Below, piece after piece: positions 1 to 64,000 of a DNA stretch of 64,000 nt; within the stretch, counting starts at the first letter, position 1; each line of letters opens with the position of its first letter. The DNA lies in the NCBI GenBank assembly GCA_963971425.1, contig OZ020519.1:23910786-23974785 (forward strand), read 5' to 3'. The notes under the pieces are model-generated. The model was not told the DNA's origin. It saw nothing but the letters and a program-made list of their open reading frames with translations, and ran no database searches. Source of the DNA: Bryoerythrophyllum caledonicum. Its lineage: Eukaryota; Streptophyta; Bryopsida; Pottiales; Pottiaceae. A program made the translations under genes and the position numbers.

Positions 1-262
1 ACGAAGCCCTCTGATCCGGTCTTGGAACTATGCGCCTAGTTCCATCCGGCCACAACCGAAATAGAAGGCCGTTCTCCCAAGGGAACCTCGCTATCTGATG
101 TCCAACTCGATCGCGCTCCATGGCCGAAAGAGCGGGCGGAAGTGTACCGTGTTGCAGCTTGTGCAAGACTGGAACGTCTTCCCACACGTCGCTAACAACC
201 TAGGCCTTGTCCGGTTCCTCATCTGCTGCCATATCAGGCAACGTCGATGTGGATCCGGACAT
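1..262 (-). pseudogene. Ty3/gypsy integrase, N-terminal region only (partial)
   Basis: Reading the minus strand from about 235 to 1 gives a sequence typical of the segment between RNase H and the integrase zinc-binding domain, with fragments such as VLHKLQHGT, ARFPWENGLLFRLWPDGT and IVPRPDQRAS. An in-frame TAG lies near 200, and the frame differs from that of the RNase H segment, so there is a frameshift around 240-262. The HHCC finger and the DDE core would lie left of position 1 and cannot be judged. Confidence 0.7.
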
Positions 263-788
263 CAATGTGAGGTAGGCTGCTCCATGCCACCCCGGGACTG
301 ACTCTCTGTCACAGTCCCCATGCCACCTGTCAAATCCTCCTCCGATGGACTTAGATTGCGAGATAGACCATCCGCATCTAAGTTTGCGATGCCCGCCCGG
401 TGTACAACCTCAAAATCATACTCCTGAATCAACAAAGCCCACCTGGCAAGCTTGCCAGTAAGCTTGTCAGACTCCATGAGCCACTTCAAAGGCTGGTGGT
501 CGGTCACCAAGGTAAAACATTGCCATACAAGTAGGGCCTAAAATGAGCTATGGCCCAAACCACGGCCAAGGCTTCCCCCTCATAGGATGAATAATTGGAC
601 TCCGCGTTGTTGTTGCTCCTAGAAGCAAACGCCACAACGTACTTCCGTCCCTCATCATCTTTTTGAGTCAACACGGCTCTCAATCCTGCCGCACTCCAAT
701 CGGTGTGCAAGTGGAAAGGTCGTGTAGCATCTGGACGCCGCAGTACAGGCGCTGAACCGAGCTTCAGCTTCAAAGTAGCAAACGCCTA
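262..788 (-). pseudogene. Ty3/gypsy RNase H domain
   Basis: This segment removes the RNA strand of the RNA/DNA hybrid during reverse transcription. Two overlapping reading pieces show the gypsy RNase H signature: HTDWSAAG with the first catalytic Asp, YSSYEGEALAVVWA with the Glu, and VTDHQPLKWL with another conserved Asp, followed by LARWALLIQEYDFEVVHR and the LDADGLSR exit. A TAG at about 786-788 separates it from RT in the same frame, and a one-base frameshift lies near 510-530. The catalytic residues look conserved; the breaks, not the active site, make it non-functional. Confidence 0.85.
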
Positions 789-1740
789 CTGCTGCTCCCG
801 TCCCCAAGTCCATGGCTGATCCATCCCCGTGAGAATAGTCAACGGCTTGGCAATCAAGCTGAAGTTCTTGACAAATCGGCGATAGTAATTCGCCAGGCCA
901 AGAAAAGCTCCAAGCCATGACACGTCGATTGGGGCTGGGATCTTCTGCACTGCGTCAACCTTCGCCTGCTGCACGCCATGACCTCCTGGAACAATCATAT
1001 GTCCCAAGTATGGCAACCGATCATGGAAGAATTTGCATTTGCCATGGTGCAAGCGCAATCCCCACTGCCGTAGCCTCTCGAATACCGCTTGAAGATGCCT
1101 TACATGCTCCTGTGGGCTGCTACTAAAAATGATAACATCATCAATGAGCATCGGGCGAACGGTAAACCGGTCAACACCCGGTCCATCACCTTCTGAAACT
1201 CAGCGGGTGCGTTCCTGAGGCCAAATGGAAGAAACTTCCAATGGTAGTGTTGATCTCTTCCACCCAGATCAACTCCCCAGAACGCGGTCTTCACGTGGTC
1301 GTCCACCGTCAATGGTAACTGGTGGTAACCGGACCGCAAATCCAGAGTACTAAATACTCTGGCATGTCCCACCGCATCAAACAACTGCTCTGGCGTGGGC
1401 ATGGGATACCGATCCGACTTGGTCTTACAATTGACCGGCCTATAATCCCCACACATCCGCTTCTCCGTCTAGTTGCCAAAGATGTCCTTCGATGGCATCA
1501 CCGTGGCACAAGCGTACTCGCCGTTGGAGAGCTCAATCAAGCTAACGGCCAACAACTCCTGACAACGAGTCTCAACCCCAACTTTCTCAGAGAGACTGAG
1601 CTTGTACGGTCGTCGGAAGATCGGGTGGTCGTCCTCCAACTGAATGTGAATCGGTTTGCCTTTGTAGCCCTCCAAATCATGGAATTAAAGGCAAAACAAC
1701 TACGATACGAACGTATAAACGCTCATACCCTTTGTGCCTC
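786..1740 (-). pseudogene. Ty3/gypsy reverse transcriptase
   Basis: Minus-strand RT with the usual order: the primer-grip region (HPIFRRPYKLSLSE), the CGDYRPVN block, FSTLDLRSGYHQLP, FLPFGLRNAPAEFQ, the catalytic IDD box (seen as LIDDVIIFSSSPQEH near 1130-1150), then the connection region YLGHMIVPGG and LGLANYYRRFVKNF. The two catalytic Asp of the xxDD box are present. An in-frame TAG at 1469-1471 falls where related elements have Trp in a GNWTE-like motif. A one-base frameshift lies just before the DD box, and an upstream frameshift or stop cluster lies near 1680-1740. It is preceded by the methyltransferase linker. Confidence 0.9.
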
Positions 1741-2132
1741 GGCACCGGTAAGATGCGGCCCCAAATCCAAAGGCCAATCATCAAACTCCGTGGTCTCCTT
1801 CTCCACCGTAGAAGACTCACCGCGTACCGGCACGGCCGGTGATTGCTACTTGATAGCAGAGAGGGCATTAATGCCCCCAGACCCCTCACTCACGGGATCT
1901 ACAGAAAATCCCGTGTCGTGATGATAAAACTGGGAAAAGATATCCCGAGCATCCTCACGGCCAAAGTCCTCTGCCAAGGCTGCAAAGATACGCTGAGCAC
2001 GAAGCTTCTCAGCCGCATGCCTCTTCAATCGAAAAAGCAACTCCGCTTCCTCGATCTCTGTGAGATGTCGCATCGCTGTCCCCTGACCATCAGAGTCTGC
2101 CCCCAGCACGCGTGGATGGTCACTCGAACGGC
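1741..2132 (-). pseudogene. Linker between methyltransferase and reverse transcriptase
   Basis: The methyltransferase frame stays open to 1846 and encodes an acidic, helix-like segment (LTEIEEAELLFRLKRHAAEK, then a Glu/Asp-rich stretch) with no motif I recognise. Past a stop at 1846 the same frame resumes with WPLDLGPHLTGAE, resembling the pre-RT segment of gypsy elements. It probably joins the two enzymes in the original polyprotein. Confidence 0.55.
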
Positions 2133-3118
2133 GTTGAGCGGCAAAACAGAGGCCACATACCCAAACGAGGGTGTTGAGGTCAATGACTTGACCCAACAAA
2201 TAACGGCGTTGGCCCTCAGAAAGATCCGGTGCGGCAGTGGTGCCTGTCAAAAAGCCCATCGCCCGCTCCCTCTCATCGGTAGAAGGCTCCTCGTAAGTTT
2301 GGGAAGAAGAATCCCAAACCATGCCCGGACCACGTGTCCTGAAGGCAAAAGAGCCCAGATAGCACATCAAGGTGGGAAATGCCCCCCGAGTGAAACCAAC
2401 GCGGTTGACCACTGCCAATGGTGGCTCATCCTCCTTGGTAACCTCCGTGGATACACGGTGGTCATCCAAAATGTCATCGACCTCACGGCGCACGGGCCGT
2501 TGCACTTGAGCAAGTGCAGAAGTGAGCGTCGTAGATGATGCCATGTTGGTCCAAATGCAACGTGGCCGATGGGCGTAAGATCCCAACGCCGCGGCATCAA
2601 CAAACGTAGGGGGACCAAGAAGGTGATGGATGTACGCCCCATCCTCACGCACCTTTGTCCGTGTATCCCCCAAAAATTCTCAAAAATGTATTCTAAAAAA
2701 TGTACCCCGGTGGTGTCGATTGGTGGGTAATTCACCACTGGATGAGCATGAGCAAATCTGCAAAGAGACCCGACCGTGGATCATCCAAGCCACGTCCAGT
2801 GCCCGCTCGTAAATGGCCTTGGCAAGGCCATCCTGCAATCACTAAGTCCACGTGATCTAACCGGCGAAGATCATCCTCACTGATCATTGTCACATCACGT
2901 GGCAACATGCCAAAACACCCTCGAATCGCAGAAGGTGGTAACTGCTCTGGATACAACGCCAGAAGACGCTGAATGTGATGGTGAGCGGCACGGTTGGCTG
3001 CAAAGCCACTATCCACGTGGATGTACCGTCGTACCTTGAGCCCGGCCTCTAACACAACCGCGAGCCCCGTACCAATACCGGCAAATAACTCCACAAGGAA
3101 AATATCCTCATCCGGTGG
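2133..3118 (-). pseudogene. Cytosine-5 DNA methyltransferase domain embedded in the gypsy pol region
   Basis: The family transfers a methyl group from S-adenosylmethionine to carbon 5 of cytosine. Motifs occur in canonical order on the minus strand: motif I ELFAGIGTG (about 3070-3094), motif IV AGWPCQGH with the catalytic Cys (about 2823), an ENF segment at the position of motif VI (ENV), motif VIII with HRPRCIWTNM (about 2545-2575), then a target-recognition region, an ERERAMGF block, and a motif X-like LLGQVIDLNTLVW ending near 2133. The length, about 320 codons, suits a complete catalytic domain. A TGA at 3119-3121, a TGA after the LLMLIQW segment and two frameshifts (near 2735 and 2670) break it. 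The order without permutation, and the ERxRxxGF block, resemble DNMT3/DRM-like rather than bacterial enzymes; that subfamily call is inference. Confidence 0.87.
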
Positions 3119-3499
3119 TCACCACTGAATAGTGCGAGCCAATAACGGAGTGGAAGAGTCCACTGACAGCAGTGGAGCATCAAGAGCGTCTACAATTTCT
3201 TCACTCCGACAAGTGAGCTCCAACGACGTCCTCCACGGCGGAAGCAAATCCTTGCAATGACGTGCAAGGATCGCCAATGGTGGGTGCTCGCGTGAATCCT
3301 CCACCCTAGACATAAATGCATATGTCTCCTCCAAAAGTGAAGAACCACACGGCAAGTCCGATGCCAGAGCACTGCATCCAAACATAGCGTCCGTTGTCAA
3401 AGTCACCGCGCTAGCAGCGAAGAGGACGGAGATGAGCTCCTTTCTGCCATCACCGGCAGACCACCGTGGCCTAATCCACGCCTCCTCCGTCCAGTTATC
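3119..3499 (-). pseudogene. Linker between protease and methyltransferase
   Basis: An open stretch of 95 codons (3119-3406) joins in frame, across a TGA at 3119-3121, to the methyltransferase motif I. It contains LTCRSEEIVDALDAPLL and ends TIQW. I recognise no domain in it. The TGA follows a Trp codon at a position where another Trp would be natural, so a TGG to TGA change is likely. Confidence 0.45.
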
Positions 3500-3835
3500 C
3501 TACCCAAATCCAAGTGGATATAGTGCCTGCTGGTCCACCAAAATATCATAGTTGGTGGCACCAGTCACAGCGCACTGAAGGGAGACATGGGAGAACAACG
3601 GACCAGATCCCACGCCAAACATCAACTGCAACGGATGTCGGTTGTAGCCCATGGCCTTCTCTGTGCCCCCAACCGATGTAACAATCGTGAATGGGCAAGG
3701 CTCGAGTTCCGAAGCACCTAGACCTAAATCTTGGGCTATCTGCTTGCAAATCATCACTGGCTGAGCTCCGGAGTCCAACATAACACGAAAGGGGGTAGCT
3801 CGAGTGGGGTTACCGTTCGTACGACCAACCACCAT
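3500..3835 (-). pseudogene. Retropepsin-like aspartic protease
   Basis: A 111-codon stretch with the aspartic protease signature MLDSGAQPVMI (D-S-G-A) near its start and a C-terminal segment NYDILVDQQALYPLGFG, as in the proteases of gypsy pol. The enzyme would cut the polyprotein into gag and pol products. It is in the same frame as the C-terminal part of gag, separated by stops at about 3839 and 4046, so gag and protease were probably one reading frame. Confidence 0.85.
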
Positions 3836-5883
3836 GACTCAGTCATCGTTTACCAAGCGTACCACCCCTGGACGCACACTACGTCGCTCCCGTACTGACC
3901 GGGCTACAACGTCAGACAAATAAGCCACTCCAGAGATCAAGTATTGATCCTTGGAGGACTGCTCCATAAGAGAGGAAGTGACATTGGCCTCAAACGCGGA
4001 AATAGCCTCCGCTGCCAACTTGGCCTGCATTGCCACCAAATCCTCCTAGGTGGGTGGAGTCGTCATTGCCTCTGACACCTCTAATGATGGCATGGGCACC
4101 TTGCCCTCTAACATACTACCCGCCAAGTGGAATACACCGGATGGTTGAAAATCCGGTGTCAAAAAGTCCACGCTAGCAAACACCGGCAAGCGCAACACCT
4201 TGTACGCCAAGGAATGTACGGCATCCACATGAGTGGAAGAAACTAGTGGTACGGTAGTCAAAGGGGGCGAAGCACCAGTAGCAGCTGCATCCGCAATGCC
4301 AAACGACAGTGGTAGCCGTGACTGACCAATGTGGTCTGGTAACCCCACGTGACGTGGACGACCACTGATACTTGGTACACTGGATGAAGGTGACACCGCC
4401 TGTGCGGTGGTCTGAGCACGAGTAGCAACTGCAGCCACAACCTCCCCGGAAGCGCTATACAAATAGGCATCTATGGCTGATGACGAACCACGACCCTTCA
4501 TTGGAGCCCGTGCGTTCACCACTTGTCCCAAAGAAGCATTCGCATTCAAGTTTTTCTCCAACTCCGCCACTTTGGCCTCCAAGTCCTTCTCCCGTGATGA
4601 ACCCGGCTGCTTCTCCGGGTGGAGAACAAAGCAGTTTTCATTGCTATGGCGGGACCAGCCATAGTGAGAACAAGTAACGAGCTTCTTCCCCTTGCCCGCA
4701 ACCTTGTCACCAAACTTGGCCGCCTTGGTCTTGGGCTTCACCTTCCCCTTCTCTGCCCTCTTCTTCTTGGAACAGTTCGGGTCCCCTTTGGTGTGATTGG
4801 GTTCTCCACAAGCCCAACAATGCACAACCTTTTCAGGTTGTGCCTCCGCCAAGCTACTCGTCGCAGTTGGAAGCTTCTTGGACTTGGGAGCGTTTATCAA
4901 TGACGTGACCAAGTCTGTGGCCTCGGACACGCCCAACGCTCTATCAAGCGCTTCCACCTCAGCAAACGCCCAAGCCAAACTGGCGTTGTTGTGATAATAA
5001 AAAAGAAGACGAGGGGTAATCAAGTCCACCATCCTCTTGTCCAATTTGGAGATAAAAATCTTCACAAGTTGGCGCTCCGTGAAAACATCACCGGCCTCCG
5101 CCGCCAACCCCGCCAATCGGGTATACATGGTGTGCGGCGTGTCCTCCTTTTCACGGCGGACATTCTGGATGCGTTGCATCTGATCACGCCGGAATCCTCC
5201 ATACTCCACCTCCAAGTGCGCCATGAACCGCGCCAGAGGGTCAAAGACTGGTGGCGGACCAACGGCCACCAATGCCGCCCGCGTGGCCTGGGCCAAACGC
5301 GACATGGCCCCCATACCGAACGCCTCATTTACAATGGCAATGCCCTTCTGCTTGGAATCCTCACTGGAGGAGCCTCCTTCCTCCTTGGGTTGATCGGTAA
5401 AGGTCGGGACAAGAGCAACGGCGCTCTCTTTGAGCGTAGTCACCAACTCCACCCGGTCGCGTCGGTAATCCTCAACCGGACGCAACTCCTCTGCATGCAA
5501 TACCGACCACCTCCCATAGGTCTCGAGCGCCTCCAGCTCCAAATATTGGGCAAAAGCTCAAAAGCGTACCAGTCGTTGAAAGACGGTGAACGCTGACGCT
5601 TCTCCTTCATCCATGTCTGGAAACGGAGCCGCCAATCGGGTAGGGAGATGCCCCGAGCCCGACCTGAGAAACGATCACGCACAACGTGGCGGTGATCGTC
5701 CTCCATGTTGTCAAACGTGCCCACACTCCAAACTCGAAGCCTACGGTCGGTATCCAACGCCGAATAAGGCTCAAAAGCCTTGTCGGTAATCGACCCTGGT
5801 CCAAAGTCTAAAGCCGGTGCACTCTTCGGAGAATCTGGTGAGGGAGAACGGTAATACCGACTTCTCGTACTCACCATAAACAA
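3836..5883 (-). pseudogene. Gag polyprotein with two zinc knuckles
   Basis: The nucleocapsid/capsid protein of the gypsy element. The N-terminal piece (5883 down to about 5545) begins MFMVSTRSRYYRSPSPDSP and continues to FNDWYAFELLP; a one-base frameshift near 5545 leads into a 498-codon stretch (5542-4046) with the capsid-like RFMAHLEVEYGGFRRDQMQR and LVKIFISKLDKRMVDL. A zinc knuckle CWACGEPNHTKGDPNC (C-x2-C-x4-H-x6-C) lies near 4800, and a second one near 4655 has its second Cys changed to Tyr (CSHYGWSRHSNENC). A predicted helical LEAKVAELEKNLN follows. A TAG at 4046 interrupts the frame, which continues to about 3839. Confidence 0.85.
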
Positions 5884-6655
5884 AAATCCCCCAGGTAACT
5901 ATCTATGGGTGCTATCTAAAGGGAAAGGGTACGGACGGACAACCTGCACCTGCAAAATCACTAAGCTATGTGCTTTACCGGTCATCACCTCCAGCTAACA
6001 CAGGTTCAACCACATCCCCCCACATGAAAAGGTCTTGCCGGTCATTACTCCGACTTCATCCCTACGGTACCCTATCACAAGCTAGCACAACAATAAATGG
6101 GGCCACCGGAAAACACCGACAACAAGCCCGCAACACGGGGGAGGTACCGCACCAGAATCCAGAAATCCAACCCGGATCCTCTCCCCCAACAACATAAAAG
6201 CAGGAAAATAAAAGAGACAGCGCCACTGGCACACGCCTACAGTGGATGCCTCAAAGTCGCAAAACCTAACGCAAATACGTCCCTCGCTCCTTACTTCCTA
6301 GCCTTTGATCTCGCAGACGTCGTCCAATGAGTGCTCCCTTGACCGTGCACAATTCGGGTCCCCCGTCCTTGTTGTCCCATGCTCCACGTGCCCTCTTTTG
6401 TGCGCCGTGGATGTGGACTCGTGAGTCTCGAGATTCTGTCCGCGTCAGATTCTCTTCTCATTGGCTTCGACCCCTGGTCAACGGCCAGCCGGCGGGTTTA
6501 ACCACCACCAGGCTGCGTTCCCAAAGGAAGTTCGCTCCCTCGGTGCTCCCCGATGTTCCTGATGTTCCCCGGCCCACTGTCCAACGTCCTTCCTTGGCCA
6601 CCGCCTCCAACTAGAGAATCCAGAGACTCTCTAAAAAAAAATCTCAAAGTGGACA
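5884..6655 (-). other. Gypsy 5' leader and probable 5' LTR
   Basis: GC-rich, non-coding sequence upstream of gag. The right edge, where GC-rich DNA gives way to AT-rich DNA, lies near 6615-6655, and TGTCCACTTTGAG on the minus strand is a possible LTR start. No convincing primer-binding site was found. Without the 3' LTR the limits stay provisional. Confidence 0.45.
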
Positions 6656-7164
6656 CCAACTTAAGATACTAAATTTCACTAGTTATTGCAAAATATTAAG
6701 CACTAAGTAATCCACTATTCTTCTACTCCTCTTCCCATCTTCTAAAAAATCTTTTAATGCAAAAATGATAATAATATAGGAGAAATAAGAAAAGGTCTTT
6801 GTCAAGTGAATGTGTTGCATATCACAAGAGTAGTCAAACGTCACGCACACCACAATGGGTGAATCAACGAGTGTGAAGTACAAATGGAAAGCATGAGACT
6901 TTACTAATGGCTTAAACCGCCACTTACAAGCAACTCTCAACAATACTCTCCACTCTCACTCACAAAGCTTGACTTGACAAAGACGTCAAGTCAAGGACAA
7001 GTGCGGCGCTATACGCACACACACGCAACCCTAACTGGATGAAAGTCATCCACGGATGAATAGGGTGCGCCGCCATATGTCCCTAAACATACGAAGATTA
7101 GTAACAAACTAATCTACACTAAAACTACAATACGGAGAGGCCCTCGACGCCACGTCCCGTGATA
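6656..7164. other. AT-rich intergenic DNA
   Basis: No gene seen. It holds a short inverted motif around 6966-6996 (CTTGACTTGAC ... GTCAAGTCAAG) and nothing else I can support. Confidence 0.5.
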
Positions 7165-7273
7165 CGATGTTCGTTGGTTGTCTGCCGACCACCCTCTTAG
7201 CTGCATTGTTTTTGTTCAATTTAGAAATAATCGCCTCATTTCCAAAACCTTAAACCTTTGGTGTATTATGGTG
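7165..7273 (+). repeat. Outer inverted repeat, left copy
   Basis: The segment containing GGTTGTCTGCCGACCA and CCTTAAACCTTTGGTGTATT matches, in reverse complement and with small differences, 18456-18562. It lies immediately outside the 1.15 kb left arm and suggests that the composite once ended here and near 18562. Confidence 0.65.
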
Positions 7274-7295
7274 TTTTGGACTCAGTTAAGTTTCG

Positions 7296-8457
7296 TTGAT
7301 TCTTTGTCGACAAAGGCCGTTTCTTATATCTTCTGAACTTTGCTCTGTTGAACTACTCACCGTCTCTCTTGTTTCATCATTGGAGATTGTTGCCTCGTAT
7401 GTTTTGCAAGAGATTTTTTCATCTAATTAATTTGGTGATTCTCATTCCTCCTCATCCGGAGTCGATTGGCTGCCCTCCTTCGATTTTGTTAAATAAGGTG
7501 TACGAGAATGTTTACGGTCTAGCGGAATCCTTAGGATCTAAATGAATCTTCAAGGTCTTTGAGAATCCTTAGTGCATATGGAGAATCTTTAGGATCCAAG
7601 GGAAATATTTAGGATATGGGAGAATATTTAGGGCCTGGAAGAATATTTAGGGTCTAAGGAGAATATGTAGATTATTGAGAATCTTTAGGTTTTGTAGAAT
7701 AATCGTCGATGGTGTCAAAGGATTCTATAGGTTTTGAAGAGATTTCATAATACTATGTGACAATTATTATAGTTTTGTGAGGCGCAATGTTTGGTGGGAG
7801 GTTATTCCAATGTATATCCTTTGGATGTAGCCCATATGCTCATTTTTTTGTATCATATTGGAGATGAAATCCGAGTCTAAGTTTATTATTGGATCCATCA
7901 TTGATCAATTTGTCCACATTTTGTTGAGTATCCGTTCACTCCAAGCGTCATTGCTTTATTATGATATTTATGGCAACGCGTTAACCCTTAAAAGATGGAG
8001 CCTATGAATATGGCATCCATCCCGATTTCCATACTACTATGTGCTCTAAGTTTTATTAAATATAAGTGGAAATTTGTTTATTTCATTTTTCAAAGATGAG
8101 ATCACATGTTTTGTTTACGTCACAAAAATCACAATTATTTTGTTGAAAACTTGAGTTTATTGTGATTTTTTGAAGAAAAAGTGAAGAAAATTCATATTAA
8201 ATACAAAGTATGCTAAAAAAAGTTTATAAAAATTTCACCTATGGTGTACATTATAGGGACAAGACTTGTGGGGTAAATGAAACTTCCGTGTTCGGCTAAA
8301 ATTAGAAAATTGGTCAACCACGATTTCAAGCCAATTTTAAAATTGCAATAACTTATTCAATTTTATGTATTCTTCAAAATTTCAAATGGGAATGGATACT
8401 AGACTTCATAAGCTTTGTTTCATTGGTTGAGTTCAAATTCAAAGAGTATCATTTGAA
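7296..8457 (+). repeat. Long inverted repeat, left arm (about 1.16 kb)
   Basis: Reverse-complement match to 13722-14843, readable along the whole length from CTTCTGAACTTTGCTCTG to CAAAGAGTATCATTTGA with scattered substitutions and indels. It contains a run of GGATC/GAATATTTAGG-like motifs at 7530-7700 and no coding sequence. With the right arm it encloses 8458-13721. Confidence 0.85.
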
Positions 8458-9730
8458 TGAATCAAATCCAGATTTAGTGCAAAAGCAAGAAGTTTCTAAA
8501 ATTCACTACATTAAGATCCATGTCACAAAGTATTTCTTCTCTAGATAAATCATGACTACCTCAATGAGGCAAGTTTCATCATTATCTATTACTTACACAT
8601 TCAATGAACTCTCCCAACAAGAGTTGAATGAATCTAATGATTTTTCATTACTTGCGGGCGTTTTACATCCGTCCAACAACCAAATTTTGGTCACCCCGAC
8701 GTTTAAGGATTAACAGCGTTTAGCAAATATTTGGGGGAGTATTTTTAGAGTACTCAGCAACGTTGTAGACGTTAGGCCAACGCACAGGGACCTTGTGAGG
8801 GCTGGGTCGGACGTCGCATAAATCAGGGTGGGCCCCACCATCGACCAACAAGGCACCCAATATTTACAGCCACTTTGACTTGCGTGGTGAAACAAGATCC
8901 GTGGAGAGAGACAAAAGGAGAGAGACAAAGTTGGAAACAAACTCTATAGAGAGAGGCAAAAGGAGAGAGACGAATAGACTTGCGTGGTGACTTCCTGACA
9001 GATCTAATTTTGGGCTTGACGGATTTACCACAGGGGGAAAACGTGAGGTAAATAATCTGTGAGGGCTCAGCCCTCATGAAATATTAACTCTGGGCCGTGA
9101 GGGTTGGCCAGAGCAAACCCGCGTTTCCGCACCGTCACATACGACGTTGCACGCTCCTCGTTAGCCTCATGTGCGCGGGCCTACTGATACAACACGGGTT
9201 TTCTTGTAGTGGATATACAATATGCTTAAGAAGTACATTATGCTTTTGGTCCAGCATTAGAGTTTTCCTGAAAGTGCTTCCCGAGTGGGCAAGTCAGGAG
9301 AAATATGGTGCTAAAGAGTATGAGATGTATAAACGGAAAAAAAAGCATGAGGAAATTTCATATCGCCTTTTTTAGCACCAATGAAATGCTTTGCAATCAA
9401 TGTTCTTGGACCCTACCCCATGCAAGCTAAAGCTCCCCATAGTATCCTAAGTTCTCACAAGGTTGACCAATAGTTCCCCCAAACCTTTCCCAAGCCAAGA
9501 CACCATGTGCATGTGGTCCCGGCTACTAACATAAGACCTTAAGATTTGGGGTACCTATCCAATGTATTTTGGTGACTTTCAGGAAAACTCAATTGTCTTG
9601 TTAAAGGACTCCAGATTCTAAATATAGACTTGTGGTCACAAATGTTGAGGAGCCGACCTAAACCGGTGCTGGTATCGCTGCAAAACCACTCAACATTGTG
9701 GTGATTCCCTTCTAAGCCTAGTCTCTTTCT
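8458..9730. other. Non-coding DNA with a CACTA-type terminus
   Basis: No gene seen. At 9192-9211 the minus strand reads CACTACAAGAAAACCCGTGT, the kind of end seen on CACTA (En/Spm) MITEs. I find no matching left end. A GAGAGAGACAAAAGG motif repeats at 8909-8970. Confidence 0.4.
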
Positions 9731-9734
9731 TTAA

Positions 9735-10678
9735 CCCCTAAAGAACCAAGTGTCAAAAATGGGCATCTTGAAAGTTTGGTCAGGTTCCTATGGTGTCAAT
9801 TTCCAACATTCCTCTTTGAAAATTTCACTATTGAAAGGCATTACCAAGACCTTAGTAGGAAAACAGTTTTTACCTAAATTGGACATTTGATCAAAAAGTT
9901 TTAGGGTTTTGAATTTCAAATGGGGAGAGCGGGCACCTCGGGCACCTCCAAAAACTTTTGCTAGGACACTTTGTTGAATGTGAGATTTTCAATACTCGCA
10001 AGTAATATTATTTCCCTTCATGTTGTCAAAATAAGTTCTTGTCTTTAGTGAAAAATAGCATACCAACCCAAGTCAAACATTTTCACACATTGTCAGTCAA
10101 TGTTGGGCAAGGTACCAAAAATACTTCTTTTTCTCCAAATAAAATTTAGATATCTTTTTATTTTTCACTTTTTATTTTTCCCACAATAATATGTGGTGTA
10201 AACCTTCTTTTTGACCATTTGGATTACCAATCTAAAACATGTTAAGTTCACAGAAAATTAAAGTGTGAATAAACAAATTCCGAACTTCTATTCCTTGCAC
10301 AATTGTTTTGAATATGCTACACCCGTCTTCTACCCCTAAAAATTGGTTTACAAGGAACTAACATCAAGCTTAACAAGATGGTAATGGATTTAGACCTCAT
10401 ATAGTGCAAAAATTTGACACCAAGTGAAGTCAAAGCGTGCTGATCCACTGCACGCAGGGAAGAAAATGAACCATATGCTTGACTTCAAACACTATAATCT
10501 TTCAATCCGTGCGGTCAAAGTTTATGGAATTCTGTTGAAATACTACTTAATAAGTTTTTATTGAGATCCTACGGTCAGAACTAGAAATATAAGTTTTTGT
10601 TTCCTTCTTTGTTCATTGCACTAGAATCCAACAGTGTTGAAGTGTTTTTGGTGTAAAATCGTCACGGTATCTTTGGGA
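9735..10678 (+). mobile_element. TTAA-flanked non-autonomous element (piggyBac-like MITE), copy 1
   Basis: The 944 bp element begins CCCCTAAAGAACCAAGTGTC and ends with an imperfect inverted version (ATCTTTGGGA). TTAA lies directly outside both ends (9731-9734, 10679-10682). The same length and sequence recur in reverse orientation at 37717-38660, also between TTAAs. TTAA duplication plus termini starting CCC is the piggyBac signature; no transposase is encoded. It serves here as the reference orientation for the family. Confidence 0.75.
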
Positions 10679-10682
10679 TTAA

Positions 10683-11228
10683 ACAAGCTAGAGTTTCTGG
10701 CACCCTAAACCCTGTAGACATGCATATATACATGAATATGCGGTGTGCTTTAAAACTCAAACTTATGCAAAACGTCAAACATGAGCTTGAGGTGGAAAAA
10801 CGCCAGCAATGGTGTACGATACATCTACTCATTTAGCAAGGCGTTGGCGGCCAAGTTAGTGATTGTATTTGATCCCATATCATGTCCGTGGGTGATTTAT
10901 GACCAAAATGTCACCCATGTGCATTTCATTTCCACTTTTGCTTCTGCTCGAAATCGGTCACCACCAAGCAATGTTGATGCGCGTGAGGTGCGGCAGATCG
11001 AAGAAACACAAGAGATTCTCTAGCTCCTTGTGCTTTCGGATCCATGCCAAGAACCGCGTGTGGGCGGGTATTGTGCATTGCAACTGACGGGGACGGAGCA
11101 GGGTTAGCGGCCAGGCGGGTCTTCTGGAAACGATAGGGCGGGGAATCGAGAGTCGGGCTGAGAAGTCGGCCTCAACCGGATCGGGGGAGGGCGCATGGGC
11201 GAGCAGCGAGGCCTGGCGGGCAGAGAGG
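10683..11228. other. Non-coding flank of the hairpin
   Basis: The first part is AT-rich, the part after about 10970 GC-rich. A short open stretch (10781-11023) resembles no family I know and is not called as a gene. Confidence 0.4.
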
Positions 11229-11525
11229 CGGCCCCCCTCGCCCCTAAGGGCTACATCGAAACGGGGGGCTGCCTGGGCTGCCCGGGTAAGCTCCCTCCCC
11301 GTCCCTCCTCCTCTCGCCGCAACCAGATACCCGCCGCCACACCTCCGACGGTTCTCTCCCCTCCCTCGCACCGCGCACCACAAAGTCCAGAACTCCAGAA
11401 CTCAAACAACTCTTGGCCCTCAAAGGACACCACACTTTGATTGCAATTATCTTTAAATCCGTACGGTTGAAATTCACAAAATTTTCTCCACATCTTCTTA
11501 TGCAATTTTAGTAGAAGATCTTATG
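11229..11525 (+). repeat. Inner inverted repeat, left arm (297 bp)
   Basis: Reverse complement of 12062-12358, from the GCCCCTAAGGGC block through TAAATCCGTACGG and TCTCCACATC to AGAAGATCTTATG. The two arms are about equally long and differ by scattered substitutions. Half is very GC-rich, half AT-rich. Confidence 0.85.
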
Positions 11526-11761
11526 GTTGAATATTCAAAAATTCAAATCTTGGTAGTTTTAAACCAAGGGAGTCCACATTCTTCTAAATGTCTTAGTCCT
11601 TTAGATGCTACTACACTCATCCCTCCCATAAGTTACACCTCTCATAAGTTATAATTTCGCTAACTTATAATCTTAGCTAACTTCACTTCAACTAACTTAT
11701 AACCAGTGTTAGTGTAATACCTCCACTAAATTATACCTCCACTAAGTTATATTGCTAGCTA
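11526..11761. repeat. Spacer of hairpin with a dispersed repeat
   Basis: The stretch 11605-11745 (ACACTCATCCCTCCCATAAG, then repeated AACTTATAA motifs) resembles the reverse complement of 35560-35662. It is probably a small dispersed MITE-like repeat. Confidence 0.4.
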
Positions 11762-12060
11762 GGGTTTGTGTAATTTGTGGATTCGTGGATTTGTGGGTTT
11801 GTGGGTTTTTGGGTTGGTGGGTTAGTGAGTTTTGGGGTTTGCGGGTTTGTGGATTTGTGAGTTTGTGGGTTTGTGGGTTTTAGGGTTTGTAAATTTGTGG
11901 TTTTGTGAATTACATTGGTGGATTTAGGGTTTGTGATTTTTAGGGTTTGTGGGTTTGTGAGTTTGTGGGTTTAGGGTTTGTTGATTTGTGAATTTGTGGG
12001 TCTAAGGTTTGTGGCTTTGTGGATAGGCTTTGTGGCTTTGTGGCTTTGTGGATTTGTGGG
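11762..12060 (+). repeat. G/T-rich minisatellite
   Basis: Irregular tandem array of GGGTTTGTGG- and GGATTTGTGG-like units of 8-10 bases, with interspersed TTTAGGG. It fills most of the loop between the 297 bp inverted arms. Confidence 0.85.
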
Positions 12061-12061
12061 T

Positions 12062-12358
12062 CATAAGATCTTCTACTAAAATTGCATAAGAGGATGTGGA
12101 GAAAATTTTGTGAATTTCGACCGTACGGATTTAAAGATAATTGCAGTCAAAGTGTGGTGTCCTTTGGGGACCAAGAGTTGTTTGAGTTCCGGAGTTCTGT
12201 ACTCTGTGGTGCGAGGGAGGGGAGAGAACCGTCGGAGGTGCGGCGGCGGGTATCTGGCTGCGGTGGGAGGAGGAGGGACGGGGAGGGAGCCCAGGCGCCC
12301 GGGCAGCCCAGGCGGTCCCCGTTTCGATGCAGCCCTTAGGGGCGAGGGGCGGCCCCCC
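12062..12358 (-). repeat. Inner inverted repeat, right arm (297 bp)
   Basis: Partner of 11229-11525. Together with the 536 bp spacer it forms a 1.13 kb fold-back unit. It ends about 115 bp upstream of the GT47 pseudogene. Confidence 0.85.
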
Positions 12359-12474
12359 AAGTTTTGAGTAGCCCTTAGTGGCGAGGCCCACCGAGTGACG
12401 CATGTACAGAGATCCAGGACGATGGTCTTGACGCAGATTTGACGTTTTCCTCTTGGAGATTTTGTGAGCGAGTC

Positions 12475-13676
12475 ATGGGCTCGGCTGCGAGGTTTCCGCT
12501 GGTTCGTTACTACTCGATTTCAGCGCTGATAGTTGGTTTCTGGATAGTCAGCGCCGCGTTCTGGGTCCCGTGAAGAGCAACAGCGGGCGTGAGCCGTCAC
12601 GACGGTGCACGAGCGATCTACGACAGGGGGCTGAAGGGGATGGAATCCGAGGTGGTGGAGGATCATGAGGGCGACGGGGATGAGGGGTTCGAGGCGGCAG
12701 CTCTGTCGCCGCTAGAGGAGGTCTCGGAGGAGGAGCTTGCAGACGTCGCTGCCGCGCCCCTTCCACTCACCAGAGATTTTCGCGCTGAGCTACGACGAGA
12801 TGTGGAACCGGATGCAGGTATGGGTGTACCTGGAGCAGGGCGGGTCGAAGTATGAGCACCGGTTCGAGGGCGTGGAGGCGGACGTGACAGCGGATCTGAC
12901 CTCGACGGCGGACCTCTTCTTCCGCTTGTTGAAGCGCAGCAACTTCTTCACCGAGAGCCCCGCGCGCGCGCACCTCTTCCTGATGCCCGTGTCCTTTGAC
13001 ACCCTCTGGGTGGACCTGGGCCCGACGTGCGTGGCGGACCAGCTGCGCCGCTACATCCGAAGGATCCGCGAGGCGTACCCGTTCTGGGACTCGTCGCTGG
13101 GCGCGGACCACCTGTACCCCTCGTGTCACGCCTTCGAGCACAACAGCAAGCACCGGAACATACTGGAGTTTGGCAAGAACGCTATCCAGCCGCGCCGCGC
13201 GCATCACGCTCTCGTATTTTCCAGCTGGAACCACCGCTCCATCCGTCGCGGATCCGGGATTCGAGGTCGAAATCGACCCGTCTCCGCATCGATCATCACT
13301 CTACTCCAAGCCCGCGCGCAGCAAGTTCTGCGTGAGTGCGCCGCCGCACAAGTCGCTCAGCCTGGTGGACGCGCTCAGGTTCGGGTGTGTGCCGGTACTC
13401 GTCTCCAGCTCAGCGTTCCATGATCTGCCGTTCCAGGGATTCCTCAACTGGCATGAGTTTGCGATAGTGCTCGGGGTCGACGAGCTTCCGAATCTGAGGA
13501 GTGTTTTGGAGCGGGTTTCGGCGGCGGGGAACCGGCGGATGCAGTACTTGGGCCACCAGGCGAGCAAGCATGTGGAGTGTAACAATGCACCCGTCGCGTA
13601 CGATTCGTTCCATATGACGCTCGTGGAGCTCTGGGTGCGGCATCAAAAGTATCAGTACACTAAAAGTTCCATTTAG
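12475..13676 (+). pseudogene. Exostosin-family (GT47) glycosyltransferase pseudogene
   Basis: Plant GT47 enzymes are Golgi type II membrane proteins that build cell-wall polysaccharides. The ATG at 12475 opens a frame with a signal anchor (YYSISALIVGFWIVSAAFWV), ended by TGA at 12571 (CCG-TGA, probably from CGA). An acidic stem follows. After a frameshift near 12760 comes FALSYDEMWNRMQVWVYL, then ARAHLFLMPVSF and YPFWDSSLGADHLYPSCHAF, matching the family block with GADH and SCH. A second frameshift near 13215 leads to SKFCVSAPPHKSLSLVDALR, FGCVPVLVSS, LPFQGFLNWHEFAIVL and YDSFHMTLVELWVRH, the normal C-terminus. It is about 400 codons, close to full length, without introns and far more GC-rich than its surroundings. 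It lies between long inverted repeats, which suggests capture by a mobile element or a retrocopy. The specific sugar activity cannot be told. Confidence 0.88.
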
Positions 13677-13721
13677 TGTAATTGCACGAATTAGTGTACT
13701 TACCTTAGTACACAAATACTC

Positions 13722-14843
13722 AAATGATACTCTTTGAATTTGAACTCAACCAATGAAACAAAGCTTATGAAGTCTAGTATCCATTCCCATTTGAAATTTT
13801 GAAGAATACATAAAATTGAATAAGTTATTGCAATTTTAAAATTGGCTTGAAATCGTGGTTGACCAATTTTCTAATTTTAGCCGAACACGGAAGTTTCATT
13901 TACCCCAAAAGTCTTGTCCCTATAATGTACACCGTAGGTGAAATTTTCATAAACTTTTTTTAGCATACTTTGTATTTAATATGAATAAACTCAAGTTTTC
14001 AACAAAATAATTGTGATTTTTGTGACGTAAACAAAACATGTGATCTCATCTTTGAAAAATGAAATAAACAAATTTCCACTTATATTTAATAAAACTTAGA
14101 GCACATAGTAGTATGGAAATCGGGATGGATGCCATATTCATAGGCTCCATCTTTTAAGGGTTAACGCGTTGCCATAAATATCATAATAAAGCAATGACGC
14201 TTGGAGTGAACGGATACTCAACAAAATGTGGACAAATTGATCAATGATGGACCCAATAATAAACTTAGACTCGGATTTCATCTCCAATATGATACAAAAA
14301 AATGAGCATATGGGCTACATCCAAAGGATATACATTGGAATAACCTCCCACCAAACATTGCGCCTCACAAAACTATAATAATTGTCACATAGTATTATGA
14401 AATCTCTTCAAAACCTATAGAATCCTTTGACACCATCGACGATTATTCTACAAAACCTAAAGATTCTCAAAAAACCTATAGATTCTCCTTAGACCCTAAA
14501 TATTCTCCCAGATCCTAAATATCTCCCTTGGATCCTAAACATATCCCATATGCCCTAAGGATTCTCAAAGACCTTGAAGATTCATTTAGATCCTAAGGAT
14601 TCCCCTAGACCGTAAAAATTCTCGTACACCTTATTTAACAAAATCGAAGGAGGGTAGCCAATCAACTCCGGATGAGGAGGAATGAGAACCACCAAATTAA
14701 GTTCATGAAAAAATCTCTTGCAAAACATACGAGGCAACAATCTCCAATGATGAAACAAGAGAGACGGTGAGTAGTTCAGCAGAGCAAAGTTCAGAAGATA
14801 AAAGAAATGGCCTTTATCGACGAACAATCGACAAACCTTTATT
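13722..14843 (-). repeat. Long inverted repeat, right arm (about 1.12 kb)
   Basis: Reverse complement of 7296-8457. It begins about 45 bp after the GT47 stop. Beyond 14843 the match stops; the continuation of the left side reappears only at 18456, so about 3.6 kb seems to have been inserted. Confidence 0.85.
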
Positions 14844-15406
14844 GAAATCAAAAAACTATAATACATGTCCGAACCTAGGTTTCAAGGAATTGTTGTCCTA
14901 GTATAAGTCAAGGGAGAATGGGTGGTGGTTTTTCCGAAATTAGGAACACCTCCATTATAAAAAGATAGTTTTATTGAAAACTATCGTAAGTCCTCGTTGC
15001 CTTAGATCGGAAACCCTAAAAACGCTACGAAGGAATCGAAGTATGAGTGACGAGAATCCGGTCTCGATCAGTTATCACTAGGATCAGGATCTAACAGTCA
15101 GAACCGTAACCGAATTCAACGGTCATAACTGGCTGCGGGTTCGGATTCAGGTAATGAATATCGGACTGGGAATATATAGTTAATTCCAGGGTTCTTCCTC
15201 TCATCGTTCTTAGTGTGTTTGGGGTTGGTTAGCGAGAAACGAGCGAGCGTGGGCGGCTCAAGGTTTGTGCGTGAGAGCGTTGTAGCCAGAATTGCTGCCG
15301 TTTGCGGGTTGGGAATCAGGAAGTGTGGGTTAGGGTGTGAGTGCGGATTCATTTGCACATCTTTTGGGAAGAATCCTGGTCTGAATTCAGTCGAGGGATT
15401 GTTGAG
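14844..15406 (+). promoter_or_regulatory. Upstream region with possible TATA box
   Basis: Non-coding DNA before the 15407 reading frame. ATATATAG at about 15172-15180 lies some 230 bp upstream of the first ATG and would suit a TATA box with a 5' leader; nothing else supports a promoter. Confidence 0.25.
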
Positions 15407-17206
15407 ATGACGCTTAAGAAGGTGACCGGCAGTAGGGCGGCGACTGAGTCGATCGTGAATCTCAAGAAAGTGGTTCCAGTGATTCTTGAATCCGAAAGCG
15501 ACCGGAAGTCGCTGGATGCGGATCTGATGAGGATGGCTGCTTCGGATTCCAGGAGCAACCATGGGGTTTCAGAGACGACGCGATGGTCCAGGAGCTGCTA
15601 GATGGAGTCTCCAACGAGTTCGAAGGCACTATTTGGTGGAGGCCGGAGAAGTGGACTTCGACAATGTGGAGCGTCGTGTACGGGTTCTCAACGCAAGGAG
15701 AAGGTATGTGTTTACATCGAGAGTCTTTCATTGATGGAAAGTTCACCCGGAAAGCATATCCGAAGGATGGGCTGACCGTGGCGGACTGCAAGGATCCAAG
15801 GGCCAGGAAGGTAATGGAGTTTCTACTCCCGATCTTGTATCCGAATTGGCCCTTAAAGACGACTACGATGTTGGCCAACACAATCTGGGGAGTGTACACA
15901 GGTGAGAGGCATGTGGCGTGTGGAGAAATTGTAGGGGAATTGGTAAGTAAATTCCTAATTGGATTGGGGAAGGTGCGACCTACCCCAATCTTTCCATTCC
16001 TGTATCATCTCTACCAGCACCAGGACCTGGTGCACGACAATGAAAAGACTGCCTACAAGACGGCAAAGGTGCTGGCAAGCTACGACTAGGCGGATGCAGA
16101 ACTGGATGCGGAATCCGAATAGGAATCGGATTTGGATTCAGATTCCTCCGAGGATGACATCCAACCAACATCAGACAACACGAGGAAGAGGAGGAAGAAG
16201 ACCGAGAGGAGCAACACCACGCCTCCAATCCGGAGAAAGAAGGTCAGCAAGGAGAGAGAAGAAGAAGACCCTTTTGACATGATTGCGGAAGGGTACGAGA
16301 AGGCCAAGGAAACTTACGAGCGGATCAAAGTGATCCTGGCTCAGGTGTGTCGGATCGCAGGTGACATGGGAGTGGATGAGCTATGCGGACATCTTGAGAG
16401 GAATTTGCAACCCCGGAACGTGCAAGAGCTGGAGACTCGAGTCGTCTCCTTAGAGAACCGGAACCGGAAGATGAAGACGGTCATGGACAAAAAGGATGAG
16501 GAGTTGGCAGCGGCGATGGGTAAGTCGAACGATTCCACGCTTGCTCTCACCCGTGTGATAGAGTTTGTGCAGCAACCGGACGACATGTTGCTAAAGGCGA
16601 GGCTGTTCGACGTTGGATTCACCGAGGCCCGGAAGCTTGACGGTCCGGTGGCGAAGAAGCTCGTCGTCGTGCTGGTGGAGTACCATTCCAAGATGGAGAA
16701 GGTACTCGAGGAGTGCCGGAAGATCCATGCAGGGATCTTCCGCGACATTGGGAAAGATAAGCGGAAGGTGTCTCCTGACTCAGAGCCGATGGAGGCGCTT
16801 CCAAAAGTGCTCTCGGTTTTGGTACTGCAAGCCGGATTTCAAACTCGTGGTCCGGACCGAAGAAGCAGAAGGACAAGCTCCCTCCGCTGTCTCAACTGAA
16901 GGTGAGAGTTCGGAAGGAGAAGACAAGCAAGTTGGAAGACGACACTTCGGACTTGCAGGTTTCCAAGAGGCGGACTATTTCCGATTTTGAGAGGGTTACC
17001 CCCATGCGGTTAACTCGGTCTGCTTCGCGGACTATCACCCAGGAAGTGGAGGAGAGAACGCCTGCGAGCCAGCGGATCGAGGTGCAGAAGCCAAAAGACA
17101 AGGTCAAAGAAGAGGAAGAGGCTTCACCCCGAGTCGGAACTTCAATGGTGAAGCTCTCGGACTCTTCGGAGGAGGATGAAGGTCGGGATCAGGAAGACAA
17201 GGAGTA
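15407..17206 (+). pseudogene. Unidentified acidic/coiled-coil protein relic (about 600 codons)
   Basis: Successive frames read as one protein. It starts MTLKKVTGSRAATESI at 15407, shifts frame near 15575 and runs through a globular part (TIWWRPEKWTSTMWSVVYGF, RKAYPKDGLTVADCKDPRAR, FLFP-like hydrophobic blocks, YHLYQHQDLV). Two TAG codons follow (16087-16089, 16120-16122) in an acidic Ser/Asp/Glu region, then a basic RKRRKK stretch and a long helical region (ELETRVVSLENRNRKMKTVM). A last shift near 16850 leads to a charged tail (RTITQEVEERTP) ending at a TAG at 17206. A globular N-terminus followed by acidic and coiled-coil regions could be gag-like or a host nuclear protein; no catalytic motif is visible. 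Confidence 0.6.
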
Positions 17207-18455
17207 GGGCAACCCCCTACCTTGTGCGCAGGAAACTAGTCGTAGGTGGTTAGAAGTCTAGTGCTACGGTTAAATGGTCACAGTGGTGACCCGGTAATAA
17301 GGGTTTTACCTGAAATCGGAACTCCTTCCGGGAAAGGTGGATCTGATCCGTAAGTTTTGGATCTGGTCAGGGGTAGTTAGGAAGTGGTAGACCAGTTGTC
17401 AGGAACCGTTTTGTTCGATGGATAGGAGGCTCATCATAGGGTTCCGGGTTTTGTGTTTTGTTCCCGAAGGGAGGATGCTTAGTTGTTGGTCGCGAGGGTG
17501 TAAGGGTCTTATTAGTTACCCTAATCGTGAGAGCGTGGGAAGATTGCGGACCCAGGTAGCTTGGATTTTGGTGTGTAGGTCGGACGCCTTGTATGGCTGC
17601 CGCTGCAGCTAGAATTTGGTTTCGTTATTTTAGTGTTAGGAAGAAGGTTTGCAAGCACCCAATTATGGGGCACTATTCCTAAGGTTGTATGAGATGTGCT
17701 GCCCATTTATAATGTAAAGTTTGTATCCTTAATCTTGACACATGTCTATCTCTTTTTGTATGAGCTTTGAAGTGGTCCTTGTCACGGACGTACCTCATTC
17801 CAAATGGTTGTGTAACCTTTGTGAAGCCTGGATTGCAGTGGAAAGGAAGAGGTGAGGGATCCGGATTTCTCTAGGATTTCGCAAGAGGGTTAGAAACCAT
17901 AACTGGTCATTATTGGATCCGGATTCTCTAGGATTCCCGTCGTAGTAAGCGAAGGGTCGGAATATCTCATGCGTGACGGGCTGTCCGGCAGCGTACCTAC
18001 AATTGTGAGGAGGTAGACACCCCTCTGGTGCGTGTGTTTGTCATGTGTACACGATGTACGGATTGATAATAGAGCCTTCGCCACTCTAATCTACAAGGGG
18101 AGAGTTTTGTACACCGTCCCTTTCCAAATAGGACGCATCCTTCGATAGCTAACGTCATGAGGGAAAACTAGAGTTGATTACTGTTACTTGTGGTTTGATA
18201 TTCCCAGATCCAGATTCAAAACCGGAAAGAAGAAAGTGAGGAAAGGTAATTCGGATAACCGGAAGGGTGAGGTAACCAGATTGGGCGTGATTGAATAAGA
18301 TGAATAAGAGGAAGTTTAGGTAGGAATCATAACCGGATTGTCCTAACCTAGCTAGCTTCACGTGAATCCCTGGAACGATACACGAGTCACCACTTGGGGT
18401 GTTTTGGGCACTTAAAACACTCAAGGGGATGCACTTGCAACAACCGTGTGCCGAC
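17207..18455. other. Non-coding 3' flank of the 15407 gene relic
   Basis: No gene seen. It contains repeated GGATCCGGAT / CTCTAGGATT motifs around 17857-17935. No long terminal repeat shared with 14844-15400 could be found. Confidence 0.4.
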
Positions 18456-18562
18456 AATACACCAAAGGTTTAAGGTTTTGGAAATGAGGTGATTATGTGT
18501 GAATTGAACGAAAAATATGTAGCCAAGAGTGATGGTCGGCAGACAACCGATGAACATCATCT
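18456..18562 (-). repeat. Outer inverted repeat, right copy
   Basis: Reverse-complement match to 7165-7273 (AATACACCAAAGGTTTAAGG; GGTCGGCAGACAACC). The right copy continues into DNA not present on the left. A short plus-strand frame (18495-18713, VAKSDGRQTTDEHH) covers it, but the left copy does not keep that frame. Confidence 0.6.
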
Positions 18563-18899
18563 ACTTATCGCGTACCACATTCTGAAAACATCAAAGTGGT
18601 TGGCGAGCAGCCAAAAACCGCTCAAGAATGATTCCGAAAAGCTTGCCATCACCAAAACGGTGACTTTGCAAGAGCTTCAAAGACAAAAAATACACGGCAA
18701 AGTAAATCCGTGAAGATGAGGCAACAACTACAGGAGAAGACGTCGTTGGGCAGCCGATAAACAAAAAAGGTTAATCAAGAGTGTCATCTTTGCAACTCAA
18801 AGAAACACCACCCGTCTCCAATGACGCGATTGCGGCACTCGTTGCATCTGTAGAGATGAGGTGAGTTCTTAGAGGACCCTTTTTGTTGTAAGACGGGTA
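18563..18899. other. Non-coding DNA
   Basis: No gene supported. It lies between the outer inverted repeat and the end of the minus-strand DUF7869-type relic. Confidence 0.35.
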
Positions 18900-20414
18900 T
18901 TAATGCGAGTACAGAACAATTGTGCAATCCAATATTTTAGGGAGGCAGTTCTCCTTTTCCCATCTCCTGTTCCAGCATTCCCTTGTAGTGACCTTCTTCG
19001 ATTTCTGCCGTTCTTTCACAGGAGTCCACCATTCAACATTGGATTTCCGACAGTTTGGACAAGATGACAAATTGGCACACTCGAGGACTTGACCCATCCA
19101 GACAGGTAGAGGGTCTTTGTTACATGGTCAACAGAGGACAAAATCACCAAGCAAGACATCACGGAAAGGATTGAATGACAATCGTGGATGATTGAGCTCA
19201 GGATTGCAAAAAGAGAATACGTCGGGATCATCTTCCGAAGTGTTGTCACGAAGAATATCAAGGACTCCTTTCGCATGACATCCCCGGGCATGATCAACTG
19301 TCCATTCAGTTGAAGGCCAAAACCCCTCTTCAAGTGCATCCGGGTTTCGGGAGAACGGATCAGATATAATCTGGTGAATTTGTGCCCCATAAGAAATATG
19401 GCGCAATTTCCTGCGCATATCTCTTATCTCGAGTCATATGAGATTTCTAGAACTCTATATACTTTGCGATGTTGTTTTTGATGAAAGACTGCTTCTCGCT
19501 CATCAAACTTGTCATCGTGACTTCCTTCTCAGGATTCTACTTTGACAAATTAACCCGCATGTCACCCCAAAGGGGCTTAAACGGAACTAGCTTCGGGTCT
19601 CCAACAAGGAGTTTGGGATCTCTGTGCGCATCCGCCATCGATATTCTTATAGGCTTACTTGCGTAAAGCGATGCGATAGACAACCGCACCAAACAAAGTA
19701 AGGGAAGACCATGAGGGTCGTCGGCGGACCGCCGACATAGCTAGAAAGCAGCAAGTGAATAAGGACGACGAGTGATTCGGACACGAGAGGACATCGGGAG
19801 CGGCTTACCTGGGAGAAGCCAAGAAGGTCTGTCGCACATTTCTTGTACCGCATGACCGGCCAACCAATGTCCTCGCCTTCCTCTTCAATGTAGAACTTAA
19901 AGACGTGCATTTTACCAAGTCCGACAATTTTGTTACTGTTCTCGTCATGGCAGCATGTGAGGTAGTCCGCAACCTCGTGCACAAAGTCCAGGATAAAGGC
20001 CACCATCTTCTGAGAGTCCATTAATGCTTTCATGACGTCCGCCAAACAATAAGTGTTCTTTCGTTTGATGAGTTTAGAAAGGTAGCTGAAATGAGCATCA
20101 ATGTCTTCATGAGTGTGTCCAACGATCAAGAAGCTAACAATGACTTCTTTAAATTTTTGTCAGGTCGTGAAGAGGGAGAAAAATGCCATAAGAAACTTGT
20201 TCTTATTATCCTTTTCGAAGTTGTGAAGCTGGAGAAACAACTTCCTTGGAAGTGGAATCTGAGGGCGTCCTGGATTGAAGCAAGTTAGAGGATCACCTTT
20301 GGACTCTGGTATAGAGGAACTATATCTGGACTTACCACGGAGAAGAGCTTTAAAAGAAATTTTGCGGGGGAGTGGTAAAAAGCTCTTTTGACTCTCGTAG
20401 CGAGAATCGTTCAA
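18900..20414 (-). pseudogene. DUF7869-type protein relic A
   Basis: The family is defined by a core with a LDNC...NKN block followed by GHTHxDID. Here the minus strand reads LPRKLFLQLHNFEKDNKNKF (20160-20280 region; the family Asp is His and the Cys is Phe), then, across an in-frame TGA at 20160-20162, FKEVIVSFLIVGHTHEDIDA and FSYLSKLIKR. A possible splice donor CAG|GTAAGC lies at 19808/19809, after ATDLLGFS. Downstream pieces in other frames give LLVGDPKLVPFKPLWGDMRV and a C-terminal GQVLECANLSSCPNCRKSNV followed by EWWTPVKE, ending at 18900. Function is unproven; see relic B for the fuller copy. The N-terminal half is not recognisable upstream. Confidence 0.7.
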
Positions 20415-21278
20415 GAGCCCTCAAAACTCAACAGATTTACAATATTCTGAAATTTGAGTCACCCGGCCAAAGTGAAGTTGAGTAGTGAGCATATGCACTG
20501 TCACCATGACCATGCGTAAGCATCCCAGTACAAGAAACACGTGTCTACCACTGACTCTACCTAAGTCTGGCAGTAGCTTTGATTATCCGTTGCATGCTTG
20601 GAATGGCGGTCTTTGCGATATCCATTTTGTTATGAATGATGCAGAGGAACTTGGAAGGGTACTGAATGGACTTCTCTGTCCACCCAAAGTAAACATTTTG
20701 ACAAGCCCATTGATGGTTTAGGTGTCGGTTCCTATCTTCACTGAGACCCTGCCATTTGTCCGAGCCGCGGAGATCTTATATACCAAAATCCAAAATCAAA
20801 CCCTATGGTCAACAACATCATTCGCACGCAATGAGGCAATTATGTACTTAGAACTTAGCACTTTTCTATTTGCTACGATGTTTTGGAAAATATATGATTT
20901 CTGATCTAGTTTGCAAATCCTGCTACAAAATTATAATCATGTGCCTAAAGAGATTATAAATGTGTTTTGAGGTATTATAGGATTTTAAAGTACTGCACTA
21001 TAAATATAATGTGTAAGAGATACAAAATTATATATGCAATTTCCTAAGAGAGTGTAAAGTACCTCATTGTATTTTATATGCAAAAACATACATAATCAAG
21101 TAATTCCACACTATTGCTGAGAGATTCTAAAATCAAACATATCATATGGACCACCCAATTCATAAATGTATACCACCCGCTGAGCCATAGACACATCTTA
21201 AACTGCATTATACTAACGTATTTGCCACCTAAACTACGTGCATACAGCATGCTCTACTATAGTATATAGCTCTGAGGT
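20415..21278. other. AT-rich non-coding DNA
   Basis: No gene seen. The missing N-terminal part of the DUF7869-type relic would be expected in 20415-20900 on the minus strand, but I cannot find its zinc-binding or VDGMDQ blocks. Confidence 0.4.
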
Positions 21279-24200
21279 TCAGAGCTCATCTTCTACCACA
21301 ACGACTCCCTCCACGTGTCCAATGGCGCTACCTACCATAGCAAATAGTTCATGATCCTGCACTGGACGATCTTCCACATCTTCGATGCTAATGGACGCAC
21401 ACTCAACATATCGGTAATTGCCAGGAACACCCTCCCGCATATGCCTTATACTTTCATCTTTGTAGAAAAAGCCATTGTTTATATTAAAGGACATCTCTTG
21501 CTCTGAGGAGAAGGCCCCCTGAAATGCAATGATGTCCTCGGAAACCCTAGATCTTGGAACGGAAAGCAAACTTGGTCCGGTATCACTTTGAGTACCTCCA
21601 AACGTCTCATGTATCTCCGATACTGGCTTTGATTGAGAAGGCATCAAAGGCTGTGGAATCCTCCTCTACGCCAAAAAAAATGCCATTAAGTCTGATTTTT
21701 CTCCCCCCATCTCAAGCCTAAGACCATCAAATGTATGGCCCCCTCCTAGTACTGCCGCCAAACTAACATTCAGTACACCAATATCTTGCATCCTCTCTAT
21801 AGGTGTTGTAGACGTCTCCTCTGAAATATCTCCCACCACCGGCTGCGTTGATGGAATCCTCTCTCTCGGAGGAGACTGGTTCACTTCACCTTCATCGGTA
21901 TTTGAAGTCCTCTAGCTCGAGCTACTGCGAGATAAGGAATCTTCAGTGGTACGTGAACGTGGCAATCTCTCCTATAAACCACCTTCATCCTCATTGTCGC
22001 CTTCATTCCTCACTCCACCAACCGCCTCTTCAATCTCATGTACAATATTGCAACCAGTACTTGTTTACTAGTCCAGATCAATACTTGTCCTTGGAAATTG
22101 TTGGACAACTCATTGTACACGAATGAAACTCTATCTGTACAATTGTCGATAATAAAATTCTCAGATCTTTGGAAATCTCCTTTAAGGATCGTGGGAATGG
22201 CCGTAGATATGTTACACGCCACTAAACCTCAACCACGGGGCAAGTATGAGCCAACTAGTCTTGCCACCTCTGATGGAGATCTCTCAAGTGAATCAACTTC
22301 AAAGGGTTGGCGTGCCTCACTCCAGTGATCCAAGAATACAAGTGGAAGTGGAAGGTCTCCAGAAATATAGTTCGGGCCAAGAGATGTACCCACATGGTGC
22401 TGCATACAATTCACAACCTCGCGAATTGATTGTACTACTTGCTCCAGACGCCCATTCTCTGTAAAATTGAGAGCATAGGATCAAAACCAAGTTGGGATCA
22501 AATGCCCAACATCCACGTCGCATAGTGCATCCCTTTGGAAGCTTCACCTTTGTGAAAAACTCTTCATTGGCATACACGGCCGGTGATAACAAGAAGATGA
22601 CGTTCCATCGTTCAATATTTGTCATCCATAATGTCAGCTGTGCAAAAACTGCAGATAAATGGTCGTCTCCCCAATGACCATCTCCATGCCTTCCATCGCC
22701 ACGCCGACAATCAATCACCTACAAACATGGTTTCCCTAGCTCTATGTAGTCGGTGCGGAGTAACCCTCGTCTACACCAAACTGGAAGAAGATTCTCTCTA
22801 TCGTTCTAACGTCGCCTTCTGACTTCTATCTGCCATTCCCAATTAGCAGTAGTCAACCCTCCTACATCCACGGGCAGTCCAATATATCCACGCCCCCATG
22901 CTGCAATGTCACCATAATAAAACCTGATGGAAGGGGGGATGAGGTAGCCTATGTCTTCTAGTGTAGATACCTTCCCCCACACAGGAGCAGTCCAAGCTGC
23001 TTTTGTGGTAGCATTCAGAGGCTTTCTAAAGGTATTAAGTAGTTCGTTACTCCTCGGAAAATACTTCTCTGTACGGATACGAAAGAACTCCTCCATGGAA
23101 TTAGGTATACTTTCCTTGTTCTCCACCATCAACCAACGGATGGAATTCATCACAACTTTTTGTCTCTGATACCGGTCAACCACACCAACAATTGTACGTG
23201 GTTGTGGATTTGGGTCTTTTACACCGTTAAAGTAATATGCTTGACGAGGTCTTACTCTATTCTCATTTACCGGCTTGGCTGCAGTAGACTTTGCCAAGCG
23301 AATATAATATGGATTCGGAACCCTATCTAACGGCCTCAACCAATTCTAAGTCATCTCCTTTCTTGTTGGTCGTACGTCCACATTTGGATTTATAACCTTC
23401 TTCTTCGCCATGTCTTTCCACTTGTCCTCTTTCTCCTTGTAGTAAAAGAGAATGTCGTCTTCGTAGTCCTTGCATACTTGAATGATAGCTTCAAAGCAAT
23501 CATTGCTCGGATTCCATGCATGATTGATCAAATCCTCCATATTTTTGGTCAACCTCTTCACCGTGACAACTCCATCTCCCTTAGGCAATTTATGCACTAC
23601 ACTAGCCGCGCTCACCAAAACAAGAGCCCTGCGTGTATCGTCCGCACGTAGTGAGCTATCAGGCCTCCCGTATAGATCCCAAATCTGACGCAACTTCCTC
23701 AAATCCTCCTCCAGGGTAGAATATGATTGTCTCTGGAACTCGGCTACGTTAATCTGCGTAGACTTCTCAATGTAAAAGCGGCGATCATCATACACCACAA
23801 AAAAGGCCTCATGCCGCTCGAACGTGTCTAGGTACTCATTTAATGGCATAATACCATCTCTCCACTGCTGCTGTGCAAAATTACAAGCTGCTTCTATGTG
23901 TTGCCCATCCACCGGTATCCAAATGATATGATCTTGAAGCCAAGAATGTTGGGATCATATGGCACCATGTGCAGTAGCACTCCCGTGTGCAATGAACATG
24001 CATTCAAACTCTTGTGTTGTTCCTACCAACAAAAATGACAACGCTTGTTTCTCAACGACACCATCAATGGTAGTCGTATGCACAATGTATCTGATTGATT
24101 GAAATACCAATCTACTCCCTTAAGTCGTGGATTATGGGTCTCTTAAGCAGTTAAATAATTCTATGACCCTCTTCATGATAAAACCTGGTGGTTTGTTTCC

Positions 24201-25249
24201 GGATTCTCCAAAGACAATGCGGTCTATGTGTGCCTTAAACACAAAATTCCCTCACACTAATCATTTTGCAATCTCCTTTGCTGTAGGCACTGGTGCTTTT
24301 AAATACATTGAAGTTGGAACATCATGTGGTATTTTCGCATTGTCTTCAAAATCTTCTGGTATACTGTCTGATAGGTTGTGAAATTTTTCTTCCTTCAGCA
24401 CCATGGTTGACAAATCAGCTAAATCTCCCGGTGTAGATTAGGGGCCCTACAATTACCATCAAAAGTCCTGAGTCCCGACCTATGAACCCTGCCATTCGAT
24501 CCTACACTTCTTTCAATCAACCTCCTCCCGCTTGGATCTAAACCTGAGGGGGCTTCTCCTGAGCAGAAGCTATGTGCCTCTCAATACGCCGTGGCCTCTT
24601 CATAGGACGTCTACTAATTAATGGGAGATTGGGTAATGTTTGTACCTCAAAATTTGTAGTGGGATGTTGGCCTCCACTACCCATCCTCCCCTCCATTGGT
24701 CGCTAATCCAATTGCAACGGCTCAGCAAGAATTGGATGAAACTTATGTTTCCTCTGGTTCCCTTGATGGGGCTTGAGTTGTCGCACGTGATGGGTCCCTC
24801 TCCCGTAATGCCTCATATCTAATATGTTCCTCCATAATCTTCTTAGCCTTGAGCACCATCTCCGGTGATAACGCTAAACAGGCTCAGACGTTATTGTGTC
24901 TAGCAATACGTACTGCAAGAGAGATGTTTAATCAAAACGTCTACCATGATTTGAGGAATTTCACTTGACCTGGATTTTGAAGAAGATTCAAAGGGACAGG
25001 TGCAAGAAGCAACTTCTTCGAAAGAGAAGTCTTCACCTCCGATTGACCTGGACCCAATGCGCAAGTTACGTATACCATGTCTTCACGTCGAAGAGTAATT
25101 GCCTTGATTTTGCCAAAACTCTTCCTCAATGCCGATGTATGTTTCCCCAGCTCAAAGGGATAATCCGTCACCCACAAGAAGGCGCTCGACTCATCCACTT
25201 CCGCGATCCACCAGCCGTGGCTCTCCCAGATTCTGTCAATTTTTGCCAT
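21279..25249 (-). pseudogene. Large pseudogene with ParB/DGQH-like domain and methyltransferase-like region
   Basis: Minus-strand pieces follow each other for roughly 1200 codons. From 25249: IWESHGWWIAEVDESSAFLW; near 24200-24400: TSMYLKAPVPTAKEIAK, FKAHIDRIVFGESGNKPPGF and IMKRVIELFN; near 23950-24100: IVHTTTIDGVVEKQALSFLL and GTTQEFECMFIAHGSATAHG; at about 23910: WIPVDGQHIEAACNFAQQQW, then VVYDDRRFYIEKSTQINVAE and FQRQSYSTLEEDLRKLR. A TAG at 23346-23348 interrupts an otherwise continuous frame to 22806. Further frames give HWGDDHLSAVFAQLTLW, NVIFLLSPAVYANEEFF, then EVARLVGSYLPRG and FIIDNCTDRVSFVYNELS, ending with an acidic tail (21884-21279; TAG at 21666). The VDGQH block followed by a Q/R-rich helix resembles ParB N-terminal and DGQHR domains; the later part resembles the layout of permuted DNA methyltransferases, but no clear DPPY is left. 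Confidence 0.5.
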
Positions 25250-25730
25250 TTGGTGGTGCTATAACACTACACTCAGAAAACCTGTATATCATTACAAAAT
25301 AATAGTCACTATTAGTATGGAATAAGATTCTTCTTTCTTGTATAGATTTTTTTTACAAAGGCATGACAATTACATAAAAAGATGATCATTTGACATGAAT
25401 AGAAAATGTGTATTGGTTTAGGGTAAGACCTTGATTTTAGGGACAATTGTTTTGATATATTACACTATTTTTCTATTTGTGAAAATTTGTGTACGTGGAA
25501 CCAATACTTTGGTTAATTTGAAAGTATAATGTGTTAAGCAAAAAAATACATTATCTGTATCCTTCTAGAAACACTTCAAAGTTGTTCATTTTTGTGGAAG
25601 ACTAATTATTAAAAAATTAATCCACTTCTATCTCCAACCCTAAATTCCCATTCAATACTACTTTTCTTCCATTAAACACCCTTTGTGTACTTGAAAAAAT
25701 GTATGTACACATAACAAATATCATGCTTAA
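25250..25730. other. AT-rich non-coding DNA
   Basis: No gene seen. CACTACACTCAGAAAACC at 25265-25282 faintly resembles a CACTA terminus, without a partner. Confidence 0.35.
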
Positions 25731-26665
25731 CCCCTAAGGTACCGTGACAGTTTCAAATCAAAAACACTTCAAAACCCTTTGATTCTAGTGCAATGTATAA
25801 AGAAAAAAAACATAAACTTTTATCTCTACTTTTGATCATAGGATCTAAATTAAAACTTGTTAAATAACACATTCACAAAATTTCATAAACTTTGACCGCA
25901 CGGATCGAAAGATAGTAGTGTTTGAAGCAAACAAATGGTTCCTTTTCTTCCCTATGTTTACCGGATCAACATACTTTGACTTCACTTTGTGTCAAAGTTT
26001 TGCACTGCACAAGATCTAAATCCAATACCATCGTGTTAAGCATATTGTTAGTTTTTTGGTGAAATAGCATATTAATCCAAGTCAATTATTTTCACACATT
26101 GTCACACATTTACTGCCAAGGTACCAAAAAATCTTCTACCTTTCCACATAAAACTTTGAGATCTTTGTATGATTCACTTTTGATTTTTCCAACGGCATTA
26201 TGTGATGTAAACCATCTTATTGACCATTAAGATTCTCATTTAAAACAATATCAAGTTCACAAAAAATTATAACGTGAATTGAGAATTTTTGAACCTCCAC
26301 TCATTGCACAATTTTTTTGAATATGGTACTCTCCTTTCCTAGCTCTAAAAATTGGTGCGTAAGGAACTAACAACATGCTTAACATTATGTTAATTAATTG
26401 AGACCTTTTATAGTGCAAAAATTGGACACCAATTGAAGTCAAAGTCTATTGATCCAGAAAACTCAGGGAAGAAAATGAGCCTTTTCTCTACTTCAAACAT
26501 TATAATCTTTCAATCCGTGCGGTAAAACTCTATGAAATTTTGAGATTGTATTACTTAATAAGTCAAAATTGAGATTCTACAGTTAAAACTACCAAAAAAA
26601 CTTCATTTTTTTTCCTTGCTAATTGCACTAAAACAATCATTTTTAACGATTTTTGGTTGAGACAT
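25731..26665 (-). mobile_element. TTAA-flanked piggyBac-like MITE, copy 4 (fold-back derivative)
   Basis: It begins after TTAA (25727-25730) with CCCCTAAGGTACCGTGACAG, the family right end in reverse orientation. After about 320 bp it switches near 26050 to family sequence in forward orientation, which runs to the same right-end region near 26640. The two halves therefore carry the same end facing outward. The far terminus and its TTAA are lost. Confidence 0.55.
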
Positions 26666-28439
26666 TCTCAACATCATTTATGGACCAAGGTAATTGGGGT
26701 ATCAATATTGAGGGTGTCACCACCTGGATATGACTTCCAAGGTACCATAACCGGTTATCAACCAAGGTATCAATTTAGGGTTTTGGATTAGGGTTTTGGA
26801 ATTGAGGATATCAATAAAGAATATCAATCCTTTGCACCTTTAGGTAGTCCTACAAAGGGTGTGCGCGCGCACACTCCTGGCAGTAGTTGGGAGGGAGGTT
26901 GTGAGAGAGAGGATTTGGAGGACGGAGAGGCTTGTGGGTTTGTGAGAGAGGGGCTTGTGAGCGCGGAGGGTGAGGAGAAAAGAGTTGTGAAGGAGAGGAA
27001 TGGTAGGGAGGTGTGAGGCATGGGAGGGAAGTTTCAGGAGGTGTGAGGGAGAGAAGTTGTGGGCGGCTAGGGTTTGGGAGAGAGAAGAAGAATAGTTTGG
27101 GAGGTGCGAGGGGAATGGAGAAAAAGGAGAATAGGTTGGGCCGGGCATCCCCCAAAACTCTAAACCGCTTGCGCCAAGCTGCAGCAAAGGCTGTCGCGTC
27201 AAGCCGCGCTTCCGGTGCTGATTTTAATGGCGCATAGAAATTCACAAAGCTCTTCCTCACTGTTGTCAAGAGGTGGCACTAGACGGAAACTCACGAAGCT
27301 CCTTGCTTGGGTTTTTAGCTATGATGTTTTCGGATGGATGGAGGAGCACCAGCAGTTGGGGGTATGCGCGTGCACACCTCTAGTCTACGGTTATTCCATG
27401 AGGCGTCACGCAAACTCCATGAGAACGTGGTGACTAGGGTTCATTTTTTTAGAATTTGGATTCTTGGTTGCGGCGGCTAGAGTTTGAATTCCTGGTTGTG
27501 GCGGCTAGGGTTTTAGGTAGTCGGCTGATGTGCCATATTACGGATTTAGTGCCATACTACGGGCTACTCTCATGACTTCAGTTCTGAGTGGATTTTGGTG
27601 TCATTATTTGATGTCACTAATTGACTCACTAGTTGTAAACATTCAACTTGTGTTGAATTTGTAATTTTTGAACATAATGAAGTTGGTGTCTTTATTTCTG
27701 TGCTCAAATATTGGTATTGCTCACCTTACACTATCGTAAATATGATTGACCTTTAACCATCATGAACCTAAACCTTGAGTTCCCTTGTATTCAACATTGA
27801 AACAAAGTCAGAAGTTTACCAAGTTCACAAAAATCTCCTCGATGCGCAAATTTCCTCCTCCAATCTAATAGAAATTAGTAAATGCAGTAAAAATACACAT
27901 GGCTTTGAGGTTTTGATTGCAAGAGAGCTCACCTTAGAAAGTGGGAAGAGAAGAGACCTCTAGGGTTTGCACAGAAACCTTATATCCATGTAGAACCTTG
28001 TGCCTCAAGTTTACTAGTCAAAATTTGACTTTAGAAGTTTGGACCTTTTGCTTTGTTTCTCCTTATGTTTAAACTTTTTACATATTATATTAAAATTTTG
28101 GGCTATATGTAATACGAAGATACTTGGGAATTTTTATCACATAGTTTACCATGTAAATTTTATGCATGTTTTGCAGGTAAAGTGGGAAGAGTTGAAAAAC
28201 ATGTCCAACAACAATGACAGAATGGTGATTTAATGTTGAACGCCATCAAACATCAGTGCGTGTACCGCTAACACCTGCAACGTATCTTGAGGTAAACATT
28301 TCTTTTTATACAAGTTTAAGATTAATTCTTGATTGATCTTCTGTACTATGTTGTTTGTAGAATAACCTTTATATAAAATGTACAAACCCTTTCTTTTATT
28401 AGCGATTGTAACAAGTTCCAATGGTGTCAGTAATAGCAA
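26666..28439. other. Non-coding DNA with a purine-rich tract
   Basis: 26870-27130 is strongly G/A-rich on the plus strand (GGGAGGGAGG, GTGAGAGAGG units), preceded by GTGTGCGCGCGCACAC, a perfect 16-base palindrome. No gene is supported; the reading frames across it are low-complexity. Confidence 0.45.
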
Positions 28440-28616
28440 GTAGACAACATGGTTCATTTTCTTCCCTAGGTTAAGTGGATTCCCTTCGTTTCAGTTCACT
28501 TGGATTCAAAAGATCGCATCACACATGATCTAAATTCATTATCATCATGTCAAAAATGATATTAGATCCATTTTACACCAATATTTAGGGATGCAAAAGA
28601 GGTGTAGCATATATAA
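28440..28616 (-). repeat. Fragment of the TTAA-flanked family
   Basis: GGTTCATTTTCTTCCCTAGG to GATGCAAAAGAGGTGTAGCA corresponds to an internal part of the family in reverse orientation (compare 37920-38095). It abuts copy 2. Confidence 0.5.
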
Positions 28617-29232
28617 CCTCTAAAGGATCAAGTGTCAAAAATGGGCATCTTGAAAGTTTGGTGAGGTTCCTATGGTGTCAATTTCCAACATTCCTCTTTG
28701 AAAATTTCACTATTGAAAGGCATTACCAAGACCTTAGTAGGAAAACAGTTTTTACCTAAATTGGACATTTGATCAAAAAGTTTTAGGGTTTTGAATTTCA
28801 AATGGGGAGAGCGGGCACCTCAGGCACCTCCAAAAACTTTCGCTAGGACACTTTGTTGAATGTGAGATTTTCAATACTCGCAAGTAATATTATTTCCCTT
28901 CATGTTGTCAAAATAAGTTCTTGTCTTTAGTGAAAAATAGCATAACAACCCAAGTCAAACATTTTCACACATTGTCAGTCAATGTTGGGCAAGGTACCAA
29001 AAATACTTCTTTTTCTCCAAATAAAATTTAGATATCTTTTTATTTTTCACTTTTTATTTTTCCCACAATAATATGTGGTGTAAACCTTCTTTTTGACCAT
29101 TTGGATTACCAATCTAAAACATGTTAAGTTCACAAAAAATTAAAGTGTGAATTAACAAATTCCGAACTTCCACTCCTTGCACATTTGTTTTGAATATGCT
29201 ACACCCGTCTTCTACCTCTAAAAATTGGTGTA

Positions 29233-31254
29233 CAGTACCCTGTAACAAGTGTTGCAACACATTCTGTTTTTTCACTTAAAACATATCCCATGGCCTGATT
29301 TAGAATGATGGTGTTGACATGATAATCATCACATCTCCATGAGATTTTTTGCATCATGGAAGGTGTTCCAGTTACCTTCATACACCATGCATTTTCTAAA
29401 TATAAAGAGGCATCCATTGCCATGTGTCTACCAAAATTGCCATCATGCTTAAAAATCTTGGAAAAGGGTACCCTTCTTAATGTGATCACTTCTTCTCTGG
29501 GATATCAGATTTTGAGTATGTTTGAGCTTGGGAGGGTCCAGAGATACACATACATGTTTGCAAGTCATCTTGATGGTACACATTTCTTAGAAAAATTGTG
29601 TGCAACAAGTCATGTTTGTCAAACATATCATTTCTGTGTTGTTGTTAGGACCTTTTTTATCAAACTTTTTGTGGATGTAAGTGTTGTTTGAGGATTGTGC
29701 ACCATGACAAGGAGTTATGTATCAAATGATATACGACACATGATAGTTGGTATGCAGAAAGCTGGCATGTCAGTGAGTGAAATTGGAAACATTGTAGGAA
29801 GGCCAAAATCGACTATTTCAAGGATTCTCAAGCGATTTAGAATTAGTGGCTCTGTATTGCAAGCAAGTAGGTCTGGTAGGCCGCGAAACATGAGTGATCG
29901 AGATAGGAGAAAGCTCCATAGAGATCTTAGTAGTAATCGTCGTGCTCCTCTTGCAGAATTGTGCAACAATGTGACATCTTCCGTGGGCATGTCAACTTTA
30001 CGTAAAGAGCTTCATGAGCTTGGTGTTAACAGTTGCATTGCAGTGAAGAAACCATTCTTGAGTGACATACACAAGGCAAAGAGGTTGGCTTTTGCAAAGG
30101 AGCACTTGCATTGGACGATTGACGATTGGAGTAATGTGATTTGGACCGATGAGTCATCCTTTGAAGTTGGAAAACCATCACGCCAAATTCGTGTCTGGCA
30201 AAAAGCACATGAACGCTACTACTACAATTGCTTAGCACCTACATTCAAATCCGGAAGGACTTCAATTATGGTATGGGGTGCTATCACTGGCTCTTCTAAG
30301 TCTTATTTGGTGTTAATTCCTCCTAATAGACGCACTGCCAAAGATTTTGTAGAGATAGTATCTCAAGGAGCATTAGAGCATTATTATTAGCACCATGACC
30401 ACTATGAGCACCTCATTTTAATGGAGGACGGTGCTCCAGTACATGGTAGTAATATACAAAAAGATTGGAGAGAGCAACTTGGATTGAAAAAGCTTGAATG
30501 GCCACCAAATTCTCCTGACCTTAATCCTATAGAGAATGTCTGGAAGTAAGTTAAAGATCAAGTGCAACAGAGAAATAGACCACGAAACAAAGACGAAATG
30601 TGGACATCAGTCAATCTGGCTTGGGAGGATATACCTCAAGAAAGCATCAAGAAGTTGATTTCAACAATGCCAACCCGGATGAAAGCTGTAATAGCAGCTC
30701 AAGGTGGTAGCACTCGATGGTAGTAGGTGTTCCATTTTACTGTAGAATATTTGTTAGTGAGTAAGACATATTGTAAACTTCATATCATATTAGGCTTCTA
30801 TACTACTATAGCTTTGTAATGATACCTTATTTGACTTTATTTGATCAAATTTTGATTTAATATATGAGTTTGATTTCTGTAGCCTAGAATATGAATGAAT
30901 GGAAACTATGAAAATACTTTAGAGCCACATAGAGGAGAATTTTACCTACATAGTGAACATCTTTGTAATACCAAGAATGTGAACAATGATATATCCTATA
31001 AATTGGTGCAATCAAATTTTTAAAAATCATATATATTTCTCAGTTTATTTTTTTTGAAATTAAGTGAATAAGATAAAATAATTCACCAAAAATAGAGATT
31101 TCATTTTTTGACATTGACGTTTTATGAACACGTGAAGGGTCCGTAACACAAAAGATTTAATAGGATAAATTTAATAAAATCCTCCCATATTGAAAATGAA
31201 TGAGAGAATTTCAAGAGTTCACAAAATGGTTGCAAGACATGTTGGAGGGTACTG
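29233..31254 (+). mobile_element. Complete Tc1-type DNA transposon (2022 bp)
   Basis: The ends are defined by comparison with uninterrupted copy 1 (10340-10360). The left end reads CAGTACCCTGTAACAAGTGT, the right end in reverse complement CAGTACCCTCCAACATGTCT; the repeats extend about 26 bp with four mismatches. TA is duplicated at 29231-29232 and 31255-31256. CAGT termini and a TA target are the Tc1/mariner signature. It carries one transposase pseudogene. Confidence 0.93.
29695..30723 (+). pseudogene. Tc1 transposase (DD34E), two in-frame stops
   Basis: Cut-and-paste transposase of the IS630-Tc1-mariner superfamily, 342 codons, normal length. An N-terminal paired-like DNA-binding region (SVSEIGNIVGRPKSTISRIL) is followed by the GRPR hook (residues 61-64) and a second helix-turn-helix. 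The catalytic triad is intact: Asp152 in WTDES, Asp in MEDGAPVH and Glu in NPIENVW, with 34 residues between the last two. TAG at 30388-30390 and TAA at 30547-30549 interrupt an otherwise open frame ending TAG at 30721-30723. An upstream ATG context (GCACCATGACA at about 29698) could be the true start. Confidence 0.93.
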
Positions 31255-31744
31255 TACAAGGAACTAACATCATGCTTAACAAGATGGTACGCAGGGAAGA
31301 AAATGAACCATATGCTTGACTTCAAACACTATAATCTTTCAATCCGTGCGGTCAAAATTTATGAAATTCTGTTGAAGTACTACTTAATAAGTTTTAATTG
31401 AGATTTTACGGTCACAACTAGAAATATAAGTTTTTGTTTCCTTCTTTGTTCATTGCACTAGAATCCAACAGTGTTGAAGTGTTTTTGGTGTAAAACTGTC
31501 ATTGTACCTTCAGGGTTAAAGACTCCGTACAAGGAGTTCTTGCTCTACAAATTCTTAATTTTTTCATTTCAAAGCAATTTTATCAAAAGGTCCGATATTA
31601 TCATCATATTTTGAACAGTAAATATGTGTTTAGAAACATATTTTTTATCAAATGAATGGTGCTTTGAAGTTTGAAGGTTAACAATTACTACATGTATTTT
31701 GACTAATGTGCAGCCATAATGTTCCTATATTTTCAAAAGTGATA

Positions 31745-34700
31745 ATGGAGAGCCGCACGATTCAGACTCCTTCAATACAACCATACATCCAAAGGGATGA
31801 TATGCTTTCCAATAGCTCTGTGGGGGCCTGATTAGTACGAGCAGCACATGCAAGGCAAATTCAATAGAGATCTGTTGAGATCATGACATCTGAATTGGGA
31901 AGGGCAGTAGAATTGCTTTCTGAAAGAAGAGATGTGGTGGGCTTAGCAACCATGGAGCATGCTTTCAAAAGTGGCATGAAATTGAATGGGTCGAAGTTGT
32001 TCCCATTCGAGGTGGCGGTGCGTATCACTAGGGATGATTATGCATTGCATTGGACCGGAGAGATTGTAGAAGAATGCCTTGGCATATGTGTGGGCTTGAT
32101 CATTTGTTGGCATCCAGCTTTGCTATGCGTAGTGGCTGTAGAACCTGATATTACAAGTGTCTATGGTGACATCGGATCACAAATAGCGCCTACACAAATG
32201 ATGGCCCCAGAATTTGATTTTCATGACTTCATCAACACACCAGGATCCATCGAGAGGTCTCGACACAGTAGTCAAGCTTTAAACACCATAGATAAAAATT
32301 CGTCGTTTTCCCAATCTACCTCCTGAAACATCCAAGATTTGCCCCATGTAGATGGATTTGCTTATGTTAGCTTAGCACGTTGTTCCTATACTATGCAAAA
32401 TAGGAAAAGGGGAGATTCAAGAGAGTCATCATTGACAAAAGCTGCACCATCTAAGGTATCACTTAGAAGCGTGCAAATTGCAATGGCACATGGAGGATGC
32501 AAACGGAATTGTTTGAGGGACGTTCCAGCAAGGTATCTATTGGACATGCGATCTAATGCATGGGCTAATGAATTCAATGTATGAAGTACATGGATGAGAC
32601 AGATGTTGGTTTCTTTTTACACAAGAACGGAAGGAACTCGTCCAGACAAGTTTGTAACAAAGTTAGATGGAAAACAAGTTTGCAATGCTTGCTACGCTGT
32701 TGGGGTTGGATATTTACAGAGGCTCTTCAAACAATTGAAGAAAGACTGTCTAATATATGGAAGAGTGACATCGGTTCACGACAATACCCTTTCAGATCCG
32801 ATTAGAGAGAGCACTAAAATGTCTACGGTAGGAGCTTGCTTTAAATCGTTTGTCGATGAAGCTGGTTGTCTTCAACCTCATCGTTGTATTTGCCGTAAGA
32901 GTGACAATGAAGTGGTGCCTCTTATTCTACTTCTTATGAATACAGCCAAATTTGATATATTCAATTACGTGAATGAGGAGGTCAAGAGAATTTGTAATGG
33001 GGAAACCATTTCTATGAGTTCGTTCCGTAGGATGTGGCGCATCAAATATCCCCACGTTCAGGTACCTCCATTCTCAAGATTCTCAAAGTGTTATCATTGT
33101 TAGGAGAATAAATGTTCCATGGAGGGAACCACCAATGCGGATGCAAGGATAAAGATAAAGGAGTTGTTTATGTTGCATCTTCGCAACCAGATGGAAGAAC
33201 GTAAGCATTATTGGATATTCAAGAAGTTGTGTTATATTAGCCCTGAGTTGTACATGTGTATCATAGTGGATGGCATGGACCAAACACGACCATGGTATCG
33301 AGGATGCGTCAGACTGTGAAAAACATTGAACACCGGTTTGTGAAGACCCATTTGTGTGGTGTTCTTGTACATGGGATTGGTTTATATTGCGACGTGTAGT
33401 TTAGGGCTCACCACAAACACGATAGCAACCAAGTCATGAGTTCATTGTTGTATATAATAGGAGATGTGTTGCGGAGGAAGGGCTTTTGACACCGACATTG
33501 CGAATCCAGGCGGACAACTGCACATGAGAGAAAAAAAACATTTATATATTTGCTCTATGTAATACATTGATAGGATTGAGGTTTTTTCAGAAGGTGGAAC
33601 TATCTTTTCTTGTAGTGGGCCATACACACCAAAATATTGATCAACGCTTCAGTTGGATATCAAATTCGTTGAAGAGGTCGGACGTGGATTCGTTGAAGGA
33701 AATGATTAGTCTTGTAGAAGGAGGAACATCTCCTATGGAGGCATATGTTATCGTCCGGCAGCTAGAGAATGTATGGAATTGGAAATTGTTCATAACTCCT
33801 CACTTATTGACAGGTCATGATTCATTAGCGGGCATAATATTTCTGCACTACATACGATTCTATATGGACAATCGAGAAGGGACTCGTAAGGTTCGAGTAC
33901 AACACAAGCATTATTGTAAGAATCTATGGGGACCGCACGCAGGGACAAAAACTTTGAGGTCGTTGCCAAGTAGGGATGAGGGACCATCGTTTGCGGAAGT
34001 ATTTGCAGCGGACGAACATGAGTTGAAGGCGTTGGATGACTTCATTGTATACAAACAAAGGTGCATTCAAAGATTGCAGCATGAAGACAAGAATCATCAG
34101 ACAAAAGTAGAGGCTGAAAGATTGAAACTCTATTTAGCTGAATTTCCACACAAAGACCATAGCAATGAGCATCGTTCCTTACCGTTTTGGCCTTTGGAGT
34201 TCTCTAAGAGCGGACCTACACAGAGTGCATCTTTGAATGTAATGGATGGTGCAAGTGAAGAAAATCGCGAGAGAAATGTCGTAGAGTAAGTAGTAGCCAT
34301 GCTTCCAAATGCCAAGGCTCGAGGATACTTTGGTCTTCGTAGAGGAAGACCCTCTAATCAAGCAGTGCATAGGGCACAACGAACAGAACCCAACTATGTT
34401 GAGGAAAGCGCCGAAGGAGCAATGTATGAAGGTAATCACGACCCATTTCCACCATTTAATCCACATTATGATATCTATTGTGGACAATCTGTAGCCTTGA
34501 GTGTTGATCGAGCAGAAATAGAAGACGGTGTACCATTCTGTGTAGGGAAAGTGATTGAGGAAGGAAAAAACCGATGGAGACTTAAGATAAAGGTTTGTTG
34601 GTAATGGCCCTTCATCCAAAGGGGGGTTGTTGATAGACATGGGTCTTTTGCACAACGGTATGCAAATTGCATGGATTCATTTTGGGAGCCATCTAGGAAG

Positions 34701-34931
34701 AGTCATATTTGGGTAGAGAAAGATGCATGCATTTTTTCAAGGGTAGACACACCGAAAAGAACCATGTCTGGGGCCAGCGGATGGAGAAAACACAATGTAT
34801 TTGGAGTGCAGGTTGAAAGCAGGATTCGCATTCTTCCATCGGCTAAGGCTCACATACTACAATATATTGCAATGCAAACCAAAGCTATCAATGACAACCA
34901 TTTGCAAGCAGCCCTATATTCTATGGAGTAG
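31745..34931 (+). pseudogene. DUF7869-type protein relic B (near full length)
   Basis: One frame from ATG 31745 to 33319 reads through TGA 31829, further TAG/TGA stops and no intron. It holds zinc-binding-type cysteines (HGGCKRNCLRDVPARYLL; DGKQVCNACYAVGVGY) and IVDGMDQTRP (Asp near 33269). Two frameshifts between 33300 and 33486 lead through HLCGVLVHGIGLY to LRIQADNCT (Asp at 33513-33515), a TGA at 33525 and EKKNIYIF, then FLVVGHTHQNIDQRFSWIS (GHTH at 33618-33629) and a charged C-terminal part to 34289. Another shift gives GQSVALSVDRAEIEDGVPFC and GKVIEEGKNRW, and a last piece ends at 34931. The ordered D, D and HTHxxID blocks could form an RNase H-like active site; that is inference. The family itself is of unknown function. 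Confidence 0.75.
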
Positions 34932-35559
34932 ATAGTGTGCATTTATGAGAGTATACTAGTTGTGTATGGAATTGCTATATAGTGTATGTATAAGAGTAGT
35001 ATATTCTAAGGGTGATGTAAGATGTTATGTCATTAATCCTATAGAGTAAAGGTGTTTTTACTATTGGTGCTAAGTCCATTCGTAGAAGCATCAAAATTTA
35101 GTTTCTACATCATATGCATTATGTACTACGTAGAATATCTTTTAATCAACTGCCAACCCTTGCATAAAGTATGTTTTCTTGAGATTACGCCTATTTGTAT
35201 ACTACAATCCTTCAAATCCATCTTTGAAATATTGTGAAACAATATTAAATTCACATTTATCTAGTATTAACAAGGGGCCACCACAAATTGGTTGAATATG
35301 CCAAAAAATTGCTTCCAATATTAACAACCATGATAATCATGTACAATCATTGTACATAATATTGTTGTAGAAGCTCAATTTTATTTTTCTTTGAAAAACT
35401 TAATTTTTTTTGCAATTTTGCCATTTTTGTTTGCAATGGTCACCGTAGTACCCAAGTGCACTTTTATTTGGTGAGGGCAAAATTGCTTAATTGCGTGTTT
35501 ATTTAACAATTCTGTGCTTTAATTCTTAGACACGTCAGCACTAGTCACATGGCAACACT

Positions 35560-35662
35560 AGTTAGAACTTAGTTGAGGTCATAGTTAGCTAAGGTTATAA
35601 GTAAGTGGCATTATAACTTAGCGTAGGTATAATTTATGAAAGGGATGAGTGTACATTAAGCC
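35560..35662 (-). repeat. Dispersed MITE-like repeat fragment
   Basis: Its reverse complement (ACACTCATCCCTTTCATAAA, then AAGTTATAA motifs) resembles 11605-11745. Two copies in the window suggest a small dispersed repeat. Boundaries are approximate. Confidence 0.4.
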
Positions 35663-37159
35663 TTTGGCGCCTAGTGCATGTTTCTGCCAAACCAAGATAT
35701 CTGATGATTTATTTCTTTGAACTTACTTTGATAGAAATTCAATGACTAAATTTAATGTCTAACCTCAATAAACTGAACTCAAACCCTCCAAAATCAGCAA
35801 AACACCCTCCAAAATTTTACTCTAGGAATTTGTACATTGAATAAATTCCTCCAAATTCCTCCAAATTTTACCTTTATATCCTCTAAAATCCGCAATTTTC
35901 ATTGTCAATTCCTACAATTAGATTTGTACACTGCATGAAAGAGGTTTAGATGTGCTCTAGGTTAATAGCTTTGCATTGACATATCATATGTGAAGTAAAA
36001 ATTTATACCTGATTATTGATGATTTTTTTTACTTTTGTTTATGTGATTATATACAAAAATGTTCCAAACTTATGCAAATTAAATCGGAATTTTTATATGT
36101 ACTGAGAGTGATAAAAAAAATCACAAAATAATGGAGAGTTTCTTAAAGACAAATTTCAATCAAAAGTTCATAGCAAAATCATTTTGCATGTGTATGAAAT
36201 ATGACACAATATGTGGTATGGTATTTGTAGATATTAAGAGTATTTGATGTGTTTTGCAATATATTCCTAACTTTTTCACGAGTATTGTAACTCCAATTCT
36301 TGCAGAGTGCACATATAATGTGTGCGCAATTCAAAACTTCAAATCATACAATCTAATTCCTCACGGATTTCATGCAAATTGAGATATATCACATACATTT
36401 GGGTCTCGTGGGCTCCAAAGGATTAAATAAAAGTGGGGCCAATTGGCACTCAAAAAACAAATTAGTAACGACATGGTCACGAAATAGGAGGCTTTCCATG
36501 CTAGAGTGTATGATCTGGACTCCATAGGACATCCCAAGCTAGTAGTAGCCTCCACGTAGCCCATATGGCATGGATCATTGAATGCTCTGCTCAATAAGGA
36601 TGTCTGTTGTCCATAAATTCCTCCCATGCAACATGGTTTGTGCATTGTAACATGTGTTCAAATTTCATAATGGTATTGGTACCATTACTACAGGAATACC
36701 GTAGGATAATTGTGCAACTATCTGTGGACATGCAGCTTCCATGGACGTATTCTGCATCTATTCTACGGACTGTTCGTAGAGTGGTCCGTGGTAAAGTACA
36801 TTTGAATAGTTTCATAATTGACAGGGGACAAGAGAAATGTGATCTTGTAGAAGACTTGTGATCAAGTGGCATTACCTGGTTTCATGCATTCAAAGGCCAG
36901 AGGAGAGGAAAATGATCTCGTACAAGACTTGTTGTTGTACAATCAGCTTGCCATTTCATTATAACAGTCACCCAGGGCAGTGACTATCTATTCTTGTGGT
37001 AGATACGAGCGGTGGACTCAAGGGAAGACAAAGAGGGTAGGCCTCTACAACAACCGCCGTATACGATGCGGTTGGAGTTTAGAGTTGTGAATAGTCATAT
37101 ATTTACAAATGCTTTTTGATAGAAATAATACATAGCTTTTTTTAAAGAATATATATTTT

Positions 37160-37280
37160 GGCGTACACGAGTTGACAACTTGCGGCGGTCCCGTAATGTG
37201 GGAGAAGATTTTACTCCGAGGAATCAAACCTGCAACCTCATGTCTTAGGGTATCTCACACTATCACCCAGGTAGTTTGGG
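37160..37280 (-). repeat. Possible tRNA-derived SINE head
   Basis: On the minus strand, GCAGGTTTGATTCC (37220-37233) resembles the Pol III B box, and TGATAGTGTGAGATA (about 37252-37266) lies upstream at a plausible A-box distance. No tail or second copy is seen. Confidence 0.25.
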
Positions 37281-37716
37281 GTCATCTCGGACATGATAGA
37301 AAGAATATTAACCACAAAATCCTTGAGGAATCTCCCAAGAGCACATTTGCATTCAACACAATTATGTGAAAATAACACTACATCTAAGAATGATTTGTCC
37401 AAAATTTTACAAACAAAACAGAACTGAAACTTGTTTCTTTTCTTAGCATTAAAATGCTTGCTAAAGCTTCAGAAACTCTTTATTTAAACAATACATTTTT
37501 TAATGTTTTCAATCACATGAAAGTAAGTGTGAATTAGATTATCATTGAGTTTGGACTTTGAAGTAAAGTGCTCCACTCATCAAAGTTTGTACTAGATACG
37601 GTGGATATTGTATAGGTGGATATTGTGTAAGTTGTGGTATTTAGCACCTTTCTACCATCTATACTCAATATCCCTCCGCCCCAACATATTGTAAGTTCAT
37701 TTGCTCCGCTCTTTAA

Positions 37717-38660
37717 CCCCTAAGGTACCAAGGCAGTTTTACACCAAAAACACTCCAAAATTAATGGATTCTAGTGCAATGAATAAAGAAGGTAACAAAA
37801 ACTTTAATTTTTAGTTCTGACCGTAGGATCTCAATAAAGGCTTATTAAGTAATACATGATCAAAATTTCATAAACTTTGACCGCACGGATTGAAAAATTA
37901 TAGTGTTTGAAGTCAAGCAAATGGTTCATTTTCTTCCCTGCGTTTAGTGGATCAGCAGACTTTGACTTCACTTGGTGTCAAAAAATTTCACTACACAAGG
38001 TCTAAATCTACTACCATCTTGTTAAGCATGATGTTAGATCCTTACACACCATTTTTTTAGAGGTAGAGACAGGGTGTAGCATATTCAAAACAAGTGTGCA
38101 AGGAGTGGAGGCTCAAAATTTGTTAATTCACACTTTAATTTTTTTTGAACTTAATATGTTTTCGATTGATAATCCGAATGGTTAATAAGAAGGTTTACAT
38201 TAGAGATTGTTGTGGAAAAAATAAAAAGTGAAAAATATGAAGATCTCTAGGTTTTATGTGGAAAAGAAGAAGCTTTTTGGGTACCTTGCCCGATAATGAG
38301 TGACAATGTGTGAAAAGGTTTGACTTGGGTTGGTATGCTATTTTTCACTAAAGACAAGAACTTTTTTTTGACAACATGAAGGGAAACAATATTACTTGCG
38401 AGTACTGAAAATCTCATTTTCAATAGAGTGTCCTATCAAAAGTTTTTCAAGGTGCCCGAGGTGCCCGCCCACCCCATTTGAAATTAAAAACCCTATAACT
38501 TTTTCATCAAATGTCCAATTTCGGAAAAAAAAATTCCCACTAAGGTCTTGGTAATGCCCTTCTATGGTAAGAATTTCAAAGATGAATGTTTGAAATTGAC
38601 AGCATAGGAACCTGACCGAATTTTCAAAAAGCCCGTTTTGGACACTTGGTCCTTTAGGGG
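37717..38660 (-). mobile_element. TTAA-flanked piggyBac-like MITE, copy 3
   Basis: It runs from CCCCTAAGGTACCAAGGCAG to TGGTCCTTTAGGGG, with TTAA at 37713-37716 and 38661-38664. At 944 bp it is the same length as copy 1 but in reverse orientation. Both target duplications are intact, so it is the best copy for defining the family ends. Confidence 0.8.
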
Positions 38661-38904
38661 TTAAACCAACCCATGCACTACACAACAAATATCGACACTT
38701 ATATCAATATATACAACAACTTTCACAATATCCATCGCAGCACATTATCTATGCCATAGTCACTACTATCAGCCCCTCAATTGAGACATGTAATAACGCA
38801 CTTCTCCCCCACATCCAAAATACCACCTGCACAAACTGGACAAAACTATACTCGATACCCTAGCATCCCTACAAAATCCCCTTGAACAACATGTACACAC
38901 AAAA

Positions 38905-39736
38905 GAAGAAGAAGAAGAAGAAGAAGAAGAAGAAGAAGAAGAAGAAGAAGAAGAAGAAGAAGAAGAAGAAGAAGAAGAAGAAGAAGAAGAAGAAGAAGAA
39001 GAAGAAGAAGAAGAAGAAGAAGAAGAAGAAGAAGAAGAAGAAGAAGAAGAAGAAGAAGAAGAAGAAGAAGAAGAAGAAGAAGAAGAAGAAGAAGAAGAAG
39101 AAGAAGAAGAAGAAGAAGAAGAAGAAGAAGAAGAAGAAGAAGAAGAAGAAGAAGAAGAAGAAGAAGAAGAAGAAGAAGAAGAAGAAGAAGAAGAAGAAGA
39201 AGAAGAAGAAGAAGAAGAAGAAGAAGAAGAAGAAGAAGAAGAAGAAGAAGAAGAAGAAGAAGAAGAAGAAGAAGAAGAAGAAGAAGAAGAAGAAGAAGAA
39301 GAAGAAGAAGAAGAAGAAGAAGAAGAAGAAGAAGAAGAAGAAGAAGAAGAAGAAGAAGAAGAAGAAGAAGAAGAAGAAGAAGAAGAAGAAGAAGAAGAAG
39401 AAGAAGAAGAAGAAGAAGAAGAAGAAGAAGAAGAAGAAGAAGAAGAAGAAGAAGAAGAAGAAGAAGAAGAAGAAGAAGAAGAAGAAGAAGAAGAAGAAGA
39501 AGAAGAAGAAGAAGAAGAAGAAGAAGAAGAAGAAGAAGAAGAAGAAGAAGAAGAAGAAGAAGAAGAAGAAGAAGAAGAAGAAGAAGAAGAAGAAGAAGAA
39601 GAAGAAGAAGAAGAAGAAGAAGAAGAAGAAGAAGAAGAAGAAGAAGAAGAAGAAGAAGAAGAAGAAGAAGAAGAAGAAGAAGAAGAAGAAGAAGAAGAAG
39701 AAGAAGAAGAAGAAGAAGAAGAAGAAGAAGAAGAAG

Positions 39737-39766
<30 letters not shown>
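38905..39766 (+). repeat. Pure (GAA)n microsatellite, 862 bp
   Basis: About 287 uninterrupted GAA units. The long Lys, Ser, Leu and Phe reading frames across it are artefacts. It joins directly to the 3' end of the minus-strand LINE, in which orientation it reads (TTC/CTT)n. The LINE copy ending at 62679 has the same 3' sequence with only a few CTT-like units, so the tract grew from the LINE tail. Confidence 0.97.
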
Positions 39767-39767
<1 letters not shown>

Positions 39768-39906
39768 CCGGTCTCCGGAGGAGGCCGGCGTGAATAAAGT
39801 GTTTGTTTGTTCCACTTACTAAAGCGATGTCCACTGGACAAAGGATTAGTAGGGTGGAACTACTTCCCCCTCTTGAGGATAGACACTATAGTATAAACAT
39901 AACAGA

Positions 39907-41002
39907 CTAATAGTAGGAGAATATTGGTAGTTTGAAAACAATTGTTGTGGGTTTGATTTGTTTTGAAGCGGTATGTGGGTCGGGTATTGGTTGGTTATTT
40001 TCTACTCTACGTTTGTGGAGGAGGATGGACATAGCATGTTGGATAGCAATAGTGTTAAAGTTTTTGAAGGTATTTCTAATAGAGGTCATTGAGATCTAAA
40101 ATGTAGATTCCAATGATTTCATGGAGGGAATATGCGTGGTGGCTCTACCACCGGCCGTAATTACAATTAGTGGGTCTACTTTCCATCCTGATGTGCTTAT
40201 TTCATCTAAAAGAGGATGGTATTTGTTTATCTTGTGTGTTATGGTTTCCGGGAAGAATCGGTCATTGCAATATGTGAATTTTGTGAATTGTATTGTGATG
40301 GTTGGATGTGGAGTTATTGGTGGATGGTGATTGTGTGACACACCGCGTATGCATAGTATATCGGGTTTAAATCTGGCGTTACATTGGCATCTTTGAGTAT
40401 TGCATGTACATGGTAGTAGCTATTGTGGGATAGTGTTTTCCGGTGGATTATTGTAAAAGGTGCCAGCATTCATATAATTGAGACATCTAGATTTACTAGA
40501 TGATACTAGCAGTTTTCTAATTTCCCATACTGCTTTGTCATGTCTTTTTAAAATTAGTGCGTGAATGTGTGGTTGTTGACATTTAAGTACTACATGTAGC
40601 CAAGTATCTGGTTCAGTGGAGTTGCAAATGGGACATGTAGTGGAGGGAAATCTTTCTCGTCCGAAGAATAGTTGTTTTCGAGCATTACCCATGTATTGAC
40701 CTGTTTAAAATTTTATAATACTAGTTTTTTGTGAATCTGTGATAAGGGGGTTTGTCCAAAATTCATTGAAGAGTTCCTTGTCAATGTTTCTATTACATGT
40801 CTATTTTTGTGTGTTTGGAAAGTTTCTAGCCAGTTCTATTAAGTTGTTGTCTAAATCATATCTTTTAAAATATTTGGGTAGGAATCTAATGGGGCCTTTG
40901 CCTGGGGTGTCATCCATAGATGGCCATTCTTTTCTTTGATGGTAGTATGGTGTGGGGTGGGCATGTTTGAATGGTTCTCTAGCCTCTCTATGTTCTCTTT
41001 CT
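39907..41002 (-). pseudogene. LINE C-terminal zinc-finger segment and tail
   Basis: The frame broken after RNase H continues as HYHQRKEWPSMDDTPGKGPI-like sequence, then a zinc-binding reverse-transcriptase finger CPICNSTEPDTWLHVVLKC (C-x2-C-x8-H-x4-C; about 40630) and a tail containing FTYCNDRFFPETITHKINKY and STSGWKVDPLIVI. Stops and shifts lie between the pieces. The same order is seen at 61427-62430. Confidence 0.75.
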
Positions 41003-42457
41003 CTAGTACCAATTTTTTGCTAGTTCATCCGCTTTTTCATTCCCAATAATATTCACATGAGCTCTAACTTTGTGTAGTGATAAGAATTGGGTGCGTGCCT
41101 GTAGCATTTGCACCATTGATGTTAAAATAGTTTTATCGAGGTGGCCATTGTGCATAGTAGGGTGTTGAATTTGTGTGTTTAAGAGGTATAATACATTGAT
41201 GCAGTCTGTAAATATGTATGCGGGTTCATATGGGTATTTAGCATTTAGAATTCGTAGTGTTTTATGGACGGCCATCATTTCGGCTCTGATGATGTTTTGA
41301 GGTCCGTGTAGTCTTTTGGCTATTTTGATATCTTTTGGTGCATTATATATGCCAAAACTAGCTTTTTCACTATGCCAGTGTCCTGGGCTTACTTCTTCAG
41401 GTTCTTTGAATGATCCGTCTGTGTAATAGCTATATTCGGAGTTAAATTTAAGGGATAGGTTTGTGTTGTAGGATGGAAGTGGTGTTGAAATAATTGGAGA
41501 TGTAGTATTTGGAGTTGGATATTTGGCTTTGGACCATTGTTTGTTACGGTTAACCGTGATAGGTGTGGGTGTTGATGGGGCTAAATTGGCATATATTTGT
41601 TTTATGTTGAGGGTATCGGTTAGTGATTTTAAATTTTCTACATTTATTTCGGTGCCTATTGTGTTGTTTTGATGGTGTACGCATATTATTTGTAATGTGG
41701 ATTTTTCTGTTATGGGCTTTTTGTTTAGCTCTTTGGGTATGGTTGTTTCAAAATAGGCTATGGTCTCTGCTGGGAATAGACATATGATGTGAGAGTCTAA
41801 GTATGGGCCTTTATGAGGAGTAAGATTTTGGTACCAATCTTCATCCAGCAATACCAGATAGGTTATATTTCTTGTGTTATGTTTTGCTGCGAGCCTAGCC
41901 CAGTGTAATGCTTGTATGGCTTTTTCTTTGTTGTGTGGGTGTGCGTATCCAATGCCGTCCCATTTGTAGTCAAACGCTTTGCGGAGTGAGCCAAACACTT
42001 GGTCTCTAGAGAAGGGAGAGAAATATTTAGATATCTTTGTGGAGCATGTGACTGGAGATGAGAAGTACGATTGTTGAATATTAAATGTTGTGATAAGGAA
42101 ATCTAGTATTTCTGTTGGTATGGCATAATGTGTCCGTTTGAGGGGGTCGGTCTTAGGAATTCTGTATTTGTATCTTTGGTATAGCCAAAAAACTCCAGTT
42201 TCAAATGGTTGGATTTTTGGTTCTAGTCTATGTGGGTTGTTCAGTGCTAGATGGTATTGTTTCCAGAGCCATTCTAGTATATTTGTAGGGATAGTTATTA
42301 GGTATTTTCCACTATTTTCATAGATGTGTGCATCTTTTTGTTGTATTTGGATAGTATGTGTTTGTGAGTTAATGTCCTTTTGAGGATTACATTCTGTGAT
42401 AGAAATCTTTGCTAGAGGAATTTGCGTAGGGGTGTGATGGATCGTATGTCTGTACAT
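41003..42457 (-). CDS. LINE segment with intact RNase H domain (484 codons open)
   Basis: An open frame with a long N-terminal region of unknown role and a C-terminal RNase H domain from about residue 344. The tetrad is complete: Asp347 in YTDGS, Glu393 in RAEMMA, Asp418 in FTDC and Asp477 in GNEKADELAK. It would degrade the RNA template during LINE second-strand synthesis. It is part of the RT polyprotein, so the initial Met is probably not a real start. It is the longest undamaged frame of the element. Confidence 0.8.
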   Translation of the reverse strand: MYRHTIHHTPTQIPLAKISITECNPQKDINSQTHTIQIQQKDAHIYENSGKYLITIPTNILEWLWKQYHLALNNPHRLEPKIQPFETGVFWLYQRYKYRIPKTDPLKRTHYAIPTEILDFLITTFNIQQSYFSSPVTCSTKISKYFSPFSRDQVFGSLRKAFDYKWDGIGYAHPHNKEKAIQALHWARLAAKHNTRNITYLVLLDEDWYQNLTPHKGPYLDSHIICLFPAETIAYFETTIPKELNKKPITEKSTLQIICVHHQNNTIGTEINVENLKSLTDTLNIKQIYANLAPSTPTPITVNRNKQWSKAKYPTPNTTSPIISTPLPSYNTNLSLKFNSEYSYYTDGSFKEPEEVSPGHWHSEKASFGIYNAPKDIKIAKRLHGPQNIIRAEMMAVHKTLRILNAKYPYEPAYIFTDCINVLYLLNTQIQHPTMHNGHLDKTILTSMVQMLQARTQFLSLHKVRAHVNIIGNEKADELAKNWY

Positions 42458-42477
42458 TGGTCTTGTGGGTGGTGCGT

Positions 42478-42930
42478 TTAAATGATGTTGGAGTAGAATT
42501 TGTTAGTTTCCGTTTGGTAATATTGTATGAAGCATGCTACTTGGTGTGATACGGTACTAGGATCATGCCATGGAAATAGGTTTCGTTGTGTTTGCCATTT
42601 TTTGTATGTAGTTCCTTGGTTTTCCCATTGGCCATGAAATGATGTATCCTCTACTTTGATGTTATTAGTGTCATAGTATGTGTGGTGTTCAACCCCTATT
42701 ATGCTTTGTATAGGGTATGTTGTGGGATTTTTGAGGATGTGTGGAGGTGGTTTGGAGTAACGTGGTTGTGGTGGGTCACGTGGATGTGTAGGTGGGTTAG
42801 GAATATTAGGGGTTATATTGTTGCTAGGGCAAATATATTCTTCTTTTAATGTTCGTGGGTTTGCGTGCATGTTGCAAGTGTTACAGCAAGTGTCTTGCCA
42901 TTTAGGAAGACAAAAGAGTTGTTTTGCTAG
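42478..42930 (-). pseudogene. LINE Cys-rich/proline-rich connector
   Basis: Cysteine cluster (CCNTCNMHANP) followed by a Pro-rich stretch (PNPPTHPRDPPQPRYSKPPP) and a conserved block ending WQTQRNLFPWHDP. The plus copy has the same segment at 48780-49190. Function unknown; the cysteines may bind zinc. Confidence 0.65.
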
Positions 42931-43584
42931 GTTTAATGCATTTTTTTTAATTTGGTGGGTTAGGAGTGGTATATTTGAAATTCGTCTTCATTCATTAGGT
43001 GTGCGCCATTTGATAGGGTGATTTGGCTCGGTTTTTGTGATACTTGTTGTGAATAGTTTTTGTAGTGGTTTTATGGACATTTATTCACTTAAATGTGGGA
43101 GTGTCAAGGTTTCTGTTCGCCATATAATTTCTAATGGTGCAGCTGCCGTAAGGAAACTGTCTATTGTGCTTGTTAAGTATGTGTTTGCTTCTGTCTTGAG
43201 TAAAAAATAGTGTGCGGGTAATGGGGGATCTGTAGCAGTCTAGGCTTTTTATTCTAGGTATCAGTTCTGCACCTCTATATTTGGCTAATATGAAGTGTAG
43301 TAATCCATTAAATATTTTTCCCAGACGGCCTTTGTTGTATAGGGCATTTAAAAGTTGTTCTCCAATACATCATAGATAGTCGTTTTTTAGTGAGAATGCT
43401 TTGAGGCCAAACTGATTATGTGGGAGCTGTGTTAATATGTTTGATGTGCATTTTGGGAGACCACATATTGTTTTCTGGAGTGCTATAATTTTTTGTCTAA
43501 TTTTTTAATTTTTGGCATGGAATATGGTACAGTATAGAAACTATATGATATCCTAGGTCTGATAACAGTGTCAATCATGTTGAT

Positions 43585-43701
43585 TTATTGTTTCATAGTG
43601 GTTGGGCAATTTATCAGTGCTAGACATTGTTTGTTGAGTTTTGTAGTGGTGACATGTGTTTGAATTTTCCATTTCAATGATGGTACCATTAGGGCTCCTA
43701 A

Positions 43702-43732
<31 letters not shown>

Positions 43733-45110
43733 TATGCTTCATTTTGATGCAATACTGGGATAGCTTGTTTTCTGTAGTTAATATTTATGACGTGCATCTG
43801 TGCTTTGAATGTTGTTGGGTTCAATTTTGATTTATTGGGGCATCCGGTGACTGCGCATTTGGATACTCCAACATCCATTCGAGTCCATTTACAGTATCTG
43901 TCTATTTTGTTTATTTTTATTTGTAGGGATTTTGGTTTGTCAGATAGTGTTGCTAGGTCATTTGCGTATGCAACAAAATTGATTGTAATTCTTGATGTTT
44001 TTAGTGTGTATCCATAGTTTCCACGTTGTAACCATCTCAGTAGAGGTTCCAGGAATATTATATAAAGATATGGGCTTAGGGTGTCTCCTTGAATTGTGCC
44101 TCTTTGTATGGGGATTAAGTGAGTTTTTCCAAAATGTTCTCCAATGAATGAGGTTGTAGATTGTGAGTAAATATTTCCAACAAGTGTAAGTGCATCTGTC
44201 AGATATTCAAGGTCAGTCATAATTGCAAGTAATCGTGGATGGTCTATAGACCCAAATGCATTTTTGAAATCTACATATAGGATGTATATGTCTTGATTGG
44301 TGAATTTAGCGTCCTCAAGAGCAGCAAATAGTGTTTGAATTTGTCGGGCACTACTTCGTTTAGCTCTGAACCCTTCTCAGTTGTTGTGTAATATATTGTG
44401 TTTTTCTCCATACATGGACAAAATTGATGTTAGTGTAGTTGTGTATAGTTTGTAGGTGGTGTTTGCTAGGGCAATAGGACAATGATTGGTTAGGATAAAG
44501 GGATCTCCTTTTTTATACAACAGTATGGTCAAGCTAGTTTTCCATAATTTGAGAATTTGTTTTTGTCTGTAGTAGTGTTTGAAGAAAAGGTATAGTAGTT
44601 TGTGGAATTTTTCACGCATATTTTTTAGTATCGAGTTTGGAATATGATCCGGTCCAGGGGCTTTATTTTTACTTAAATTTTTAAGGCACATATCAAATGT
44701 TCCTTTATTAAAGTATGTGTGTAGTGGGATATTAGGCTCACCTCTTTTTTCTAAGATAAATCCGTCTACGTCGTTCCAAGGGTATTGTCTAACACCGCAT
44801 ACACATGAAGCCTGATGTGTATGTTGGTAGTGACATGGGGGTGTTGTTGGTTTATTTATTTATTTGCAGTTGTTGATTGTATATTTCATTAGCAATATCT
44901 TCTGGGCTTGTAAAAATGTTGCCATGTTGGTCTTTTATGCAATCAAGTGTATGTATTTTGTTGTCTTTGTAAACCTTGTTATTTTTCTTTTGTGGGCTTT
45001 TGTCATATAGTTGTCTGCATTTGGATATGGCCTTTTTTATACATTCTTCATTGTACTTGGTTGTAGTTTTATGGGCTTGTTTTTTGGCTTGTCGTGCTAA
45101 TAGTATACAC
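43585..45110 (-). pseudogene. LINE reverse transcriptase (minus copy)
   Basis: Pre-RT segment (AHKTTTKYNEECIKKAISKC), then KNKAPGPDHIPNSIL, an EGFRAKRSS block after a TGA at about 44377, LYVDFKNAFGSIDH, GTIQGDTLSPYLYIIFLEPL and VAYANDLA. The YADD box reads A-N-D: Asn (AAT, 43960-43962) in place of the first catalytic Asp, a G-to-A change that would abolish activity. An AT dinucleotide run at 43699-43736 breaks the frame further on. Confidence 0.88.
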
Positions 45111-45222
45111 ACAAAACATATATACACCGAGTTCGTAGAACAAAACCAAAACATAATTTATCAATAACTCCATCTATGACAAACTATTTGACTTAATTCA
45201 CAAACATGATACACCGCCAACC

Positions 45223-46450
45223 TTGGACACAATCCAAACCAAATTCTCCTTCCTTTCAAAAGACCTAATAATAGAATCACTCAGATGTTTTGAACCTATT
45301 CCAAAATACTCACACCCACCAGCCGATAGCGACTACACTTCCCTACAACCTAGGCCTTCAATATGTAACCATAATAAAACTACATTTACCACTTGGAATG
45401 GAGGGTCACTAAAAACAACACTTTCCAACATTCTAAACTTGACCACCAAATCTCTAACCCTACCGGCAATAATTTTTATACAAGAAACTATACTCACAGC
45501 CAAAAAATCCACAAAAAACATCGAAAAACTCTTTCCAAACTATAAATTGATCTTTAACAACACACACAGACTCACTAGATGCATGAATCAAAGAATGCCG
45601 TATACACCCACAAGAGGTGAAATACTAACACTCGCTCACAACACTTATGCCTTTCTAGGTAACTTATCTAAAATACCAACCTCAGCTATTATATCTCCCT
45701 ATCTACAAATCATCAAAATCACAAACAACCTCTTGCAACCATGGCTACTAATACATCTATACATGCCCTCATATACACAGGACATAAGACTCATTAATGA
45801 AATATAGATTACCATAACAAACGAAACACATAGCCATCCAAACCACACATACGTTCTCGTTGGTGAATTTAATAGAGATATTGCATAAATAGGCTGATAG
45901 AACAAACACAATATAATCCCCTCTCACAACAAAGACCTAGATTGGAAAAAACTTTACTGAATATCTCCAACTCACATTCATTCAAATAAACAAACACTCA
46001 CATCTCTAGACAATGCGGAAACAACTACACTCACTCTAGCTTAGTAGATGGATTTTATATACACACGCCAAATCCACAACAATATACATCAACTACAATC
46101 CTCTCTAATAACTTGAATTTTGAACACTACCCATTAATACTACAAATCCCTGACAACAAATTAATTAGCAAACCTCCACCAATAACATTACAATACTACA
46201 TTCCATACCATTAGAAAACCTAAAAAAATTTCACACCACCTTTCTTGAAAGAAACACATTAGCCATTGAAAACCTAACTACAATTTTGGAAAACAACAAA
46301 CATTTATTACACACACAATGGAATAATGCGTGTGACACATTGGATACATTTACTCAAGAAATTTCCACAACAATGGAACAAACATGCACTACACAACCTC
46401 TTCCACAACTTACTCCTAGAACTGCTCAACAAGGAGGATTTTTCCTTGTA
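45223..46450 (+). pseudogene. LINE apurinic-type endonuclease region
   Basis: The open part 45223-45807 shows TTWNGGSLKTTLSNIL, PAIIFIQETIL with the metal-binding Glu, and LLIHLYMPS; past a stop, YVLVGEFNRD corresponds to the GDFN box with Asp changed to Glu. Such endonucleases nick the target DNA to prime reverse transcription. Stops are frequent after 45807. The following segment to 46450 is degraded connector sequence. Confidence 0.72.
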
Positions 46451-46609
46451 AACTCGTAAAACCCTGGAAACAACACCTGAAAACATACCATCTTATTAGA
46501 AAAACTATAGGAACCGTAAAAAACAGTCCACACTGGTGCAATGACCCCGTAATTAACAATATACAAAACTATCAACATACCTCCATACTACAACCCCGGG
46601 AAGACACTA

Positions 46610-48122
46610 TACTTCTAGAACCTTGGATCAACAAAGTTGCGGACATAGCACGGACAACCAAAAAACTTGCCATAAAAATTACAACTGAATATACAAAAGA
46701 ACGCATCAAAAAGGCCATATAAAAAAACAAACCACTATACGAGAAAGGCCCCAAGAAAATTAACCATAAAGTATTCAAATCCAACACAACACAAACATTA
46801 GATTGTATCATAGACCAAAATGGCAATATTCTGACAAATACCAAAGAAATAACAACCAAAATCTACCTCCAACAATCAAAAATCAATCGACCTAGAGTAC
46901 CAACATGCCACTACCAAATTAAACATCTTCAAGCATGGACATGTAGTGTTAGAAAGTACCCATGGCACGAACTAGACGGATTCACTCTTGAAAAAAGAGG
47001 CAAATCAAACATGCCATTACACACATACTTCACCTCAACAACTTACAATATGAGCCTAAAAATCTTGGCAACAATAAAGCCCTTGGCCCAGATCTCATCC
47101 CCAACTCAATTTTTGAAAGGCATGCCTCAACGGTTCTACAAACTTCTTCAACTATTCTTCTTGCACTGCTACAAACAAAAACAAATCCCTAGACTTTGGA
47201 AAAACAACATTACTATATTACTACACAGAAAGGCGACCCTTTCATACTAACAAACCACAAACCCATTGCACTAGCCAATACAATTTATAAACTCTTTACG
47301 AGCACGTAAACCTCCATTCTATCAGCTTACGGAGAATTGCGCAAAATCCTATATGACAACCAAGAGGGCTTTAGAGCAGAACGTAGCACAGCTAAACAAA
47401 TCCAAACGCTCGTAGCAACACTTGAAGATGCTAGACTCACCAATCGTGACATGTATGTACTTTACATAGACTTCAAAAATGCATTTGGATCGATAGTTCA
47501 TGCTAGACTGCTTGCAGTACTGAGTGACTTTGGATACCCTCTTGACGCAGTGGAACTAGTTGGCAATATTTACTCAAACTCCACTACCACCTACATCGGT
47601 GAGCATTTTGGTAAAACCTATTCAATCCCCATACAACCTGGCACCATTCAAGGCGGCACCCTAAGTCCATATCTCTTCATCATATTTTTTGAACCCCTCC
47701 AACAGTGGCTCCAAAATGGGAACAACGGCTATACATTCAAAACATCCAAAGTCACCATTAACTCAGTCGCCTACGTAGACAATTTGGTAGCGGTATCTGA
47801 GAAACTGAAATCCTTACAAAACCAATCAAATCAAATTGACATATTTTGTGATTGGACAGGCATGGAACTTGGAGTACCAAAATGCGCGGTTGTCGGATGC
47901 CCCAACCTGTTAAAAATGAGTACCACAACATTTAAAGCCCTAACACAAGCTACAAACATAAACTATCGTAACCACCCCATTCCAACTCTACACCAAAATG
48001 GACCGTATCCATACCTTGGCACACAACTTGTCCCCTTGTTAAAGTGGAAAATTCAAACTCATGTTACCACAACCAAACTCACGTTACCACAACCAAACTC
48101 ACAAAACAATGTAAAGACCTAA
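46610..48122 (+). pseudogene. LINE reverse transcriptase (plus copy)
   Basis: Pre-RT segment (YTKERIKKAI, TLDCIIDQNGNI), a broken first RT block, then an open 261-codon stretch (47337-48122): NQEGFRAERSTAKQIQTL, LYIDFKNAFGSI, GTIQGGTLSPYLFIIFFEPL and SVAYVDNLVA. The YADD box reads Y-V-D-N, so the second catalytic Asp is Asn (about 47781). It matches the minus copy throughout but carries different lesions. Confidence 0.85.
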
Positions 48123-49380
48123 TAAATTGCCTAGCTACTATGAAACAAAAAGTAAACATGATTGATACAGTTATTAGACCCGGAGTTGCCTATAGTTTTT
48201 ACACAGTGCTATACTCCACATCTGCCATAAAAAATTAGACAAGAAAATATTAGCCACACAAAAAATTGTATGTGGAATCCCTAAATGCATGTCGGATAAT
48301 ATAACACAACTTCCTCATAATCTTTTTGGACTAGAAGCCTTCTTGTTGAAAAATGATCATCTTAGATGCATTGGTGAACAACTTCTAAATGCCTTGTACG
48401 GCAAAGGACGGTTAGGTAAAATATATAATGGCCTAATACATCTCATCCTTGCAAAATACGGTGGAGACAAACAATTACCTCGCACTAAACACCACGACTG
48501 TCATAGATCCCCCATCACCCGCACACTATTTGTACTTAAAACCAAGGGCAAAACCAATCTAAAAAGTACACTAGACAATTTTCTACTAGAACCCGCACCA
48601 CTTGAAAAAATGTGGATACAAGAAGCTCAAGAAATCACACACCTAAACGGACAATTATTTATGAAAATGTTACAATTTTTTTGCCTTCAACATCACAAAA
48701 ATTAATCGAACTACACTACCAAATGGTACACATCTAATGAATAACAATGAATTTAAAAAGTACCACCGTACACCTTCAAAAATAATAATAAGTGCACAAA
48801 ACCTAGCAAAACAACTATTATGTTACCCCAAATGCCAAGAAGGGTGCTCCCTACAATGCAACATACACCCAAGCCTCCAATCATTAAAAACCAAATACAT
48901 TTGCATTAATAACAACCTACAACCCAATACTCCTACCCCATCTATCCACCCACGTAACCCACCCCACCCACAACACTCATTACCGCCTCCACACATACTA
49001 AAAAACCCTGGAACATACTTAATCCACGCCATAATAGACCACAAACACCGTCAATATATTGATCCCAATATAATTAAAAAGAATGATACTTCATGCCTAT
49101 GCCAATGGAAACTTTTAGATATTACCTACAATAAATGGCAAGGACAACAAAGCCCTCTTCCCTTGGCACGACCCCAACACCTCCTTACATAACATAGCAT
49201 GCCTCAAGATATACTACACAACTAGACGTAATAAACTGTACCATAACATTACCCAAGCACATCACTCACAAGTACAAAATTGCCATAAAAGATCCATCAA
49301 CCCCCACATTAATACCCTCAACAAGTATCTCTATCATACAATGTAATCCCACAAAAGATATAAACACACAACAACCTACA
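48123..49380 (+). pseudogene. LINE post-RT connector (plus copy)
   Basis: Pieces ITQLPHNLFGLEAFLLKNDH (48300 on), then Cys-rich LLCYPKCQEGCSLQCNIHPS and a Pro-rich stretch equivalent to 42478-42930. It ends abruptly at 49380 where the 33 bp inverted repeat starts. Confidence 0.7.
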
Positions 49381-49413
49381 CATTAGAGAAGTTTTGGGCT
49401 CAACGAGAGGCCC
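49381..49413 (+). repeat. 33 bp inverted repeat, left copy
   Basis: CATTAGAGAAGTTTTGGG... to ...GAGGCCC is perfectly repeated in inverse orientation at 56832-56864. Similarity ends abruptly inside the pair, as expected of transposon termini. It marks the left edge of the insertion into the LINE. Confidence 0.75.
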
Positions 49414-50597
49414 TTTGAGGGAGTTTCAAGCATAATACTTTTGAGAATATACGTGCTTCGGCAGTGGTACTTGGAGTCTGGGCAGCTTGTTGGTTGTCAC
49501 TTTCGTCCCAGCAAAGGACCGGCCATGCAAGCAAAAGCACATCATCAACCTTCAACAGTCTCTGATGTGGCATGGTACTTGGGAAGGTGGCACGTTTAAA
49601 CAATGTTAGAAGACCAAGTACATGGTCATGGTATGGTCCCGCTAATACATTTTTTTATAAATGAGTCGTCCTTTCATTCTAAGGAAAAACAATTTAATAT
49701 AAAATGTACCAAGTAACCAAATTAGTAAAATATGCAAGAAGGCTTTAGCGTACCAACTAACTAACACTATAAAATGCCAAGAAGGCATGAGAGTACTCTG
49801 TAAGTATTAGTGTAATATGCCAAGAAGGCGTTAGTAGGGCGGGAAAGAGCAAAACAAAATGGCAGGAAGACTTATGAGATATGGCATGTGGCATGTTTTG
49901 GCATGCGCCAAGTCTTTCTGAATTGTCTCCCTGAATTATGCTACAACATAGTCTTGTTGCAAAGACTCAATTTTCTAGATTTACTCTCTAATAAAACTTT
50001 CTTGTAAGCTTTAGCACTGCATCTTTCTAACTTTCCTTCATCATGGCACTCATGGACGTTGAAAATACATATATTCCTGATGTGAGGTTGAGTTCTAGGT
50101 TTGCTCCAATTATTTAGAGAGGCCTGCTTTTGGAAAAAAAAAATAATTGTGCAAGCTTTGTCGCAAGGAAGGTAGCTGGTGAAACTTACATTGACCTCTG
50201 CCAAAACAATGAGAGGTGATTACAAATTTGACAACGCTGCTACAACAATTGAGTTTTGGAATCAAGTGACTATGCTACTAGTATGTCAAAATATCACGAT
50301 GTAGATGGTGAGTCTCATGTACGTGACTTCCCCCAAAGATAAACTTGTTTAAACTTACCGCATCAAGGTCCGTCAATGCATGTACCCCTTGATGTAGTAA
50401 GTTTACTCAATGGATCATGGTGGATAAAATTTGAAGTTTAATAACTGAAATAATTTTGACACTAGATATTGTTTTAGAAGACACTAGATTTTTATGCATA
50501 TTGTGGTGGAAACTACATCCAAACTAGGACATTAATTGCCAATATTATGCATTTAGTCTACTAGAGATGATTCAATATAGGCTAAATGCATAATAGG
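49414..50597. other. Non-coding DNA inside the LINE-interrupting insertion
   Basis: No gene seen. CCAAGAAGGC motifs recur at 49734-49830. Short frames on the minus strand have no recognisable content. Confidence 0.4.
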
Positions 50598-50823
50598 TGA
50601 ACCCCTAAATTCCCACGACAATTTCACACCAAAAACGCTTCAAAATTGTTGATTCTAGTTGAGTCGGTAAGGAAGGAACAAACCACTTATATTTCCATTT
50701 CTAACCGTACGATCTTAATTAAGACTTGCATAATCACAAAATTTCATCAACGGTGACTGCACGGATTGAAAGATCATAGTGTTTGAAGTAGACAAATGTG
50801 TTCATTTTCTTCACTGTGTTGTA

Positions 50824-51768
50824 CAGTAGGGTGACATTCAAATTGGCGTTTGGGCAATTCCAGGGATGGTGTCCCACACTGCTGCCAACTTTGACGCCCT
50901 CCACAGGGCTGAAAAATTGTTCTTTTATCCTGAAATTTTGGGAACAGCATCACCTCTATGTTAAAAACATGCATACCAAATTTCAAGTCCAGAGGACTTA
51001 TAAAACAAAAGATATTTAAAATTAACCACCATGGGGTAGCTGTGAGAAAAGTTTCTCAACCGCCAACTTTGACACCATCCCAAGGATTGAGGAAATTTTT
51101 TTTGCCCATGGAATTTTTGGAGTGAGAACACCTTTATGTTGATTACATGTGTGGAAATTTTCAAGTCCAAAAAATGCACAAAAAAAATCACATCCCAAAT
51201 CTACCAACATGTGTAATTGTGAGAAAAAAAGGGAAAAACCATTTTACTACTTCCAACTTTGACACCCTCCCTAGGATTGAGGGTTTGTTATTTCAACATG
51301 AAATTTTTGACACATGGTAACCTTTATGTTGATAACATGTGGGAAAATTTTCAAGGCCAAAAAATGTATTCAAAAGAAGATATTCAAAATCTACTAACAT
51401 GGGGGTTAGTTGTGAGAAAAGTTTCACAGCTGCCCACTTTGACACCCTCCCAAGAATTCAAAAAAATTTATTTGTCCATGAAATTGTGGGTATGAAGTCA
51501 CCTTCACGTCAAATACAAGTGTGGAAAATTTCAAAATCCAAAAGATTTACACAAAAAACATATACCAAGTCTACCAACATGTATTGTTGTGACAAACAAA
51601 GGGGAAAGTTTACCACTACTTCCAACTTCAACACCCTTCCTAGGATTGAGTTTTTGTTGATACATAATGAAATTTTGGCCACAAGATCATCTCTATATTG
51701 GTAACATATGAGATAGATTTCAAAGCCAAAAGATGTATATACAAAAAAAATTATTCCATATCTACCAA
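50824..51768 (+). repeat. Left terminal inverted repeat with internal tandem units
   Basis: A CCAACTTTGACACCCTCCC-like block followed by a GGATTGAG-like block occurs near 50885, 51061, 51251, 51431 and 51620, spaced 176-190 bp, with a CTACCAACATG block between. The reading frames here recur in the right arm simply because the arms match. Confidence 0.9.
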
Positions 51769-52769
51769 CGTGTATGTCCTCCATTAGCATCAATCACCGC
51801 TTGTAACCTTGAGGGCATAGAATGACATAGTTGAAGGAGCTTTGTACCACTAACCAAATTCCACTCTTTTTCAAGAACTACCTTCATCACTTCTAAGTTT
51901 CTAGGGCATTCCTTGCCATGTTGCACAACATCTTTTAGCATTCTCCAGACATTCTCGATTGGATTGAGATTGGGAGAGTTTGCAGGCCAATTGAGCTTTT
52001 CGAGTTGGTAGGTTTGTCTCCATTCTTCACATGTTTTGCTACGATGAACAGGTGCACCATCTTCCATTAGCACTCCTTCTGGAAGTCTACTCAAGAAATG
52101 AATCAATTCGCCATCGTAGACCACTTCAACAAAATCTTTAGCAGAACGTTGAGTTTTTGGCATAAAGACAAGTTGTGACTTTTGTCCTCCAGCAAATGCA
52201 CCCCAAATCATCAAAGATGTCCGTCCACTTTTAAAAGTAGGAACTATACAACTTGATGAATAACGCTCATATGCACTTCTCCAAACATGAATTTGCCGAG
52301 AACTTTTTCCAATCTCAAAAGTAGATTCATATGTCCAAACAATACGCTCCCACTCTTTTGGACTCCATCCATGGTACTTCTGAGCAAAAGCTAACCGTTG
52401 AGACATGTGATGGGATGTCAAGAAAGGTTTTTTGACTGCAATTCGACTAAAAATACCACTTTTATGTAATACCCTTTGAATAGAACGTCTACACACTTGA
52501 ATACGGCACATATTAGTAATCTCTGAGACCGAGGAACGACGATGAGTTTTTGCATAACGCACAATATTATTCACATCTCTCTCACTAAGTTTTTTAGCGT
52601 GACTTCCACCGCAAGGTTTGCGCTTATAAGTTCCATCTTCTTTAAATGTTTTTACTAACCTCTGAACTGTTCTAACAGAAACTCCAGTAATGGCTGCAAT
52701 TTGAACTCTTGTATTTCCTCCCTCACTCAAACCTATAATGCGAGCACGGATTTCATCTGAAATTGCCAT
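51762..52769 (-). CDS. Tc1 transposase (335 aa) with catalytic Asp replaced by Tyr
   Basis: A complete open frame of normal length starting MAISDEIRARIIGL at 52769. N-terminal helix-turn-helix (TRVQIAAITGVSVRTVQRLV), a second HTH region (SEITNMCRIQVCRRSIQRVL), then the DDE core: IVWTYESTF, where Tyr147 (TAT) stands in place of the first catalytic Asp; Asp237 in MEDGAPVH; Glu272 in NPIENVW, spacing 34. GRTSLMIWGA is the usual core block. The frame is undamaged but the enzyme is predicted inactive. The stop lies at the inner edge of the left terminal repeat. Confidence 0.93.
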   Translation of the reverse strand: MAISDEIRARIIGLSEGGNTRVQIAAITGVSVRTVQRLVKTFKEDGTYKRKPCGGSHAKKLSERDVNNIVRYAKTHRRSSVSEITNMCRIQVCRRSIQRVLHKSGIFSRIAVKKPFLTSHHMSQRLAFAQKYHGWSPKEWERIVWTYESTFEIGKSSRQIHVWRSAYERYSSSCIVPTFKSGRTSLMIWGAFAGGQKSQLVFMPKTQRSAKDFVEVVYDGELIHFLSRLPEGVLMEDGAPVHRSKTCEEWRQTYQLEKLNWPANSPNLNPIENVWRMLKDVVQHGKECPRNLEVMKVVLEKEWNLVSGTKLLQLCHSMPSRLQAVIDANGGHTRW

Positions 52770-53609
52770 TATAGACTATTTTTTGTGATGTTGATACAAT
52801 ACTAAATGCTCTTCAATAAGTAATCAATATAACACTCAACCTATGGCAATTGGATTATATAATTCAATAAACACAAAGGACTCAGCTTATGGCATGTGCA
52901 CTAAATAAATCAATCAACAACATAACACTCACATTGGCATGTGCATTAGGTGATAACCATGGCATGTGCATTAGATGATAACCATGGCATGTGCATCAAT
53001 TGAGTGAACCAAAAAATATTCTTGGACATACTCATGCCACATGTGATTCGTCAACACTCAGTAAACTAGTCAACAACACTCAAAAAAAAAAAAATATATC
53101 CACTCAATAAATCAGCCCATATGTGATATGCCCACTCAATGGATCAGCCCATATGTGATATGCCCACTCAATGGATCAGCCCATATGTGATTTGTCTACT
53201 CAATCAGTCAACAACACTCAGCCCATATCTAATATGTCCACTCAATACCATCTCAATATTCACTCTCAATACCATCTCAACATTCACTCTCAATACCATC
53301 TCAACATTCACTCTATTACAAATCACATGACAAAATACACACAACATTTCCTTTACATAGTGCTCAATAGATATTTGGAGGAGAAAACTCGTCATACGTG
53401 CATAATGCACACCAAACCTTATGACAAGTGGATTCTTCTACACAAAACAACTCTGCAATTCTACATGTAGATTTCATTGATCTTTTCAAGATGCATTTAT
53501 GTTTGGTAGCTTAGTCACATGAATAAAATCAATGAAGAGTACGAGGTGTCAAAGATAATTTGACATTCTCAATATGCCCCTTCAATATAGTTTCTCATTG
53601 TTACAAACA
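52770..53609. repeat. Transposon interior with minisatellites
   Basis: 53101-53196 holds three 32 bp units (CACTCAATGGATCAGCCC...). 53236-53318 holds about three and a half 24 bp units (CACTCTCAATACCATCTC...). GGCATGTGCATTAG motifs repeat at 52930-53000. No second gene is seen. Confidence 0.8.
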
Positions 53610-54553
53610 TTGGTAGATATGGAATAATTTTTTTTGTATATACATCTTTTGGCTTTGAAATCTATCTCATATGTTACCAATATAGAGATGATCTTGTGGC
53701 CAAAATTTCATTATGTATCAACAAAAACTCAATCCTAGGAAGGGTGTTGAAGTTGGAAGTAGTGGTAAACTTTCCCCTTTGTTTGTCACAACAATACATG
53801 TTGGTAGACTTGGTATATGTTTTTTGTGTAAATCTTTTGGATTTTGAAATTTTCCACACCTGTATTTGACGTGAAGGTGACTTCATACCCACAATTTCAT
53901 GGACAAATAAATTTTTTTGAATTCTTGGGAGGGTGTCAAAGTGGGCAGCTGTGAAACTTTTCTCACAACTAACCCCCATGTTAGTAGATTTTGAATATCT
54001 TCTTTTGAATACATTTTTTGGCCTTGAAAATTTTCCCACATGTTATCAACATAAAGGTTACCATGTGTCAAAAATTTCATGTTGAAATAACAAACCCTCA
54101 ATCCTAGGGAGGGTGTCAAAGTTGGAAGTAGTAAAATGGTTTTTCCCTTTTTTTCTCACAATTACACATGTTGGTAGATTTGGGATGTGATTTTTTTTGT
54201 GCATTTTTTGGACTTGAAAATTTCCACACATGTAATCAACATAAAGGTGTTCTCACTCCAAAAATTCCATGGGCAAAAAAAATTTCCTCAATCCTTGGGA
54301 TGGTGTCAAAGTTGGCGGTTGAGAAACTTTTCTCACAGCTACCCCATGGTGGTTAATTTTAAATATCTTTTGTTTTATAAGTCCTCTGGACTTGAAATTT
54401 GGTATGCATGTTTTTAACATAGAGGTGATGCTGTTCCCAAAATTTCAGGGTAAAAGAACAATTTTTCAGCCCTGTGGAGGGCGTCAAAGTTGGCAGCAGT
54501 GTGGGACACCATCCCTGGAATTGCCCAAACGCCAATTTGAATGTCACCCACTG
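53610..54553 (-). repeat. Right terminal inverted repeat with internal tandem units
   Basis: Reverse complement of 50824-51768 over about 945 bp with very few differences (for example the terminal GTAGGG versus GTGGG). Confidence 0.9.
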
Positions 54554-54623
54554 TACAAGGACTGGAGGTCCAAAAAGTTCCAATTCACATTTTGTTTACA
54601 ACTCTTGGGAATTTAGGGGTTAA

Positions 54624-56831
54624 GCCCTATTTTATTCGGAAGATACACACATCTTTGAGCAGAAGATTAATTTTGATTATCATCTTTGCACCGCAAAATC
54701 TAAACTAGGGACAATGCACATTTAGTCTAGCTACTAAGGAAAATTAACAACACCAAGTTTCATGTGTAGTAGCCACACAATATTTCATTGTTATTTCAAT
54801 ATAAAACTTTTAATTTGATGTTATGTCTTTTAAGTAAGACAAAAAATCTATGTATAGTAATGTGGGCATTGCATGCAAGTTTGGGGAGTAAAGCTGCTAG
54901 TATGCATTTAGTCTACTAGAGACAATGCAATGGCACTAAATGCTAATTTCAAAAACAATTCCAAGTAGTACAACACATGTATCGTGAGTTAATATTAATT
55001 ATTACATATGCCATCTAATATATCATGGGAGTTGTCCAAATCACGTGGCAGATATGAGATATCCGTCATATCATTACTCGGGTTTTACTAGTAGGGATTA
55101 GACTTTATGTTATATTTATTAGATTTTGCTTCATTTCACTTCTTTCGATATCTAAATGATATCTAAATGAGAAGGTTATAAAATTGTACTTTGGATGGAG
55201 AGGTTTTATTCTCAGTACAATATTCATCAACAACGTGAAAAATTTGTCTTACTTTTTATCTAATGGAATATAGAAAATTCTCTTGAACAATTATAAAATC
55301 ATCGTGGCAAAATTGAAAACCAAGAATATTTGCTATTTTATAATTGAAAAAAATATTTTCACAGATTATTAACTATCTTGCTTGAAAAATAGTTAAGCAA
55401 ATATGAAGACATACAAGAATAATGTCTTATCTTTGGTGTACATCAAATTTTTTTTTTAATCTACAATGAGCCTACGTTTTAGACCTTTGCATCTTTTTAC
55501 TAGTAATTTTCCATTAAAAAGGACAAATTTTACTTTTGATAATATTTTGTGACTTCTATTGAATACTCCTACAAAGCCTTAAACCAAGTTGGTCCTACTT
55601 AGGTCCGGTTTAATACTATTGTTATTATGTAAAAAAAAATTATACATAAAATAAACCAAGATTTATGGTTCCATTCTCAATGAATAAATGTTGGCACTTC
55701 TTCATTCAATGCACCCGATTTGGGATTAAGGGTTTGGGGCTTAGGGTTTAGGGTTTAGGGTTTTAATATTTCAAGTGGTTCTTTCACAAAAGATTAATAT
55801 TTACCTTTATTACTTGATGAGGTATCATGGCCAGTCGTAGTTCCAACAAGTTTAGGATTCTAATATGTCAAGTTGAGAAGTTTGCAGTGTCCAGTTTTGT
55901 TTCATATTAAGATGTTTGTAACAATGTAACACTTTATGTTATAGCACTCACAAACTTGTATTTTTCACATGTTCATAGTCTAATTAAGTTTGTAGAATCA
56001 AGGGTTGTAACAAAATTTGTACTCAACAGTTGTCCTCATCAGCATTCACATATTAAACCTAAAATGCCAGGGCCATAACCGTGAACCAAACCCAAACTCC
56101 ATTTTGTTCTATGCACTCATTTCTTATAATAATTTGTGGAAATATTTTTATTAGATTTTTCAGAAATGAAATCACATGTTTTGATGATGTCAAAATTCTT
56201 CAAAAATAACATTTTTTTTGGAAATTTTGAAATTATTGTGATTTTTTGAAGAAAAATTAAAGAATATTCATATTCGATACAAACTGTGATTAAAAATTTT
56301 GAAAATTTCAATAGAGGTGCACATCTTATAACACTTTGGACACTTTCAATAGAGGTGCACATTTTAAAACACTTTGAAACACATTGGACCTCTTCCATTG
56401 GCCTAGACATCCATGCTACAACAGATCAAAATGTCTCCTCAATGTTACAAACAAATTAGAAAGACTTCTTCCTAGCAACTGTAGCTATGCAAAACGATGA
56501 TGAGATCCCTGGATTGTGTGACTCAATCCTTGTCATCAACTTTCCCGCCATAGCAATATGCTTTGTTTTATTGGTTTGGCTAGGACAATCCATAATATCT
56601 TAATCTGGATGAAGTCAAGTGGGCTGCAGGAAAATATTCAGAGTTCTCTAAATCAAGCATGCCATAGCACAGCGTACATGGTACCTAAGCACTTGACTAC
56701 TCATCTCTGATTGGCGGAGTTTTAGCAAGATGCGGTACATGGTAAAATGTGGCACATTGTGTACCAGCGCATTTTGCTGAGGTGTTCTGTACCTTCCCCA
56801 CCAAAACAGGCTACCCAAAAATTGCTCCGCG
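54624..56831. other. AT-rich non-coding DNA
   Basis: No gene seen. The motif ATAGAGGTGCACAT...TAAAACACTTTG is duplicated at 56310-56335 and 56350-56374. The telomere-like tract is listed separately. Confidence 0.4.
55741..55764 (+). repeat. Short interstitial telomere-like tract
   Basis: Three successive TTTAGGG-type units followed by TTTT, with degenerate units just upstream (AAGGGTTTGGGG). It fits the plant-type telomere repeat. Confidence 0.7.
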
Positions 56832-56864
56832 GGGCCTCTCGTTGAGCCCAAAACTTCTCTAATG
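56832..56864 (-). repeat. 33 bp inverted repeat, right copy
   Basis: Perfect reverse complement of 49381-49413. No convincing target-site duplication is visible next to the pair. Confidence 0.75.
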
Positions 56865-57058
56865 ATCCAAATACAATAAAATAAAGCACATATACACAAG
56901 ACCTCTAGGAATATCTAATAACCATTGTGAGCCAAATAAACCACCCCCTAACGGGTGGCTTATCTTGAACACAAGACCCTAAGTGTGGGATGCAGCCCCT
57001 TGTTCAAACATCCTTCAACCATTCATACAAGCATGGTGACCCACGGTATGTTACTTAG

Positions 57059-57773
57059 GGGTTGTTTACACCTGAAGGTTTGGGTTGGAGCCCATAGACA
57101 CAAGTGGTACCCCGCTTGAAGGATGAAACCATTGTAAGCGGGGTACCTTCCACCAAACAAGGGAGTTCTAAGTGGGTTGTGGCCCAAAAATTAGGTGTAA
57201 ACCCGAATAGAAGGGTTGTGGCCCATTGTGTACTTGGGCTAAATTTTTAAGTAGTTATATGAAAATGGGCTCTTTTGAGAACTACCCCATACTGAAAGAA
57301 TTTGTATTATTTAAATTACAAAAACATGAATGTAACTTCAGCAGTAAATTTCAGCAGTAAATTTCAGCAGTAAATTGCAGCTGGAAATCCCAGCAGTAAA
57401 TTTTTACAGTAAATTTCAGCAATAAATGCCGGCGGTAAATGTTAACTTCAGCAGTAAATTTCAGCAGTGAATGTCAGTAGTAAAATATTATAAATGATTG
57501 GCTGAAATTCGTTTTGAAAAATACTCTCCCGGACTTCGGGAAATACAGCCTCCTAGAGGTTGTAGGAAATAAGTCTCCTTAAGTTCCGTAAAACACTATT
57601 CAAATCTGCCATGTAGGATTCCAACTAGGTTTCTTATCCACGGAAAACACTTTGGGCCACAGCCCATATTTTGATTGATGTAAACCCATTTCCGGGGTAC
57701 CAATTCTTTACTCCAATCACAACTCGGGATTTCTTTGGGCTTCAGCCCAAACCATCTAGATGTAAACAGCCCC
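57059..57773. mobile_element. PIF/Harbinger-like MITE (715 bp)
   Basis: The ends read GGGGTTGTTTACACCTGAAG and, in reverse complement, GGGGCTGTTTACATCTAGAT, continuing through GGTTTGGG and AGCCCA. TTA is directly repeated outside (57056-57058 and 57774-57776), as expected of Harbinger elements. A 13 bp tandem motif TTCAGCAGTAAAT recurs at about 57337-57485. No coding capacity. Confidence 0.8.
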
Positions 57774-57776
57774 TTA

Positions 57777-59548
57777 AGAAGGTTCGTTAACGACCGGTGC
57801 TGTGAAGGCTAGATTCAGCCTTAAATTAACCCCAACTTTGAAACAAGCATAAGTTCCACCTCAAAGCTCCGTTTTCAACGTTTTAAAGCTCTATTAGGTT
57901 CAATCCCACCTTGTGAACTTGATGAGCGCCTTAACCACCAATTCCAGAATTCAGTGCGACCCTGACAGCAGTGGCCAACAGACAGGCTTCTTCTTGTTAC
58001 CACCAAAATTTAATTCTTCATTATCTTTGTGATTATGACTCCGTTTTTTATGTTTGTTTTTTGTATTCTTATTAGTTTTTCTTGCTTAACACGATGACAG
58101 CCTTCAATTAACCATTCGACTCAATCATGAACTCATAACCAACGACCAGCAGTGCACACTTAACATATATGTTTATTCAAGATCGTGCACCACACTTTCA
58201 CTTGTATACCACATGCATTCACACAAGTAATCCCATTCCAACCTTACCATGAATGAGCCTCCAGCTGCGTTCACTTACTAATGACGATTTAACCGATTGT
58301 TTAGTTGAATATATAGCAAACCCTAATCCTAGTAAAAAATTGGCAGCGCTTCCGCGTGGTTTTTTTGTATTTAGAAAATTAGGTTTCCCTTCCTACACAA
58401 GGAATTGAATTGGTCCGAGGGAGAGGAGAGGAGAGGCTCCCTGATTCAGTTCGGTTCACCGTCCGCTCTTGCTCTTCAGTTCGTGTGATCCAGCTCGCGA
58501 TCCTCGCCCTCTTGCTCTTCGTTTCGTGTGCTCCAGCTCGTGATCCTCGCCCTCTTGCTCTTTGTGTTCTGGTGATCTTGCTCTTGATCGTGTGCTCCAG
58601 CTCGTGATCCTCGTCCTCTTGCTCTTCAGTTCGTGTGCTCCAGCTCGTAATCCTCGCCCTCTTGCTCTTCGTTTCGTGCTAACCTAATTCAACTACTCCA
58701 GTGGCCGGGGCTTCCAGCTCTCTTTCTCTTCCTCTACTCTCTCCCTGTTCTCTCTCTCCCTACATTCCTTGCCCACGACCCAAATGAACCTCTCCAGGGG
58801 GTAACCCCCCAAGCCCTTGCTCTCCTTGCGTTCCCAAGGATGTTCCCCGCCGCCTTTTCCACCTTCCATTAATGACTTCCCTCTTAAAACAACTATTAAC
58901 CTATGACACTTATCTCCGTGCCACCCTTGCATTAACAAAAGTGGGTGTCCCACTAACCAAGGAATATCTAAATCTCCCACTTTAATTTCATGCCACATGG
59001 GGTGCGCATGATCTCCAATAAATGAGCTATTAAGTTAATTCCAAGGACGCTAAATCTAATTAATCTACCTAGATTGAATTCCCCTTGCTTGGAATAATTC
59101 CTAATTTTACTTAGTGATTGATGAGGGGTTTGCCCAAGTCTTTTGGACTTTTTAAACTACTTTTTTGAGCGCTTTTTAAGCCTCCTTCTTTTCTTTCCTT
59201 CTCCTCACCATCATCCTTCTTCTTCTCATTTTTCCTGTGGTTTCTTCACCGTGGCCAATTGCGGTCCCCGACTCGGTAGGAGGTAGTTTCTTCTCCACCA
59301 CTTCTATTTCTACTTCTTTTCTATAGTTTTGTTTTTTCTACCTTTTCTCATTTCTTTTCCTTTCTATTTATTTTTTGCTTAACTTCATAAAATTCTTGGT
59401 TGCCACAATGTGGCTCCTAATTAAAGAATTAGCGCATGGAAAGGCTGTTTAGCCATCTTGATCAAAAACCATGAACTAACCAATGGGATAACCCATTTCT
59501 ACTACTTTGTTAACCTTAATGGATACGATGCGTGGTCCATTCGTCATC
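57777..59548. other. Non-coding DNA
   Basis: No gene supported. Holds a C/T-rich minisatellite (next entry) and further C/T-rich DNA near 59170-59380. Confidence 0.4.
58469..58680 (+). repeat. 43 bp minisatellite
   Basis: About five units of TTGCTCTTCGTTTCGTGTGC continuing CTCCAGCTCGTGATCCTC. The Leu-rich frame across it (58410-58607) is a by-product. Confidence 0.8.
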
Positions 59549-59570
59549 GTGAGCCGTTTTTGCGGCTCAC
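59549..59570. other. Short hairpin at the insertion/LINE junction
   Basis: GTGAGCCG, six-base loop, CGGCTCAC: a perfect 8 bp stem. LINE similarity resumes immediately after. It recalls a Helitron 3' hairpin, but no CTRR end is close by. Confidence 0.4.
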
Positions 59571-60892
59571 AACCATCGCCATGGAAAGACTAAATTGGCT
59601 TTGGAACCAATACCATAACACGCCAAATACCTCAACGATTTTAGAACCAAAAAAACAACCATTTGACACATAAATAGTTGGCAATACCACAGATATAAAT
59701 ACAAAAATCCTAAAACAAACCCCCTCAAATTAGCACACTACACAATACCTACCAAAATCTTTAACCACATCACTAATTGTTTAACATCACACATTCTTAC
59801 TTTTCATTCTCGGTCACATGTTCTACAAGACTAACCAAGTATTTCTCTCCATTTACGCGAGATAAATTTTTTTACTCGCTAGGCAAAGCCTTCGACTATA
59901 AATAGGAAGGCATCGGATACGCACACCCGCACAACATCAAAGAAGCACAATAGGCTATCCACTGGGACCAACTTGCGGCAAAAAGTAATTTTGCCATTAT
60001 AACAATTATTGTAACACCTAACAATAAATGGTACCAAAGCTCCAACCCATACAAAGGACCATACCTAGACTCTAACACCATATGTTTATTTGAAGCCGAC
60101 ACAATAACATATATAGAATTCATAAAAGCGGAGGAAATTACAAACCATAGTACAGAATCTCCATACTACAAATAAAATGTATACACCACCAGAATCACAA
60201 TATAGGCACTCAAGAAGAACTTGACCAACTTACACAGATAGCTAACATGCTAAATATTGAGCAATTCTACACAAACATTGCTCCTCCGACACCCACACCC
60301 ATAATAATTAACCACAACAAACAATGGAATAGACTTGCATACCCTAGCCAAAACCAACCTCAATTAAACAACATAACACCCCTCTCGGTAAACAATATAA
60401 TCCTACCACTCAAATTCAACCCGGAGCACTGCTACTATACAGATGGCTCATTCAAAGAACCTACAGAAATAAGCCTAGGACGTTGGCATAGAAAAAGCCG
60501 GATATGGTATATATAACGCCCCAAAGAAAATAAAAATTACCTAAAGATTACACGGGCTACAAATATCCTCAGAGCTAAAATAATGGCCATACACAAAACA
60601 TTACAAATTATAACTACTAAATACCCAAACAAACCTACATATATTTTCAGAGACTGCGTGAATGTTTTATACCTTTTAAACACACAAATACAACATCCAT
60701 CCCAACACAACAACCACCATGACAAAAATGTACTTACATCTATGGTACTCATGCTACAATCTTGCACACAATCTACAAACCTATATAAAGTAAGAGTCCA
60801 TCCAATGTTGAGGGTAACAAACAAGTGAATAAACTAGCTAAAGAAGGTAGGTGCTAAACACACATAAAAACATGTCCACACAACCCCATACT
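59571..60892 (+). pseudogene. LINE RNase H region (right part of split copy)
   Basis: Heavily broken equivalent of 41003-42457. Recognisable blocks are LNWLWNQYH, FDYK-like and YGDGI-like remnants, then YYTDGSFKEPTEI (60430 on), MAIHKTLQIITTKYPNKPTY, IFRDCVNVLYLL (catalytic Asp context TDC changed to RDC) and KVRVHP near 60800. Stops are numerous. Confidence 0.75.
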
Positions 60893-61439
60893 AAGGTAGA
60901 GGCACCCAATTCTTATCAGCCACCCAATTCCGATGAGTAGAGTATGCATGGCATGGTGCATGAAAATGGAAAATGCTTGAAATGGTGCATGAAGTGACCC
61001 AAAACCGATAACTCAAAATTTGAAAACACCAGTCATTATCGGCATTGGGTCATGATGTGTGCAATTTTGGGTTGCTCTACCTCGATTGAGCTCTCATTGG
61101 TGGCATTGCCTCGAAAGTCGAACAAGGCCGATCGGTATTGGATATCCTCCATGAGTTGGTTATCCATGGCATGTCTTCTCTCTTTTACTCACTCTCACTT
61201 CTTGGCATTGGGTGAAGGAGGGCACCAAATCTCACCTACTCTAGAGTTTGATTATAGGCTCCGGTGATTTTTAAGCTTTTAAATTCTATATCAATTCCAA
61301 ATCTTTGAGATTAGATTTGAAAAAATATTTGTTGAGTTTCATCCCTAATTCTGCATCTTTCTACATAAATGTTTTTGACATACAATGTCATTTGAGTCCT
61401 GAACTAGCTTAAGTGATCGGAATTGGGTGCCTATACCTT
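60893..61439. mobile_element. MITE inserted in the LINE (547 bp)
   Basis: Left end AAGGTAGAGGCACCCAATTC, right end in reverse complement AAGGTATAGGCACCCAATTC, about 26 bp in all with few mismatches. ACT flanks both sides (60890-60892, 61440-61442), and joining the flanks restores LINE sequence as in the other copy. Superfamily not determined. Confidence 0.8.
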
Positions 61440-61442
61440 ACT

Positions 61443-62679
61443 ATCAAAGAAATGAATGGCCTTCTATGGAAAAATCCCCAGACAAAGGCCCAATCCAATT
61501 ACTATCCAAATACCTTAAACGACATGATCTCGACAACAATCTAACAAAACTTGCCGAAAACTTCCCAAATATTAAAAAATGGACGGAAAACAGAGACATT
61601 GACAACGAACTATCCAATGACTTTTTGAGAAACTCGACTATCATCAATTCACTAAAAACAATATCACCAACTCATAAAATTTTGAAGAGCCCAATATGTG
61701 GGCAATGCTCAAAGACAACTCTTTTTTGGAATTGAAAGACATCCCTCCATTACATGCTCCATCTGCAATTCCATAGACTCAGACACATGGCTACACGTAT
61801 TACTTAATGTCAGCAACAACATATTCATGCACTCATTGTCAAAAGACATAACAAAGCAATTTGGAAAATCAGAAAACTACTAGTATAATCCAACAAATCC
61901 AAATGCTTTACCCTAATAAATGCACGTCTCTTCGACAACACCTCACCTGAAAACACACTACCACCTTGGCTACTACCTAGTACATGTGACACACAAATTT
62001 GAATTTAAACTAGTATGTGATCGGGGTCTACCATACACCAACTTCCCATCCACAGAATGTAATTCAAACCTTACCATACAATACATAGAATTCACATATT
62101 GTAATGATAGATTCTCACCCGACACAATCACATAAAAGATAAATTTATACCAACCTATTCTTGACAAAATTAGCGCACGAGGTTGGAAAGTAGACCCTCT
62201 AATAGTAATCATGGCTAGGGACCGAGCCTCAACACATATCCCCTCTATGAAAGCAATTGAAAACACATTTAAAATCCCAACTGCCTCCATCAGAAACACC
62301 TTCAAAAACATCAACACCATAGCTGTCCAACATGCCATGTCCATCCTCCTCCACAAACAAAGAGTAGAAAACAACCAACCTATATCCAACTCACATAATC
62401 TGTGTATTAAATCTTTCATTTCAAAATAGACCTCAATGGATGAATCCCTCACCTCCAATACATTAAAACCCCCCACCTTACCCCCTCCTCTTTTCTACAA
62501 AACTACTAAACTCCCATTGCTCTATAAGCTCCTTCTCTTCCTTAGTGTCTACCCTCAAAAGAAAGAAGTAGTCCCATGCTACTAATCCTTTGTCGGGTGG
62601 ATATTTGATTTAGTGGTGGAACGCACAGACACTCTATTCACTCCGGCCTCTTCCAAGTGACGGGAGTTCCTCTTCTTCT
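61443..62679 (+). pseudogene. LINE zinc-finger segment, tail and 3' UTR
   Basis: NEWPSMEKSPDKGPIQLLSK and the finger CSICNSIDSDTWLHVLL (the last Cys lost) match 40420-41000; the tail with FTYCNDRFSPDTIT and SARGWKVDPLIVI matches 39907-40341. The 3' UTR ends CCTCTTCTTCT at 62679, the same 3' end as the minus copy without the long repeat. Confidence 0.8.
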
Positions 62680-63842
62680 GCAAACACAATACAAACCCAC
62701 CTTACAACACTCCCTCTCCCTTCCCATGTATTGTGATCATACCCCTTTAAAATTGAAACCCGCATATAACTACTACACAAATGGCTCCTTCAAAGAATCA
62801 ACAAAAGCCACCTCGGGGCATTGGCATAGAGAAAAAGCCGGATATGGTATATATAATTCCACCAAAGGAATAGAAATATCCAAAAGACTACATGGACTTC
62901 AAAATATCCTCGGAGCAAAAATGATGGCCCTCCAAAAACCCTACAAACTATCAATACACTATAAGTTAATGAACGTGCACACATCTTTACAAATTGTATA
63001 ATCATCTTGTATCTATCAAACACACACACAACACACCCCACCCTCCATAATAGCCACCCCGACCAAGCCATACTAACATCTATGGTTCAAATGCTACAAA
63101 ATCAAACACAAATTACAACCCTCTTTAACGTTAGAGCACATGTCAATATAGAAGAAAACAAAAAAGCGGATACATTAGCTTAGAAAGGACTAGATAAATC
63201 CCATAGAAATGCCATACACCCGCATGAACACGTCCATGCTACTCCATACTACCTCCAAAGAGAAAGTTGGTCTTTATAGTAGACACCCCAAATAAAGGCC
63301 CAATTATATTTTTTGACAAATACATCAAAAAACAAGGTCGAATCAACAACCCTGATTTAATCTCAGAAAGTTTTCCTAACATAGACAAATGGACCGGTAA
63401 TAATGACATTGATAATGAATTCTCTACAAATTTTTGAGATAATCCCACAATTACAGACTGACAAAAACATGCCTTATCAAATTCTGTATTGGAAAATATA
63501 TTGGAAATGCTTGCAAACAACTCTTCTTTGGAATAGACCGATTTCCATTCATAACATGCCCAATATGCTCCTCCACGGACCCGGACACATGGCTTCACGT
63601 ACTTCTCAAATGCCAAAATCATCACATACACTCCCAAAGCGTCAAAAGGCACAATAAGGCGGTATGGGAAATCCAAAAACTAATAATATCCTCAAATATA
63701 TCACGGTGTTTTATACTTATGAACACCACAACCTTCAACAATAAACCACAAGAAAACACGGTCCCTCCAGGGCTACTTCCATGAACATGTGGAACCCAAA
63801 GATGTCACTGTAATGCTAGATTTAAACCTGACATACTATGTG
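62680..63842 (+). pseudogene. Third LINE fragment (RNase H and finger region)
   Basis: 5'-truncated copy starting just after the previous LINE tail. Blocks: YYTNGSFKES (catalytic Asp changed to Asn), HREKAGYGIYNSTKGIEISK, LFNVRAHVNIEENKKADTLA, later WKCLQTTLLWNR and a broken finger. It ends at 63842 where a TTAA-flanked element starts, so its own 3' tail is not in the window. Confidence 0.75.
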
Positions 63843-63846
63843 TTAA

Positions 63847-64000
63847 CCCCTAAGAGCCCAAGTGTACGTGGGGCGTACGTTTTGGATTTTGGGCAAGTTC
63901 CTACAATTTGAAATAAAAATAAAAATAAATAAAAAACTCTTATACTAGATTGTCCCTAATAAGAGCTCCATGGAGATATTTTAATTATTTTTTTGGATTC
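63847..64000 (+). mobile_element. Start of another TTAA-flanked element (cut by window)
   Basis: TTAA (63843-63846) followed by CCCCTAAGAGCCCAAGTGT, the family left end, and a related TTTTGG...CAAGTTCCTA stretch. It diverges after about 60 bp and may be a subfamily. Confidence 0.5.

Follow-up and report, generated by a model that had tools for sequence, protein, structure and literature searches.

A decayed retroelement at the locus

The window, by which we mean the whole stretch of 64,000 nucleotides that was analysed (C7:23910786-23974785 of the 437 Mb assembly of the bryophyte Bryoerythrophyllum caledonicum), opens with a decayed Ty3/gypsy-type element on the minus strand. The element fills window positions 1-7164 and continues for 2152 bases (2.15 kb) before the window, reaching genome position C7:23908634; its A and B repeats were found by blastn and read at their ends. 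Its 5' terminus is repeat A1 (6808-7164, minus strand, as for all features of the element), in which the starting TG has decayed to TA. Inside A lies a 13-nt putative self-primer (6972-6984), identified by its complementarity to a primer-binding-site-like sequence that was read immediately 3' of A1 (6794-6807).

The coding part begins with the decayed gag part of ORF1 (4046-5883), outlined from its open reading frames, for which Pfam gave no significant match. An aspartyl protease follows (3500-3835; PF13650 scores 24.9 bits, over its cut-off of 24.3, with E=3.3e-05), and then a decayed DNMT3-like C5 cytosine methyltransferase (DNMT) domain (2038-3124, which improves on the 2133-3118 first annotated), delimited by a PF00145 match to its first part and by tblastn against the intact sister copy L014. 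The ORF1 stop codon, UAG, stands at 1846-1848 and is followed by CAAUCA (1840-1845). ORF2 retains a decayed reverse transcriptase (RT; 786-1456), covered by two separate PF00078 matches (E=1.9e-12 and 4.3e-12), and a decayed RNase H region (262-773) recognized from open reading frames, with the domain order borrowed from the intact ORF2 of L014. By the same order, the integrase and a PHD finger lie beyond RNase H, before the window start. These positions bear out the initial annotation's order of protease, methyltransferase and RT on the same strand (3500-3835, 2038-3124 and 786-1456, all minus). An Rfam search over the window returned 0 matches.

The window element is 87.7% identical to L014 over 6311 bp. 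It is old: A1 and A2 are separated by a K2P distance of 0.049, whereas the range is 0.003-0.019 for four sisters, one of which was partly read. It is a dead copy of a self-sufficient family.

Other mobile sequences were observed in the same window. A LINE-like ORF at 41003-42502 (minus strand) matches Pfam PCIF1_WW (E=4.6e-11) ahead of its RNase H. Since PCIF1 is a family of RNA methyltransferases, the window may contain a second retroelement with a methyltransferase-like domain. Another element of similar appearance, in reverse orientation, was noted by eye at about 45157-49192. Tc1/mariner-like transposases occur at 51762-52775 (minus strand; Pfam HTH_Tnp_Tc3_2 and DDE_3) and, by eye, at 29692-30390 (plus strand). 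A GAA trinucleotide repeat of about 900 bp, open in several frames, occupies 38886-39797, and an Exostosin GT47 fragment (12984-13676, plus strand; E=1.7e-12) is possibly a piece of a host gene.

Copies across the genome

Searching the genome with the family B DNMT gave 113 scored places from 2314 first-look candidates; the whole domain was covered in 93 of the 113 and covered without a stop in 62, while 11 lay in an open frame, free of stops, that is 1351 residues or longer. A search for the family, starting from 1057 candidates, scored 123 places, among them one that looks bacterial, and an RT query scored 100 places of 5594, with a scored DNMT within 3.5 kb in 78. Five of the 22 RT places that had no scored DNMT nearby were inspected: in three the domain is complete but interrupted by frame changes, one retains its second half, and one (L085) is without DNMT. 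A secondary insertion of the methyltransferase into a single copy, which the initial annotation had allowed for should intact relatives prove to lack the domain, is ruled out, since sister copies carry it; the intact L010 and L014 show the same order, gag-protease-DNMT and then RT.

Two families are distinguished, which are 54% identical over the DNMT. Family A consists of L010 and L011, plus a subgroup of L012 and L019 about 79% alike in DNA, and family B of L013, L014, L015 and the window copy. L010 and L011 are 99.87% identical over 9380 bp and are counted as young insertions. L010 (562-1209) and L012 (8258-8950) have a similar small ORF 5' of ORF1 in family A. The family B copy L085 (C10:11720300-11722900) lost its DNMT by a deletion of about 1.5 kb; its identity to L014 is 87% over gag and protease and 96% in the region round the ORF2 start, which hints at recombination.

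The bacterial-looking place, L025 (C14:16011000-16020999), is of a different kind. Between flanks of 0.32-0.44 GC lie about 6 kb of GC-rich DNA (0.55-0.70 per kb) that encode a C5 methyltransferase of full length (PF00145, E=2.4e-62); an ORF resembling a transposase was noted by eye. Contamination, an assembly chimera or transfer are alternative explanations.

The assembly also contains chlorophyll-binding genes. Among the 120 of 2983 matches listed for an LHC protein, the nearest named ones of ordinary length come from Sphagnum fallax (92%), Sphagnum troendelagicum (91%) and Marchantia paleacea (89%), with longer multi-domain proteins ranked above them by summed score. Flowering plants likewise attain 89%, a JGI cluster stands at 97%, and none of the 120 bears a Physcomitrium name. 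In the PDB the leading chain is a long LHCI-2 protein, followed by the moss entries 7xqp and 8htu. Together with the liverwort affinity of family A RTs described below, these matches fit a bryophyte host, moss or liverwort.

Two-ORF layout and the intervening stop codon

In the intact copies L010 and L014, ORF1 comprises a zinc knuckle, the protease and the DNMT, and ORF2 comprises RVT_1, RT_RNaseH, Integrase_H2C2 and rve, followed by a C-terminal PHD finger. The ORF1 models are weak: zf-CCHC passes the Pfam cut-off only in L010, where Retrotrans_gag stays below it, and the protease model PF13650 and the gag models score below cut-off in both copies. From these domain contents the DNMT belongs to the gag-side ORF, so that the initial annotation's placement of the domain inside pol has to be revised: it closes ORF1 (gag-protease-DNMT) before the UAG.

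ORF1 and ORF2 share one frame, with a single UAG between them. The junction was examined in 34 copies, namely the window copy, 22 of L002-L024 (L009 being the window copy) and 11 of L042-L053 (L042 being L014); the first search patterns required a stop codon and the search was repeated without that requirement. UAG-CARYYA is present in 29 of the 30 distinct copies with a located junction, as CAACCA in family A, CAATCA in family B and CAGTCA in L016. The remaining copy, L012, reads CAG for TAG, a sense codon instead of a stop, and in L002, L017, L020 and L021 the junction was not located. That the R and Y letters vary while the motif is kept fits selection for the motif.

UAG_CAR_YYA is described in the accessible text of PMC3542737 as the consensus for efficient readthrough in tobamoviruses. 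We infer from this context that the ORF1 terminator is a leaky stop of the tobamovirus type. Ordinary translation of intact copies would then yield a Gag-PR-DNMT protein, and readthrough of the UAG a rarer Gag-PR-DNMT-RT-RNaseH-IN-PHD protein. On this scheme, DNMT would be produced and packaged together with Gag and would outnumber RT.

The methyltransferase domain

The initial annotation's identification of a cytosine-5 DNA methyltransferase stands: the first segment of the window domain (2732-3118, minus strand) matches Pfam DNA_methylase significantly (PF00145, E=1.2e-07, 31.9 bits, cut-off 22), whereas the second segment (1846-2673, minus strand) alone has no Pfam match. The window DNMT is a pseudogene, with two parts in different frames and stop codons within, and its protein identity to the intact L014 domain by tblastn is 90% over residues 1-145 and 92% over residues 149-360. 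Motifs I (ELFAGIGTG), IV (AGWPCQGH), VIII (HRPRCIWTNM) and X (GQVIDLN) are present as had been annotated, and the supposed VI-like ENF appears by eye to be a motif VI remnant in a shifted frame.

The class of the enzyme was assigned from intact sister copies instead of the broken window pieces. Against PDB sequences, the first window piece matches M.HaeIII (2.1e-04), M.HhaI (8.8e-04) and DNMT3A (0.014), and the second has no C5 methyltransferase match. The intact family A domain matches DNMT3A best (5.9e-15), followed by DRM2 (1.4e-08, over part of the domain) and M.HhaI (2.5e-08), and no chain named DNMT1 or CMT was matched at E up to 1. A profile built from the DNMT alignment again ranks DNMT3A first (6.8e-24), with chains named DRM2 at 8.4e-06 among the best 60 of 79 matches; Ty3 and Gag chains appear lower in that list, including a Ty3 Gag-Pol chain at 1.2e-09, because the alignment also holds gag and RT of some rows. 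Motifs I, IV, VI, VIII and X follow one another in this order within one domain, and DRM2 matches query residues 3-129 only. The element DNMT is therefore best described, from its sequence, as a DNMT3-like C5 methyltransferase domain nearest to DNMT3A. Of the annotated 'DNMT3/DRM-like rather than bacterial-type' enzyme, the DNMT3 part holds on the intact sisters and their PDB matches. A DRM-like enzyme is ruled out by the unrearranged motif order together with the PDB scores, and a bacterial-type enzyme is less likely on those scores, though the broken window piece alone prefers bacterial methyltransferases.

Catalytic-type motifs are kept in the element DNMTs (I, IV with PCQ, VI with ENV, VIII and X). 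Across 26 rows of the alignment, E144, N145, R186 and R304 are invariant and C101 is nearly so. In family A, omega over the DNMT is 0.04-0.16 in 14 pairs; over this region L010 does not differ from L011, and dS is 1.5 to 1.9 in the pairs that include L012. Three family B pairs gave 0.15, 0.20 and 0.40, and ten open family B copies (L014 again among them) gave a median of 0.24 over 44 pairs, with a range of 0.10-0.47. These values come from open copies, a choice that lowers omega, and 3 of the 61 pairwise values fall at 0.37-0.47. The pattern is that of a domain under purifying selection.

Retention of a domain need not mean retention of its activity, and the DNMT could be a passenger or structural relic that does not methylate and is kept for nucleic-acid binding or Gag folding. 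The matching domain of KnitGypsy-Dnmt3 produced no methylation in yeast, a result that its authors call inconclusive in the accessible text (PMC5890265); the Pfam match in L014 is confined to residues 10-154, the first part of the domain, and one copy, L085, exists without it. A relic would, however, hardly be expected to keep motifs I, IV, VI, VIII and X with key residues invariant or nearly so and omega well under 1, and we regard this explanation as improbable.

Termini, and a proposed model of self-priming and integration

Termini were read in seven copies, two of them near-identical. Six (L010, L011, L013, L014, L015 and the window copy) have the arrangement A1-genes-B1-A2-B2, and L012 (with L087; C3:4090000-4103500) is a complete family A copy of the form A-genes-B, without A2-B2. 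The repeats A1 and A2 are direct, and the 3' end is B-A-B (6/7) or B (1/7) and not a plain LTR. Elements start with TGTC and end with GACA. Perfect 4-bp target duplications accompany TG/CA ends in six of the seven copies with both flanks (L010, CCTC; L011, TAGT; L012, CCGT; L013, AGCA; L014, GTGC; L015, TCTA); the window copy has the imperfect duplication ATCG/ATTG and TA for the starting TG.

Directly 3' of A1 stands ACTTGACAAAGACC in family B and ACTTGAGAAAGATC in family A. In both families 13 of 13 nucleotides inside A are complementary to this site; two positions differ between the families, with matching changes on both sides. None of 5000 shuffles was as good in either family (L027 and L013), and L012 carries the same pair of self-primer and site. 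An ordinary tRNA-primed LTR element was considered and rejected, as no TGG-type primer-binding site follows A1 directly and the termini are not plain LTR...LTR. Tf1 primes itself, and in the Tf1/sushi group of Ty3/gypsy elements the element's own RNA serves as primer next to the 5' LTR; members of this group have ordinary LTR...LTR proviruses and are not known to carry a DNMT.

In both families a purine tract stops 0-2 nt short of B1. This tract, together with the primer site next to A1, suggests that the LTR made by RT would be B+A. At A2-B2, the end of A is joined to the start of B (the A|B joint). The B|A joint reads GACA-GC-TGTC, a perfect palindrome, with GT for GC in the window copy. A pattern search for the B|A joint found none in nine loci, most of which, besides L012, stop short of the 3' end; L012 has no such joint, having no A2.

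These features can be combined into a model of replication. Most likely, the element's own RNA would prime reverse transcription, 13 nt of repeat A annealing just past A1, and the product would have B+A as its LTR. Joining the ends of this B+A element would create a circle with an A|B joint of the kind read at A2-B2. The integrase would then open GACA-GC-TGTC between B and A, inside the LTR. A two-LTR circle cut at one B|A joint would give A-genes-B-A-B, and a one-LTR circle A-genes-B, in either case inserted with TG/CA ends and a 4-bp target duplication. In foamy virus, the integrase cuts a palindrome at the junction of two LTRs.

The structure of L012, A-genes-B, is the one expected from a one-LTR circle and adds some support to reading the provirus as a circular permutation of an ordinary LTR element. 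The same form could also arise by recombination between B1 and B2, so that L012 supports the circle model without proving it. More broadly, template switching, recombination or nested insertion might have generated A...B-A-B with no circle opened by an integrase, the joints having been read as sequence alone. Such origins are doubtful but deserve serious weight: against them stand the A|B joint, the primer-binding-like site after A1 and the purine tract before B1, which are found in both families, and the outer TG/CA ends with perfect 4-bp duplications in 6/7 copies.

In the last step of the model, the DNMT would methylate the new DNA, or the chromatin that it enters, and so mark it as self. 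An opposite role, in which the element DNMT benefits the host through self-limitation, silencing the element's own copies and limiting damage rather than shielding new cDNA, is raised as a possibility in the accessible text of PMC5890265. Selection for such restraint would be difficult to maintain in competition with copies that drop the domain, whereas 78 of the 100 RT places keep a scored DNMT, and we consider this role very improbable. Taken as a whole, the family is probably a self-sufficient gypsy-type element with its own DNMT3, a leaky UAG, self-priming and a circle opened by the integrase, in which the DNMT marks the element's DNA as self.

Relatives and origin of the domain

The DNMT search returned 59 proteins, the named ones coming from Marchantia polymorpha, Sphagnum fallax and Closterium; no Klebsormidium protein is named among these 59. 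The best 120 of 1621 matches to the RT add Calypogeia, Klebsormidium, Chara and Haematococcus. Both domains are present in 40 elements (38 single proteins plus families A and B), of which 17 have the DNMT upstream of RT; in the other 23 it follows RT, whether between RNase H and integrase or elsewhere. In the RT tree as in the DNMT tree, a single branch separates the two domain orders (support 100 and 99). RT and DNMT distances are correlated (r=0.75, n=40), with r=0.90 in the upstream group and 0.63 in the other, and 0 of 999 permutations reached the observed value in each case.

In the RT tree of 50 rows, a group of 38 (support 93) unites the DNMT carriers with two Klebsormidium, two Haematococcus and other RT-only rows, and family A groups with liverwort RTs. 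The two RTs of Klebsormidium nitens (P0095 and P0123) thus lie inside the clade of DNMT carriers; elements carrying Dam and two Chara RTs fall just outside the 38 rows. These are quick trees with open forks; in the RT tree no branch sets the chosen outgroup apart. In the DNMT tree built with two outgroups, the branches leading to these are very long, and the tree leaves the domain's origin unplaced. The position of the Klebsormidium RTs and the agreement of the two trees favour an old capture of the DNMT.

The competing explanation is that each green lineage took up a DNMT3 separately, as the accessible text of PMC5890265 proposed for Klebsormidium. That the DNMT occupies one of two positions, either before RT or in the interval from RNase H to integrase, would suit separate events, and this explanation is strengthened by human DNMT3A, which falls among the element rows beside P0059 and P0030 (support 89, with long branches flagged). 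On the other hand, one branch divides the two orders (23 and 17 rows) in the RT tree and in the DNMT tree alike, and both RTs from Klebsormidium sit inside the upstream-order part, so that we judge repeated capture unlikely, though some way from negligible. The old-capture reading can be extended to a gypsy clade of green plants and algae whose DDE integrase acts on circular cDNA with B+A LTRs, cutting the palindrome so that the provirus is a circular permutation, and in which a DNMT3 made at Gag dose marks the circle, the domain having been captured once, long ago, and carried via Chlorophyta and Streptophyta into bryophytes. We hold this extension tentatively, as a possible scheme that falls somewhat short of an even chance.

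Several further sequences were noted. The C-terminal 140 residues of P0129 (Haematococcus lacustris) contain by eye a cut DNMT motif I stretch, which may point to an RT-DNMT order in a chlorophyte. After the PHD finger, P0034 and P0047 have C-terminal regions that by eye resemble a Rossmann methyltransferase, and these regions had no Pfam match at E up to 0.01. Viral contigs yielded 28 loci with C5 methyltransferase matches, at 30-53% identity in the best segment, and two further scans of viral contigs for relatives found none.

Comparison with known elements and significance

Among published elements, the closest in kind is KnitGypsy-Dnmt3 of Klebsormidium nitens, which, according to the accessible text of de Mendoza et al. 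(2018; PMC5890265), likewise combines Gypsy domains with a DNMT3-type DNMT, DIRS-like repeats and purifying selection on the DNMT. The A-coding-B-A-B arrangement found here in 6/7 copies is that of the KnitGypsy-Dnmt3 legend (PMC5890265). The same text places the DNMT of KnitGypsy-Dnmt3 in the Pol polyprotein ORF and regards it as independently acquired. The present element differs from that description in its land-plant host, a DNMT that ends ORF1 before a putatively leaky UAG, a C-terminal PHD finger, 4-bp duplications and a putative self-primer site. The initial annotation's assignment to the published lineage of charophyte and dinoflagellate elements, or to a related one, is accordingly supported by the Klebsormidium RTs in the clade and the A...B-A-B termini, with the difference that the host is a land plant and not an alga or dinoflagellate.

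SymbioDIRS-Dnmt3 of Symbiodinium also has a DNMT3-type enzyme and A-coding-B-A-B repeats in the accessible text (PMC5890265), but it is a DIRS element with a tyrosine recombinase, whereas the present element has a DDE integrase (rve). Membership of the DIRS order was rejected: with E up to 0.1 allowed, neither ORF of L010 or L014 matches PF00589 (tyrosine recombinase), and 6/7 copies have perfect 4-bp duplications, whereas DIRS elements are characterized by the lack of a target-site duplication. The element is called gypsy-type on its proteins, ORF2 having the RT-RNaseH-IN order and DDE integrase of Ty3/gypsy elements; its termini are a variant. Gypsy elements with Dam (e.g. P0160) share protease, RT, RNase H, integrase and PHD, but the domain between their protease and RT is Dam (PF05869) and not a C5 DNMT, and their PHD finger stands before the integrase, not after it. 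Such elements were seen in P0160, P0161, P0166 and P0171, and a PHD finger is present in three of these.

A 2019 paper states, in its accessible text, that land plants, such as tracheophytes, are without such transposons (PMC6338049), and the word 'gypsy' is absent from the accessible part of PMC12344493. By title and abstract opening, we found no report of DNMT-carrying retrotransposons in bryophytes in the open-licence literature. The kind of element was already known; new here are a bryophyte host, the abundance, a DNMT at the end of ORF1 with a putatively leaky stop behind it, a PHD finger, 4-bp target duplications, a putative self-primer, permuted ends and indications that the capture is old.

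DNA methylation is a classic plant weapon against transposons. A plant transposon with its own methyltransferase, at more than 100 places in one bryophyte genome, reverses the usual methylation story. The leaky stop would set the dose of the enzyme, and the proviral structure points to the site at which the integrase may cut. If the old capture is true, the association between element and methyltransferase would go back to the time when the algal and plant hosts concerned diverged.
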